A stretch of DNA of 46,408 nucleotides from a virus, in the IMG/VR virus record IMGVR_UViG_3300005253_000334, positions 1-46,408 of that record; one strand, written 5' to 3'. This document shows, one piece after another, positions 1 through 46,408 of the stretch. How positions within the stretch are numbered: the stretch's first letter is position 1; each line of letters opens with the position of its first letter. A program made the position numbers and the translations under genes. The notes below the pieces were generated by a model. The model was not told where the DNA came from. It searched no databases and worked only from the letters and a program-made list of their open reading frames with translations.

Positions 1-2
1 TC

Positions 3-2159
3 GTTGGCCTCGACAACTTCACGCCGGTTCGCGTCTACGAGACGTGGACGGCGCCGGCCGTTACCAACATCATCGAGAACCCTTCGTTCGAGACGGACGT
101 CGTCAGCGTCAGCGGCACCGCCATCGTCCGCGACACGACCGAGTCATGGGCGGGCGGAGCATCGGTTAAGAGCACCGTGAGCGATGTCGATGGCTCTGGG
201 ATGATTTTCAACAAGAGGGACTCCAGTCGCTTCTCCGTCACCGCCGGCCTAGCATACACCTTTGCGCCGCGCACGAAGGGCCCCTCCGGCAAGAACATGG
301 AGATGCAAATATCCTGGCACAACAGCGGCGGCGGCGAGGTTCAGATAGACATAGCGCCCTTCACCTTTGGCTCGGGTTGGATACAGCTTTCGCTGACCAT
401 CACGGCCCCGACGGGTGCGGTGACCGCTCGGCTCCGTCTGCTAACGGACGGCGCTCAGGGCGTCTTCGACTTCTTCGCCGACGCGATCATGTTCTATCAG
501 GGGTCAGCGCTCGTCCCCTACGTGGACGGCGATCAGCCGGGCTGCGGCTGGAACGGGACGGCGCACGAGTCGACCTCGAGCCGAGGGGCCAACCCAGCAT
601 TCCTGCTGTTCCAGGGCTTCATCTTCGACTTCGACATCAAGCAGGACAAGCTCGACCGGACGGCCGTACTCTCCTGCTACGACCGGCTCGCGCTCCTGGC
701 AGAGTTCCCCATCAGCATAGGCAATATGATCGAGAAGTTGAGCGGGATGGTGCTGCACCGGATCGTTGATCGGTTTGAGGGGGAGCTGATAACGCACTTC
801 GGCCACGAATGGATCGGGACGACGGCGCGCCCGTTGACGGGCTATTCGGGGCTCGGCGCCACCGTCTCGGCGCTGCAGATCACGCCGTCGGCGAACAACA
901 AGGCGAATATGTTCGAGGGCGACTGGGTCCTCGATGTCACGACGGATAACGTCGCGTCCGGGGAGGGGGACCGCTACGACGCGACAGCCGACATTGTCGC
1001 CACCGGGAGATACCGGCTCAGCCGCTGGGCGCGGATGAATGTCGGGGACCCCGACACGGAGTTCAAGATGCGGCTGATGCGCGACGCGGTCGAGGTCGCC
1101 AGCGCGACGCTCACGCTCACCCAGAGCTGGCAGCGGATCGCGTTCAACGCCAACCTGACGACGCTCGGCACGAACCGCTACATCGACCTGATCTCGACCA
1201 GTCAAGTTAATGTCCAGTACTTCGCCGACGACCTCCACGCTGTACCCCAGGAGGCGGCTCTCGGCCGCGACTTCGACGCCGGGCAGTTCACGGTGCCGCT
1301 GTTCAACGCCTATCAGGAGTCGGCGGGGCCGGAGCTCGCCGACCTCATGGACTCGGAGCCCGGAATCCTCTTCATCAAGGCGAAGACGCTCGCCGCCGGC
1401 GACGAGCTAACCTTCAGGGACCGCAATAGCCGGCCGTCGACGGAGATCCCGCGGATCGTGTTCGGCGACGGGGATGGCCTGCTCCAGTTCGGCGAGGGGA
1501 TGTCCTACGTGCTGGCGGGGACGGATCGTGTGCGTCGGGTGAGGGCGAGCTCGCGAGGGGCGTTCACGCTCGGGGCCGGCGCGATCCCGGCCTGGGAGAT
1601 GTCGCCTGTCCGGCTGACGACGACGGGCGAGAAGTGGCAGGCCCGCTACCGCCAGGCCATTATCAGAGCGAGTGCGAATCTGAAGGCAGGCTTGGTGATC
1701 GAGAGAGAAGACATCAACTTCGGCGTCGGCGCCGACATCGAGGTCACCACCGGGGCGGCGGGGAGCTTCTTCGTGATCGAGGGGTTCCCGTACAACCGCG
1801 CCAGCGGTGAGAGCGTCGTCGAGAAAACGGCCACGCTCGACCTTCCGATCAACTCCTCGCTCGCGGTATCGATGCCCCTACACGAGACGGCGACGGCCGA
1901 TATGGGGACAGAGGCGCAGCGCCTGCTCGACAAGTACAAGAACCGCGCCATCCGGCTGGCGCTGCCGCTCAACCAGCGCAACGACGAGGTACAGGCGTAT
2001 CAATTCGACCTTGAGATCAACGAGATGGTGATCGTGCGGGCGAAGTTCGAGGATCATTCCCCCGGCTTCGACAAGAAGTTCTGGATCGAGGGGATCGAGC
2101 ACCAGTTCGGCGAGGGTGGAGTCGTCAAGACGACCGTATTACTGGAGGAGGCGGTCTGA
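3..2159 (+). CDS. Tail protein with carbohydrate-binding-like modules (5' partial)
   Basis: The reading frame is open from the first bases of the window, so the gene begins upstream; a GTG at 177 is internal. Near its visible start it carries an NIIENPSFET motif followed by a beta-rich jelly-roll-like stretch, as in carbohydrate-binding modules on phage tails. A second stretch of the same type lies around 890-1240 (GDWVLDV to YFADDLHAVP). Between them is a segment with DKLDRTAVLSCYDRL, a pattern I associate with minor tail or baseplate proteins. The C-terminal part (about 1400-2159) looks like a structural beta-rich domain. Its stop overlaps the next start (TGATG). Role inferred: distal tail component that contacts the host surface. 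Confidence 0.8.
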   Translation, partial: VGLDNFTPVRVYETWTAPAVTNIIENPSFETDVVSVSGTAIVRDTTESWAGGASVKSTVSDVDGSGMIFNKRDSSRFSVTAGLAYTFAPRTKGPSGKNMEMQISWHNSGGGEVQIDIAPFTFGSGWIQLSLTITAPTGAVTARLRLLTDGAQGVFDFFADAIMFYQGSALVPYVDGDQPGCGWNGTAHESTSSRGANPAFLLFQGFIFDFDIKQDKLDRTAVLSCYDRLALLAEFPISIGNMIEKLSGMVLHRIVDRFEGELITHFGHEWIGTTARPLTGYSGLGATVSALQITPSANNKANMFEGDWVLDVTTDNVASGEGDRYDATADIVATGRYRLSRWARMNVGDPDTEFKMRLMRDAVEVASATLTLTQSWQRIAFNANLTTLGTNRYIDLISTSQVNVQYFADDLHAVPQEAALGRDFDAGQFTVPLFNAYQESAGPELADLMDSEPGILFIKAKTLAAGDELTFRDRNSRPSTEIPRIVFGDGDGLLQFGEGMSYVLAGTDRVRRVRASSRGAFTLGAGAIPAWEMSPVRLTTTGEKWQARYRQAIIRASANLKAGLVIEREDINFGVGADIEVTTGAAGSFFVIEGFPYNRASGESVVEKTATLDLPINSSLAVSMPLHETATADMGTEAQRLLDKYKNRAIRLALPLNQRNDEVQAYQFDLEINEMVIVRAKFEDHSPGFDKKFWIEGIEHQFGEGGVVKTTVLLEEAV

Positions 2160-2401
2160 TGGCGGGCGCTGTGAGACGAAGCCGAGCAGACCTGTCGGCG
2201 GCTCAGCGCGACCCCGAGATCCCGAAGGTGCCCGAGGCGTTCATCAGGCTACGGGTGATCAACGTGGTCTGGGCCTCAATCGTCGCTGCCGATCTTGAAC
2301 CGGGTGAGCTCGTTGGCAATCAGGATGACAATACGCTCGTCTGGCGGAAGGACCACACGAACATCTACCGCTTCGACAGTGCGGCAACGAGGGCGATCTG
2401 A
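2159..2401 (+). CDS. Small conserved-looking tail-region protein
   Basis: An 80-residue protein joined to its neighbours by TGATG overlaps on both sides, so it is translationally coupled within the tail operon. The second half (LVWRKDHTNIYRFDSA) looks like a short beta-rich structural domain and the N-terminus is basic. I do not recognise the family. Position suggests a small tail or tail-assembly protein. Confidence 0.75.
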   Translation: MAGAVRRSRADLSAAQRDPEIPKVPEAFIRLRVINVVWASIVAADLEPGELVGNQDDNTLVWRKDHTNIYRFDSAATRAI

Positions 2402-2901
2402 TGCGCGTAACACGCCGTTGGTTAGAGGACGCCGGCGCCTGTGGCCCGGACCTACGACGGTCGATCGAGGAATTCGGGGAGGAGATCGAAGCGACGACGG
2501 CGGTCGTGACGGCTGCTCGTGCTGTTGGGATAGACGTTCTCTGGGCCGGCTGCCATCTGCTCGATGAGGCCGGCAGGCGGGAGTTCGTCGCCTTCACGCT
2601 CGCGCAGCGCGAGGCGGCGCTCACGACTCTATTCGGGGAGATCCCGCCGGCAGCGGAGCTACCCGCCAAGGCCCGCGAGGAGTGGAGTCGCTACGAGGAG
2701 ACCGCTGCGCGCCCGGACCGCAACAGAGCCGTCGTGCTCGGGGAGGCGGCACGCGACGCCGCTCTCAGCGATCCTACGGCGGCTCAGGCGCATGAGGCGG
2801 CGGCCGCCGCCCGGCGGGCCTTCTCCTACGCGGGCCTGGACGAGAAGGAAGCGACCGACGGACAGGTGTCGTGGCTGCAACAACGATTGGGGATTGTGTG
2901 A
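2401..2901 (+). CDS. Helical hypothetical protein in the tail operon
   Basis: A 166-residue, Ala/Glu/Arg-rich, largely helical protein. The start at 2401 shares bases with the preceding stop (TGATG). The N-terminus (RWLEDAGACGPDLRRSIEEFG) resembles a short helical module seen in several phage proteins, where a Cys follows DAGA. No catalytic motif is visible. It lies between tail genes and probably belongs to the same transcript. Confidence 0.75.
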   Translation: MRVTRRWLEDAGACGPDLRRSIEEFGEEIEATTAVVTAARAVGIDVLWAGCHLLDEAGRREFVAFTLAQREAALTTLFGEIPPAAELPAKAREEWSRYEETAARPDRNRAVVLGEAARDAALSDPTAAQAHEAAAAARRAFSYAGLDEKEATDGQVSWLQQRLGIV

Positions 2902-2927
2902 CCGTTGCCAAAGGGAAAGGAGCGGAA

Positions 2928-3188
2928 ATGACGCACTCCAAACGAGGGCTCGAGGGCAACGTAAGCTCGGGTCGAGGCGGACTCGGTCCGGGGGAAAGGA
3001 GTACAGCGATGCCGAAGGCAAAGGAGCGGACGGACTGGCCGTACTGGATCTCGCACCGGGGCGGCCCGTTCCTGATCCATAACATCGCTGATTGCGACCC
3101 TCTCGCTAGGGGCTGCAATAACAGCTTCGAGAACCTGATCGAGCAGGGCTTCTTCCCCTGTCCGAAGTGCAAAGGAGGGTCCAGTTGA
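2928..3188 (+). CDS. Small Cys-containing protein with two possible starts
   Basis: Two in-frame ATGs each follow a strong GGAAAGGAG Shine-Dalgarno: 2928 (86 residues) and 3009 (59 residues, beginning MPKAKERTDW). The region 3009-3188 looks the more protein-like: WISHRGGPFLIHN, then scattered cysteines ending in CPKC, a possible zinc knuckle. The 2928-3008 part is low-complexity Gly/Ser/Arg. The stop overlaps the TTG start of the next gene. Function unknown. Confidence 0.6.
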   Translation: MTHSKRGLEGNVSSGRGGLGPGERSTAMPKAKERTDWPYWISHRGGPFLIHNIADCDPLARGCNNSFENLIEQGFFPCPKCKGGSS

Positions 3189-3958
3189 ACGCGGTAAAGG
3201 AGCGAGAGATCGAGGCGGTTCAGGCCGCCGAGGCCGGGGTACTCCCGGTCCGCCCAACGATCGTCCCGGACGGGCTGGTAAGGGGCGACGCCGAGGGCCA
3301 CTACCAGAGGAGCCGGAAGCGACTCCTCTATCAGAACAAGCGGCGGTCGAGCTGGCGGACTACGGTCCTGGCCTGGCTCCGGGACCACGTTTGGAAGTCG
3401 ATCCCGCGCTGGTATTACCAGCTCGTGCTCGGCCATGACGTACACGTCAGCACCTACGCCGAGCTGTACGTCCGCCACTTCCACTACGCGCAGCCCGACC
3501 CGTTCACCGGCGAGATCGAGTACCACGGAATCCAGGGCCGCGGCCTAGTCCCGGGCTGGTGGGAGAACGTCGGCCGCGTCTCGCACGGCAAGGTGACGAT
3601 CGCCTTCCGCACGTTCGAGATCGGACAGCTCGTGGCGGAGTCGGCGGAGTACGGCGATTACAAGTTCCAGCGCCCGGGCCTGTCCACGCAGGTCGAGTCG
3701 AACGCCGACACGGCGCTGATAACGGATGCCGGCCTCGAGGCGACAGGGTCGCAGGTCGACGCCGACCCGATCTATCGCAGCGTCGCGACCGTGACGGCCG
3801 ACGTGACGGAGACCTGGGAGGAGCACAGCATCCGTAGTCAGACTGGCGCCGCCGGCGGCACGATGATGGACCGCTCGCTCATCAGCCCGAACGTCTCCGT
3901 CGTGGCGAGCGATACGGTAGAGTTCACTTACGAGCTCACGAAATCCGCTGAGGCTTAG
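3185..3958 (+). CDS. Putative virion structural protein
   Basis: I place the start at TTG 3185, which overlaps the previous stop and sits 6 bases after AAAGGAGG; a GTG at 3167 in the same frame has no such site. The product is about 257 residues. The middle (ELYVRHFHYAQPDPFTGEIEYHG) and the beta-rich C-terminus (SVVASDTVEFTYEL) look like a tail or baseplate structural protein. No enzymatic motif is present. Family not identified. Confidence 0.8.
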   Translation: MNAVKEREIEAVQAAEAGVLPVRPTIVPDGLVRGDAEGHYQRSRKRLLYQNKRRSSWRTTVLAWLRDHVWKSIPRWYYQLVLGHDVHVSTYAELYVRHFHYAQPDPFTGEIEYHGIQGRGLVPGWWENVGRVSHGKVTIAFRTFEIGQLVAESAEYGDYKFQRPGLSTQVESNADTALITDAGLEATGSQVDADPIYRSVATVTADVTETWEEHSIRSQTGAAGGTMMDRSLISPNVSVVASDTVEFTYELTKSAEA

Positions 3959-4000
3959 GAACCCCGATGATTCAGGGCTTTCATGCGACGGTGAGGCGGC

Positions 4001-5425
4001 ATGAATCCTGCCGCTGAGGCCCGTGCTAAAGTAAAGGCCACTCATCCCGAGGCGGTCGTTGTTGGGCGGGGCCGCAATTCCATTAAGCACCGCCTCGATG
4101 ACGCGCCGGACGGACGGCAGCGGTTCGCCCTCGACGTGGCCATCGGCCCCCTCCACTACGGGCCTGACAACGACCAGGAGATAGACACCGCTCTCGTCCC
4201 TTCCACAGCCCCGTGGGACTGGGAGATGACGAAGGCGGGGTTCGAGGTGCGGGCGCTATCCGATCTCAGTGCGGGGCAAGTCATCGAATACCTAAGCGGG
4301 TCGGAGTGGGTACGCTTCCAGCCGATGGCGCTGCAATACTCCAACGACCTGAACCAGATACAGCAAATCTCGATGCCCCAATCCGTCGCCGCAGTGGTGG
4401 ACGATGACACATTGACCTGGACGAACGGCTACGGGCCTGGGCGCACCCTCACTTGGCAGGTACAGACAGCTCGGCTGGCGAAGCTGCTGACAATAGACTC
4501 CTTGGTTGACCTGCCTACCATTGACCAGTTCATCCTGGATGGCGGAACCCCCGTCTTGGAGCTGAACCTTATCTTCGCTCACTCCGCCGGGGTGACGCCC
4601 TACGTGAACGGGCAGGAGTGGAAACGGGGCGACCGCGACACTCAGGGCCTCGTGGAGTTCCGTGACGGCGATGGTAAAGTCCTCTGGTGGTTCAACCTAC
4701 CCCGTTCTTGGGACTCCGAAGGTAATGAGCAGCTAGGGACGTTCCGGTTCAAGAAGCAGGGTAACAGCCTGTACGTGACCCACCGTGTGCCCCTGTCGTT
4801 TGTGCAAGGAGCAGTCTACCCGCTTATGGTGGACACAACCATAGACGATCAGGTTGGAGCCGGAGCAGATGACGGTTATTCTACTAGCGCCCCTGCTTTC
4901 GTAGATACCAACACTTTTACAATCTTGGGCCAATCTGCTAACAATATTTTCGATGGGTGGGCGAGATTCACTAATATAAGTGGCCTGTCGGGTGCGACCA
5001 TCGACGTTTCCTATATCAGTCTGTACGGTGCCCAATTTAGTGCAGGGGGTACTACTCAGGAGACCAAAATCTTTGCTGAGGATGCTGAAGCGCCCTCCGC
5101 CCCGACCGACCAATCAAACCATGCGGCGAAGACACGGACGTCGGCGGGGGTTGAATGGGACGGTATTGTTGGCGCTGACGACGTTTTCACTAACAGTGAT
5201 TCCATAAATACGGTTATCCAAGAACTTGCGGACTCCTACGATCCTAGCGCTATCCAAATCCTCCACGATGATGATGGGTCGCCCAACAATGTATGGCAAC
5301 GCTATCGTACCTATGAAGAAGACACAGCCGAGGCCCCCAAGCTCCACATCGAGTTCACGGCGGCGGCGGCCGGTTCGCTGCCAGTGTTCCAGCGACGCAT
5401 GAGACAACTTGAACGGAGGTTTTAG
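4001..5425 (+). CDS. Tail-fibre-like protein with a DNRLRE-type module
   Basis: A 474-residue protein. Residues about 20-110 form an N-terminal module (SIKHRLDDAPDGRQRFALDV) and the middle is beta-rich. The C-terminal part (about 285-455: FDGWARFTNISGLSGATIDV, later APKLHIEFT) matches the pattern of DNRLRE/CBM96-like adhesion modules found in surface-binding proteins. Base composition drops noticeably in AT-rich direction between about 4840 and 5320, in this C-terminal part, which suggests the module was acquired separately. It probably binds a host surface glycan. It follows a 42-base gap after the previous gene. Confidence 0.75.
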   Translation: MNPAAEARAKVKATHPEAVVVGRGRNSIKHRLDDAPDGRQRFALDVAIGPLHYGPDNDQEIDTALVPSTAPWDWEMTKAGFEVRALSDLSAGQVIEYLSGSEWVRFQPMALQYSNDLNQIQQISMPQSVAAVVDDDTLTWTNGYGPGRTLTWQVQTARLAKLLTIDSLVDLPTIDQFILDGGTPVLELNLIFAHSAGVTPYVNGQEWKRGDRDTQGLVEFRDGDGKVLWWFNLPRSWDSEGNEQLGTFRFKKQGNSLYVTHRVPLSFVQGAVYPLMVDTTIDDQVGAGADDGYSTSAPAFVDTNTFTILGQSANNIFDGWARFTNISGLSGATIDVSYISLYGAQFSAGGTTQETKIFAEDAEAPSAPTDQSNHAAKTRTSAGVEWDGIVGADDVFTNSDSINTVIQELADSYDPSAIQILHDDDGSPNNVWQRYRTYEEDTAEAPKLHIEFTAAAAGSLPVFQRRMRQLERRF

Positions 5426-5911
5426 ATGGGCAGAATATACATGGTCCCCTTCACCGCGACGGTCACCGCGGCCGGCGGCGACACCGATCTGTGGGAACTC
5501 ACGGCTGCCGATGATAAGCCGATCCTCCTACGGGGGTTCAGCCTCGGCCAAATCTCGGAGGTAAAAGATGCCGAGGAGGAAGGGCTGCGGATCACCGTCA
5601 AGCGCCTCCTGGCGACCTTCACCAGTGGATCCGGCGGCGTGGCTGGCGTACCCGAGTCGCCGGATTCCGCTCAGGCGGCGCAGGGCTTCGCCTCAGAGAC
5701 GAACAACGCAACCGTCGCCACGACCTCCGGCGCGACCGATATCCTCGACGAGGTCGGCTGGAACAACCGTAACACTCCATTCGAGCGATGGTATCCCGAC
5801 CGGGAGTTTTGCCCGAAGGTGAAGCAGGGCGAGGGGCTCGTCATCCGTTTGGAGACGACCCTCGCTGATGATATGACCTTCGTCGGCAACGCCTGGATCG
5901 AGGAGGAGTAG
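5426..5911 (+). CDS. Putative tail/fibre structural protein
   Basis: A 161-residue protein that begins directly after the previous stop, with GGAGG just inside the upstream gene. The sequence is beta-rich with an acidic C-terminus (MTFVGNAWIEEE). The middle, WNNRNTPFERWYPDREFCPK, looks like a conserved surface loop. No enzymatic motif. The same coupled layout as its neighbours makes a virion part likely, but the exact role is unknown. Confidence 0.8.
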   Translation: MGRIYMVPFTATVTAAGGDTDLWELTAADDKPILLRGFSLGQISEVKDAEEEGLRITVKRLLATFTSGSGGVAGVPESPDSAQAAQGFASETNNATVATTSGATDILDEVGWNNRNTPFERWYPDREFCPKVKQGEGLVIRLETTLADDMTFVGNAWIEEE

Positions 5912-5914
5912 CCC

Positions 5915-6649
5915 TTGCCGCTCGTCTATCGGCGGCCGCCGTTCCGGAGGGCGGTACGCCTCAACCGCTGCTCGCCTATCGGCACCTTCACTGCGCCGGC
6001 GGCCGGCCCTACCTTCTCGCGCTCGCTCGCTGGCAATCAGCCCGCCGGCACTGGAACGCTGGCGCGCAAGGAGCAGGCCCTCCGCACACTAGCGGGTAAT
6101 CAGCCCAACCCGACGGGGACCCTCGTCCGCATTGAGAAGGCGCTCCGGACGCTGGCGGGTAATCAGCCAGCGGCTACGGGGATCCTCACGCGGATCGAGA
6201 AGGCCCTTCGGTCCCTCGCTGGCAATCAACCCAATGCGACCGGGACGCTGGCAGCCGTGCTCAAGGTCATTCGCAACGTCGCAGGGAACCAGCCGGCCGG
6301 GACGGGGACGCTCGTCAGGATTGAGAAGGCCGTCCGTACCCTAGCAGGAAGCCAGCCGTCGGCGACGGGGACGTTGGCGCGGGTCGAAAAGGCCGTGCGC
6401 GCCATGGCGGGATCTCAACCGGCGGGAACCGGGACGCTGGTCCGGATAGAGAAGGCGCTGCGGACGCTCGCCGGTAATCAACCCTTAGCTACCGGCACCC
6501 TGGCGGCGGTCAAGGGCGGCGCCGCCTTCTCGGCGATGCGGATAGATACCGGCACGGTCTCACTCCTCGAGAAGGATGACGCATCGGTCACAATCGGAGA
6601 GAGCGACGATTCAGTCAGTATACGGAAGACGGAAGATGCTACAGTGTAG
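5915..6649 (+). CDS. Repeat protein with eight LAGNQP..TGTL units
   Basis: A 244-residue protein starting at TTG 5915, six bases after AGGAGGAG. After a basic N-terminus (residues 1-37) come eight tandem 21-residue repeats of the form LAGNQPxxTGTLxRIEKALRT, to about residue 205. The C-terminus has short acidic repeats (DDASVTIGESDDSVSIRKTEDATV). The regular repeat suggests an elongated or solenoid fibre element; the number of repeats could change by recombination. Role inferred from position among tail genes. Confidence 0.85.
   Translation: MPLVYRRPPFRRAVRLNRCSPIGTFTAPAAGPTFSRSLAGNQPAGTGTLARKEQALRTLAGNQPNPTGTLVRIEKALRTLAGNQPAATGILTRIEKALRSLAGNQPNATGTLAAVLKVIRNVAGNQPAGTGTLVRIEKAVRTLAGSQPSATGTLARVEKAVRAMAGSQPAGTGTLVRIEKALRTLAGNQPLATGTLAAVKGGAAFSAMRIDTGTVSLLEKDDASVTIGESDDSVSIRKTEDATV
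6026..6529 (+). repeat. Eight 63-bp tandem repeats inside a fibre-like gene
   Basis: Eight imperfect in-frame copies of a 63-bp unit, each beginning near ctsgcrggyaatcagcc. Copies 4 and 8 differ most in their second half (AAVLKVIRN and AAVKGGAAF instead of RIEKALRT). Codon-level divergence between units is high although the peptide is kept, which indicates selection on the protein and not a recent expansion. Confidence 0.85.
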
Positions 6650-6661
6650 GAGGTTGTAGGG

Positions 6662-7048
6662 ATGCCAACGTTAGACGCCAGAATTGACAACGTAGTCGCC
6701 GGTGACGATATCCAGATCACGCGGACGATAACATTAGTGCCAGCGGCCGAGACGCTGACCGACGGCTGGCTAACGGTGAAGGAACACCCGGACGATCTCG
6801 ACGCCGATGCGATCATCGACAAGCAGATCACGCCTACAGACGCGCCCGGGACTGGGCAGATCACGGACACCGGCGCCGATGGCACAGGGGCGGTCCGCTT
6901 CGATCTCGCTGACACGGACACGTCGAAGCTAACGCCTGGGCGGGACTACTACTGGGATATACAGGTCAAAACGAGCGGCGGCGCCATCTACACGCCAACG
7001 GCCGGAAAGATCCGCACGGTCCAGGGTAGGACGGCGGATATAGCCTAG
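6662..7048 (+). CDS. Putative baseplate/tail structural protein
   Basis: A 128-residue protein preceded by GTAGGAGG. It is a beta-sandwich-like sequence: DARIDNVVAGDDIQITRTIT, an acidic middle, and GRDYYWDIQVKTSGGAIYTPTAGKIRTVQG. This layout is common in small phage proteins that cap or attach fibres (BppU-N-like), but the assignment is only by pattern. It is the last plus-strand gene before a change of strand. Confidence 0.75.
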   Translation: MPTLDARIDNVVAGDDIQITRTITLVPAAETLTDGWLTVKEHPDDLDADAIIDKQITPTDAPGTGQITDTGADGTGAVRFDLADTDTSKLTPGRDYYWDIQVKTSGGAIYTPTAGKIRTVQGRTADIA

Positions 7049-7083
7049 CCCAGCCGGTTCCCCGGCGCGTACTGGCGCCCGCT

Positions 7084-7899
7084 CTAGCTAATCTTTGTCC
7101 ACGTTCCGCAGTCGTTCGCCTCAAACCCCACGTCGCTGGCTGCGATCGTTACGATATGCTGTCCGCCTCCGATATCGTTTGCAATGATGTTGTCTATGTC
7201 GTTGCTGAAGCTGCTAAGGCGAGCCCAGTAGCAGGAATCACTTGACCCGTCGCTGCGCCATGTTCCTGCGGCGATATCTGCACCTACTTGGTACATCCCG
7301 TCACCGAACGGGGCCGTAGGATCACTTGTGACGGGTGATAGATTCTGCGTCCACGTGCCGCAACCGTTTGACGTGAAGCCTATGTCGCTCGGGCTGATCG
7401 TTACGATCTGCCTGATCTCGGTGGCCCCGTTGGCTATGATGTCGTCGAGATCCCCACTGAAGCCGCTGAGACGCTCCCAGTAACAGAAGGACGACGCGGC
7501 GGAGGTATATGTGCCGGCTGCTATATCCTCTCCGACTACGAATGTTCCGTCCCCAATGGTAGTCGATGGGCCGACTGGCGCAGGCGTCGGGGCGGTTGTG
7601 GGCTCAGGCGTCGGGGTTGGCTCCGGCGTGGGTGACGACTCTGCGGTGTCGCCTGGCGTGGGCGTGGCTTCCGGTGATTCCGAAGGTTCTGCTGTGATCT
7701 CAGACTCCGGTGTACTCTGATCTTGGACAGTCGTTCCGGAGTCACCATCCCCGCCACCGGCTGCTATCGCGATGATGATGATGAGCCATAGGGAGCCTGT
7801 CCCTACCGCTGCGGCGATACGCCAGCCGGGTACAGGGATCACTTTGCGCCATAGAGGCAGCAGCACCGACCATTCCAACACTCGGATGATTGCGTTCAT
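7084..7899 (-). CDS. Membrane-anchored surface protein with duplicated Cys domain
   Basis: The start is ATG 7899, behind AAGGAGGAG; an upstream in-frame start would add 17 basic residues. The product has 271 residues: one membrane segment at about 28-47 (WRIAAAVGTGSLWLIIIIAI), a Pro/Thr/Glu linker at 60-112, then two copies of one domain at about 117-185 and 199-269. Each copy has the pattern GxxxVGxDIAAGT, CYWxRLSxFS, IIAN, VTIxxSDxGF, CGTW, with two cysteines that could pair. The domain occurs in exported bacterial proteins. It sits next to the integrase on the minus strand, a usual place for lysogenic-conversion genes. It may act at the host surface, for example in exclusion, but this is inference. 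Confidence 0.85.
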   Translation of the reverse strand: MNAIIRVLEWSVLLPLWRKVIPVPGWRIAAAVGTGSLWLIIIIAIAAGGGDGDSGTTVQDQSTPESEITAEPSESPEATPTPGDTAESSPTPEPTPTPEPTTAPTPAPVGPSTTIGDGTFVVGEDIAAGTYTSAASSFCYWERLSGFSGDLDDIIANGATEIRQIVTISPSDIGFTSNGCGTWTQNLSPVTSDPTAPFGDGMYQVGADIAAGTWRSDGSSDSCYWARLSSFSNDIDNIIANDIGGGQHIVTIAASDVGFEANDCGTWTKIS

Positions 7900-7953
7900 A
7901 GTCTCCTCCTTCTGAGCCAGCATTCTAGCCCGTCGCCGCGAACGGCGCAAACT

Positions 7954-8514
7954 CTACCCCAATCTCTCGACGGCATCCCTGAGCCTTTCTGGACAGGTGT
8001 GAAGATAGATCGACGTGATGGCGAGGCTGCTGTGTCTCATGAGGTCCCGAACCTCAATCAAGTCTACCCCACGCCTCAATAAGTGAGTGGCGAACGAGTG
8101 CCTTAGAGCATGGGGGTACGCCTTACGCCGGGGAATCCCCGCCTTCTCACACGCCTCCACTAGCCAGTAACGCGCCTGGCGGTCAACGATGTGCGTCTTG
8201 TAGCCAGGGAACAGCCATCCCGTACTCCCGAGCTGTGTGAACTTCAGGAGAGCGCATCGCAGCGCCGCGTTCAGCGGTAGCAGCGCTTCCTTATCCCCCT
8301 TGCCGATCACCCTCAGTATTGAGGGCTCCCCATTTCGCCACGTAATGTCTTCATGTCTCACCCTCGCTGCTTCTGACGATCTGAGGCCGGCGCGGGCACA
8401 GAGCAAGAAGTAGAGTCGGTGTCGTGGCGGCGAGACGGCGAGGAGGGCGGTGAGCTGCTCCGGCTCCAGGTAAGTAGGGAGCCTAAATTGTCGATGTTCT
8501 CGCCGAGTTGCCAT
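7954..8514 (-). CDS. int: Tyrosine recombinase (integrase), catalytic domain only
   Basis: A 186-residue tyrosine recombinase with the full catalytic set visible: R45 (ARAGLRSSEAAR), K72 or K75 (GKGDKE), H135-x-x-R138 (HALRHSFATHLL), H161 (MRHSS) and the nucleophile Y170 (SIYLH). It lacks the N-terminal SAM-like core-binding domain and arm-binding domain of usual phage integrases (300-400 residues), resembling short XerC/D-like single-domain recombinases. It is transcribed away from the early genes, next to a membrane protein on the same strand. It should carry out site-specific insertion of phage DNA; the attachment site was not found. Confidence 0.92.
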   Translation of the reverse strand: MATRREHRQFRLPTYLEPEQLTALLAVSPPRHRLYFLLCARAGLRSSEAARVRHEDITWRNGEPSILRVIGKGDKEALLPLNAALRCALLKFTQLGSTGWLFPGYKTHIVDRQARYWLVEACEKAGIPRRKAYPHALRHSFATHLLRRGVDLIEVRDLMRHSSLAITSIYLHTCPERLRDAVERLG

Positions 8515-8521
8515 AACAACC

Positions 8522-8550
8522 TTGACAACCGTGTGCGGGGAGGGTGTAGG
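8522..8550 (+). promoter_or_regulatory. Candidate sigma70-type promoter for the rightward early genes
   Basis: A perfect -35 TTGACA at 8522-8527 is followed after 17 bases by TGTAGG (8545-8550), or after 19 bases by TAGGAT (8547-8552). The -10 match is weak, so activity is uncertain. It lies between the divergent integrase gene (start 8514) and the first rightward gene (8601), where an early or lysogeny-control promoter is expected. Confidence 0.45.
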
Positions 8551-8600
8551 ATGCGTGTGGAGTTGATTGAGTGCGCACCCCAGTGTATATTAAGGAAGCC

Positions 8601-8756
8601 ATGCCGTCAAGAATCAGGCTCCCTAAGTTCAATTGCCTCCGGTGTGGGCATGAGTGGCATCCCCGCAAGCCAGAGCGCCCACGGCGCTGTGCGAACTGCA
8701 AGGATTCCAACTGGGATAAACCGCGTCAGTGGGCGCGGAAAGAGGCTTCTAAATGA
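8601..8756 (+). CDS. Zinc-ribbon microprotein
   Basis: A 51-residue protein with FNCLRCGHEWHPRKPERPRR then CANCKDSNWDKPR: two CxxC pairs of a treble-clef/zinc-ribbon with a basic C-terminus, typical of small phage DNA- or RNA-binding proteins. ATG 8601 follows AAGGAA; an upstream GTG at 8571 would add 10 residues. First gene after the integrase-facing promoter. Function unknown. Confidence 0.8.
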   Translation: MPSRIRLPKFNCLRCGHEWHPRKPERPRRCANCKDSNWDKPRQWARKEASK

Positions 8757-8818
8757 AATTCCTACTGTACGACAAGGCGGCAATCGCCACCATTCTCGGC
8801 CAGGAGGCGACATCGTAA
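8753..8818 (+). CDS. Possible 21-residue microprotein
   Basis: ATG 8753 overlaps the stop of the zinc-ribbon gene (ATGA) and the frame ends at TAA 8818, which overlaps the next ATG (TAATG). The peptide is MKFLLYDKAAIATILGQEATS. The coupling on both sides is the only support; no domain can be named. Confidence 0.35.
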   Translation: MKFLLYDKAAIATILGQEATS

Positions 8819-8955
8819 TGGTTCCTTCCCCCACCGGCGCATACCTCCCTTTGGGCCCCGTCCCTGGACGTCGGCAAGCGTCCAGTGCGGCGGTGGTGGA
8901 AGAAGCAGCGAACGCAAGTAGCAAGGCCGCAGACGCACTAACGCCTACGGCCTAG
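8818..8955 (+). CDS. Possible 45-residue Ala/Pro-rich protein
   Basis: The frame starts at ATG 8818, which shares a base with the preceding TAA, and ends at TAG 8955. An AGGAGG lies 16-21 bases upstream. The product has a Pro/Gly-rich start and an Ala-rich helical end (SSAAVVEEAANASSKAADAL). No family recognised. Filling the gap between two certain genes is the main support. Confidence 0.4.
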   Translation: MVPSPTGAYLPLGPVPGRRQASSAAVVEEAANASSKAADALTPTA

Positions 8956-8969
8956 AGAGGACAGGTGAA

Positions 8970-9164
8970 ATGGCACCCATCCCAGGCGATACTACACCCC
9001 CCGCGACCGACAGGTCTAACGTCTGCCAATACTGCGACCGTGAGACGTTGGAGAAGCGCTGCCCCAGGTGCGACGAGGAGGCGGTCTGCTACCTCTGTGG
9101 CTCTTGCGGGACGCCGGACTGCGGCTACGTGATGGAGCGCGAGGAGATGGAGGCCCACTCATGA
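8970..9164 (+). CDS. Cys-rich zinc-finger microprotein
   Basis: A 64-residue protein with four closely spaced CxxC or CxxxxC pairs (CQYC, CPRC, CYLC, CGTPDC), a pattern of two interleaved zinc sites such as a double zinc ribbon or B-box-like fold. AGAGAGGACAG precedes the ATG. The stop overlaps the next ATG. Probably a binding or adaptor protein; no target is evident. Confidence 0.8.
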   Translation: MAPIPGDTTPPATDRSNVCQYCDRETLEKRCPRCDEEAVCYLCGSCGTPDCGYVMEREEMEAHS

Positions 9165-9562
9165 GCCCGCCTAAGCCGCTCCCAACAGACATCAAATCGG
9201 GGCCAGGGCGGAAGCGCGAACTGAGCCGGCACACTCCGATCTGCGTCCCCTGCCAGCGGAACTATCGCTGTGAAATGAACGGCATCTGGGTGCGGCTTGG
9301 CCCGGACGCCATCGTTGACGCCGACCTGTATCGCTGTCCCGGCTGCGGGCATCAGATCGTCAAGGGCTTTGCTGCACGGTACAGATCACGGTATGAGCCA
9401 GATGAGGATGATCGCCGCATCTTCGCCCGCGAGGATGAGCTCATGGGGGCTGCCACAATCACCGGATATGGGGGCGGGGCGGTCACGCCCGGTCAGCCCG
9501 ACACCATCCCCGCCGAGGACGCGCCCGAGGCGGCGGCGGGCGACGGGCACAGGTACGGGTAG
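9161..9562 (+). CDS. Zinc-ribbon protein with long disordered tail
   Basis: The start is ATG 9161 (ATGA overlap); the frame is open further upstream but that part is a shadow of the preceding gene. The 133-residue product has CVPCQRNYRCEMNG and CPGCGHQIVKGFAARYRSR at about residues 26-75, a zinc-ribbon-like core, followed by an acidic then Gly/Pro/Ala-rich tail. Function unknown. Confidence 0.75.
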   Translation: MSPPKPLPTDIKSGPGRKRELSRHTPICVPCQRNYRCEMNGIWVRLGPDAIVDADLYRCPGCGHQIVKGFAARYRSRYEPDEDDRRIFAREDELMGAATITGYGGGAVTPGQPDTIPAEDAPEAAAGDGHRYG

Positions 9563-9564
9563 CC

Positions 9565-9993
9565 ATGACGACCGAAGAGAGACCGCCAGTTGAAGACGTG
9601 ATAGCGGACATGGGCGATGACGCCCTGGCGGAGACGGCGCAGGAGATCCGGGCCGAAGGGCGACGCCTGCTGCGCATGGCCGACCTGGCCGAGTTCGAGC
9701 TGGTAAACCGGATGGTGACCAAGGGCGCTACCAAGCTGGACACCGAGCACTGGGTAGGCACACTCAGCCCCGGCGCGCCGTTCCACACCATTGATGACGA
9801 TCTGATGATGCGGCTGGACGGGCTTCTGTCCGATGAGGACTGGGGACGCGCCCGGGTCCATCCGCCGGCGCTGTGGGACAAGCGGGTGCTGAACGAGTTG
9901 GCCAAGCTCGGCGGCGACGTGAAGGCCGTCATTGAGGGCGCGACAGTCAGTGAACGGGGCAGGCCGAAGTTGAAGTTGAGTCGCAAGGAATGA
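9565..9993 (+). CDS. Hypothetical phage protein next to RecT
   Basis: A 142-residue protein. The first half is helical (EIRAEGRRLLRMADLAEFEL), the middle has WVGTLSPGAPFHTIDDDLMM, and the end is basic (GRPKLKLSRKE). It sits two bases after the previous stop and its own stop overlaps the next ATG. Position immediately upstream of the annealing protein suggests a link with recombination or DNA metabolism; no nuclease motif is visible. Confidence 0.75.
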   Translation: MTTEERPPVEDVIADMGDDALAETAQEIRAEGRRLLRMADLAEFELVNRMVTKGATKLDTEHWVGTLSPGAPFHTIDDDLMMRLDGLLSDEDWGRARVHPPALWDKRVLNELAKLGGDVKAVIEGATVSERGRPKLKLSRKE

Positions 9994-10163
9994 GCGCCGT
10001 GACCATCTCCAAGGGCATCTACCGCGCCAACCGGCCCGACTGCGCCCACTGTGGCAAGCCCATCGAGGACTCACAGGCCAGAGAGCAGCGGGCAGGGCTG
10101 GTCTACCACATCGACAAAGGGCCTTGTCATGCGGCCTACGAGAAAGCGGGGATACGACCGTGA
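9990..10163 (+). CDS. 57-residue CxxC protein between two early genes
   Basis: ATG 9990 overlaps the upstream stop, and the stop (10161-10163) overlaps the GTG of recT. The product contains DCAHCGKPIEDSQ and later GPCHAAYEKAG: a CxxC pair followed by C and H ligands, a zinc-finger layout. The tight coupling on both ends makes it a real gene despite its size. Confidence 0.75.
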   Translation: MSAVTISKGIYRANRPDCAHCGKPIEDSQAREQRAGLVYHIDKGPCHAAYEKAGIRP

Positions 10164-11080
10164 CCACCGACAGCAAGGCGCTCGCCAAGCGCGAAACCAC
10201 GATCCTCATCAAGGACACGCCTGGGGCGCAGAAGGCGCTTGTGTCCCGGTTCGGCGACAAGGAGTTCAGCACCGCCCTCACCGTGTCGCACTTCATCGCC
10301 GTCTGCAACACCTACGGCCTCAACCCCTGGATGGGCCAGATCACGCCGTTCCACGGGCGGCCGTACATCCAGCATGACGGCTGGATGAGCCTCATCAACC
10401 GCGAGGCGCCGGGCCAGCTGGTTGGGATCGATGCCCGCCCTGCGACGGACGCCGAGTACAAGCAGTTCAGGGTCGCCGAGTCGGCCTACTTCGCCATCGC
10501 CACCGCGACCCGTCGTTACCCCGGTGGCAATTCGGTCAGCCTGACACGCCGGGCGCTCGTACAGACAAAGGAAGTCGAGGGCGGGCAGGGCTACAAGCCC
10601 ATCGAGATCGAGCCGTGGGAGATGGCGGAGAAGCGGGCCCGGGTCCGCGTGCTCCGGTCGCTGTTCAACGACTGCATGGCGAAGGTGGGTGTCCCCACGC
10701 CGTCTGTTGACACCCAGACGGGCGAGGTCCTGGAGGGGGAGGTAGTTCAGGCTAACGGCACGGACTGGTCGCGGCTGTGGGTCACGGCATCGGAGCGGGG
10801 GATGGAGAAGGCGGACGTCCATGAGCACTTCGGCGTGCCCGCGGACGATGGGGCGTTGAAGGACTACGCGCAGGCCCGTGTGAAGCAGACGGGGAAGCCG
10901 CTGCAGCAGGTCGTGCAGGACATGGCGGACGAAGTGGGCGGGCTGGGTCAGGACGAACCTGCGCCGCCGGACGATGGCCAGCAGCCGGAGCCGGAGGCCG
11001 TGGGCGAGAGGTTCGACCGCGAGCAGGCGGAGGCCGGCATGGCCCAGGGGTCGGAGCCTGCGGACGAGGGGCTGGCGTGA
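10160..11080 (+). CDS. recT: RecT/Red-beta-type single-strand annealing protein
   Basis: I start it at GTG 10160 (GTGA overlap), giving 306 residues. Residues about 30-190 carry the family pattern: FIAVCNTYGLNPWMGQITPF, PYIQHDGWMSLINR and the basic helix WEMAEKRARVRVLRSLFNDC. These proteins anneal complementary single-stranded DNA during phage recombination and replication. Residues about 205-306 are a helical, then acidic Pro/Glu/Asp-rich tail, as in single-strand-binding partners. No cognate 5'-3' exonuclease (RecE/lambda-exo/YqaJ) is visible beside it; the HerA-like ATPase downstream is the nearest DNA-processing enzyme. Confidence 0.85.
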   Translation: MTTDSKALAKRETTILIKDTPGAQKALVSRFGDKEFSTALTVSHFIAVCNTYGLNPWMGQITPFHGRPYIQHDGWMSLINREAPGQLVGIDARPATDAEYKQFRVAESAYFAIATATRRYPGGNSVSLTRRALVQTKEVEGGQGYKPIEIEPWEMAEKRARVRVLRSLFNDCMAKVGVPTPSVDTQTGEVLEGEVVQANGTDWSRLWVTASERGMEKADVHEHFGVPADDGALKDYAQARVKQTGKPLQQVVQDMADEVGGLGQDEPAPPDDGQQPEPEAVGERFDREQAEAGMAQGSEPADEGLA

Positions 11081-11310
11081 GGAAGCGCGCCGCTGGCCTC
11101 TACCGATCCAATCCCGACACGGTCCGTCTACATCAGAAGATCGTACGGCTGCGGCAGGAAGGATTCCTTCAGAAGGAGATCGCGGAGGTGCTGCCGATGA
11201 GCCTATCTCAAGTGCAACACCACCTTTGGGACAACTGCAACTGCAAGAACGGGAGACGGGCGACAGACGCGGCGGCGGGGCCGAGCGGAGCGGCTGACGT
11301 ATCCGGTTAG
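11077..11310 (+). CDS. Small helix-turn-helix protein
   Basis: GTG 11077 overlaps the recT stop (GTGA). In 77 residues there is a helix-turn-helix at about 18-50: IVRLRQEGFLQKEIAEVL then MSLSQVQHHL, as in resolvase- or sigma-region-4-like DNA-binding segments. The C-terminus is Ala/Gly-rich. Probably a small transcription regulator or DNA-binding accessory. Confidence 0.75.
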   Translation: MRKRAAGLYRSNPDTVRLHQKIVRLRQEGFLQKEIAEVLPMSLSQVQHHLWDNCNCKNGRRATDAAAGPSGAADVSG

Positions 11311-11324
11311 CAATAGCGGCGCTG

Positions 11325-11840
11325 GTGCTAGGGCTGGCGCTCATCGGAGGGAACGATGCGAACGATATGGATGGCGACCTTCTTGGGCAGCTCGGCGATG
11401 ACGGGCGTGGCGACGACCGCGATGTTGATCTGGACATCTACCGCGACTCTTGGACTCATGACACTCGGTGGGTTCGTGGTGATGGCGATCTCGGCGCAGG
11501 GGGCGCTCAGGGGCCGCAGGAGCCTGCACGATCAGATGGAGGAGAACCGGACGCACCTACGCCTGAGCCGGGGCCAGCCGCAACGCTGGGCGCGGGACCT
11601 AGCCCATCCGCTCAGGCGGAACGGCCACCAGCCGCGGACGGCGCGGGAGGCCAGGCGGTAGATGTCTGGATCACGTTCTACACCTGCCCGCCCTACTGCG
11701 ATGCCATGTCTAACGGGGCTACTGTTTACGAGGGAGCAGCTGCTTGCGGTGGTGCGTTCCGTCTCGGCCAGCTATTTAGCATCGAGAAGGACCCAACTCT
11801 TCGGACGTACGTGTGTGCTGATCGAGGGCTCGGGGCCTAG
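11325..11840 (+). CDS. RlpA-like/3D-type protein truncated by an in-frame amber codon
   Basis: The product has a Pro/Ala/Glu linker and, from about residue 115, WITFYTCPPYCDAMSNGATV, GAAACGGAFRLGQLF and VCADRGLGA. This is the double-psi beta-barrel layout of RlpA-like or 3D-domain proteins, which act on or bind peptidoglycan. A TAG at 11838 ends the frame inside the domain; the missing part continues in the same frame to 11933. The start is also doubtful: GTG 11325 has no Shine-Dalgarno, and a signal-peptide-like hydrophobic run begins upstream at 11307 with no ATG, GTG or TTG before it. A membrane-protein frame (11356-11661) overlaps the first half. Confidence 0.6.
   Translation: MLGLALIGGNDANDMDGDLLGQLGDDGRGDDRDVDLDIYRDSWTHDTRWVRGDGDLGAGGAQGPQEPARSDGGEPDAPTPEPGPAATLGAGPSPSAQAERPPAADGAGGQAVDVWITFYTCPPYCDAMSNGATVYEGAAACGGAFRLGQLFSIEKDPTLRTYVCADRGLGA
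11356..11661 (+). CDS. Small two-helix membrane protein (overlapping frame)
   Basis: ATG 11356 follows GGAGGG at a good distance. The 101-residue product has two hydrophobic segments at about 7-27 (ATFLGSSAMTGVATTAMLIW) and 29-48 (STATLGLMTLGGFVVMAISA), then a charged stretch (HDQMEENRTH) and an Arg-rich tail. The tail overlaps the linker of the RlpA-like gene in another frame and may be a shadow. It could be a holin-like protein, or, through a -1 frameshift, the membrane anchor of the RlpA-like domain. Confidence 0.5.
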   Translation: MRTIWMATFLGSSAMTGVATTAMLIWTSTATLGLMTLGGFVVMAISAQGALRGRRSLHDQMEENRTHLRLSRGQPQRWARDLAHPLRRNGHQPRTAREARR

Positions 11841-11933
11841 CATTGGGTTGATATCTTTTTCGGCGATGCTGCCAGAGGTCGTGCCTGGATCGCGCAGGTC
11901 GGGAGCTACGGGACGGTGAGGCTGCTGCCGTGA
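11838..11933 (+). other. Orphaned C-terminal coding end of the RlpA-like gene
   Basis: After the amber TAG at 11838-11840 the same frame encodes HWVDIFFGDAARGRAWIAQV and ten more residues, ending at TGA 11931-11933. WVDIFF after DRGL is what the family has at this place. The TGA overlaps the GTG of the next gene (GTGA), exactly the local coupling style, so the original gene clearly ended here. Either a recent nonsense mutation, a sequence error or readthrough explains the stop. Confidence 0.75.
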
Positions 11934-13567
11934 CGACCGCCACCGCCACGCTCACCATAGGCCGCGACGCCGATGGGCAGCCGTTCAGCCTGCCGGCTGA
12001 AGTGCTGACACGCCACATGGCGATCCTCGCCAAGCGAGGTGCGGGCAAGACCTACACCGCCGGCGTCATCGAGGAGGAGTTCGCCAAGGCAGGCCTGCCG
12101 TTCGTCGTCCTGGACCCCGTGGGTGTCCACTACGGTATCCGGTCGGACAAGAAGGGGCGCCGCAGCGCCTACCCTGTCATCGTCTTCGGGGGTGAGCACG
12201 CCGACATCCCCATCGAGCGTCACATGGGCCGGGCCATCGCCCAGGCCGTCGTCGAGGAGAATATCTCCTGCATCGTTGACCTGACGGAGCTATCGAAGGC
12301 GGCGTGGCGACAGTTCGTGGCGGAGTTCTGCCGCGAGTTGTATCAACTGAACCGCACGCCGCGCCACGTCTTCATCGAAGAGGCGACCGAGTTCGTGCCG
12401 CAGACGCGCCGGCCGGAGATGCAGGTGGCGTATGAGGCCGTCGAGCGCCTGGTCAGGATGGGGCGGAACCGCGGTATCGGTTGCACCCTGATCTCGCAGC
12501 GGAGCGCGCAGGTGGCGAAGGATGTTCTGACGCAGATGGACGTCCTGATCGCACTCCGGACCGTCGGCGTCCAGGACCGGAAGGCCTTGCTCGATATGTT
12601 CGAGTCCGTCCTGGAAGAGGACGAGCTGGTCCACCTGGAGGCGTTCAAGCGAGACATCGTGCGGTTGCCAGACGGTACGGCCTGGATCTGGTCACCGGAG
12701 TTCATGAAGACGTTCACGCAGGTTCATATCCGGGAGCGAGAGACGTACCACGCCGGCGCCACGCCCGCCTTCGGCGATGTCAAGGTGGTCCAGGCGCGGC
12801 CCGATGTGAGGGAACTCAAGGCGCGGTTCGCTGCGGCCGCTGAGCCGGAGCCCACACCTAAGGGGACGACCGCGGCTCAGTGCAAGGGGCACGTGGAGCG
12901 CATCGGGCAGTTGGAGGATGCGCTGGTGGCCGCCCAGGCCGAGGTTCAACGATGGAAGGGGGCGGCGGAAGACGTCCGGGCGGAACTCGACCCGCTCCGG
13001 GAGAGCGTGGCGCGCCTTCAGCGGCAGGTGAATGGTGTCGATAGCCTACGGACTGGCCTGCTGGCCCTTCTCGGCGATTCTGCGGACGCTGGTGGCGCTG
13101 TGGCCGCGATCGATGAGGACGCGCTGCTGGAGCGGCTCACGGCCCGTCTCCCGGCCGGGTCCGCGCCGGTCGTCCAGGTGACGCCGCCGGAGGCGCTGCG
13201 GAAACAGTACCTCCAGGTGGCCGCCGACCGACTCATGGCGAAGATACCCGGTGCCGGCGATGGCCGGACCGTCATGGAGCTATTGCTCGGCCAGGAGGTG
13301 TTCTGGTCCATCAATCGCATGTCGAAGGCGCTCACCGGTAACGACAGCGGCGGTACGCGCACTCGCTGGGGAAACGCGGTGAAAGAGTTGGCGACGGTGG
13401 GCCTCGTGGTCAAGGGCGGAAGCGGTCGCTCGGAGTACCGCGCCAACGTGCGCGGCTGTGTGGAGGTGGAGCTGGCGCCGCATGGCGGGACGCCGGAGGA
13501 GATCACGGCCGTCGAGCGGCAGGGGCTCTACCGGCTGGCGTCGGGGATGGGGGAAAAGGAGGCGTAG
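11930..13567 (+). CDS. HerA-like DNA translocase/helicase ATPase
   Basis: A 545-residue P-loop ATPase, GTG start overlapping the upstream frame end (GTGA). Walker A is at residues 35-41 (KRGAGKT), preceded by HMAILA, and Walker B at about 146-151 (HVFIEE, then ATEF). GRNRGIGCTLISQRSAQVAK and the following LIALRT match the sensor region of the HerA/FtsK superfamily. Residues about 285-385 are a coiled-coil insert; the C-terminus (GTRTRWGNAVKELATVGLV) looks like a winged-helix DNA-binding part. HerA proteins are hexameric DNA pumps that work with nucleases in DNA-end resection or in defence systems. Here it follows RecT and precedes methyltransferases; a recombination role is likely but inferred. 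Confidence 0.88.
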   Translation: MTTATATLTIGRDADGQPFSLPAEVLTRHMAILAKRGAGKTYTAGVIEEEFAKAGLPFVVLDPVGVHYGIRSDKKGRRSAYPVIVFGGEHADIPIERHMGRAIAQAVVEENISCIVDLTELSKAAWRQFVAEFCRELYQLNRTPRHVFIEEATEFVPQTRRPEMQVAYEAVERLVRMGRNRGIGCTLISQRSAQVAKDVLTQMDVLIALRTVGVQDRKALLDMFESVLEEDELVHLEAFKRDIVRLPDGTAWIWSPEFMKTFTQVHIRERETYHAGATPAFGDVKVVQARPDVRELKARFAAAAEPEPTPKGTTAAQCKGHVERIGQLEDALVAAQAEVQRWKGAAEDVRAELDPLRESVARLQRQVNGVDSLRTGLLALLGDSADAGGAVAAIDEDALLERLTARLPAGSAPVVQVTPPEALRKQYLQVAADRLMAKIPGAGDGRTVMELLLGQEVFWSINRMSKALTGNDSGGTRTRWGNAVKELATVGLVVKGGSGRSEYRANVRGCVEVELAPHGGTPEEITAVERQGLYRLASGMGEKEA

Positions 13568-13569
13568 CG

Positions 13570-13995
13570 ATGCAGATCATCTCGTCCTACGCCCCACCGG
13601 CGTTCACGAAACCGGTGCTCGTGTGGATGTCCTGCCAGTGCGACGACACCTGCGAGAAGGTGAACGGAGAAATGGCCGAGGGGGCGCACATGCTCGGGTG
13701 CTTCATCGAGGCGCTGAACACCGATCACGCGATGGAGACCGCTGGCTACGCGATCAGCGAGGCACACGGCTCCGCCCAGTGGTTCGAGATCGGGCGCTTC
13801 CCGAGCTGGTACGGCGCCGTGGAGGTTCACATGGCCATGCTGAAGGACATGCAGAACGGTCGGGGCGAAGAACTTTGGGAGGCTGGCTATGACCCCTATC
13901 TCAAGTTCTACAACCAGTTCAGGGACGCTCCTGTCTATGACACCGTGAAGGATCACGAGCGTCTATCGCAGACGACAGGAAAGGCGACGCCGTGA
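13570..13995 (+). CDS. Hypothetical protein between HerA and methyltransferase
   Basis: A 141-residue protein behind AAGGAGG. It has CQCDDTC near residue 23 and a conserved-looking body with many Trp, Tyr and His (SAQWFEIGRFPSWYGAVEVH). No motif I can name. The stop overlaps the GTG of the methyltransferase gene. Its location suggests a partner in DNA metabolism or modification. Confidence 0.75.
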   Translation: MQIISSYAPPAFTKPVLVWMSCQCDDTCEKVNGEMAEGAHMLGCFIEALNTDHAMETAGYAISEAHGSAQWFEIGRFPSWYGAVEVHMAMLKDMQNGRGEELWEAGYDPYLKFYNQFRDAPVYDTVKDHERLSQTTGKATP

Positions 13996-15296
13996 CGGTC
14001 GAGATCGTCTGCGCCGACGCCCGCGATGCCCTGGCCGCGATGCCGGAGGGCAGCGTCCAGACGTGCATCACGAGCCCGCCCTACTGGGGGCTTCGGGACT
14101 ACGGGCTGGAGCCGGTCGTGTGGGGCGGTGAGGGCTGCGAACACGAGTGGGGCGAGGATCTCGCCGGCGACACCCGCACCGACAACTTTAAGTCTTGGGC
14201 CAACAATGCCCGCGACGGCAACCCGCCCCCCGATGCGCCCCACATTGCGCGATCGCAGGGCACCTTCTGCCGCCGCTGTTCGGCCTGGCGCGGCACGTTG
14301 GGCCTGGAGCCGACGCCGGCGCTGTACGTGGAGCACATCGTCCAGGTGTTCCGCGAGGTGCGGCGTGTGCTGCGCGACGACGGGACGTTGTGGCTCAACC
14401 TGGGGGATAGCTATGCCTCATCTCCCCCAGGCAACAAAGCTACGGGTTGGGAGAAATGGAAGACGTCGGGACTCGCTGGCGCAAAGGAGGGCAGCCAATA
14501 TCTCGACACTCTCGACGCCAGCGTTGGCCGCAAAGCTAACACCATCGCCCCGGGCCTCAAGCCGAAGGACCTCTGCGGGATGCCCTGGCGTGTGGCCTTC
14601 GCGCTCCAGGCGGACGGCTGGTGGTTGCGCTCGGACATCGTGTGGTCGAAGCCGAACCCCATGCCGGAGTCGGTGCGGGACAGGCCGACACGGAGCCATG
14701 AGTATCTGTTCCTGCTGAGCAAGAGCGCGAGGTACTACTACGACCAGGACGCGATTCGGGAGCCAGCAAAGGACCCCGCTGACGACCTTCGGCGTATCGC
14801 AGCTCAGCATAACGGAAACAAGTCTGTGGCGACTGCTCAGGTTAAGGGCCTACGGCCGCGCTCTCATAAAGGCTCCCACTTCGGCAGGGGCAAGACGGCG
14901 GAGCACCAGCTTGGGCGGGCGTCGTCCATGCCGCGGCAGGATAACCCGGCTGGTCGCAACCGCCGCTCCGTGTGGGAGATAGCGACGCAGCCGTACCCGG
15001 AGGCACACTTTGCCACCTTCCCTGAGAAGCTGGTGGAGCCGTGCATCCTGGCGGGCTGTCCAGAGGGCGGGACGGTGCTGGACCCGTTCGCCGGCAGCGG
15101 CACCGTCGGCCTCGTGGCCGAGCGCCTGGGTCGGCACTCGGTACTCATCGACGCGAACGAGGACTACTGCAAGATGGCGAGGGAGAGGACGGCGCAGATG
15201 GGGCTGATGACGGAGGCCACGCTAGAAGATTGGGAGGGCTGGTCCCAGGGAGACGACGGGAAGTTCATCGGCTCGGTGGAGTGTAGCCTGCCGTGA
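13992..15296 (+). CDS. Beta-class DNA methyltransferase (N4-cytosine or N6-adenine)
   Basis: GTG start with GTGA overlap; 434 residues. The catalytic motif IV TSPPYW is at residues 27-32 and the AdoMet-binding motif I VLDPFAGSGT at 362-371, i.e. the beta-class order with IV first. Between them are a CxxC-containing zinc-like insert (CRRCSAWRG), LWLNLGDSY, WSKPNPMPES and a probable target-recognition region at about 230-340. SPPY favours N4-cytosine but does not exclude N6-adenine. No cognate restriction endonuclease of classical type is adjacent; the next gene carries an HNH domain. Likely protects phage DNA against host nucleases. Confidence 0.9.
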   Translation: MTVEIVCADARDALAAMPEGSVQTCITSPPYWGLRDYGLEPVVWGGEGCEHEWGEDLAGDTRTDNFKSWANNARDGNPPPDAPHIARSQGTFCRRCSAWRGTLGLEPTPALYVEHIVQVFREVRRVLRDDGTLWLNLGDSYASSPPGNKATGWEKWKTSGLAGAKEGSQYLDTLDASVGRKANTIAPGLKPKDLCGMPWRVAFALQADGWWLRSDIVWSKPNPMPESVRDRPTRSHEYLFLLSKSARYYYDQDAIREPAKDPADDLRRIAAQHNGNKSVATAQVKGLRPRSHKGSHFGRGKTAEHQLGRASSMPRQDNPAGRNRRSVWEIATQPYPEAHFATFPEKLVEPCILAGCPEGGTVLDPFAGSGTVGLVAERLGRHSVLIDANEDYCKMARERTAQMGLMTEATLEDWEGWSQGDDGKFIGSVECSLP

Positions 15297-16738
15297 CCGT
15301 CACCCGCGCCCCCACAGGCCAAGACCTAATCTGCTTGGTCTGTCACAAACCGGCTCAGGACATAGACCACGTAGTCAACCGTGGCATGGGGGGCTCGAAA
15401 GAGCGGGACGTGCCGGAGAACAAGGTGCCCCTCTGCCGTGAGTGCCACGAGTTGAAGACGGTGGGGCACATTGAGACGGAGGTTGGCACTCATCCCGAAG
15501 AGGGGCTGAGTTATCGATGGCGAAAGAAGGGTGCCGATATCTGGATTGGTGCCAGGGTTGAGGTGAGCCAGCGCTACAAGTGCCTGGTTCCAGTTCTGAG
15601 TGCTGCTGCTGAGGGAGGGACGGATTCAAAGGTTCCTTCTGGCCGACAAGAGCCCCCGGGCTCTGCCGAGGTGCCGGCGCCGCTTGAGGCTAGGTCGGAA
15701 GGTCAACCCTTGGCGGCAGCACCCAGCGCTGGCCTAACCCACGAACAGCGCGTAGCAATCGCCCAAGATTCGACTGCTTCAAAACTGCCCGCATTACTAG
15801 ACGCGCTTTCCAGGGCGGTAGATGAGGCACAGACGGTTCCAGCACTAAAGAGCGTTCGGGATAGAGCCGAGGCTATACGGAAGTGGGCTAAGAGCGCGGG
15901 GGCTGGCCTTCAGGCGCAAAACTGGATAGCAGATAAGAAGATTGTTTGCGAACGGAAGGCGGGGGACTTGCTGGCCCAAGATATACCGCATCAAGGTGGA
16001 CGGAAACCCTTGCACGATGCAAGCGTTTTGCGCCTAGCAGACATGGGCATCGGGGAAACCCAGTCCCACCGCTGGCAGCGTGAGGCGTCCGTAGAGGAAG
16101 GTGAGTACCGCGCCTACGTTCAGACGTGTGACGAGACGGAAACGGAATTAACGAGTGCTGGTGTCTTGAGATTAGCATACGCGCTCATCGAACGCCCGCC
16201 CCTCACCGACCCTGCCGTTGGTACCTATCGCACAGTCATCATAGACCCGCCCTGGCCGATGCAGAAGATAGAGCGGGAAGTCCGGCCCAAGCAGGGTCAG
16301 GCCCTCGACTACGCCGTCAAGAGCGTGGACGAAATCGCCGCTTGGAAGGCGCAGAATTTCATGGCCGAAGATGGCTGTCACGTCTACCTCTGGACTACCC
16401 AGCGGTTCCTTGAAGATGCCATGCGGATCATGGAGGGGTGGGGTGTCAGGCGAGAGTGCGTACTGGTTTGGAATAAGAACGTTGGCATCACGCCCTATTC
16501 ATGGATGTACAACGCCGAGTTCGTCCTGTTCGGCAGAGTCGGAAACCTGCCCCTCTTGAAGAACGGTGAGAAGGTCGTTTTCGACGGCAAGGTGCGCGAA
16601 CACTCACGCAAGCCGGACGAGTTCTATGACCTTGTGCGTCTCGTGAGTCCTGAGCCCCGCATAGATGTCTTCAGTCGCGAGGCCCGTGAGGGATTTGAGC
16701 AGTGGGGCGATGAGAAGGATCGTTTTGAGCTACCGTAG
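15293..16738 (+). CDS. HNH nuclease domain fused to MT-A70 methyltransferase
   Basis: GTG start (GTGA overlap); 481 residues. Residues 14-52 have CLVC, DIDHVVNRG, N43 and CRECHE: the ligands and H-N-H residues of an HNH endonuclease. A low-complexity linker (about 95-145) follows, then a helical region (150-300: GDLLAQ, SHRWQREASVEEGEYRAY) usual ahead of phage MT-A70 domains. The methyltransferase has DPPW at 318-321, CHVYLWTTQRFLEDAMRIME and a C-terminal NEFV-like NAEFVLFGR and REHSRKPDEFYDLV. MT-A70 enzymes methylate adenine N6. A nuclease and a methylase in one chain recalls single-chain restriction-modification enzymes; whether HNH is active is not known. Confidence 0.88.
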   Translation: MTVTRAPTGQDLICLVCHKPAQDIDHVVNRGMGGSKERDVPENKVPLCRECHELKTVGHIETEVGTHPEEGLSYRWRKKGADIWIGARVEVSQRYKCLVPVLSAAAEGGTDSKVPSGRQEPPGSAEVPAPLEARSEGQPLAAAPSAGLTHEQRVAIAQDSTASKLPALLDALSRAVDEAQTVPALKSVRDRAEAIRKWAKSAGAGLQAQNWIADKKIVCERKAGDLLAQDIPHQGGRKPLHDASVLRLADMGIGETQSHRWQREASVEEGEYRAYVQTCDETETELTSAGVLRLAYALIERPPLTDPAVGTYRTVIIDPPWPMQKIEREVRPKQGQALDYAVKSVDEIAAWKAQNFMAEDGCHVYLWTTQRFLEDAMRIMEGWGVRRECVLVWNKNVGITPYSWMYNAEFVLFGRVGNLPLLKNGEKVVFDGKVREHSRKPDEFYDLVRLVSPEPRIDVFSREAREGFEQWGDEKDRFELP

Positions 16739-17231
16739 CGACCGAGAGTGGTCGGACCTCTACCTGCCGCGAATCAAGGCATTGGTTGGCCCCCACCTCC
16801 TCGTGCCCGCACCGTTCGAGGTTGACAGCGAACAGGCGACAGACCTCATCGTTCTGCGGGCTCGCGATATGCAAATCGCCTGCCGCGTGAGGACGCCGGG
16901 ATTCACCGATAAGCCTCGCTGGCGTAGGCAGTTCACGGTTCGCTGCAAGCGGGACACAGGCGCAAAGACTGAACTCGCCAAGATCATTGACGGCTTCGGC
17001 GACTGGATGTTCTACGGCCACGCGACCGGCCTTGCTGACGAGATAAACCCGTGGTTCCTGCTAGACCTTCACGTATTCAGGGCCGCGTTGATACGTCACA
17101 GGCAGCGGCCCGTGACCTTTGAGAGTTGCGACAACGGCGACGGCACTTATTTCAAGGCTTATGACATCGACAGTTTCCCCTCGCAACTCGTTATCGCCGC
17201 CAGCCAGATTGGGGTAAAAGCTGATGTCTAA
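16710..17231 (+). CDS. Protein with possible nuclease-like core, overlapping MT-A70
   Basis: I choose ATG 16710, inside the end of the MT-A70 gene (29-base overlap); an upstream TTG-type extension is not needed. The 173-residue product has EQATDLIVLRARDMQIACRV (D45), RRQFTVRCKRDTGAKTELAK, GDWMFYGHA and WFLLDLHVFRAALIR. The order of a D on one strand, a basic strand and a helix-strand pair is reminiscent of PD-(D/E)XK-type folds, but the E-x-K pair is not clear, so the function is open. The strong overlap suggests it works with the methyltransferase. Confidence 0.75.
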   Translation: MRRIVLSYRSDREWSDLYLPRIKALVGPHLLVPAPFEVDSEQATDLIVLRARDMQIACRVRTPGFTDKPRWRRQFTVRCKRDTGAKTELAKIIDGFGDWMFYGHATGLADEINPWFLLDLHVFRAALIRHRQRPVTFESCDNGDGTYFKAYDIDSFPSQLVIAASQIGVKADV

Positions 17232-17385
17232 GGGAACGAAGACGAAGGCCAAACGATGGGCGCTGGAGGAGCTACGAGAGAAGTTAGCAACATTCGAGCA
17301 CGAGCCGCCACGGAGTGATGAGGCTGCGATGGTGTCGGCTGAGTCGATTGTCTTCTTCCTTGATTGGCTTGGAGAGCAGGGATGA
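17224..17385 (+). CDS. 53-residue helical protein
   Basis: ATG 17224 overlaps the upstream gene by 8 bases and its stop overlaps the next ATG (ATGA). The peptide is basic at the start (KGTKTKAKRWALEELREKL) and acidic-hydrophobic at the end (AESIVFFLDWLGEQG). No family recognised. Support is the coupling and the protein-like composition. Confidence 0.65.
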   Translation: MSKGTKTKAKRWALEELREKLATFEHEPPRSDEAAMVSAESIVFFLDWLGEQG

Positions 17386-17714
17386 GAAGAACAATAACAA
17401 TCCAACGCAACTGCCTGCTGGGCAACCGTATCGGCCAGGAAATTGCCGCTGATGAGACGGGAGTGCCAGGGTTGATGACTCACCGCCATGTTGAACGACC
17501 CCATCTATGGACGTTGACCCATGAACCGTCTGGTTTTCGAGTTGGGCCAGAGTATCCAACACGCAAGCGGGCTGTCGCAGCGGCCCAGACTCTTAGTGAC
17601 CTTTTGGATTGGACGATGAGTAGAACGCGAGTTATCAGAACCTTCAAGTCGCTTCCCGAAGCGAAACGAAAAGCGTTGAAGTTGAGCGGATTCGGCCCTC
17701 GTGCTCGCCGATGA
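17382..17714 (+). CDS. Hypothetical small protein
   Basis: ATG 17382 overlaps the previous stop; 110 residues. The body THRHVERPHLWTLTHEPSGF then RVGPEYPTRKRAVAAAQTLS looks like a small alpha/beta domain of the kind that carries a conserved His-Trp-Leu-Thr-His strand. The C-terminus is strongly basic, suggesting nucleic-acid contact. Function unknown. Confidence 0.7.
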   Translation: MRRTITIQRNCLLGNRIGQEIAADETGVPGLMTHRHVERPHLWTLTHEPSGFRVGPEYPTRKRAVAAAQTLSDLLDWTMSRTRVIRTFKSLPEAKRKALKLSGFGPRARR

Positions 17715-17887
17715 CCCACACCCACTGTACCGAGTGCAAGCGGAGAATCCCCTGGGGTGAGCCGCGAACCATTATTGAAATACGAGAGGGCTGGAAGGTG
17801 ACGAGGCGCAACGAACGGTGTATGCCCTGCGGGGGTTGGGTAATTGTGCCTGGGGTGAAGGTGAAAGATGCCGCCGCGAAGCCCTAA
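17711..17887 (+). CDS. Zinc-ribbon microprotein
   Basis: ATG 17711 overlaps the previous stop. In 58 residues there are two CxxC pairs (CTECKRRIPWGEPR and CMPCGG) about 28 residues apart, a plain zinc ribbon. It overlaps the next gene by 20 bases in another frame. One of a series of such microproteins in this window. Confidence 0.75.
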   Translation: MTHTHCTECKRRIPWGEPRTIIEIREGWKVTRRNERCMPCGGWVIVPGVKVKDAAAKP

Positions 17888-18074
17888 CTCAACCCACCCC
17901 ATACGCACCAAGGAAGCGATACGGGAACGCCATATCAAGATTCTTGAACTATGGCAGGAAGACGGGCGAACGGAGGGTGGACGGACGCCGCGAGAGATAG
18001 CGGAGGCGGTGGGACTGAAGCACGCATCCAATATTTATTGGCACATCGACGGGAGATGTAAGTGTCTCAGTTAG
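17868..18074 (+). CDS. Small HTH DNA-binding protein
   Basis: ATG 17868 follows GGTGAAGGTGAAAG and lies within the end of the previous gene. In 68 residues, IRERHIKILELWQEDG and TPREIAEAVGLKHASNIYWH form a helix-turn-helix of the winged type. Likely a small regulator or replication accessory. Confidence 0.75.
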   Translation: MPPRSPNSTHPIRTKEAIRERHIKILELWQEDGRTEGGRTPREIAEAVGLKHASNIYWHIDGRCKCLS

Positions 18075-18078
18075 GGCT

Positions 18079-18231
18079 ATGACGACCTACGCTGACCGTC
18101 TGTGTGTCTGCTGTGGGGAGCCGTGTCCCTGGCCACTGAGGGGCACGAACGCCGCGCCTCGGTGTCAGGATTGTCGGCGCTGGTGTAGCCGTGTAAAAAA
18201 CTATCCTTGCCAGCTAAAGGGGCAGCGGTGA
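18079..18231 (+). CDS. Cys-rich microprotein
   Basis: A 50-residue protein starting at ATG 18079, four bases after the previous stop. It has CVCCGEPCPW and CQDCRRWC: six cysteines plus one near the end, enough for one or two zinc sites. Its stop overlaps the GTG of the next gene. Function unknown. Confidence 0.7.
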   Translation: MTTYADRLCVCCGEPCPWPLRGTNAAPRCQDCRRWCSRVKNYPCQLKGQR

Positions 18232-18593
18232 GCTGGGTGAAGGTTAGCGACGGGCTGGCCACCCACCCAAAGGTGCTGGCTGCTGGGCAGGCAGCAGCGT
18301 GGCTACACGTTGCGGGGCTGTGCTACGCGGCCCAGCACTTGACGGACGGAGCCATATCCGATTCATCGCTGTCAGGCTTGGGGCAATACACCCGTGCCCG
18401 CGCCAGGAAGCTAGCAGACCGGCTGGTAGAGGTTAGGTTGTGGGAGAGGAACGGCACGGGCTACGCCATCCATGACTACCTGGACTACAACCCGTCCAGG
18501 AAAGAGGTGGAGGCAAGGCGGGAAGCCAAGCGGCGCATCGGCCAGGCTGGGGGGCTAGCAAAAGCAAAGCAGCGTGGTAAGGAAAGTGGCTAG
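18228..18593 (+). CDS. Winged-helix replisome-organiser-like protein
   Basis: GTG 18228 (GTGA overlap); 121 residues. WVKVSDGLATHPKVLAAGQA, AQHLTDGAISDSSLSGL and RARKLADRLVEVRLWERNGT follow the pattern of the N-terminal winged-helix of phage replication-initiation or replisome-organiser proteins. The C-terminus is a basic helix (KEVEARREAKRRIGQAGG) that could bind DNA. It has no helicase-loader domain, so it is short for that family. It is the last gene before the C-run/AT-rich intergenic region, a suggestive place for an origin-binding protein. Confidence 0.75.
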   Translation: MSWVKVSDGLATHPKVLAAGQAAAWLHVAGLCYAAQHLTDGAISDSSLSGLGQYTRARARKLADRLVEVRLWERNGTGYAIHDYLDYNPSRKEVEARREAKRRIGQAGGLAKAKQRGKESG

Positions 18594-18818
18594 CATGGTG
18601 CTAGGCGTTAGGCAGAAACTTTCTCTACACCCGTCCCGTCCCCTACCCGTCCCCTTACCCCACTCCCCACCCCCCGTTATCGGTACGCCGTGCTGTATTA
18701 CATATGGACATGCTTAGTAGCACCGTTATTAATAGCCAATTTTTCATTTCGATTTTCAATCTCACGAAAAAGTTGGTGACCTCTTCCTGGAGCTGCATTT
18801 CGTAATGGGAGGAAAGCT
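18594..18818 (+). other. Intergenic region with C-runs and AT-rich segment (origin candidate)
   Basis: There is no convincing gene in these 225 bases. The first half holds eight C-runs (18630-18675); the second half (about 18685-18780) is distinctly AT-rich for this genome, with a TTTCG...CGAAA inverted pair at about 18749-18771. The next gene has its own site GGGAGGAAAGCT-ATG. G4-type tract next to an easily melted segment and a replisome-organiser-like gene fits a replication origin or regulatory region, but no DnaA boxes were seen. Confidence 0.45.
18630..18675 (-). repeat. Potential G-quadruplex tract (eight G-runs on minus strand)
   Basis: On the plus strand the runs are CCC, CCC, CCCC, CCC, CCCC, CCCC, CCCC and CCCCCC, separated by 2-3 bases. 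On the minus strand this gives eight consecutive G-runs with short loops, well beyond the four needed for an intramolecular quadruplex. It starts about 36 bases after a coding end. Confidence 0.7.
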
Positions 18819-19004
18819 ATGAGACTGTTCGGGTTCTTTCGTAAGAAGCCAGTCGAGTTCGAGGAGTATTACAAGGAGCAGATTAACCGGATTCGTCGGG
18901 GTGAGCCTATTGTGTGGTTGCCTGGAACGCCGAAGGAAATTCTGAGAAGCTCTGCGGAGATAGATAGGCTGAACGCCAAATTAGACGAGCGGATTTCACA
19001 CTAG
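18819..19004 (+). CDS. Small charged protein
   Basis: A 61-residue protein behind GGGAGGAAAGC. The start MRLFGFFRKK is basic-aromatic, the rest (EEYYKEQINRIRRGEPIVW, AEIDRLNAKLDERISH) is helical and probably coiled coil. A peripheral membrane or adaptor role is possible from the amphipathic start. Family not recognised. Confidence 0.7.
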   Translation: MRLFGFFRKKPVEFEEYYKEQINRIRRGEPIVWLPGTPKEILRSSAEIDRLNAKLDERISH

Positions 19005-19035
19005 GTTAGTCCTGGCCCTGCTTGTAGCGGGGCTG

Positions 19036-19536
19036 GTGATGATCGGAGGAAGCAATGGAGAAGTGTTTACCAACTCAGCACGACCTAGTCCCACTGCGCG
19101 AGGAGCCAGCGCAGGGCACGACAACAACGACAATCTTCTATTGTCGGCGATGCGGCAAAATCGTGAGAGGGCACTAGCCGATGCGCGCCTTGTTCCGCTG
19201 GCTTCACCGGAGGCGGTGCCGACACTGCGATTGGAACCTGAACCAGTGGTTCGGGCCGATATATCCACCCTCGCCGTGGTGGAGGAGCCAGCTTTCGACA
19301 TTTGCGGATACGACTGGAACTGTCCAGAGGCCGAACGCATCGTCTGGTGCGAGTCCCGTTTCGACCCGATGGCCATATCCTGGACGGGTGAATCCTTCGG
19401 CCTCTTCCAGCTCAATCAAGTCCACGCCTACCGATGGCCCACGTTCTGGAGCGAGTGGATGATCCCCGAAGTTAATACGGCCTGGGCTTACGAGCTGTAC
19501 TTGGAGCAAGGATGGGGGATATGGGAATGTCGTTAG
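19036..19536 (+). CDS. Lysozyme/transglycosylase-like cell-wall protein (start uncertain)
   Basis: The C-terminal 75 residues (from FDICGYDWNCPEAERIVWCE) have the SLT/lysozyme-like layout: a Glu in VWCES, SFGLFQLNQVHAYRWP, FWSEWM and WAYELYLEQGWGIWEC. The likely catalytic acid is the Glu of CES. It should cleave peptidoglycan glycan strands in lysis or entry. The start is unclear: GTG 19036 begins in the middle of a hydrophobic signal-peptide-like run that starts upstream at about 19006 without any ordinary start codon. Another small gene (19055-19177) is nested in its first third in a different frame. Confidence 0.75.
   Translation: MMIGGSNGEVFTNSARPSPTARGASAGHDNNDNLLLSAMRQNRERALADARLVPLASPEAVPTLRLEPEPVVRADISTLAVVEEPAFDICGYDWNCPEAERIVWCESRFDPMAISWTGESFGLFQLNQVHAYRWPTFWSEWMIPEVNTAWAYELYLEQGWGIWECR
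19055..19177 (+). CDS. Nested zinc-ribbon microprotein
   Basis: ATG 19055 follows GGAGGA with good spacing. The 40-residue product has CLPTQHDLVPLREEPAQG and FYCRRCGKIVRGH. C4 and H9 with the CxxC pair could form a zinc site, and the DLVPLREEPAQGTTTT pattern is one I associate with small phage proteins. It lies wholly inside the lysozyme-like frame, so these bases may code twice. Confidence 0.65.
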   Translation: MEKCLPTQHDLVPLREEPAQGTTTTTIFYCRRCGKIVRGH

Positions 19537-19721
19537 ACTCTGACCCCATGCTGCTGACGGTGAAAGAGGCAGCCCGCAGGTTGTCCCTGGCCCGCTCGAC
19601 GGTATATCAACTGGTGGTCGCTGGCCAGATTGAGTCTATCACTATCGGTCGGGCGCGACGGATACCACTGGATGCCCTGACCGCCTACATCGACCGGCTG
19701 CGTCAGGAGCAAGGGGAATGA
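19512..19721 (+). CDS. Excisionase/MerR-like HTH protein
   Basis: A 69-residue protein: LTVKEAARRLSLARSTVYQL, VVAGQIESITIGRARRIPLD, ALTAYIDRL. This is the compact winged helix-turn-helix of the Xis/HTH_17 group, which bind att-site or operator DNA. I use ATG 19512 (GGAG five bases before); ATG 19527 is an alternative. Together with the integrase it may control excision, though it lies 11 kb away; a role as a plain regulator is equally possible. Confidence 0.8.
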   Translation: MGDMGMSLDSDPMLLTVKEAARRLSLARSTVYQLVVAGQIESITIGRARRIPLDALTAYIDRLRQEQGE

Positions 19722-20203
19722 GAGCGAAGTGGCCTTATCTTCGCGTTCGCCTCACGCCCATTGATTGGCGGAGAACAGAAACGAAATGCCGCGTTTGCAA
19801 GCGATCATTCTTATTAGAGCTAATAGCCTACGGCAGGGGAGTGTCTAAGGCGAAATGGCCCATCTGCCTAGAGTGCCGCGAAGAAGGTTGGACATATCTA
19901 ACGGCTAGGTCACGCTTGTTTATTTGTCCCCGCAAAATCTACGTACGCCAAAATGGTAGCCGTCCATCTCTCTATCGGGAGTCAGACCTAGAACGAAGCC
20001 GAGAGAGGGTTAACCAATATCGAAAGGCCAATCGACAAAAGGTACGTGCATGTAAAAGGGCGTACTGGAGCAGTGAGCGCGGGATGGATTTGAAGGTAGT
20101 CAGCGAGCGCCTGCGGCTTGGGTGGTCACTTTTTGCAGCACGTAACGCGCCAGTCTCTAGTGGCCCCAGGAAGGGCCACATCCCTAACGTGGGGGCTTTA
20201 TGA
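19718..20203 (+). CDS. Zinc-ribbon protein with basic helical C-terminus
   Basis: ATG 19718 overlaps the previous stop (ATGA); 161 residues. Cysteine pairs CRVC (about 24) and CLEC (about 50) make a zinc ribbon, followed by a basic helical part rich in Arg and Lys (SDLERSRERVNQYRKANRQK) that may bind nucleic acid. The last 30 residues look unstructured. Function unknown; an HNH-type nuclease was considered but the His/Asn residues are missing. Confidence 0.75.
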   Translation: MRAKWPYLRVRLTPIDWRRTETKCRVCKRSFLLELIAYGRGVSKAKWPICLECREEGWTYLTARSRLFICPRKIYVRQNGSRPSLYRESDLERSRERVNQYRKANRQKVRACKRAYWSSERGMDLKVVSERLRLGWSLFAARNAPVSSGPRKGHIPNVGAL

Positions 20204-20370
20204 CAACCGAAGCCCCGCCCTGCGTCCACCATTTCATCATTGAGGAACCGCGTGGCCCCATCTCTATCGGAAAATGTCAGATATGCGGCGAAAAGCGGGA
20301 GTTTGCAAACGCCTATCTCTTCAAGACGTACAACAAGGCCGCGTTGACGCTCAAGGAGCAAGATGACTAA
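20200..20370 (+). CDS. Zinc-binding microprotein
   Basis: ATG 20200 overlaps the previous stop. The 56 residues contain CVHHFIIEEPRGP then GKCQICGEKREFANAYLFKT. C8, H10/H11 and the CxxC pair are a plausible zinc site, a layout widespread among small phage proteins. The stop overlaps the RusA gene start region. Confidence 0.75.
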   Translation: MTTEAPPCVHHFIIEEPRGPISIGKCQICGEKREFANAYLFKTYNKAALTLKEQDD

Positions 20371-20764
20371 ATACCAATTTCCCTGGCCTCCGAAAGAGCT
20401 GTCCCCCAACGCGAGGGTGCATTGGCGGGCGCTGGCGCAGGCGAAGGCGCGGTACGCGGAGGACTGTGGTTGGAACGTGAAGGCTCAAATCGGCCACAGT
20501 ATGGCGTTCGCCCTTAACCGTCGGCGCTTCCCCATCAAGCCTCCTGTCCAGGCTCAGGTGACGTTCGTGGTGACGGACAAACGACGGCGGGACTCCGACA
20601 ACCACATGGCGATGCTGAAACCGCTCTGGGACGCTTTGGTGGAGACGGGGGTGCTAGAGGACGATTCGCACGACAAGCTGAAAATCGCGGAGCCGAAGTG
20701 GGAGCGTGGGCCGGAGAAGAAGGTAATCGTGGAGCTGAGCCCATATCGAAATGGAGGCGAATGA
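20363..20764 (+). CDS. rusA: RusA-type Holliday-junction resolvase
   Basis: ATG 20363 lies inside the end of the previous gene; 133 residues, usual for RusA (about 120-140). KELSPNARVHWRALAQAKAR is the conserved N-terminal element, and D77, D79 (RRRDSDNHMAMLKPLWDALV) with D100/D101 form the acidic metal-binding site. RusA dimers resolve Holliday junctions and branched phage DNA before packaging. It fits with RecT in the recombination set. Confidence 0.9.
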   Translation: MTKYQFPWPPKELSPNARVHWRALAQAKARYAEDCGWNVKAQIGHSMAFALNRRRFPIKPPVQAQVTFVVTDKRRRDSDNHMAMLKPLWDALVETGVLEDDSHDKLKIAEPKWERGPEKKVIVELSPYRNGGE

Positions 20765-20931
20765 TGGGTGAGCTATTTTCTATTCAGTGGGAAGGCCGTG
20801 TTGTTGCCACGATTGACGGCGATGGTAATTTCACCTGCTCGGATAAGGTTGCGATGGTCAAGGCGCTAAAGGCGCAGGGTGCGTTTTGGTTGGAAGTCAC
20901 GGATAGACTATCGAGGCCCCGTAGTGTTTGA
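20761..20931 (+). CDS. Small hypothetical protein
   Basis: ATG 20761 overlaps the rusA stop (ATGA), with GGAGG just upstream; 56 residues. IQWEGRVVATIDGDGNFTCS followed by DKVAMVKALKAQGAFWLEVT reads as a small beta-beta-alpha-beta domain. No motif recognised. Confidence 0.65.
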   Translation: MMGELFSIQWEGRVVATIDGDGNFTCSDKVAMVKALKAQGAFWLEVTDRLSRPRSV

Positions 20932-20974
20932 TCCCCAAGCGGCCAAGGAGCGTGGCGAGGCGGGCATACCAGCG

Positions 20975-21511
20975 ATGGCGAGTTGCCCATCTACGACAGA
21001 AGCCCTACACCTCACCGCCGAGGGATATGCCTACGTTGGACAGCTTCGCTCCGACCTACTCGCCGCCCTGAAACTGATTGAGAATCAGGAGCCGATGGTT
21101 AACCAGTATAAGAAGATAGTCGAGTGGCTTGCGAAGTACGTTCGTTCAGGGGAGTCCACGGCTGACCTTCTTGTACGCTTATCCGCCGCCCTGGAGGCGC
21201 TGGAGGAGGCGCAGGCACACCTCAAGACAGTCAGATGGGTGTTGGAGATGGACGATCCCCGCCTACTGAAAGCCCTACAGACTATTGAGCGATTGCTGAA
21301 AGAGCGTGACGGCTACGCGGCGCAGTCCAAGCGGCGCGGGGAGGCGCTAGAGAAAGTGGTGTCTAGGTGGCAAAGCTACCGTAGCGAAACTCTCCCAGGG
21401 CGTACACGAAACCAAGACTTGGGATACTGTGCCGAAGACATGAAAGAAATTGCTCGTGATGCCATCGCCATATCGCCCGAAGATGCGAGGGAGAAGGAGA
21501 AGAAGGCGTGA
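20975..21511 (+). CDS. Coiled-coil hypothetical protein
   Basis: I use ATG 20975 (178 residues); GTG 20924 and GTG 20879 are in the same frame and possible. The sequence is long-helical: GQLRSDLLAALKLIENQEPM, LSAALEALEEAQAHLKTVRW, IERLLKERDGYAAQSKRRGE. It looks like a coiled-coil scaffold or structural accessory protein. The stop overlaps the GTG of the ASCH gene. Confidence 0.7.
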   Translation: MASCPSTTEALHLTAEGYAYVGQLRSDLLAALKLIENQEPMVNQYKKIVEWLAKYVRSGESTADLLVRLSAALEALEEAQAHLKTVRWVLEMDDPRLLKALQTIERLLKERDGYAAQSKRRGEALEKVVSRWQSYRSETLPGRTRNQDLGYCAEDMKEIARDAIAISPEDAREKEKKA

Positions 21512-21951
21512 AGGCTCTGACGCTCGCACAGCCCTGGGCGACGCTTGTAGCGGCAGGCGAGAAGAAGATTGAGACACGTTCATGGCGGACGCGTTACAGG
21601 GGGCCTATCGCCATACACGCGGCTAAGAGTTATCCAGCTTGGGCACGCGAGTTGGCCCTAAAGCCGCCGTTTGCCGCCGCAGTGCATCGAATCTTCCACG
21701 GGGAAGCCCCTACCTTCCCGCTCGGCGCCGTGGTCGCTGTAGCAGAGTTAGTCGAGTGTGTGCGGATTGATGCGCTACCTCTCTCGTGGGCCCCGCAGTC
21801 TGGCAGTGCTGAACACGCTTTCGGGGACTATTCACCTGGACGGTTTATGTTCCGGCTTGAGGCAATCCTGCCGCTCACGGACATTATACCTACACGGGGC
21901 GCGTTAGGTATCTGGGAGTGGGATGCCCCATGGGAGGAGGCCCACCCATGA
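21508..21951 (+). CDS. ASCH-domain (PUA-like) protein
   Basis: GTG 21508 (GTGA overlap); 147 residues. LTLAQPWATLVAAGEKKIET then RSWRTRYRGPIAIHAAK, VVAVAELVECVRID and PTRGALGIWEWD are the marks of the ASCH/PUA-like fold that binds RNA or modified nucleosides. Phage and prophage members often sit near nucleic-acid modification genes. The substrate is unknown. Confidence 0.85.
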   Translation: MKALTLAQPWATLVAAGEKKIETRSWRTRYRGPIAIHAAKSYPAWARELALKPPFAAAVHRIFHGEAPTFPLGAVVAVAELVECVRIDALPLSWAPQSGSAEHAFGDYSPGRFMFRLEAILPLTDIIPTRGALGIWEWDAPWEEAHP

Positions 21952-22385
21952 GCGATGAGGCGCGGAGGCTGCTGGAGGAAGCGGTCGAGTGGCGGGATAA
22001 GCTAGCGGCTCACCCTGAGTCTCAGGAGGCATGGGAGGCTTTGGTCGGAGAGGATGGGTGCTTGGATAACGAGGCCCGCGCCTTCCTAGCCCAGCCCGAA
22101 CCGGCAGCGCGGGAGGCGGCGAAGCCGGAGCATGACAGGAAAGAGCTACGCTGCTCTCGCTGCTGGTACCGTTTCTGCGGATCGTGTAGTCACAACTGCC
22201 CGCATTGTCATCCTGCCGACACCTCCCTGGCTGCTGCGGCGCTGCTGGCACAGGGGAAGGCATTGATGGAAGTCCAATCAGCTTACGAGAACTACGAATG
22301 TCGCCGCTACACGGACACATTTGCGATTAAGGTCATCGGCGAAATCCTTGCCCGTGCTGCCCTACCCCCAGGGGAGCCCGCGTGA
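21948..22385 (+). CDS. Helical protein with Cys/His cluster
   Basis: ATG 21948 (GGAGG upstream, ATGA overlap); 145 residues. An N-terminal helical region (EEAVEWRDKLAAHPESQEAW) is followed by CSRCWYRFCGSCSHNCPHCH, a dense Cys/His zinc cluster, and a helical C-terminus. Probably a zinc-stabilised adaptor; no enzyme motif. Confidence 0.75.
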   Translation: MSDEARRLLEEAVEWRDKLAAHPESQEAWEALVGEDGCLDNEARAFLAQPEPAAREAAKPEHDRKELRCSRCWYRFCGSCSHNCPHCHPADTSLAAAALLAQGKALMEVQSAYENYECRRYTDTFAIKVIGEILARAALPPGEPA

Positions 22386-22600
22386 CTGAGCCCCGCCTAC
22401 ACCTATATCGCCGCGATGCCCGTCAAATCGGTCGCATGGCTCAGGAGATAGAGCGCCAGGCCGACGTGTGTGAGCGGCACATCGAAGAGCACGGTGAGGC
22501 TGAGGCCCTACGATTCGCGCTTATGCAGCGTCTCGCCGACGATCTCCGGAAGGTCGCAAAGCGTGGTGCCAAGCGGTACTGGAAGGCGCGTGGCGAGTGA
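22382..22600 (+). CDS. Small basic helical protein
   Basis: GTG 22382 (GTGA overlap); 72 residues. Almost entirely helical with many Arg, Glu and His (DARQIGRMAQEIERQADVCE, ALMQRLADDLRKVAKRGAKR). Could bind nucleic acid or act as a small adaptor. No family recognised. Confidence 0.7.
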   Translation: MTEPRLHLYRRDARQIGRMAQEIERQADVCERHIEEHGEAEALRFALMQRLADDLRKVAKRGAKRYWKARGE

Positions 22601-22716
22601 CTGAGCCCGCCATACGATGCCCCCACTGCGGCAAGAAGCTAGCCGAAAGGCTGAACGGGAAGGTGGAGTTCACCTGTCGGGGGTGCAAGAAGCGGGTGAC
22701 GGTGCGGAGGGTGTGA
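22597..22716 (+). CDS. Com-like zinc-ribbon microprotein
   Basis: GTG 22597 (GTGA overlap); 39 residues. IRCPHCGKKLAERLNGKVEF then TCRGCKKRVTVRRV resembles the zinc ribbon of the phage Mu Com group, where the protein acts on mRNA to switch on translation of a modification gene. The resemblance is in layout and length; the target here is unknown. Confidence 0.75.
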   Translation: MTEPAIRCPHCGKKLAERLNGKVEFTCRGCKKRVTVRRV

Positions 22717-22722
22717 TAGAAT
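22696..22722 (+). promoter_or_regulatory. Candidate extended -10 promoter before the lysis genes
   Basis: TG-a-TAGAAT at 22714-22722 is an extended -10 with five of six consensus bases. A -35-like GTGACG lies at 22696-22701. It is placed at the end of the Com-like gene, about 30 bases before a strong hairpin and 98 bases before the first lysis-region gene. Probably drives the endolysin/holin group. Confidence 0.5.
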
Positions 22723-22751
22723 AGGGCGAGTAGTTCGGATGCTCTTTAGTG

Positions 22752-22784
22752 GCCGTCGTGCCCAGTGTGGTACGGCGGCTTCTT
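22752..22784 (+). terminator. Strong hairpin with U-rich tail before endolysin operon
   Basis: GCCGTCGTGCC (22752-22762) pairs with GGTACGGCGGC (22769-22779), including two G-U pairs, leaving a 6-base loop CAGTGT and a following TTCTTCTAT. It lies just downstream of the promoter candidate, so it may be an attenuator or leader structure and not only an end of the upstream operon. Confidence 0.65.
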
Positions 22785-22819
22785 CTATGCTGTGCTGGTT
22801 AGTGATCCTGGGAGTGTAC

Positions 22820-22990
22820 ATGAGCTGGCTTCAGTCACGGGACAAACCCCGCGACATTCCCGAAACCGTTAGCGACGCCTATTTGGAGACGCCGGACATT
22901 TCGGGTGACATTCCAGAATACCTGAGTAACGCCTACGAGCCGTGTCCGTCTGCGGTGGCTGAGGCGGAGCGGATCGTGAGCAAGCCGTGA
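22820..22990 (+). CDS. Small acidic protein upstream of endolysin
   Basis: ATG 22820 follows GGGAG at 22811-22815; 56 residues. ATG 22787 in the same frame would add a hydrophobic start (MLCWLVILGVY), making a signal-anchored protein, which cannot be excluded. The body is acidic with a repeated pattern DIPETVSDAYLE and DIPEYLSNAYE. The stop overlaps the amidase GTG. Perhaps a lysis accessory. Confidence 0.6.
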   Translation: MSWLQSRDKPRDIPETVSDAYLETPDISGDIPEYLSNAYEPCPSAVAEAERIVSKP

Positions 22991-23703
22991 CGCTCGCCAC
23001 GCGCAGGATCAGCGGCAACAACAGCGGCCTGTACCTCCGCCCCCCGAAGGTCGTCGTTGTGCATAGCACGCGCTCAGGTCGGGCTGACTTCAGTGATGCC
23101 CAGGAGTTAGCGGCAACACTGGCATGGTTCACGAATCCCAACGGAGCATCGGCTCAGTGGGTGTTGTCGGAGACGGAGCGGGTGCGGGTGGTGGAGGACG
23201 CACTGATCGCTTGGCACTCTGCCTACCTGAACGGTAGGTCGTGGGGGATAGAGATGACGCAGCCCACCATCGACCGGCCATATCGTGATGGGCACTACGA
23301 TAACGCCGCCCTTGTGGGTCGGCACTACGTTTCCCTCGGTGTGGCTCCCGTCTGGTTGCCCTTTTGGAACGGAGACGACGCCAGCGGGTTTGTGGCGCAC
23401 CAGGACACGGTTCAGGGCAGGGAATCGGGCAAGACAGACCCAGGGCCATTCGACAGAGTGAGGTTCATCGCATCATTGGAGGACAAGATGACGGACGAAG
23501 AGTTCCTGAAGCAGTTGAACCGCGTGCTGTCGCGGGCACGGGTAGTTGCGACGTTGGCAGACGGGAAAACGAAGCAGTCAAAATACCATGCGCTGGGTTG
23601 GTGGATTGACCTCCTGCGTCGCCACCATGAGGACGCGGCTAAGCACAGCGCGGGAGAGGCGCACGACCACGAGATACCGGCTGGCCGGACGGGGGAGGCG
23701 TGA
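22987..23703 (+). CDS. N-acetylmuramoyl-L-alanine amidase endolysin (Amidase_2)
   Basis: GTG 22987 (GTGA overlap); 238 residues. Zinc-ligand pattern of the Amidase_2/PGRP fold: H26 (VVVHSTRSG), H138 (GFVAHQD) and D151 in GKTDPGPFD, with K149 as the usual catalytic partner; AWHSAYLNGRSWGIEM gives the second conserved strand. It cleaves the bond between muramic acid and the stem peptide at lysis. Residues 165-238 are a helical C-terminal part (LGWWIDLLRRHHEDAAKHSA), without a known wall-binding repeat. It has no signal peptide, so it needs a holin. Confidence 0.92.
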   Translation: MTLATRRISGNNSGLYLRPPKVVVVHSTRSGRADFSDAQELAATLAWFTNPNGASAQWVLSETERVRVVEDALIAWHSAYLNGRSWGIEMTQPTIDRPYRDGHYDNAALVGRHYVSLGVAPVWLPFWNGDDASGFVAHQDTVQGRESGKTDPGPFDRVRFIASLEDKMTDEEFLKQLNRVLSRARVVATLADGKTKQSKYHALGWWIDLLRRHHEDAAKHSAGEAHDHEIPAGRTGEA

Positions 23704-23837
23704 TGGAAGGGGCAATGAAATCTCTAACTGAGCTTCTGCGCGGTATACGCGAAGGAGTGAAGGCCGTTAACGAGGGGCGCGTCAGGCCCTGGGGTGAAGT
23801 TGAGAAAGAACTGTTCGGAGACGAAGAGACGAAGTGA
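23703..23837 (+). CDS. Small antitoxin-like helical protein
   Basis: ATG 23703 overlaps the amidase stop (TGATG); 44 residues. SLTELLRGIREGVKAVNEGR then VRPWGEVEKELFGD resembles the end of ribbon-helix-helix or Phd-type antitoxins (GRVRPWxEVxxEL). No toxin partner is visible next to it, so the role is open. It overlaps the next gene. Confidence 0.6.
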   Translation: MEGAMKSLTELLRGIREGVKAVNEGRVRPWGEVEKELFGDEETK

Positions 23838-23982
23838 TGGGGAGATCACCGCTATCGGCGTCGGGTTTCTCATCCTGAGCATGGCCGTGTTCGCCTGGTT
23901 CGCCTATCGGACGGGTAAGCGGGTCACGGCGCAGGACTTGATGGAGCGACGGCTAAAGAGGCTGAAACGGAGGCGACGATGA
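23794..23982 (+). CDS. Single-pass membrane microprotein
   Basis: GTG 23794 is the only ordinary start found; 62 residues, with a 44-base overlap with the previous gene. One membrane segment (AIGVGFLILSMAVFAWFAYR) is followed by a basic helix (MERRLKRLKRRRR). This resembles small holin-like or spanin-like lysis proteins. Stop overlaps the next ATG. The start is uncertain. Confidence 0.6.
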   Translation: MKLRKNCSETKRRSDGEITAIGVGFLILSMAVFAWFAYRTGKRVTAQDLMERRLKRLKRRRR

Positions 23983-24278
23983 GCACGACGTTTACTGCTA
24001 CGAGGTATAGTTTCAATCCTAACTGCACCACGTTTTCTGTGAAGCAAGTCTCTCCTCTGACCCCAGGCGTTCGTGAGCAGCGTTGGTTCTATGCTCACGA
24101 GGCTGAAATGGTCGCGCAATACGGCGGTCGTTGGATAGCGATTTCTGGTGAGACAGTTATCGGGGTTGGCGATGGCGCGTCCGAGGCTGCCGAGCAGGCC
24201 AGAGCGCGGGGATTCTCGGATATGGCTCTTATTCAAGTCCCAAAGCGCTTGGGTGAGTGGGACAACCTAATTGCCTAG
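23979..24278 (+). CDS. DUF5678-like protein
   Basis: ATG 23979 (ATGA overlap); 99 residues. WFYAHEAEMVAQYGGRWIAI, SGETVIGVGDGASEAAEQAR and GFSDMALIQVPK match the DUF5678 pattern (small alpha/beta domain of unknown function, common in archaea, bacteria and phages). It separates the lysis-region membrane proteins. No activity is known. Confidence 0.8.
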   Translation: MSTTFTATRYSFNPNCTTFSVKQVSPLTPGVREQRWFYAHEAEMVAQYGGRWIAISGETVIGVGDGASEAAEQARARGFSDMALIQVPKRLGEWDNLIA

Positions 24279-24288
24279 AGGAGCGACG

Positions 24289-24504
24289 GTGAACGACATG
24301 ATAGATAGAGCTACAGGCTCTACGGGTAACGCTGTAAGCGATGGCTTAACCCGTGCTGGTTGGGTCGCGGCGGTGCAGGCGTCTGTGGCGTTCTCGGTGC
24401 TGCGCTGGGACTGGCTGGAAGCTGATGAGCTGGCGCTGTTGGAGATACCTATTACGTTCATCGCCGTGGCCGCCTGGGGTCTATGGGATCGGTTTGGCAG
24501 GTAA
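24289..24504 (+). CDS. Holin-like membrane protein
   Basis: GTG 24289 follows GAGGAG; a TTG at 24271 in frame is less likely. About 71 residues: an amphipathic start (DMIDRATGSTGNAVSDGLTR), a first hydrophobic segment (AGWVAAVQASVAFSVLRW) and a second (LLEIPITFIAVAAWGLW). Two possible membrane spans, small size and position two genes after the endolysin suggest a class II holin. Confidence 0.65.
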   Translation: MNDMIDRATGSTGNAVSDGLTRAGWVAAVQASVAFSVLRWDWLEADELALLEIPITFIAVAAWGLWDRFGR

Positions 24505-24520
24505 GCCGTTAGGGGAGAGG

Positions 24521-24733
24521 GTGACGAAGACGGAGGCGCTGCTTGTCGCCCACACGGAGACGTGCGAGGGACACTGGAAGTCGATTGATGAACACTTGGA
24601 AAGGCTGAACGGCGACGTGGCGGAGAACAGCAAGTTTCGAGTGCAGCAAAAGGCGGTGTACGGGGTGATAGCTTTCGCCTGGGCGACAGTGCTGATTCCG
24701 GTTGTGACGATAGCCGTGGCGGTGCTGGCGTGA
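24521..24733 (+). CDS. XhlA-like coiled-coil membrane protein
   Basis: GTG 24521 follows GGGGAGAG; TTG 24494 is an alternative. About 70 residues: a helical coiled-coil part (HWKSIDEHLERLNGDVAENS) then a C-terminal membrane segment (AVYGVIAFAWATVLIPVVTI). This is the layout of XhlA-type lysis proteins that cooperate with a holin. It directly follows the holin-like gene. Confidence 0.6.
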   Translation: MTKTEALLVAHTETCEGHWKSIDEHLERLNGDVAENSKFRVQQKAVYGVIAFAWATVLIPVVTIAVAVLA

Positions 24734-24807
24734 GAGCTATTAAGAGATTCCTGCGCCGTTGGCACCGTAGAATGTTTATCGGCGGCAATCCTGGGTGGGA
24801 ACGATGA
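24730..24807 (+). CDS. 25-residue basic microprotein
   Basis: GTG 24730 overlaps the upstream stop and the TGA at 24805-24807 overlaps the next ATG. The peptide is Arg-rich (MRAIKRFLRRWHRRMFIGG), a strongly amphipathic cationic helix. Coupling on both sides supports translation; it might be only a coupling peptide. Confidence 0.4.
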   Translation: MRAIKRFLRRWHRRMFIGGNPGWER

Positions 24808-25250
24808 CCTACACCAGCGGAATGATCCGCAAGCTCTTAGCGGACTACCAGCGTAGGGCGCAGGGAGCCCGTATGCGAGCGCCGGAGGACAGGTTGGGCA
24901 CTAGGCCCCCGCCGCTGGATGAGGCCCCCTGGGCGAACACTAGCTGCCTGTGGTCGGACATAGAGCAGGCGATGCGAAGCCTGCCATTTCAACATGCGAT
25001 GATACTGTGGGACGTGGTATGCAAGGGCGAGTCAAGCTCGCGGAACGGGAAGCGGTATAGCTGGCGGGAGAGCGTGGGGGACTGGTGGGGTATCACGCCT
25101 GGGGACGTAAACAAGATAGTGGACGGGGCGCTAGAGGAGATGTGCGCGTTCCTGAATGTGGATACCGTAAACGAAATATCGCGTGGCATATCCAGGGCTG
25201 GTGGCGGGCCAGATGCCACTAGGGTTGACAATTCCCTAGTCGCTGGCTAA
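24804..25250 (+). CDS. Putative late-regulator-like HTH protein
   Basis: ATG 24804 (ATGA overlap); 148 residues. The body has WSDIEQAMRSLPFQHAMILW, YSWRESVGDWWGITPGDVNK and VDGALEEMCAFLN, where the second part reads as a helix-turn-helix. The arrangement recalls phage late activators (ArpU/RinA-like, sigma-region-4-like), which usually end the early/lysis operon. No detailed match can be claimed. Confidence 0.6.
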   Translation: MTYTSGMIRKLLADYQRRAQGARMRAPEDRLGTRPPPLDEAPWANTSCLWSDIEQAMRSLPFQHAMILWDVVCKGESSSRNGKRYSWRESVGDWWGITPGDVNKIVDGALEEMCAFLNVDTVNEISRGISRAGGGPDATRVDNSLVAG

Positions 25251-25253
25251 AAT
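25225..25253 (+). promoter_or_regulatory. Near-consensus promoter TTGACA-17-TAAAAT
   Basis: -35 TTGACA (25225-25230) and -10 TAAAAT (25248-25253) with 17 bases between, the best sigma70 promoter seen in the window. It points rightward, but what follows is a hairpin (25264-25289) and minus-strand genes. A transcript would be short and antisense to the end of the minus-strand gene 25253-25399, unless it reads through. Confidence 0.6.
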
Positions 25254-25399
25254 CAGTGTATCGTAGGGCGTCCCTGTGGGGGCGCTCTATTTGATTGGGC
25301 GCGCCACGTCGTCTCGCACCTTGGGCAGAACCAGTATTGAATTCGGCTACCTAGGCGAGACACGTTCTTGGTGGGAATCTTGCAGGTTGGGCAAATCAC
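25253..25399 (-). CDS. Zinc-ribbon microprotein at the end of the minus operon
   Basis: GTG 25399 overlaps the stop of the upstream minus gene (GTGA). The 48-residue product has ICPTCKIPTKNVSRLGSRIQ and YWFCPRCETTWRAQ, a standard zinc ribbon. Its last third is encoded by the hairpin sequence at 25264-25289, so that tail may have no function. Confidence 0.7.
   Translation of the reverse strand: MICPTCKIPTKNVSRLGSRIQYWFCPRCETTWRAQSNRAPPQGRPTIH
25264..25292 (+). terminator. 11-bp hairpin between convergent transcription units
   Basis: TAGGGCGTCCC (25264-25274) pairs with GGGGCGCTCTA (25279-25289) with a TGTG loop and TTT after it. It lies 11 bases after the -10 of the promoter candidate and inside the end of the minus-strand zinc-ribbon gene. 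It can end rightward transcription; it may give a tiny RNA from the promoter at 25225. Confidence 0.65.
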
Positions 25400-25608
25400 T
25401 CCGTAGCCTCCTTAATGGCGTCGCGGGCCTCGACACAATATGACTTCGGACAATCACGGAAGACGTGGCCCAGGCATTCAGGCTCGTCTCTCAGACTGTG
25501 CAGCTTGTCAGCGCTCCTTTCCAGCGCCTCTAGCAGCTTGGCGTTGACGGCGCGGAGGCGTTCGTTGCTTGCTTTAAGGGTTTCGATGGTGCCGTCCATT
25601 GGGTACAT
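25396..25608 (-). CDS. Small coiled-coil protein with Cys/His end
   Basis: ATG 25608 is preceded by AGAGGAGACAAT; 70 residues. A leucine-heptad helix (IETLKASNERLRAVNAKLLE, ALERSADKLHSL) is followed by CLGHVFRDCPKSYCVEARDA, a Cys/His cluster. Looks like a coiled-coil dimer with a small metal site. Part of a ten-gene minus-strand set. Confidence 0.7.
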   Translation of the reverse strand: MYPMDGTIETLKASNERLRAVNAKLLEALERSADKLHSLRDEPECLGHVFRDCPKSYCVEARDAIKEATE

Positions 25609-25629
25609 ATTGTCTCCTCTCGTGATGGC

Positions 25630-25821
25630 TTAGGCTGTTTGGTTGAGGATGCGGAGGATATTACAGGCGGTGCAGTGGCAATCCTCTTTACGGGGGATTT
25701 CGCCGAAGCAGAGTCTTTGCCGCTCACTGATGCTGCGCGGCGCTAAGTTGCGAAGCGCGATCAAGCACTCACTGAGAAGTGATACTGCCTGTTCGTCTGT
25801 GATTGCCTTACGTAATGCCAT
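25630..25821 (-). CDS. Small CxC-type protein
   Basis: I start at ATG 25821, behind GGAAGGGAGAAC; a longer frame exists upstream but has no better site. 63 residues: helical (TDEQAVSLLSECLIALRNLA), then ISERQRLCFGEIPRKEDCHC and TACNILRIL. C-x-C-x-x-C could bind a metal. Unknown function. Confidence 0.65.
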   Translation of the reverse strand: MALRKAITDEQAVSLLSECLIALRNLAPRSISERQRLCFGEIPRKEDCHCTACNILRILNQTA

Positions 25822-25850
25822 GTTCTCCCTTCCTTCCATGATGATATGGG

Positions 25851-26036
25851 CTAGGACTGGCGGACTTCGGGCCACTTCTTGTTGAGAGCGTCGTAGTGTT
25901 CGATGATGGCGACATGCACGTCCACACTAATGCTGGCGAGGATTTGTACCCTGTTATCGTGCATATTCACGACACCGGACTGCCGCACGCCTTCGTAAGC
26001 CTGGAAGTCCTCTTTGGTGATGTCGGCTAGTTTCAT
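25851..26036 (-). CDS. 61-residue alpha-helical protein
   Basis: ATG 26036 is preceded by AGAGGAGACTGAGCAA; it overlaps the stop of the upstream zinc-ribbon gene (26033-26185). The sequence (LADITKEDFQAYEGVRQSGV, VHVAIIEHYDALNKKWPEV) is a compact helical protein. No family recognised. Confidence 0.7.
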   Translation of the reverse strand: MKLADITKEDFQAYEGVRQSGVVNMHDNRVQILASISVDVHVAIIEHYDALNKKWPEVRQS

Positions 26037-26185
26037 TTGCTCAGTCTCCTCTTCTTATCCCAGTCAAGCGATTGACAGCGTGGATTGGCGCATTTGAGTG
26101 GCTTATCGCGGGCCTGTTCCAGTCGGCCAGGTCTAGGCGTCCACTGATAGCCGCATTTCTGGCAGGTGAAGGTGGTGGGTGTCAT
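26033..26185 (-). CDS. Zinc-ribbon microprotein
   Basis: ATG 26185 follows GGGAGCGACTAGT; 50 residues. FTCQKCGYQWTPRPGRLEQA and KPLKCANPRCQSLDWDKKRR: two Cys pairs with WTPRP in between, the same layout as the protein at 8601 (CxxCGHEWHPRKPERP...CxxCxSxxWDK). The two are probably distant copies of one family on opposite strands. Confidence 0.75.
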   Translation of the reverse strand: MTPTTFTCQKCGYQWTPRPGRLEQARDKPLKCANPRCQSLDWDKKRRLSK

Positions 26186-26187
26186 GA

Positions 26188-26493
26188 CTAGTCGCTCCCT
26201 TCCAATCCGCAGGCTTCTAGGAATTGCTCACGGTCGAAACCGCCTTCGCGATTATGCTTCTCTCCTGCCTTAGTAAGAAGTATTGTAAGGTCACCTGTAG
26301 TTCCAGGTCGGCTACAATGAGTACAGTGAGGCGGGTTGTCGGCGGCGAAGAGGTCAGCGAAGTCAGCAATGAGTAGTTGCACTACACTGTGAGCCCCCAA
26401 GAGGGCATCCGTTGGGCCATCAGTGGCCGCTAGGTGGTATTGCAGCAATCGGGCCACATCCTCGTAATGCTTTGTCTGGTATCTGGTAGTCAT
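26188..26493 (-). CDS. Helical protein with CxxC
   Basis: ATG 26493 is preceded by AAGGGGGACGC; 101 residues (upstream in-frame residues are a shadow). The first part is helical (HYEDVARLLQYHLAATDGPT, VVQLLIADFADLFAADNP), followed by HCTHCSRPGTTGDL and an acidic end. It overlaps the next upstream minus gene by 4 bases. Function unknown. Confidence 0.7.
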   Translation of the reverse strand: MTTRYQTKHYEDVARLLQYHLAATDGPTDALLGAHSVVQLLIADFADLFAADNPPHCTHCSRPGTTGDLTILLTKAGEKHNREGGFDREQFLEACGLEGSD

Positions 26494-26771
26494 GCGTCCC
26501 CCTTCGCGGCCTTGATGGCGGTGCGTAGGCACAGCACGGTCGGGCTGGCATCGGGGTTGATGCGCTCGATTTTGCACCGTTCCGTGGTGGTTATCAGGGC
26601 CTCTTCGCAGGCCGACAGTAGCTCCGGTGCGGCGGCGATGAGGCGAGCGTTGGCCTCAACCTCCTCAGAAGTAGTCCCGCTCGCTTCTGCGATTGGCCCG
26701 TTAGTGGTATTTGGTTCGCCTGCCCAGATAGTGTGACCAACCTGCCGCCACGGCCCAGGTGTGTGTTCCAT
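26490..26771 (-). CDS. HTPGPW-type small phage protein
   Basis: ATG 26771 is preceded by GAGAGGAGACGAT; 93 residues. MEHTPGPWRQVGHTIWAGEP, EEVEANARLIAAAPELLSAC and LRTAIKAAKGDA are the marks of a family very common in phages and prophages (often annotated only as hypothetical). The N-terminal HTPGPW and the ANARLIAAAPELL segment are diagnostic. No known activity. Confidence 0.85.
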   Translation of the reverse strand: MEHTPGPWRQVGHTIWAGEPNTTNGPIAEASGTTSEEVEANARLIAAAPELLSACEEALITTTERCKIERINPDASPTVLCLRTAIKAAKGDA

Positions 26772-26799
26772 ATCGTCTCCTCTCATGATGAAATGGCGG

Positions 26800-27006
26800 C
26801 TAGCGGTAATCGGATATGCGGAGAGCTGTTCGTGGAGAACATTGGCAGATGCGTGGTATTAGGTCTTTCGCTTCCTGGTATCCAAGCCAGCCTCTCCCCG
26901 CACGGAAGGCCGACCCATCGCTAAAGACAGCGATGTCATCGTGCCAATGGCCAACGTAGCGATGGCCTGCCTGTTCTAGCACCACGGGCGTTGTCTGCGT
27001 TGCCAT
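26800..27006 (-). CDS. Small beta-rich protein
   Basis: ATG 27006 is preceded by AGGAAGGGGAATCA; 68 residues. VVLEQAGHRYVGHWHDDIAV, FSDGSAFRAGRGWLGYQEAK: a small beta-sheet domain with an aromatic core. No family recognised. Part of the minus-strand set. Confidence 0.7.
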   Translation of the reverse strand: MATQTTPVVLEQAGHRYVGHWHDDIAVFSDGSAFRAGRGWLGYQEAKDLIPRICQCSPRTALRISDYR

Positions 27007-27077
27007 TGATTCCCCTTCCTTTCTACTACTCCGTCCGGCATCGCGTCCATCATGTGATGGACGGGACGCTGGGGGGA

Positions 27078-27242
27078 CTAGCAACTGAGGCAATGGGCGT
27101 GCAGTTTATGGCGGCGGGCGTCCGTGCGGCAGTAGAACTTGCCATTGGTTCGCTTGTACGCAGGGTAAGGGCAGCGTATGCGTCCACTGGGCCCGTGGAT
27201 GATTTGCTGGCATTGGTGGGAAGGTGTCCTAAGCAGTGTCAT
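27078..27242 (-). CDS. 54-residue Cys/His protein
   Basis: ATG 27242 follows AGGAGGAAGAG; ends at TAG 27078. CQQIIHGPSGRIRCPYPAYK, then FYCRTDARRHKLHAHCLSC: Cys and His residues spaced for one or two zinc sites. The good ribosome site and position between two operon members support it. Confidence 0.65.
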   Translation of the reverse strand: MTLLRTPSHQCQQIIHGPSGRIRCPYPAYKRTNGKFYCRTDARRHKLHAHCLSC

Positions 27243-27270
27243 CTCTTCCTCCTGACTACTGAGCCTATGG

Positions 27271-27381
27271 TTAGCTAATCCTGCGCGTGGTCGGCGTTGG
27301 GATGGTGGTGGGGATGGTGACTGCGGAAACCCGAATGGGGCAGATGGCCTTGGCGATTGCGAACCGTATCCTCTGGAACAT
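27271..27381 (-). CDS. First gene of the minus operon, 36-residue peptide
   Basis: ATG 27381 follows TTAGGAGGGAAGAG, and lies 35 bases after the -10 of the minus-strand promoter. The peptide is basic at both ends with a Thr/Pro-rich tail (VTIPTTIPTPTTRRIS). It may be a leader peptide or a short regulator; function unknown. Confidence 0.5.
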   Translation of the reverse strand: MFQRIRFAIAKAICPIRVSAVTIPTTIPTPTTRRIS

Positions 27382-27415
27382 CTCTTCCCTCCTAACTACT
27401 ACCGTGACTACCGTA

Positions 27416-27444
27416 ACAGTACACCCATGATTAAGGCTTGTCAA
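27416..27444 (-). promoter_or_regulatory. Promoter of the minus-strand early operon
   Basis: Read on the minus strand: TTGACA (27444-27439), 17 bases, TACTGT (27421-27416). The -35 is perfect, the -10 matches at three of six positions. It lies just upstream of the first minus-strand gene (27381) and of an operator-like palindrome at 27473-27484. Confidence 0.6.
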
Positions 27445-27472
27445 GCCCCATGCTAGATACGAACATTGTCTC

Positions 27473-27484
27473 ATTGTTCACAAT
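27473..27484. promoter_or_regulatory. Operator-like palindrome ATTGT-TC-ACAAT
   Basis: A perfect inverted repeat (arms ATTGT and ACAAT around TC) between the minus operon promoter and the plus-strand HTH gene. A further ATTGT half-site lies 8 bases to the left at 27465-27469. Spacing and position fit a repressor or regulator binding site that controls both directions. Confidence 0.5.
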
Positions 27485-27496
27485 CTCCATGACGTG

Positions 27497-27913
27497 ATGG
27501 AATCTAAAGCGCTAGTCAATATGGGTATGTCACCGTATCCTGCTGATATTAAGGCGGAGGCGGTCGCCTTGGTCTACGAGTCGGGTAACTTCTCCGAAGC
27601 CGCTAGGACGATGGCTGAACGCTACCCTGAGCGGAGCCCAAACTTTTCTCAAATCATCAGATGGTTCAAAAGGATTGATCCGGACAGATGGAAGGAGATG
27701 GGAGAAGAGAGGGAAGAAGCGTTCAAGGCGGGTATTATGGAGGTTGGAGTAAAGGCTATAGGCCGTCTGTCTGGCTCTCTGGATACTCTCAGTGACGCTG
27801 CGGTCCCTATCCCGTCAGGTATCACCATTGACAAAGCCATAGAACTGCTGAAGCTCCAGAAGGGCGGCGGGAATCAACTGAACGTGCAGTTCAACCTTGT
27901 GACCCGTGAATAG
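27497..27913 (+). CDS. HTH protein, possible terminase small subunit
   Basis: I use ATG 27497 (138 residues); GTG 27494 and ATGs at 27521 and 27527 are possible, none with a clear ribosome site. Residues about 12-60: PYPADIKAEAVALVYESGNF, SEAARTMAERY, NFSQIIRWFKRIDPDRWKEM is a helix-turn-helix, followed by a helical region and a C-terminal DKAIELLKLQKGGGNQLN. This is the general plan of terminase small subunits, and it is the first gene ahead of the packaging block, but the large subunit is 1.7 kb away. Confidence 0.6.
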   Translation: MESKALVNMGMSPYPADIKAEAVALVYESGNFSEAARTMAERYPERSPNFSQIIRWFKRIDPDRWKEMGEEREEAFKAGIMEVGVKAIGRLSGSLDTLSDAAVPIPSGITIDKAIELLKLQKGGGNQLNVQFNLVTRE

Positions 27914-28052
27914 CTGGTATCAGCTCCTACTACTGAATATGGCTCAAGGTAGGTATCTAAGCCTGTCCCGTAGGCTGCCGACTCCATACGATTGGCTGAT
28001 CCTTTGGGGCTTGGTGCAGGAGGAGCACGTGGTAGCTAGCCTACAGTGTTAA
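27906..28052 (+). CDS. 48-residue protein overlapping the HTH gene
   Basis: GTG 27906 overlaps the end of the HTH gene by 8 bases; ends at TAA 28050-28052. NSWYQLLLLNMAQGRYLSLS then RRLPTPYDWLILWGLVQEEH looks like a folded helical peptide with Trp/Tyr anchors. No clear ribosome site apart from coupling. Probably real, function unknown. Confidence 0.5.
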   Translation: MNSWYQLLLLNMAQGRYLSLSRRLPTPYDWLILWGLVQEEHVVASLQC

Positions 28053-28324
28053 CTGTGCCAGGCAAGCAGAAACAAAAGGCCCATAGATATCATCTATACC
28101 TATTGTGATTCCTGTTACTAAGTGCCACTAGTCCCTATCTAAATCACTTGACCTAATGGTTATAGTGCGAACCTGTAGGTAGGGAATGGATAGGGCGCGT
28201 GAACCTTACCGGCCTTAATTAAGCGGGTGTCGTCTATACGGGACGGGTTCCCGATTCGCGCTTCTCTGTATACAGCTAGGGTATCAACTCCGAGACGCGG
28301 CCCTCTATTTGGGCTATTGACATA
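28053..28324 (+). other. Intergenic region without recognisable gene before packaging block
   Basis: These 272 bases have lower GC on the left and no convincing reading frame on either strand with a ribosome site. I found no tRNA cloverleaf. Position between a possible small terminase gene and the packaging genes makes it a candidate for a pac or cos region. Confidence 0.4.
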
Positions 28325-28540
28325 ATGCCTTGTAAGAGATGCGGCTACAACGGTGCTGGGAGCCCGTGTCCTGTCTGTTGGCCAAGGGCGCAGTATGTCC
28401 CCACACCGCCGATTGTCCCCACAGAAGTGTCCCCACAAGAGCCCATGTCCCCACAGTGCGCCTGCGGTAAGCCGAGGGACGGGCGACACAGTTCATGTGC
28501 GGCCTGCCGAAAGCGGGCCTACAGGGAAAGGAGCAAATAA
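28325..28540 (+). CDS. Zinc-finger protein carrying the TGTCCCCACA repeats
   Basis: ATG 28325, no clear ribosome site; 71 residues. CKRCGYNGAGSPCPVC at the start and CACGKPRDGRHSSCAAC at the end form two Cys clusters; the middle (VPTPPIVPTEVSPQEPMSPQ) is a Pro/Thr/Ser linker encoded by four TGTCCCCACA repeats. Basic C-terminus. Probably a DNA- or RNA-binding microprotein. Confidence 0.7.
   Translation: MPCKRCGYNGAGSPCPVCWPRAQYVPTPPIVPTEVSPQEPMSPQCACGKPRDGRHSSCAACRKRAYRERSK
28396..28455. repeat. Four exact TGTCCCCACA direct repeats (iteron-like)
   Basis: Exact 10-base copies at 28396-28405, 28414-28423, 28428-28437 and 28446-28455; start-to-start spacings 18, 14 and 18. Copies 1 and 2 are in one reading frame and copies 3 and 4 in another relative to the surrounding gene, so protein repetition does not explain them. 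They look like binding sites for a phage DNA-binding protein. Confidence 0.75.
28523..28539 (+). repeat. 17-bp ribosome-site repeat, copy 1
   Basis: AGGGAAAGGAGCAAATA, identical to 28653-28669. This copy ends one base before GTG 28541 and the other one base before ATG 28671, so a ribosome-binding leader is duplicated with identical spacing. Confidence 0.8.
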
Positions 28541-28654
28541 GTGCGCGTTTCGAGGGGATTAGTAGTATGCTGGGTGAGCGAGGATAGCACGTCCTCGTTC
28601 CTTCCGGCCCGTCGGCCTGGTGACTTGTCCCAGCGGCGGGCCTCTTCTATTTAG
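28541..28654 (+). CDS. Possible leader peptide reading through two hairpins
   Basis: GTG 28541 has an excellent site (GGAAAGGAG, 7 bases away) and a 37-residue frame that ends at TAG 28652-28654. It translates across hairpins at 28576-28600 and 28606-28642 and stops at the U-rich tail. Composition (Ser/Arg-rich) is not that of a folded protein, which fits a leader peptide for attenuation. Confidence 0.45.
   Translation: MRVSRGLVVCWVSEDSTSSFLPARRPGDLSQRRASSI
28576..28600 (+). promoter_or_regulatory. Leader hairpin 1
   Basis: GAGCGAGGA (28576-28584) pairs with TCCTCGTTC (28592-28600), with one G-U pair and a loop of 7 bases. It has no U-run of its own and precedes a second hairpin by 5 bases. 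Confidence 0.6.
28606..28652 (+). terminator. Leader hairpin 2 with TCTTCTATTT tail
   Basis: GGCCCG (28606-28611) pairs with CGGGCC (28637-28642); the interior can form a second stem of CTGG/CCAG. The tail is TCTTCTATTT. It is followed at once by the ribosome site of the gene at 28671. Could be a leaky terminator or attenuator. Confidence 0.6.
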
Positions 28655-28669
28655 GGAAAGGAGCAAATA
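28653..28669 (+). repeat. 17-bp ribosome-site repeat, copy 2
   Basis: Second exact copy of the sequence at 28523-28539, one base before ATG 28671; it serves as the ribosome site of that gene. Confidence 0.8.
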
Positions 28670-28670
28670 G

Positions 28671-28910
28671 ATGGGTTACTGGAAGCACGGCGAGGACGGC
28701 GAATCTTTCGCCCTTGACAGCGAGTTGATTTGGGGCGATTCCCCCGCCGACATCATGGGTAACGCGCTCAAGGAGATCATCTCGGTGTTCCAGCGCGACA
28801 GAGACCGGTTGCCCACGGAGGCCGAGATCAAGGCGGGGCTGCTATTCAGCCTGCGTACAGCGCTAGAGCGGGCTGCCAAGGAGCCTGCTGGGGGAAGGAG
28901 CGGGGGATGA
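28671..28910 (+). CDS. Small acidic helical protein
   Basis: ATG 28671, with the repeat-derived AAAGGAG; 79 residues. GYWKHGEDGESFALDSELIW then GDSPADIMGNALKEIISVFQ, RDRLPTEAEIKAGLLFSLRT. A folded helical protein; the pattern occurs ahead of packaging genes in some phages but I cannot name it. Confidence 0.7.
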   Translation: MGYWKHGEDGESFALDSELIWGDSPADIMGNALKEIISVFQRDRDRLPTEAEIKAGLLFSLRTALERAAKEPAGGRSGG

Positions 28911-29065
28911 GTTGGTGGGGGCGACTCTGGCGGAAAAGGCGCTACCTGACCGAAAAGGACGACCCTGTCCTAGCGCGGATTTGGAACAACGAGGAAGACG
29001 CCATCTATGACGAAATGGAGGATGAAAATGGCAGAGAAACACGACCGACATCACGACCACTGTGA
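28907..29065 (+). CDS. 52-residue charged protein
   Basis: ATG 28907 overlaps the previous stop (ATGA), with GGAAGGAG upstream. MSWWGRLWRKRRYLTEKDDP then an acidic helix and a basic tail. The Trp/Arg start may bind membrane or nucleic acid. It overlaps the next gene by 38 bases. Confidence 0.6.
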   Translation: MSWWGRLWRKRRYLTEKDDPVLARIWNNEEDAIYDEMEDENGRETRPTSRPL

Positions 29066-29246
29066 GCACGATTTGGCCCACTGTGGGAAGTGCGACTTGG
29101 CGTACTGCGTGAAGTGTTCCAAAGAGTGGGGCGCTGAGTGTAAGCTGGCTCACTCACCGTACTGGTACACGCCCACGGGCATCCCGCTGACGGGCACGCC
29201 CACGGACATCCCTAACACAACCTACACCTGCGTCCACGCCAACTAG
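29028..29246 (+). CDS. His/Cys-rich microprotein
   Basis: I use ATG 29028 (GGAGG 10 bases upstream); ATG 29007 is in the same frame. 72 residues: a His/Asp/Cys-rich start (KHDRHHDHCEHDLAHCGKCD), CVKCSKEWGAECKLAH, then a repeat YTPTGIPLTGTPTDIPNTTY. Enough ligands for two metals. Function unknown. Confidence 0.65.
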   Translation: MAEKHDRHHDHCEHDLAHCGKCDLAYCVKCSKEWGAECKLAHSPYWYTPTGIPLTGTPTDIPNTTYTCVHAN

Positions 29247-29264
29247 GGAGCGTTCCATCACGAA

Positions 29265-29513
29265 ATGAGAGAACCGATTCTTCTCAGGGTGGAGTGGGTG
29301 GACTCCTCGTTACTGACTCCTGGCTGGCAGGAGGCGGAGGACATGACGGGAGCGGTCGTCCCGAATGTAACCGTCGGGTTTAAGGTGAAGGAACAGGACG
29401 GGTTTCTGTATTTGGCGGCGAGTTTTCAGGCTGAAGATACTCATAAGCCATTTGCTCAACCTGTAGCGATCCCCGTGCGGGCGATTGTGAAGAAGAGACG
29501 CATTACGAAATGA
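29265..29513 (+). CDS. Small beta-rich protein
   Basis: ATG 29265 with GGGAG upstream; 82 residues. PILLRVEWVDSSLLTPGWQE then NVTVGFKVKEQDGFLYLAAS and VAIPVRAIVKKRRI read as a small beta barrel. The start region (cgaaatgagagaaccgat) recurs at 29505-29523. Function unknown. Confidence 0.75.
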   Translation: MREPILLRVEWVDSSLLTPGWQEAEDMTGAVVPNVTVGFKVKEQDGFLYLAASFQAEDTHKPFAQPVAIPVRAIVKKRRITK

Positions 29514-29651
29514 GAGAGCCGATGTCCGTGACGGTCAGTGACCACGCTAGCCTCCTGCCGCTCGGTGCATTTATATAGCGGATTCGGCTCCAGACCCGCT
29601 CCCAACGTCACGTGTACCACTGGGCTCCCGAAGGCGACTGAAGTATACCAC

Positions 29652-30920
29652 ATGGTCACTGAAGTAGACATCGCGCTGAACAAGGGCGCGCAGGACGGGT
29701 TTGTCCGCTCTAAAGCCGAGTTTCCCGCCTTCATGGGGGGCCAGGGATCAGGAAAAACGGCGGGCGGGGGCATCAAGTGCTGGTTCTACTCGATGGAACA
29801 CCCTGGCTCTCGCGGGGTCTGGACGGAGCCGGTGGCGGCGATGTTCGCCGAGTCCTGCCTGCCGACGCTCAGGAGCTTCTTCGGCGAGTATGAGGGGGCA
29901 TTCTGGCAAGAGCAGGGGAAAGGTGGCCCCAACCATCGGATTGAGTTCGCAAACGGCTGTCTGTGGATGCTCAAGGCGGCTGAGACGCCTGAGAGGCTGG
30001 TCGGGTTCGAGGTTGCCTGGGCGTTGATGAACGAGGCCGGTTCGACTGAGCATGGCTCACAGGAACAGGCTTACTTGAATCTTGTAGGACGCTTGCGGCA
30101 AAAAGGCTATCCCCACTGGTTGGGGGTCGCCACCACCCCCTCTGGGTACAACTGGCTGTGGAGAGAGTGGGTTGATTCCCCCACGGCGAAGGAGACCGGA
30201 CATATTCTGTTTCACGGCTCCACTTTCGAGAACAAGGCGAATTTACCCGACGGCTATATCGAAAGGATGGCCCAGACCTACATCGAGGGGACTCCGATGT
30301 ACCGCCAGTACGTCCTGGGGGAGTTCGTCCAGATGGAAGGGCTGGTTTTGGGCAACTTCGATCCCAACAAACATATAGCGCCCTGGCCCGATACTTTGTT
30401 CGTCAGAAAGCTAGCGGGGGTGGACTTCGGCGTTCAGTCGCCGACCGCGATTGTGGAGTGCGCCGTTACGCAAAGCGGCCACAAGTATCTGCGGGAGTGG
30501 CTGTACAAACGAGACTGCGACGATGAGACGTTCGTGAAGGCGTGTCGAGACGCGATGGATGGCGGAGTGACAAAGTTCATCTGCGACCCATCGGGGAAAG
30601 AAAGAATCGAGTGGATGGTGAGAAATGGCATTCCCGCCAAAAAGGCCCCCTCTAACCGCATCGAACAACGAGTGAAGGCGTGGTTGACCCCGTTGAGCCA
30701 GGGGATGCTGACCATCTGTGACGAGTCTCAATTCCTCATCCGTGAAGTTATGGGGTTGTCCTGGGCCAAACGAAGAGGTAGAGAGTTGGAGACGGACAAG
30801 TTCGACATCAACACTCCCGACCACGCCTTCGACGCGGGCGCGGACGTCCTTCAGGAGATTGGGATTCTCCCGCCTGACTACTCCTACCGTCCCCAAATTG
30901 TGGAATCGGGCTGGAACTAA
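29652..30920 (+). CDS. terL: Terminase large subunit
   Basis: I start at ATG 29652 (422 residues); the open frame reaches further left but begins with non-conserved sequence. Walker A GGQGSGKT at 29-36, Walker B VAWALMNEA at 121-129, and the RNase-H-fold nuclease acidic residues D258 (GVDFG), D312 (FICDPSG) and D390/D394 (DHAFDA). ATP-driven packaging motor and DNA-cutting enzyme; acts on the portal vertex of the procapsid. The stop overlaps the portal gene (TAATG). Confidence 0.93.
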   Translation: MVTEVDIALNKGAQDGFVRSKAEFPAFMGGQGSGKTAGGGIKCWFYSMEHPGSRGVWTEPVAAMFAESCLPTLRSFFGEYEGAFWQEQGKGGPNHRIEFANGCLWMLKAAETPERLVGFEVAWALMNEAGSTEHGSQEQAYLNLVGRLRQKGYPHWLGVATTPSGYNWLWREWVDSPTAKETGHILFHGSTFENKANLPDGYIERMAQTYIEGTPMYRQYVLGEFVQMEGLVLGNFDPNKHIAPWPDTLFVRKLAGVDFGVQSPTAIVECAVTQSGHKYLREWLYKRDCDDETFVKACRDAMDGGVTKFICDPSGKERIEWMVRNGIPAKKAPSNRIEQRVKAWLTPLSQGMLTICDESQFLIREVMGLSWAKRRGRELETDKFDINTPDHAFDAGADVLQEIGILPPDYSYRPQIVESGWN

Positions 30921-32734
30921 TGCTGTCTGCACGAGAGATAGACGAACTCGCGGAGCACCAAAGGAGGACTTTTTCCCACCAGCGAGATGACGACATCTTC
31001 GATAAGGACATCATCCGCCAGAGACACATCATCGACGCCCAGAAGGACAAGAAGCTCCAGGTCAGGCCCGTGGGCACGGGCTACGGGAAACTCGTTACGG
31101 CCCAGAACAGGTCATACCTCTCCGCCGCGCCGTTCATCGCCTACACCGCCCCTAGGGACACGTTAAAGGCGTACGCCGAGGAGTTGGAGGCCGCTACCCA
31201 GGAGATATGGAAATTGTCGGGGGCGTGGCTGGCCTGGCTGAGGTCTATCCGTGATGTCGTGGATGTGGGGCGGGGGTGGCTGCTGATTCATTCTCTCCCC
31301 AAGCTCTGGAAGGGGCTGGATTTCCAGCAAGGGGAAGAGGAGTCTGATAAGGAGTTCACGGACAGGCTGAACGAATTAAAGCTGGACAATTTTCCGGTCA
31401 TCGCGCAACACGTCGATGTCCGCGACACCTGGCCCACCTTTACCCTGAAAAGGGAGCTAGATCAGGTGGTGGAACTTAGGGAGATGACCGCCCGACAGCT
31501 TGAAGCAGCCTACAACTCCAGGTTTGGCCTGGACAAGGACACCGACAGGGCGAAGGTCATCGTCTACGCTGACCACACTCACATGCGTACCGTCATCGCC
31601 AAGCACGGCGGGATCGCGGGGTTTGGCAGCACTCCCGCTCAGGAAGCGCTAGAGCCCTGGGAGCACGGGATGAAGATGAACCCCTACGTGCTGATGGAGG
31701 CCCCACCCTTGTCAGAGAACGACGAGGGGGTCGTGTGGGAGGGCTCGGTGGCCGCGCTCAGGCATCTAATCCCTGAGATGGATGGTGCGCTCACTGACAT
31801 AAGACACAGCGGGAGGAAATCTGCCCGCGCCCAGCGGGTCTTCAAGCTAAACCTTACTGACCGTCGCCAGGACAGCCCTAATGCCAAGTCGAACGCCGAT
31901 CTCATCACGATCACTCCTGAGGGCGATATAGTGCTGAATCTGGATGAGGGAATAGACCTTCTAGGCGCGGCGCAGGCCAACCCCGATAACACGGGTTTCT
32001 TGGGGATCGCCCGTTCCTTCACCCAGGAGAACGCCATCCGGCCCTCACTGTTAGGGCTTTCGGAGAACGCCAGCGAGTCGGGGATTGAATTCAACACCAA
32101 GTCGCAGATAGCCCAGAACGACTTTGGCCCCGCGATAGACTTCCTCTCCGACGCGGCTGAGAACGTCGCCAGGCATTTTATCGCTGGTCTCATCTCTTTC
32201 TCCGAGACGTTCAAGGACATCGGCTTAGAAGACGACAAGATACCGCTTTCCTTCGTCAACTCGAAAGGCATTTCCCAGAAAACCGACCTCAAAGCCTCCG
32301 ACCTGAAGGGGTGGGATAAGAGATTACAGGCCAAGATTGAGGCGCAAATCCCCGTGAACCGCAACCAGCAGATCGTGACAGCTCGACTCGCAGCCGACCC
32401 CGTGTCGGGCATCATGTCACTGGAGACGGCGATGGAACTCTATACCCCCATCGCCAACCCGTTAGAGGAGATGCGCAAGCGCGACCTGGACAAGATTAGG
32501 GCGGCACTGGTTAACCAGAGGGTTCAGGCAGCGGAGCAAGTCGCGTTCCAGATCGCCTCGGCCCCCGCCAATTCCGACATTCTCGCCCAAGACTTCGCGG
32601 CTCTGCCCGAAAGCCAGAAGCGGGCTGTGCAGATGGCCGCCCAGACTCAGGGGCAGACCGTTCCCGAAGCTAGAGGCGAGGCTAACACCGCTCGAGAGGG
32701 TATGACGCAAGTAGCAGGGATACCCAATGCCTGA
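30920..32734 (+). CDS. Portal protein
   Basis: ATG 30920 (TAATG overlap); 604 residues. Position directly after the terminase, size and the all-alpha/beta body (QNRSYLSAAPFIAYTAPRDT, NAIRPSLLGLSENASESGIE, NKSQIAQNDFGPAIDFLSDA-type segments) fit a portal of the larger class. Residues 370-430 carry the EFNTKSQIAQ/NDFGPAIDFL helices characteristic of portal stems. It forms the dodecameric DNA channel. The C-terminus (about 560-604) is Gln/Ala-rich. Confidence 0.85.
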   Translation: MLSAREIDELAEHQRRTFSHQRDDDIFDKDIIRQRHIIDAQKDKKLQVRPVGTGYGKLVTAQNRSYLSAAPFIAYTAPRDTLKAYAEELEAATQEIWKLSGAWLAWLRSIRDVVDVGRGWLLIHSLPKLWKGLDFQQGEEESDKEFTDRLNELKLDNFPVIAQHVDVRDTWPTFTLKRELDQVVELREMTARQLEAAYNSRFGLDKDTDRAKVIVYADHTHMRTVIAKHGGIAGFGSTPAQEALEPWEHGMKMNPYVLMEAPPLSENDEGVVWEGSVAALRHLIPEMDGALTDIRHSGRKSARAQRVFKLNLTDRRQDSPNAKSNADLITITPEGDIVLNLDEGIDLLGAAQANPDNTGFLGIARSFTQENAIRPSLLGLSENASESGIEFNTKSQIAQNDFGPAIDFLSDAAENVARHFIAGLISFSETFKDIGLEDDKIPLSFVNSKGISQKTDLKASDLKGWDKRLQAKIEAQIPVNRNQQIVTARLAADPVSGIMSLETAMELYTPIANPLEEMRKRDLDKIRAALVNQRVQAAEQVAFQIASAPANSDILAQDFAALPESQKRAVQMAAQTQGQTVPEARGEANTAREGMTQVAGIPNA

Positions 32735-33002
32735 CGAGTTCGGCACACCTGAGGCCCGCGACGCTACCTCCATGCACGAGAAGACGGTTCGGGAAGCAGC
32801 AGAGTACGCCGCTGACTTGGACATAGCCGTCAGGGAGAACGTGCAGAACCGCGATTTGGGGAGTGTGAAAGTCTCGCCCCAGCAAAGACAGCAAGAGTTT
32901 GAGGTAATGAAGGACAACACTGAACACCTGGCCCAGTTCTTTGTTGACCAGAAGGCGACCGTGGAAGAGATGGTTCAGTACTTGAAGCAGATGAACAAGT
33001 AA
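32727..33002 (+). CDS. Small helical protein after portal
   Basis: ATG 32727 overlaps the portal end by 8 bases; 91 residues. Entirely helical (EKTVREAAEYAADLDIAVRE, QEFEVMKDNTEHLAQFFVDQ, VEEMVQYLKQMNK). Looks like a small structural or assembly protein that sits between portal and internal virion protein. No family named. Confidence 0.75.
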   Translation: MPDEFGTPEARDATSMHEKTVREAAEYAADLDIAVRENVQNRDLGSVKVSPQQRQQEFEVMKDNTEHLAQFFVDQKATVEEMVQYLKQMNK

Positions 33003-36000
33003 ATGGCCTTCATCGGCATCTACGAGACCCCCTCTGCGCGCCTAAACCGGCTTCGCTCTGCCCTTGACTCAACGGCCCAGAGTATGGGGGACACCGTTTC
33101 GCAGGGCGTAGAACTGGAGGCCCGCACGCGGGCGATGGAGGACAGCCTGAGACGGTTTCGTGAGGTGGAGCAGAGGCAGCAACCTGCGCGCCGGACGTTT
33201 GAACCCAGCCCGTCACCCAGCGGCATATTCACGGACAGGCTCACGGAGCAGCCACAGTCCATCGAGCAGTTCCAAACCCGATTCCCTGACGAGCCTGCCC
33301 CTGGCACTGTTCCCCAGCCCACAGTGGGTTTCGAGCGACTCACCGCAGAGGAACAGCAAACCTCTTTCGAGGGCGGATTCCCTGCCAATCTCACTACTCC
33401 CGAACGCAAGGCGCAACACTTGTGGCTCCGTCGCGCTGGCCAACTGACACAGGAGGGACTGCCAGTGCAGGAGGCGCTGGACAGGGCGCAAGTAGAGGTG
33501 GGGCCAACGATAGAAAAGCAGTTTATCCCTGAGACGAGAGGCGGTCTCGCTGGACGGTTCGAGCGGGGGCTGCCGAAGGTTATCGGTGGAATTGGTAAGG
33601 GGATAAGCGCGGTTGACGAAGCTGCATTCCAAGTCAACCAGTTTATCAATGAGCAATTAGGCACTCCGCCAGAACAGCAGCCTCGCCGTGAGGACTTTAG
33701 TGTACTGGGTGGGCGGTTAACTGAAGGGCAGGTTGGAACCCTGCGGACGATCTTGCCTCAGCCCATTGAGGAGCCCGTCATCAGGGAGGCTGAGTTTATC
33801 TCTAGTCCTGCGGGGTTGGCGGCAACGCTGGCATGGCCTGCGTTCGTTCTGAGAGGTGCCGCAGGCGGTGTCGCACTGGCTGGTGCTGGCAGAGCGGCGG
33901 GAGTGTCCGAAGAGGTAGAGATCGGGCTGCAAGTCACGGGCAACATCCTGGCTCCAGGCGCAGGGGTGGTGCCCAACCTGAGCCGCCTCACTGGTGGACT
34001 AAAGGGGCCGCAGGCCACGGCCTACGTGACGAGAATAACTGAGGAAATAACCACAGCGCGTTCGGCGGCGGATGCGCTAAGGAACGCGGGGCTCACATCG
34101 AAGGCTGACGAGCTGGAGCGTTTCGCGCAGGTAGCCGAAGGCTCTCTAGCGAGGGCTGAAGGGCGAGCCTTGGTGTCGGAGGCGACGGGCGATGTAATAG
34201 GTGGGGCCTTCACCCCTACGCAAGCTGATATTGGTGTCTTGCAAACCGTTCGTGCTGCAACCATCGGTGACATCACAGCGCCAGAATTCACCCAAGCGGC
34301 TGTTCGGGCGGACGTTCGCGCTACGGGCGAGACGATTTCCTCTCAAGTGTTGCAACCACGCCCACAAACGGGGCCAGCGATTCTACAGACTCAGTTGCCG
34401 GAAGGTCTAAGAGATGTGGGCCAGCGGCTTACTGTAGAGCAAGGCGGGGGGACGCTAGCTGGCATAGGTGAGGCTAAAGACTTCTTCGGGCGGGCCATTG
34501 ACCCGCTGCTTCCGCAGGGTGGTATCCCTGGGGGTTTCGTGCCTAAACCGAAGGGGATGAAGCCAGGGGCTAAGGTTACGGGGCTCACCCAGGAAGGCGC
34601 ACAGGTTGAGGGCACGCTGATTCAGGTGTCGGGCGAGAAGGCCATCATCCGTGATGCAGCGGGGAACGTCCGCCCCGTAACTGCGCCAGAACTGATTGAG
34701 GGGGCCGAAGGCGCGGGAGTAATTAGCCGTCTGAAAGACATCGGGCGTGACTTCCGTTTTGGCCCCAGCTCTAGGACGGCTGTCCCCTCTCTTGACCCAT
34801 CTGTTCAGAAGTTCGTCAAGGTGCTCAGGACGGCAAAGCCCACGCAGCGCACCCTGAAGGCAGAGCGGGCGGAAGAGTTAGGCAGACGTGCAGCGAGGGG
34901 CCGCGTCCCATTCGAGGCGGAGGCGAGGACGCCAGAAGAGGCGCTGAGAGGGCTGCGAGGTGCCCAGAGGGGCAAACTCCCTGAGCCGCCTGAGTTCGAG
35001 GTGAGGCTGCCATCAGGCGAAAGAGGTGTTGCGGCGGACGCCTTCACGCAAGAGGAAGTGACCAACTTCATCAACATCGCTCGTTTCTCCCCCACGCTCG
35101 ACCGCGAGCTCTTCACCAGGGGCAACATCATTGAGAGCCTGATAGGTTCCCTCGACAAGAAGGGCATCCTGTTTGGTCGGCTCCCGACGCCTGGGGAGTT
35201 GAAGCAGTTAGAGCGTGTCTACGGCGCGGAATTCGCCCGTGAGCTTCAGAAAGTCAGGCCGTTCGGTGAGCGGTTCTGGCGGCTGACGCTGGACGCTCTG
35301 AACATCCCGCGTTCTTTCCTAGCGGCGTTCGACCTCTCGTTCCCGTTTCGGCAAGGCGTGTTCGCGTTTGCGCGACACCCCAAGGAGTTCTTCGGGAATC
35401 TCCCAGCCATGCTCCGCGCCGCTAAGAACCCTGAGTTTGCGGAACAGATGGTGGCCGCGATTAAGAACGACAGGACGTTGATAGAGACCGCCGAGGGGTT
35501 CCGTCCGCTCAACGAATTAATGGAGGATGCTCGCTTATTCTTGCCCGACATCTCAGGCACGGAGGCGTTTGAGGCGAGGGCGGAAGAGTTTCTGTCAACG
35601 TTGGCGCGTCGTATTCCTGGGGTTAAGTTCTCCGAGCGGGGGTTCATCGCCTATGGTGACAAGCTGCGTTCAGACATCTTCCGCAACACTCTTCAGTCCT
35701 GGGCGCGGCAGAGCAAGCCCGCGACCGCCGAGGAGATCGCCGACTTAGGGATTATGCTGAACGTCCTCACGGGCCGAGGGAATCTCCCGCCCGAACTAGC
35801 CAAGAGCCTGTCCTTCGGCTTCTTCGCACCCCGCTTCGCAGCGTCGAGACCGCAACTTTTCCTGGCTGCAACTATCAACAACCTCCCTGGGGCAAGAAAA
35901 GTAACGGGCACGATTTTGGGTGCCCCTGGACAGACAACTAGGGTGGCACGGCTTGCTTCGCAGGAACTCGTGACATCAGTAGGTGCGGGACTCGGAATAC

Positions 36001-37469
36001 TGGCCCTGGTCAAGATGTCCGGCGTGGGGGACGTAGAACTAAATCCACTGTCCAGCGACTTCGGCAAGATCAAGATTGGCAAAACCCGCATCGACTTCTG
36101 GGGCGGTGCGCGGCCCTGGGCAACGGTCATCGCTCGGATGATTACGGGCAAGAGGAAGACAGCGACAGGCTTTATCGTTCCGCAGGATGCAATGAAGGCG
36201 TTGGAGAGATTCGGACGCAGTAAGCTGGCTCCGCCGGCCGCCTTGATTGCGGATGTGCTATACGGCGAGACGGCAGTGGGAGAAGAGATTGGGACAAGGG
36301 GCGACATACTGCGCCGGACACTACCGCTCGCTATACAGGATGTCGCGGATGCGGTCATTCAAGAGAGTACAACGGTGGGACTGCTGTCTACGGCTGCGTT
36401 TCTAGGGGTGGGTTTCCAGACCTACGAAACTCCTAGCGAGAAGAAGAAGCGGGCATTTGAGGAGGCTTTCCCCGACCGGACTTATCAGGCGACACCGGAC
36501 GATAACCGGCTTGTCAGGGGAGCCATCGAAGAAGATAACAACAAAGCCGCGCTGGAGGATGCTTTTCAGCCTTCCCCTGAACAGATGGAGACGGAGGAGA
36601 TCAGGGTTGCACAGGCAACAGAACTGGGCCTGTTTACTCTGGCGCAGGGCGTTGAGATGATGCGGGGGTTAAGCGCAGAGGCGATACTTACGGGAAATAA
36701 CAACGCTGGCCCAGAGTTCGCTGACGTATGGGTGGACTATCTGGACAGGGTTTCCGGCGCGATATTCGAGGCCGTATTCGGTAAGGAGAAAAGAGGTAGT
36801 CCAGAGTATCTTGCGTGGCGGGACATCAAACTACGGCGTGATCCTACAACGCATGAGCCTCTCTGGGATGAGTTCTTCGCAGCGAAGGACGCTGCCCTTG
36901 CGAAGCTCGACCCACGGCTACAAAGGGCGCTCGATCTAGTGGACGCCCCTGGTGATGACCCCGTGTTGCAGAGAGCGGTGGAGGACTTCAACGCGGCTCG
37001 AAAGCAGCGGCGGGAGCTATTCAATATCCCTCGCTGGACTGGCATTGGAGCCAGCGAACAGAAACGAATCGAGGAGATTCACGATCTTGTGGAACGTAAG
37101 CGAACCGAGCTTGCCTTCCAGGGCTTCGCCGACGTTGAGAGTGGCACTATATATCAGCTCGTGGCGAAGGAAAACGGGATTGCGGACGACTTGCTTGCAA
37201 AGGCGTTCTCTCTGCGACCAGGCTCCAACACGGCTAGCTTGCAGCGCAATCCTGAGTTCGACCAGGCGCTTCTCACGGCAACCGACACTCTGTTGCCGTT
37301 CTTCCCCGATATGTTTAGACGGCGCGAAATTCAGAGGGCGATAGGGTCGGGAGCGGAGGTGGGCGAGAGTTTCATCCCCCTAAACTCTCTTGCAGCAGAC
37401 CCCCTTGCGGCGGAGTCTCCCCAGACTCAGGGAAGCTTTATTCCCTTGGAGGCGCTAGCCGCGAGATAG
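33003..37469 (+). CDS. Giant internal virion protein (LPD38/polyvalent-like)
   Basis: ATG 33003 follows the previous TAA directly; 1488 residues, the largest gene here. Segments: Arg/Gln-rich N-terminus; hydrophobic stretch at about 263-292; long Ala/Glu helices; about 758-1000 a part reading WRLTLDALNIPRSFLAAFDL, FRQGVFAFARHPKEF and a hydrophobic segment near 988-1005, which matches the pattern of large phage proteins ejected with DNA (LPD38-type); and a helical C-terminus with duplicate motif SFIPLNSLAADPLAAES and GSFIPLEALAAR. Position after portal fits an internal capsid protein injected into the cell. Enzymatic activity is not apparent. Confidence 0.8.
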   Translation: MAFIGIYETPSARLNRLRSALDSTAQSMGDTVSQGVELEARTRAMEDSLRRFREVEQRQQPARRTFEPSPSPSGIFTDRLTEQPQSIEQFQTRFPDEPAPGTVPQPTVGFERLTAEEQQTSFEGGFPANLTTPERKAQHLWLRRAGQLTQEGLPVQEALDRAQVEVGPTIEKQFIPETRGGLAGRFERGLPKVIGGIGKGISAVDEAAFQVNQFINEQLGTPPEQQPRREDFSVLGGRLTEGQVGTLRTILPQPIEEPVIREAEFISSPAGLAATLAWPAFVLRGAAGGVALAGAGRAAGVSEEVEIGLQVTGNILAPGAGVVPNLSRLTGGLKGPQATAYVTRITEEITTARSAADALRNAGLTSKADELERFAQVAEGSLARAEGRALVSEATGDVIGGAFTPTQADIGVLQTVRAATIGDITAPEFTQAAVRADVRATGETISSQVLQPRPQTGPAILQTQLPEGLRDVGQRLTVEQGGGTLAGIGEAKDFFGRAIDPLLPQGGIPGGFVPKPKGMKPGAKVTGLTQEGAQVEGTLIQVSGEKAIIRDAAGNVRPVTAPELIEGAEGAGVISRLKDIGRDFRFGPSSRTAVPSLDPSVQKFVKVLRTAKPTQRTLKAERAEELGRRAARGRVPFEAEARTPEEALRGLRGAQRGKLPEPPEFEVRLPSGERGVAADAFTQEEVTNFINIARFSPTLDRELFTRGNIIESLIGSLDKKGILFGRLPTPGELKQLERVYGAEFARELQKVRPFGERFWRLTLDALNIPRSFLAAFDLSFPFRQGVFAFARHPKEFFGNLPAMLRAAKNPEFAEQMVAAIKNDRTLIETAEGFRPLNELMEDARLFLPDISGTEAFEARAEEFLSTLARRIPGVKFSERGFIAYGDKLRSDIFRNTLQSWARQSKPATAEEIADLGIMLNVLTGRGNLPPELAKSLSFGFFAPRFAASRPQLFLAATINNLPGARKVTGTILGAPGQTTRVARLASQELVTSVGAGLGILALVKMSGVGDVELNPLSSDFGKIKIGKTRIDFWGGARPWATVIARMITGKRKTATGFIVPQDAMKALERFGRSKLAPPAALIADVLYGETAVGEEIGTRGDILRRTLPLAIQDVADAVIQESTTVGLLSTAAFLGVGFQTYETPSEKKKRAFEEAFPDRTYQATPDDNRLVRGAIEEDNNKAALEDAFQPSPEQMETEEIRVAQATELGLFTLAQGVEMMRGLSAEAILTGNNNAGPEFADVWVDYLDRVSGAIFEAVFGKEKRGSPEYLAWRDIKLRRDPTTHEPLWDEFFAAKDAALAKLDPRLQRALDLVDAPGDDPVLQRAVEDFNAARKQRRELFNIPRWTGIGASEQKRIEEIHDLVERKRTELAFQGFADVESGTIYQLVAKENGIADDLLAKAFSLRPGSNTASLQRNPEFDQALLTATDTLLPFFPDMFRRREIQRAIGSGAEVGESFIPLNSLAADPLAAESPQTQGSFIPLEALAAR

Positions 37470-37486
37470 CGTTGCCGTCAAGGGGG

Positions 37487-37666
37487 TCAGCAGTCGCCCT
37501 CTGCCGCAGGTGGGCAGTCAGCCGAAGGTGGGAAGATTTCTCCGAGAAGAAGAACAAATCCAATGAGGAGTAGGACTATCAACGCGACGCCGAGAATGCC
37601 CGCAACCAGATTCTCTAAATCGCGCCTATCCCATCTCTCGATCCACTCCTGCCAACCATCTTTCAT
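37487..37666 (-). CDS. Minus-strand membrane microprotein inside the head block
   Basis: ATG 37666 is preceded by AAAGGGG; ends at TGA 37487. 59 residues: an amphipathic start (MKDGWQEWIERWDRRDLENL), a membrane segment (VAGILGVALIVLLLIGFVLL), and a short Cys-containing tail (ADCPPAAEGDC). It is the only convincing minus-strand gene between terminase and the right end. It may be a lysogenic or superinfection-exclusion accessory; function unknown. Confidence 0.65.
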   Translation of the reverse strand: MKDGWQEWIERWDRRDLENLVAGILGVALIVLLLIGFVLLLGEIFPPSADCPPAAEGDC

Positions 37667-37702
37667 GGTCTAGTGCCCCTTTCGGACTAATCATCTTATC
37701 AT

Positions 37703-37730
37703 GGCCCGTCAAATCGGCGGGCCTTTTCTA
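37703..37730 (+). terminator. GC hairpin with U-tail directly before a structural gene
   Basis: GGCCCG (37703-37708) pairs with CGGGCC (37718-37723), loop of 9, then TTTTCTA. The ribosome site GGAG follows at 37733-37736, ahead of ATG 37744. Could terminate upstream transcription or protect the 5' end of a processed mRNA. Confidence 0.6.
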
Positions 37731-37743
37731 TTGGAGATGAACG

Positions 37744-39330
37744 ATGTCAGGACATAGCCCACGGCCAGAACTGCGACCAGGAGAGAACCCAGGTAGTTCT
37801 ACATTTCAAGGCCGCCTGGCTGCTTGGAGAGCCGTTCCTGCCCCTGATGGTGGCGGTGGGGGAGATGGAACTCTCTCCAAGTTCTTTGATACCCAGGGTA
37901 ATCAGCTCCTCGTCAGCGAGATTCAGAATCAGCAATTTGTGGTGGATGCGAATGGGATTTTCTACATCCCGCAGTTTGACGGACTTGGTACATTCACGGG
38001 CGTAGATTTAGCCTCTTCCTCGCAACAGAGTTTCCTGAGTGGGCAGACCGGCGGCGGCGGCTCCGCCCCCTCCTTCGCCTCCACTCAGGCTGCACAAACG
38101 CAGGCTGAGGCGTTTGCAAAGGCGCAGGCCGAGGCTGACCGCAAGTTCCGTGCTGAACAGGACAGGCTGGCTATCGAGGCCAGGGCTGAAGAGAGTCGCC
38201 TAGCCGAAGAGGCCGCCCTCAAGCGCGGTCGCCTCTCTACCCTGGCCGACCTCATCCAATCCTTCGCCGCATCCCAGGCTCAGGCGCGGGACACGTTGGC
38301 GAACCTTCAGCCCGACCCGTTTCGGTTCGCGGCGGTATCGGGCGGGGTTGCGCCGTTTGGGGTGACGCCTCAAGAGGGGTTCCAGACTCAGTTGACAGAC
38401 TTCGCCTCAGCACCCGTACCGACGGCAGACCCTAACGCCTCTCTACCCTCTATAGAGTCGGCCATCCAAGGGCTGACGGGGGCCAGCGTTCCTCTGTCGC
38501 CGCAGACGTTTGGTGCGGCAGAGGGTGTGGTTATTGAGATGGCGAGAGGCGCAGATGGGAGCTATAGCGCCGCACCGCTACCGTTCGACGTGCAAGCCCG
38601 ACTGGTAGGTGAGAATCCGGACGGGACAGTGAACCGCACGACTGAGGTGATGGTCACTAGTTCCCAGGGAACCGCTATCATCCCGCTGGGTAAGGGCGCG
38701 CAGGAAGGCGGGTTCTTCCCGTTCTCGCCGATTGAGTTCGACAAAGAGACGCTGCTGCCCGCGTTGGGGACTTCGGGGATTTTCAATCAGTTTGGGCTTT
38801 CGCAAGTACCAACTGGGAGCTTCGGGCCGATGGGCCGCTTCACTGCACCCTCCGGCGGTTCTCTTTTCAACCAATTTGGCATCGCCCCCAGCTTTGTCAG
38901 CCCACTTGGCAGAGATGAGGCGTTCTTCGTCAATCCTGAGACTGGCCAAAGACAGCTCATCACGGCATCGGTGCTGCGGAACATAGACCCGCGCCTTATT
39001 ACCAATCTCCCTACTGTGGGGCAGTTTGGCCCCTTGGCGGGCTCGCCGGTCTCTCAGGGGCAGGTGAGTGACATTTTGGGGCAAGTCCGCGAACCCGGTT
39101 CCTTCACAAAGTTCTCCGCACCTATCGTGGAGCCGACGACGGGGACGCTGCTGCCCGCGCCGTTCGCTATTGCCAGCCAGCTAAACAAGCTGAGACTCAC
39201 TAACCCATCCCTGTTTAACATGCTCCTCTCGGCCTACGAATCGGCGGGGGTGTCCGCGACGAGTGTGTTAGGCACCATCCAGCAGGCCCTACCGTTCGGA
39301 CAAGCTAGGACTAATATTGGGCTGAACTGA
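37744..39330 (+). CDS. Putative internal/head structural protein
   Basis: ATG 37744 behind TTGGAGATGAACG; 528 residues. N-terminal Pro/Gly-rich part, then a long Ala/Gln/Glu coiled-coil (about 114-186: QTQAEAFAKAQAEADRKFRA, EQDRLAIEARAEESRLAEEA), then a beta-rich and Gly/Pro/Phe-rich C-terminal half with repeats of the type FNQFGLSQVPTGSFGPMGRF and FNQFGIAPSFVSPLGRDEAF. Probably a virion protein associated with the portal or the internal protein. No enzyme motif. Confidence 0.75.
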   Translation: MSGHSPRPELRPGENPGSSTFQGRLAAWRAVPAPDGGGGGDGTLSKFFDTQGNQLLVSEIQNQQFVVDANGIFYIPQFDGLGTFTGVDLASSSQQSFLSGQTGGGGSAPSFASTQAAQTQAEAFAKAQAEADRKFRAEQDRLAIEARAEESRLAEEAALKRGRLSTLADLIQSFAASQAQARDTLANLQPDPFRFAAVSGGVAPFGVTPQEGFQTQLTDFASAPVPTADPNASLPSIESAIQGLTGASVPLSPQTFGAAEGVVIEMARGADGSYSAAPLPFDVQARLVGENPDGTVNRTTEVMVTSSQGTAIIPLGKGAQEGGFFPFSPIEFDKETLLPALGTSGIFNQFGLSQVPTGSFGPMGRFTAPSGGSLFNQFGIAPSFVSPLGRDEAFFVNPETGQRQLITASVLRNIDPRLITNLPTVGQFGPLAGSPVSQGQVSDILGQVREPGSFTKFSAPIVEPTTGTLLPAPFAIASQLNKLRLTNPSLFNMLLSAYESAGVSATSVLGTIQQALPFGQARTNIGLN

Positions 39331-39351
39331 GCCCATTTCGATATGGACGAT

Positions 39352-39375
39352 GCCCGCTGAGATGCGGGCTTTTTG
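39352..39375 (+). terminator. GC hairpin with U-run before scaffold gene
   Basis: GCCCGC (39352-39357) pairs with GCGGGC (39364-39369), loop TGAGAT, followed by TTTTT. The ribosome site GGAGG starts six bases after the U-run. A textbook intrinsic terminator shape placed directly ahead of a highly expressed gene. Confidence 0.65.
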
Positions 39376-39388
39376 TATTGGAGGAATC

Positions 39389-40225
39389 ATGCAAGAAACA
39401 CCGACTCCGACTGCCCCAGTGCAGCCCTTGGAAGCGGAACCGCAGACCGGCCCTGCGCCGGTTGGCGCTGAGAAGCCCCAGCCGAGTCCAGAGGCCGCTC
39501 CTGCGGAACCCAAAACTGAGGCCGAAACTGGCGCTGAGGAAGAGGCGAAACCCTGGGTGGGCGTGAAGGAAGTGGAAGGGCTCCGTGAGCACGTAGGCCC
39601 GCTCCTGGAGGACGCTGAGAAGACTGGTTACGACAAACGCACGGGCGAGTTTGACCAATACGCTCAGCCTTATCTCCAGCAGCACAGTCAGAGGTTGAAC
39701 GACATCAACTCTGGTCTGGGCCGCATGGCTAAGGGGCTGGAGGCTTTAGTAAAGGTCTCCAAGAGTGATAGCGGGACGGTGGACGGTGATGTCCTGACTG
39801 AGTGGTACGACTCGCACAAGGAGACGTTTGAGGCGCTTCTTGGTGCGAGCGACACCTCTCAGCAGTTCCACGGCGGCAAGAGGTTGCTGGTAAGCATCGC
39901 CGATGCTGCGGGCGACCAGTCTGTCGCTCAGCCGTTCATGAACCGTTTGGACATGCTCCAAAACGGCGTTCCTGACCCCAATCTCTTCCATGACTTCCTG
40001 AAGAAAGTCTCCGCGAAGTCTACGGAGGCCATAAAGGGGCCACTTCAAGAGGAAATCACGTCCCTGAAGGCTCAGGTAGAAGACCTCAAAGCCAAGAAAA
40101 GACCGGAGGGGCCGGACACGACCCAGAAGGGTTCGGTTGCGGCAGACGACAGCAAGCGACTGCTCGACCCCACCACGCCCATTGAAGAAATCAGAGAAAT
40201 TAGAGCCCGCCAAAAAGCGGGCTAA
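39389..40225 (+). CDS. Putative capsid scaffolding protein
   Basis: ATG 39389 follows TTGGAGGAATC; an in-frame ATG at 39350 lies before the hairpin. 278 residues: acidic Pro/Glu-rich N-terminus (PTPTAPVQPLEAEPQTGPAP), helical core, C-terminal coiled-coil (LQEEITSLKAQVEDLKAKKR) and a charged end. Immediately upstream of the major capsid gene, acidic and coiled-coil: the usual plan of scaffold proteins that shape the procapsid and leave before packaging. Confidence 0.8.
   Translation: MQETPTPTAPVQPLEAEPQTGPAPVGAEKPQPSPEAAPAEPKTEAETGAEEEAKPWVGVKEVEGLREHVGPLLEDAEKTGYDKRTGEFDQYAQPYLQQHSQRLNDINSGLGRMAKGLEALVKVSKSDSGTVDGDVLTEWYDSHKETFEALLGASDTSQQFHGGKRLLVSIADAAGDQSVAQPFMNRLDMLQNGVPDPNLFHDFLKKVSAKSTEAIKGPLQEEITSLKAQVEDLKAKKRPEGPDTTQKGSVAADDSKRLLDPTTPIEEIREIRARQKAG
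40204..40223 (+). promoter_or_regulatory. Hairpin at the scaffold/capsid boundary
   Basis: AGCCCGC (40204-40210) pairs with GCGGGCT (40217-40223), loop CAAAAA, no U-run; it contains the end of the scaffold coding sequence. AAGGAG for the capsid gene follows at once. Likely an mRNA stability or translation element and not a terminator. Confidence 0.6.
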
Positions 40226-40236
40226 GGAGATAAGAC

Positions 40237-41124
40237 ATGGTAGCAGGTGAAACGAGTTCAGGGTCTCTAAGCGATGCCCTGCCTTCGATCATCGCTGACG
40301 CCCGCATTGTGAAGGAGTTTCAAGGCACCTGGATGCGGACGACTGATATTCGCAGGCAGAAGCCAGGCACCGGCCTGAGCTGGCAGGAATTCGCGCTTTC
40401 CCAGGTCGCGGCGCAGGACATCACGGAGGCCACGAACAACCAGAACTTCCAACAGCTTCAGGGCACGCTGTTCAGCATTGAGCCGACGATGAGCCAGATC
40501 ATCATCAAGATCACGGACAGGACGTTCCGCAAGATCGCTGCGGTGGTGACGGGCAAGTTCGGCAGTTTGGCTGGAAACGCGATGGCCCGTAAGGATGATG
40601 AGGATTACCTTGCGACGTTCTCAACGTTCGCCACAACCACCTCCCCAGGTGCGGGAAATCCCTTGTCCTTCGGCCACATCGCGGCAGCAAAGAGTAACGT
40701 CACATCTAACGTGACGGAGCCGAGCATGGCGGAGGTATTCGCCGTCCTGCACGGTTTCCAGATCAAGGACATCCAGGATGAAGTCCTGTCTGGTGTGGGC
40801 ACCTACACCATCCCTGAAGGGTTGACTCAGGATACCTTCCGCCAGGGCTTTGCGGGCACGGTTGCTGGGGCTAATGTCTTTGAGGACGGGAACATCACCA
40901 TTGACGGCTCGGACGACGCAAACGGTGCCTGCCACTCCCGCGAGGGTGTGGTGGCTGCTGTCGGTATGGAGATCAAGAAGGAGACGGATCGAGACATCAA
41001 TTTCGGTGGTGGTGCAGACGTGATCTCAATGGTCAGTGAGATCGCCTTCGCGGAACGCAAGAGCGGCACGACCCAGGTTTGGGCCTACCTTTTGAAGTCG
41101 GACGCCACTGCCCCCACTTCGTAG
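40237..41124 (+). CDS. Major capsid protein
   Basis: ATG 40237 behind AAGGAGATAAGAC; 295 residues, usual for HK97-type capsid subunits. The features are an N-terminal helix-poor arm (SSGSLSDALPSIIADARIVK), a G-loop-like and spine region, KITDRTFRKIAAVVTGKFGS, and a beta-rich C-terminus with RDINFGGGADVISMVSEIAF. Position after scaffold confirms it. It forms the icosahedral shell. A pair of structural genes follows. Confidence 0.85.
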   Translation: MVAGETSSGSLSDALPSIIADARIVKEFQGTWMRTTDIRRQKPGTGLSWQEFALSQVAAQDITEATNNQNFQQLQGTLFSIEPTMSQIIIKITDRTFRKIAAVVTGKFGSLAGNAMARKDDEDYLATFSTFATTTSPGAGNPLSFGHIAAAKSNVTSNVTEPSMAEVFAVLHGFQIKDIQDEVLSGVGTYTIPEGLTQDTFRQGFAGTVAGANVFEDGNITIDGSDDANGACHSREGVVAAVGMEIKKETDRDINFGGGADVISMVSEIAFAERKSGTTQVWAYLLKSDATAPTS

Positions 41125-41205
41125 TGGTAACTGAATACACATAAGAATATCGCGTACAACCCAGACATATTTCCATAGCGGAGCAACCGCTGGAAAGGAA
41201 CAGAA

Positions 41206-42006
41206 ATGGCTATCCAAGAAGCATTTGGGAAGCTCGGATTCTTCGAGGACTTCCAGGGCGTAGCAGCCTCGGTCTCGGTTGCGGACGCCACGGCAGGAAC
41301 CCGTGTTAATGACATCACCCTTGTCGCTATCGGTTCCGCCGTGACGTTTACTTATACCGTGGATGAGTCAGGCGGTATCGCCAGCTTCCAGACTGCTGAC
41401 AACGATGCGGCCTCCGGTATGGCCCTCGTGTCCTCACCGATGGTTCCGTCTTCTAACGGCACCCTTGTAGTGGTGGGGCGGTGGAAGGCGAGCGTGGTCA
41501 CAGACTTCCGCCACTTCCTGGGCTGGCAGGAGACAGTTTCGTTAACAGAGACCGTAAACCCGTTTACCCTGAACGGCACAACTCTCACAGCGAACTCCGC
41601 CGGCCAGGTAGTCGGGTTCTACTTCGACGGACAGGCTACGACGGACGACCTCCGCTTTATGGCGGCGTCGGACGGCACGGCCTCCACGACGGCGGCGGTC
41701 ACAGCCCGTGACGGGTCTACGACCCTCGGTTCGCTCGGCATCCTCTCTGGGGCTACCGTTGCGACTGACTCGTGGATCACCGCCCGCGTCGAGATCGACA
41801 CCGACGGGACAGCACGGGGCTATATCGGCGCGGCTGGAATGGGGAACCAGACCGGCCTTACGCTCGTCGCTACTCTCAAGAAGGGAGCCCTAGACGCAGA
41901 TGCGGTCTACCACCCCCACATGCACCTCTCACAGCACAGCACGGGCTCTGTTATTCATGAGATTGACTACTTCGGCGCGACTGGCAATCGGGATTGGGCT
42001 GCGTGA
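41206..42006 (+). CDS. Putative capsid decoration/lectin-like protein
   Basis: ATG 41206 with GGAAAGGAACAG; 266 residues, beta-rich, almost without cysteine. FGKLGFFEDFQGVAASVSVA, TLVVVGRWKASVVTDFRHFL, GFYFDGQATTDDLRFMAASD, SWITARVEIDTDGTARGYIG resemble a concanavalin-like jelly roll. Following the capsid gene, it may be a decoration protein on the outer shell. Family not certain. Confidence 0.7.
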   Translation: MAIQEAFGKLGFFEDFQGVAASVSVADATAGTRVNDITLVAIGSAVTFTYTVDESGGIASFQTADNDAASGMALVSSPMVPSSNGTLVVVGRWKASVVTDFRHFLGWQETVSLTETVNPFTLNGTTLTANSAGQVVGFYFDGQATTDDLRFMAASDGTASTTAAVTARDGSTTLGSLGILSGATVATDSWITARVEIDTDGTARGYIGAAGMGNQTGLTLVATLKKGALDADAVYHPHMHLSQHSTGSVIHEIDYFGATGNRDWAA

Positions 42007-42059
42007 GTTAGTCGGCTTCTGGGGGTCGAGCCGTTAATCGGCCCCCACCTTTAGTTTCG

Positions 42060-42077
42060 GTGCGGGCTATCTCGCAC
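42060..42077 (+). promoter_or_regulatory. Hairpin directly upstream of a structural gene
   Basis: GTGCGGG (42060-42066) pairs with CTCGCAC (42071-42077) (one G-U pair), loop CTAT. TAAAGGAG follows, then ATG 42090. Same placement as the hairpins at 37703, 39352 and 40204. Confidence 0.6.
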
Positions 42078-42089
42078 TAAAGGAGTGAA

Positions 42090-42686
42090 ATGGCAAAAAG
42101 AACGACATCCGGCATACACAGGGGGTTCTGGTACGACTACCAGCAGACCCCTCCTCGTCTGAAAATTCAGAAGGATGGGGTGACGGTCTTCTCGATGGAT
42201 GACGATGGGAAAGACACCTCTGGCGACACCAATGGCCCAGTAACCAAGATCAACCAGTCGGTAACGACCACGGGAGATGTAACCGGCTTCGCCGCTAGCC
42301 CCCGTGCGGCCTCCAGCGTAGACTGCGCCAGCCTCACTGCTATCAAGGCAGAACCTATACTCAAGGGCACCAACTCGCTCTCTGGCGACTTCCGCGCTAT
42401 TGAAATCAATATGGACGACAGTGCGGGCACTGAGACGGTTGCTGGCGACGTGGTGGCGATTCGTGTCTTCTCACAGATGCGAGTCAATCCCAGCGGCGAT
42501 TTTGCCGTGTTGGAGGTTGAGTCGCAGGGCGACGGTGGGGTGTGGGACTACTTTAGCAAGTTCCCTAATGATGGTGTCATGGCCTTTACCGCCTTCACCA
42601 CCGCTACATTGTCGGGGGCGATCAAGGTGAAGGTCGGTAGCGCTGACCGTTTTATCCAGCTCTACACCAAAGTCCCAGTGGATTAG
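42090..42686 (+). CDS. Putative head or neck structural protein
   Basis: ATG 42090 behind AAAGGAGTGAA; 198 residues, beta-rich. FWYDYQQTPPRLKIQKDGVT, VAIRVFSQMRVNPSGDFAVL, VWDYFSKFPNDGVMAF, VKVGSADRFIQLYTKVPVD. Likely decoration or connector protein; no motif known to me. Confidence 0.7.
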   Translation: MAKRTTSGIHRGFWYDYQQTPPRLKIQKDGVTVFSMDDDGKDTSGDTNGPVTKINQSVTTTGDVTGFAASPRAASSVDCASLTAIKAEPILKGTNSLSGDFRAIEINMDDSAGTETVAGDVVAIRVFSQMRVNPSGDFAVLEVESQGDGGVWDYFSKFPNDGVMAFTAFTTATLSGAIKVKVGSADRFIQLYTKVPVD

Positions 42687-42695
42687 GAGGAGACA

Positions 42696-42977
42696 ATGGA
42701 TACAGTCAGAACAGGCCACATCAGGATTCCCCAAGGCTTGAGGATGAAGGGGATTATCGCAAAGGACGCCCCCGACATCGTTCAGGTGATCTGTCGAGAA
42801 GACTGCTGGATCGAAGATGCGCTTAACCGCTCAGGCAAGATCGAATACGAGGAGGACTACAAATACTACATGACTCCTCCAGAAGCGGAGACTCTGATCC
42901 AGACAGGTAAGTTCGACGCTTGGAACGTAGGACGATGGCGGATACCAGGGAAAAGCAGAGACTCGAAGCTCGCTTAG
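42696..42977 (+). CDS. Small protein before glycosyltransferase-like gene
   Basis: ATG 42696 with GGAGGAGACA; 93 residues. IRIPQGLRMKGIIAKDAPDI, IEYEEDYKYYMTPPEAETLI, FDAWNVGRWRIPGKSRD. A compact alpha/beta protein. Overlaps the next gene by 43 bases. Possibly a head-completion protein. Confidence 0.7.
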   Translation: MDTVRTGHIRIPQGLRMKGIIAKDAPDIVQVICREDCWIEDALNRSGKIEYEEDYKYYMTPPEAETLIQTGKFDAWNVGRWRIPGKSRDSKLA

Positions 42978-43786
42978 GCGACCTGCGGAAGTCCCGCCAG
43001 GATCACGCCGATAAGGTTGACGAGCAAGGCGTTCAGGTCTGTCTCCACGACGGGGCTATACAGGAGTGCGAAACGTGGTTGGCAGCCCTGGACGCCCCTG
43101 GGGCCCTGCCTACTAGTAGCGTTCTCATAGTCACCTGCACGCTCGGCCAAGTGCGTATGGAGTGGGCGCTGGCAGTAATTGGTCAGACGCTGCCTCTGTG
43201 GAGGACGTTCAAGCGCAACGTTATCATCGGTGAGACGACTGTGGACGCCCGCAACAAGGCAGTGAAACAGGCCCAGGACGAGGGGTTTGATTACCTCTTG
43301 TTCTGGGACGATGATGTTGTTCCTCTCGATAGGTTGGCGGTGCAGCACCTTCTGGCCGTCATTGATGCCGACGATAGCATTGACCTCGTGGGTGGGATTT
43401 ATCCCCGCAAGGTCACGATGGAGCCCATCGTGGCTAAGGATGACCACCAAAAGAACGGTGTCTGGTGGGGCTGGCGAGACGGACGGGCTGAACAAGTCTA
43501 CATGACTGGTACGGGCTTCCTGATTATCCGCGTGGCCAGTTTAGCGAAGATTCCCGTGACGGACGGGCGTTATTTTGAGGTAGGCGACAGGACAACGGAC
43601 GACTTCTTCTTCGCCGACTGGTGTGCGGCGTCCAAGCTGAAATGGTATGCGGCGGGCAATGTTGTCTGTGACCAGATAGACCTTGATGGGCGGCTCCATG
43701 AAGTGGAGAAAGCCATGCCGAACTTCGCTGAGGGCATTCCTGTAGAGGAGCTGTTCCCTGGTGCGGAGGTAACACTCAATGAGTGA
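42935..43786 (+). CDS. GT2/GT-A-like glycosyltransferase
   Basis: ATG 42935 follows GTAGGACG; 283 residues. After a helical start (1-50) comes a nucleotide-sugar-binding fold: SSVLIVTCTLGQVRMEWALA, RNVIIGETTVDARNKAVKQA, DDD at 125-127 (FWDDDVVP) that would bind UDP-sugar and metal, DLVGGIYPRKV, QVYMTGTGFLIIRV and DFFFADWCA. The overlap with the previous gene and its position among head genes suggest glycosylation of a virion protein or of phage surface; the target is unknown. Confidence 0.85.
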   Translation: MADTREKQRLEARLGDLRKSRQDHADKVDEQGVQVCLHDGAIQECETWLAALDAPGALPTSSVLIVTCTLGQVRMEWALAVIGQTLPLWRTFKRNVIIGETTVDARNKAVKQAQDEGFDYLLFWDDDVVPLDRLAVQHLLAVIDADDSIDLVGGIYPRKVTMEPIVAKDDHQKNGVWWGWRDGRAEQVYMTGTGFLIIRVASLAKIPVTDGRYFEVGDRTTDDFFFADWCAASKLKWYAAGNVVCDQIDLDGRLHEVEKAMPNFAEGIPVEELFPGAEVTLNE

Positions 43787-43886
43787 GAAGAAACCCCCGA
43801 AAGTAACACGGACTGAGTTCCGTGCCTGTGGTGGTTGCGGAGACCTATTAGCGGCTGGCGAGTCCTGCCCCAACTGCAAGAAATAA
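43779..43886 (+). CDS. 35-residue zinc-ribbon microprotein
   Basis: ATG 43779 overlaps the end of the glycosyltransferase-like gene. RACGGCGDLLAAGESCPNCK is a complete four-cysteine ribbon with a basic N-terminus. Small and complete; function unknown. Confidence 0.7.
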   Translation: MSEKKPPKVTRTEFRACGGCGDLLAAGESCPNCKK

Positions 43887-43896
43887 GGATTGCCCG

Positions 43897-44109
43897 ATGT
43901 CTTCATGGCTGTCTGAGAACTTGAACGAGCGGGAAATAATCACCGCTGGCCCCACCCGCCTGAACGGTTGGTCATTGACCAACACTGGTACTCAAGATCG
44001 CTTCGTTGCTTTCAAGAATGAGGAGATCACGAAACCCATGATTGTCGTTCCGACTGGTGCCACCGGCCAGGAAGTGGATGTCTCGCTTGCATGGGGCGAG
44101 TTGTTCTAG
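43897..44109 (+). CDS. Small beta-rich structural-like protein
   Basis: ATG 43897 with AAGGATTGCCCG; 70 residues. NEREIITAGPTRLNGWSLTN then DRFVAFKNEEITKPMIVVPT, VDVSLAWGELF: a beta-sandwich-like small protein. Probably a virion component. Confidence 0.7.
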   Translation: MSSWLSENLNEREIITAGPTRLNGWSLTNTGTQDRFVAFKNEEITKPMIVVPTGATGQEVDVSLAWGELF

Positions 44110-44111
44110 TT

Positions 44112-44567
44112 ATGCACATAGTAACTGACCGGATTCACCCCGACGAACCCGCCTATGGTCTATGGGAGGGGCCGAAGAATGGACGGTGGATTCAGCGAAT
44201 ATTCGTAGTGAGGGGTGACGCTAAAGCCAAGTTCGAGACGGACTATGGCCCCATTTCAAAATGGCCTGACGCCACGGAGATCATCTATCCCTCCTTCGGG
44301 GAGAACTCCGTAGCCCAACTTCAGGAGATGGCCGAGCGAGACCGACACAGCGATAAGTGGGCCAAGAGAAGGAGGGAGATGCAAGCGGAGAGTACCCTCA
44401 TCTCCGACATCTTGAGACAGGAAGAGGTGTTGCTTAGTGTAGTTCGCAACCGAAGTCATTTCGGCCCAGGAGTATCCGTCCAGAGAAACGATTTCCCGCG
44501 TGAAGCCGTAATCAGCAAACACAAGGAGAAAGTGAAGAATGCCAGACGCACCCGCCGTACAAGCTGA
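44112..44567 (+). CDS. Hypothetical protein in the neck region
   Basis: I use ATG 44112, just after the previous stop and behind GGGGCGAG (an in-frame GTG at 44091 overlaps). 151 residues: a folded start (DRIHPDEPAYGLWEGPKNGR, WIQRIFVVRGDAKAKFETDY) then a helical, basic C-terminus (AERDRHSDKWAKRRREMQAE, HKEKVKNARRTRR). Family not recognised. Confidence 0.7.
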   Translation: MHIVTDRIHPDEPAYGLWEGPKNGRWIQRIFVVRGDAKAKFETDYGPISKWPDATEIIYPSFGENSVAQLQEMAERDRHSDKWAKRRREMQAESTLISDILRQEEVLLSVVRNRSHFGPGVSVQRNDFPREAVISKHKEKVKNARRTRRTS

Positions 44568-45198
44568 AAGGCTACGCGATCTGCGTGGCCAGGTCGCAGA
44601 ACTAGGTTCTGCCGATATGCCGGAGATTCTTTTCCAGCATAATTCCCCAGGCCGTGAGCCAGTCACGGTCTACGCCACGAAAGATGGCTGTCCTACTCCA
44701 GTTCCGCACTACATGTTAGGGGCGGCGATGCAGCTAACGAACGAGGATGGCGCTTTCCGGTTCGTGGCCGACGCCAAGGATGCGCCCACCTATCAACTGG
44801 GAAGCATTAAATGTTTTTTACACAAAGACAGCCCTGAGCGACCGATCCTTGAGAAGATCGGCCTGGGTAGCGCAACCTGTCCGAAGGCCACTCTTGCCAG
44901 CTTTCACTCCAAGCGGCTTCACGGGCTCCACCGCCATAAGCAAGAGTCCGAGGCTTTGCGGGAGTTCGAGGAGAACGAGAAGGAAACGAAGCGGGAGGCC
45001 CGTCAGGACAAACAACTGGAGGCCACGCTCGCCATCGCTAGAGGTGGTGCGACACAGGGGACGCCAGAGATTCAGTTTCAGGCGCTCTCCCCCCGCGCCG
45101 TTCCCAAGGGCCAGTGCGACATCTGCGGCAAGACAGGATTCAAGAACGTCGGGGCGCACAAGCACGGTGCCCACAAGGAGAAGAATAATGGCGATTAA
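44539..45198 (+). CDS. Zinc-finger protein with C2H2-like ends
   Basis: ATG 44539 (AAGGAGAAAGTGAAGA); 219 residues. A first possible finger at about 90-130 (CFLHKDSPERPILEKIGLGS...CPK...HSKRLHGLHRHKQE) and a second at the end (CDICGKTGFKNVGAHKHGAH), joined by a charged coiled coil (EALREFEENEKETKREARQD). This plan suggests a nucleic-acid-binding or virion-bound protein. It overlaps its upstream neighbour by 29 bases. Confidence 0.75.
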   Translation: MPDAPAVQAERLRDLRGQVAELGSADMPEILFQHNSPGREPVTVYATKDGCPTPVPHYMLGAAMQLTNEDGAFRFVADAKDAPTYQLGSIKCFLHKDSPERPILEKIGLGSATCPKATLASFHSKRLHGLHRHKQESEALREFEENEKETKREARQDKQLEATLAIARGGATQGTPEIQFQALSPRAVPKGQCDICGKTGFKNVGAHKHGAHKEKNNGD

Positions 45199-45304
45199 CA
45201 CTTACGTCTGTCCAAACGGTCACTGGTGGAAAGAGCGGCGGGCGAACAAGGTAGCCAAGTGCCTCTGTGGCGCTGAGGCACGGAAAGAGCAAGAAGATGC
45301 CTAA
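45188..45304 (+). CDS. 38-residue zinc-ribbon microprotein
   Basis: ATG 45188 lies inside the end of the previous gene. NTYVCPNGHWWKERRANKVA then KCLCGAEARKEQEDA: C8, H12 and the CxC pair form a zinc ribbon. Stop overlaps the next gene's start region. Confidence 0.65.
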   Translation: MAINTYVCPNGHWWKERRANKVAKCLCGAEARKEQEDA

Positions 45305-45590
45305 GACACTGAGAGGGCCAGAGTATACCGCCTACGAGAGCGTGACGGTTTCCAGTACATCTAAGGCGCTCACGTCAGGCACCTACGATCTCCAGCATCA
45401 CGCCTTCATTACCTGCGAGACTGCGACGGTACGATTCCGGCTTGACGGCACGGCTCCTACATCATCAGTGGGCCACCTGTTAGACCCTGGCGATATACTC
45501 AAACTTGACAGCCCTGCGCAGATAGCAAACGTTCGCTTTATCCGTAGAGACGGTGTGGATGCCACTCTGCGTGTGAACTATGGGACGTAG
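45297..45590 (+). CDS. Putative small virion protein
   Basis: ATG 45297 inside the end of the zinc-ribbon gene; 97 residues. ESVTVSSTSKALTSGTYDLQ, HHAFITCETATVRFRLDGTA, VGHLLDPGDILKLDSPAQIA, NVRFIRRDGVDATLRVNY: the beta-barrel pattern of small phage head-tail or decoration proteins. Confidence 0.75.
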   Translation: MPKTLRGPEYTAYESVTVSSTSKALTSGTYDLQHHAFITCETATVRFRLDGTAPTSSVGHLLDPGDILKLDSPAQIANVRFIRRDGVDATLRVNYGT

Positions 45591-45592
45591 AG

Positions 45593-46042
45593 ATGATTGA
45601 TATTATACGCGGAGCTGGGGGTATTAGAGGGCCAGTTAGAAAGACGATCACGTATGCTGCTGGCGGAACCGGAGCCAACGCGACCGAGACCGACATCTTT
45701 ACCGTGACCGGAGATGTTATAGTCGTAGCCCTTGTCGCGTTCTGCACCACAAATCTGGATCAGAGCGCGGGCACACCGACTCTCGAACTGGGCGTGAACA
45801 ACGACACCAACCTGTTCGTTGCCGCGACCACAGCTACCGCCATTGACGCCGACGACTTCTGGGTGGATGCTTCCCCAACTGAAGTTGGGGGCGTGGCGTT
45901 ACCGGCAGCGTTCAAGGATATCGTCGTCACTGACAACATCTCCTGCACCGTAGGGGGCACCAACAACATCAGCGCAGGCGTAATCGAGTACACCGTGTAC
46001 TGGCTCCCCATCTCGTCTAATGGGAATGTGGTGGCCAACTAA
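45593..46042 (+). CDS. Putative virion structural protein
   Basis: ATG 45593 two bases after the previous stop; 149 residues. ITYAAGGTGANATETDIFTV, TGDVIVVALVAFCTTNLDQS, KDIVVTDNISCTVGGTNNIS, AGVIEYTVYWLPIS: beta-rich, likely a shell or fibre protein. No motif known. Confidence 0.75.
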   Translation: MIDIIRGAGGIRGPVRKTITYAAGGTGANATETDIFTVTGDVIVVALVAFCTTNLDQSAGTPTLELGVNNDTNLFVAATTATAIDADDFWVDASPTEVGGVALPAAFKDIVVTDNISCTVGGTNNISAGVIEYTVYWLPISSNGNVVAN

Positions 46043-46143
46043 TGCTTGGATGGATAATCAACCTTAAGTTCTCAGGGAGTGGTGTAGTGAGCGGAGAAGT
46101 AGATGCAGGAGAGAGCTCACTTCTACGATGGGGCAAGAAATGA
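46042..46143 (+). CDS. 33-residue protein
   Basis: ATG 46042 overlaps the previous TAA (TAATG) and its TGA overlaps the next ATG. The peptide has hydrophobic and Gly/Ser/Val-rich parts (MLGWIINLKFSGSGVVSGEV). Coupling on both sides supports translation; function unknown. Confidence 0.5.
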   Translation: MLGWIINLKFSGSGVVSGEVDAGESSLLRWGKK

Positions 46144-46370
46144 TAGAGCTTATCATCGTGGGTCTAACATCGGGAGGCACGGGTATAATCATAGCCACAG
46201 CTCTAAATTATTGGTTACTACGTCCCCGCAGCTCGGAGTCTACACCTCCTTTGCCCTATGAACGGAGGAGGGGCGTTGCCCGGCATGGGCATGAGTTCAC
46301 TCACAATCCAGGTGACGGCTACTTCTATTGTATTACAGAGGGTTGTAACACCAGAAAGAAGTTAGGGTAA
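46140..46370 (+). CDS. Membrane-anchored Cys/His protein
   Basis: ATG 46140 (ATGA overlap); 76 residues. A membrane segment (MIELIIVGLTSGGTGIIIAT, ALNYWLL) precedes a Pro/Arg part and RHGHEFTHNPGDGYFYCITE with a final Cys. A small membrane-bound protein in the neck region; function unknown. Confidence 0.65.
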   Translation: MIELIIVGLTSGGTGIIIATALNYWLLRPRSSESTPPLPYERRRGVARHGHEFTHNPGDGYFYCITEGCNTRKKLG

Positions 46371-46408
46371 ATGGCTCAGATTACAGAAGCCCGACTCTTT
46401 GAGATGCT
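46371..46408 (+). CDS. Start of a further gene (3' partial)
   Basis: ATG 46371 directly follows the previous TAA; the visible peptide is MAQITEARLFEM. The rest is outside the window. By position after the head genes it may be a head-tail connector or tail gene. Confidence 0.5.
   Translation, partial: MAQITEARLFEM

Follow-up and report, generated by a model that had tools for sequence, protein, structure and literature searches.

The DNA analysed here, referred to as the window, is a virus record of 46,408 bases. Its genes include an integrase, a terminase large subunit, a HerA-like ATPase and methyltransferases, together with a RecT-like ORF (weak, below cut-off), and because these genes are present the virus is most likely a temperate tailed phage. 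At 11325-11933 on the plus strand, one frame reads ...YVCADRGLGA, amber, HWVDIFFGDAARGRAWIAQVGSYGTVRLLP, stop, i.e. an in-frame TAG at 11838-11840, real in the sequence, is followed by a same-frame continuation. The parts before the amber comprise a signal-like segment, a low-complexity linker and the first two thirds of a domain (from ~11646 onward). The frame ends with TGA at 11931-11933, and the GTG start of the next gene lies at 11930. The initial annotation had placed the amber after VCADRGLGA, with the frame running on into HWVDIFF and its terminal TGA overlapping the next gene as GTGA; the frame translation and the coordinates agree with this description. The features discussed below are as follows.

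7954-8514, minus strand: integrase
11301-11303, plus strand: ATC opposite the ATG start of the gene in a related viral contig (L004), a lost or rare start (DNA alignment)
11301-11837, plus strand: N-terminal coding part of a phage gene for a secreted 3D/MltA-like protein (L004 protein and DNA alignments, homologue alignment)
11356-11661, plus strand: ORF in a different frame, within the linker part of the 3D-like gene (GC3 0.86; preceded by GGAGGG)
11838-11840, plus strand: in-frame amber (sense codon in 9/9 homologues)
11841-11933, plus strand: same-frame continuation with the WVDIFF strand and its invariant Asp, a helix, the last strand and TGA
11930-13567, plus strand: next gene, HerA/DUF87-like ATPase with its GTG start inside GTGA (Pfam DUF87 4.7e-11, HerA_C 8.7e-9)
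22987-23703: Amidase_2 protein

Homologues across the amber

Homologues were collected stepwise. A scan of viral contigs with the part before the TAG yielded L002 (59% identity over that part), an alignment of the window and L002 yielded L004, and the resulting three-row alignment yielded seven loci in Dehalococcoidia/Chloroflexi metagenome-assembled genomes. The set thus holds nine homologues, two from viral contigs and seven from these genomes (L002, L004 and L008-L014). A tblastn search of GenBank phages gave no homologue of the 3D-like gene, and an exact-pattern scan of viral contigs gave no near-identical copy of the locus.

All nine homologues have a sense codon at the amber position and run ~30 residues further to their own stops. 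When the locus ORFs were compared with the window by tblastn, each of them spanned the amber in a single match, and because these matches run over the TAG unbroken, the frame across it is not a chance ORF. An alignment across the break had been proposed in the initial annotation as one way to judge the amber; it shows nine of nine reading through in sense and 0/9 stopping there. The amber does, as stated earlier, break into a conserved region, namely a domain shared by the window and all nine homologues.

The ten-sequence alignment has 19 invariant columns, four of which (D69, G78, W81 and G86, in the numbering of the 95-residue domain) fall after the amber; D49, D59 and D69 are invariant in 10/10 sequences. 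The amber itself lies in a variable, indel-prone loop between D59 and D69, where the homologues have W, N, S and other residues and several rows carry insertions. The chromosomal 3D-like proteins of Dehalococcoidia (L008-L011) share 43-48% identity with the window protein over the domain, and they are full length and without a stop, whereas the window copy carries the amber. One of these loci, L008, adjoins an ORF on a bacterial contig that we take, from its sequence, to be MurE-like. A 3D/MltA-like envelope protein is thus common to Dehalococcoidia chromosomes and their presumed phages.

Family and fold of the interrupted protein

For the AF2 model of the domain, one residue was put in place of the amber (mean pLDDT 91). 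The read-through model adopts a predicted double-psi beta-barrel fold as in YuiC and MltA, and the elements that follow the amber are a strand (67-71), a helix (75-85) and a further strand (88-93). The model shows that a stop at the amber would take away two strands and the only helix. A Foldseek search with this model placed YuiC of Bacillus subtilis (PDB 4WLK) at the top, with a modest match (E 2.6e-3, probability 1.00, TM 0.56), and YuiC chains made up four of the five best matches (E 2.6e-3 to 5.7e-3). A PDB search with the family profile returned nothing at E<=1.

In Pfam, the window domain has no match to 3D (PF06725). Among the homologues, L011 scores above the curated cut-off of 23.8 bits (24.9), and L014, L012 and L010 score under it. 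We call the window protein 3D-like, and not a 3D member, because it has no Pfam match above the curated cut-off. The initial annotation had named the gene RlpA-like. RlpA and the window protein do share a double-psi beta-barrel type of fold and an extracytoplasmic design, but RlpA has a DPBB_1 domain, and neither the window domain nor eight homologues gave a DPBB_1 or SPOR match in Pfam. Proteins of the 3D-domain/MltA type are the nearest relatives; the earlier label is therefore imprecise, and 3D/MltA-like is the better one.

Comparison with characterized proteins suggests where the active site would lie. YuiC and Sps of B. subtilis (3D domain, PF06725) share with the window protein the DxG...xD motif pair and the combination of a signal peptide with a short catalytic domain (PMC4499186). 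They differ from it in several respects: identity is only 17-21%, and the window protein has near-invariant Cys residues, a GATVYEGAAACG segment and, in this copy, an amber ahead of the catalytic-type Asp. In YuiC the catalytic Asp is D162, and in MltA it is D308 (PMC4499186). MltA, a lytic transglycosylase, is a far larger protein than that of the window. In a weak phmmer alignment below significance (E 0.16), DtG...hrDIwF of L011 pairs with DvGGaiKGqhfDIy of MltA, so that D59 and D69 map onto MltA within it. From the order of the motif, we read the second Asp as the probable catalytic one. A product ending at the amber would then be missing part of the barrel as well as the catalytic-type Asp, since the invariant Asp and these strands lie downstream. 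By analogy, the full-length product is a putative peptidoglycan lytic transglycosylase.

TAG as a stop codon in the phage

Could TAG be a sense codon in the phage or in its host? The initial annotation had excluded global recoding on the basis of TAG stops at 3958, 5425, 5911, 7048 and 16738, all of which are real ORF ends. We counted stops by hand in a heuristic set of 37 likely genes (ORFs on the plus strand, 100 aa or longer, whose GC pattern is that of coding frames), in which TAG closes 14/37, TGA 17/37 and TAA 6/37. Relatives of the gene at 5426-5911 start at the same ATG, after the TAG at 5425, and have stops upstream of it; most of them end in TAG themselves, namely four 64%-identical loci, L021 and L022. 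The TAGs at 5425, 6649 and 13567 adjoin a Shine-Dalgarno-like GGAGG and the following ATG or fall between the two. A tRNA search of the 46,408-base window gave no gene. Reassignment of TAG therefore has next to no chance of being correct, and the exclusion of global recoding stands on the frequency of TAG stops, their retention in the relatives of the 5426 gene and the lack of a tRNA. Apart from the amber codon itself, all that would speak for reassignment is that neighbouring genes from 4001 to 7048 run in one frame across TAGs, an arrangement that could mimic recoding. The data give no reason for invoking it.

The arrangement at 4001-7048 (+) consists of four successive genes in one frame, parted only by TAG stops (5425, 5911, 6649 and 7048). 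The long in-frame extensions after these TAGs were considered as a sign of recoding and rejected, because relatives of the 5426 gene are genes of their own that begin and end at matching places.

Start codon and nested ORF

GTG at 11325 is the earliest ATG, GTG or TTG in the frame of the 3D-like gene (ORF list), and a start there would truncate the signal-like segment. By tblastn, residue 1 of the L004 protein aligns to window position 11301 in the same frame, and in the DNA alignment the L004 start ATG CGT CTA GCA ATA GCG stands opposite ATC CGG TTA GCA ATA GCG in the window. The gene probably starts upstream of 11325, since homology to the first residue of L004 extends to 11301, a position at which ATC stands in place of ATG in the window. 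ATC is a rare but permitted start codon. For this reason it is uncertain, though possible from the alignment, that the ATC constitutes a second lesion in the gene. The ATC region is overlapped by the TAG stop of a small HTH-like protein (11077-11309, plus strand, GTG start, weak PHROG HTH match).

Within the linker, the strongest coding signal belongs to the ORF at 11356-11661, with a GC3 of 0.86 vs 0.61 for the 3D-like frame. Its product has a hydrophobic N-terminus, and the ORF is likely a real gene for a small, presumed membrane protein. At the equivalent place L004 has two different small ORFs (5726-5884 and 5885-6019). Selection for an open second frame in the linker was not significant, with the frame open in 49% of synonymous shuffles for the window and, for the two ORFs of L004, in 26% and 56%. 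The nested ORFs of the two phages look unrelated, being hydrophobic in the window and Cys-rich in L004.

Nonsense mutation, base error or readthrough

The amber has the mark of a pseudogene: an in-frame stop, absent from the homologues, removes the conserved core. We consider nonsense disruption of a dispensable phage 3D/MltA/YuiC-type gene the best reading, with a probability of roughly 0.68. Temperate phages commonly carry accessory genes disrupted by nonsense codons. In the proposed scheme, the gene would belong to a temperate phage whose hosts are probably Dehalococcoidia (Chloroflexota) and would encode a small, secreted protein with a double-psi beta-barrel of the 3D/MltA/YuiC type, and a nonsense change at 11838 would end translation one strand before the catalytic-type Asp, leaving a truncated product that should be misfolded and inactive. 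A separate Amidase_2 lysin may be why the phage tolerates the loss; the protein at 22987-23703 could be the main lysin, and the 3D-like gene would then be dispensable. The change is probably recent, because the frame beyond it has stayed open and conserved.

The same conservation, with downstream residues showing no decay, also speaks against a nonsense mutation, as does the fact that the intact frame is a single base away and the exact-pattern scan of viral contigs gave no near-identical record for comparison. Alternatively, the TAG could be a base-calling or consensus error of the metagenome contig, with the gene of the virus intact: a single base makes the difference, and the frame on either side is conserved and otherwise intact. 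Against such an error, eight other genes of the contig with homologues (5426, 9601, 10349, 11987, 14955, 15329, 18207 and 24834) have no sense-strand stop or frame break by tblastn, and matches with stops elsewhere are read as antisense shadows of real genes. In the 3D-like gene the start codon seen in its homologue is missing as well, so that two independent errors would be needed if both were errors. A base error is thus a minority reading, unlikely but well worth keeping in mind, and a true disruption is favoured because the other homologous genes are intact and the start codon is changed as well.

A further alternative is that regulated or leaky UAG readthrough yields a little full-length protein beside the truncated form. 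The frame past the TAG is indeed still conserved, and an amber in a loop whose residue and length vary among homologues may tolerate any inserted amino acid; in-frame stops under purifying selection have been reported in bacteria (PMC7918605). However, none of the nine homologues stops at this position, the window encodes no suppressor tRNA, the truncated form lacks core elements of the domain, and no stimulating RNA structure was found after the TAG, where the RNA folds no better than shuffles (z 0.46; 128/200 shuffles fold at least as well). Programmed readthrough thus has no positive support, and readthrough of either kind is improbable. A more specific version, in which UAG in an insertion-tolerant loop before the catalytic-type Asp makes leaky readthrough serve the lysogen as a low-level switch for a cell-wall enzyme that could be harmful, is very doubtful; if true, a few per cent of active enzyme would accompany a mostly inactive truncated product. 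Peptides of HWVDIFFGDAAR..., beyond the amber, are those that readthrough of the gene would give.

Among the three options left by the initial annotation, a nonsense mutation therefore fits best and a base error is possible, whereas regulated readthrough is disfavoured by the homologues, the tRNA search and the RNA folding. The amber most likely reflects either a gene broken in the ordinary way or an error of sequencing, and nothing points to a special mode of decoding. What is documented is a nonsense-interrupted phage copy of a 3D/MltA-like gene, with little wider consequence.

Other features of the phage

Several other genes of the window were noted. The ORF at 33003-37469 (+) encodes 1488 aa and has no Pfam or PHROG match; its neighbours of 604 aa (30920-32734) and 528 aa (37744-39330) have no PHROG match. 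In the tail/structural region, the gene at 5915-6649 (+) encodes a repeat-rich protein with ~8 repeats of the LAGNQPxxTGTLxRIEKALRT type. Adjoining the integrase (7954-8514, minus strand), the gene at 7084-7950 on the same strand encodes a membrane-anchored protein with two domain copies like FVGEDIAAGTYxS...CYWxRLSxF; it matches a PHROG 'moron' family as well as families of unknown function, and is a possible lysogenic conversion gene.
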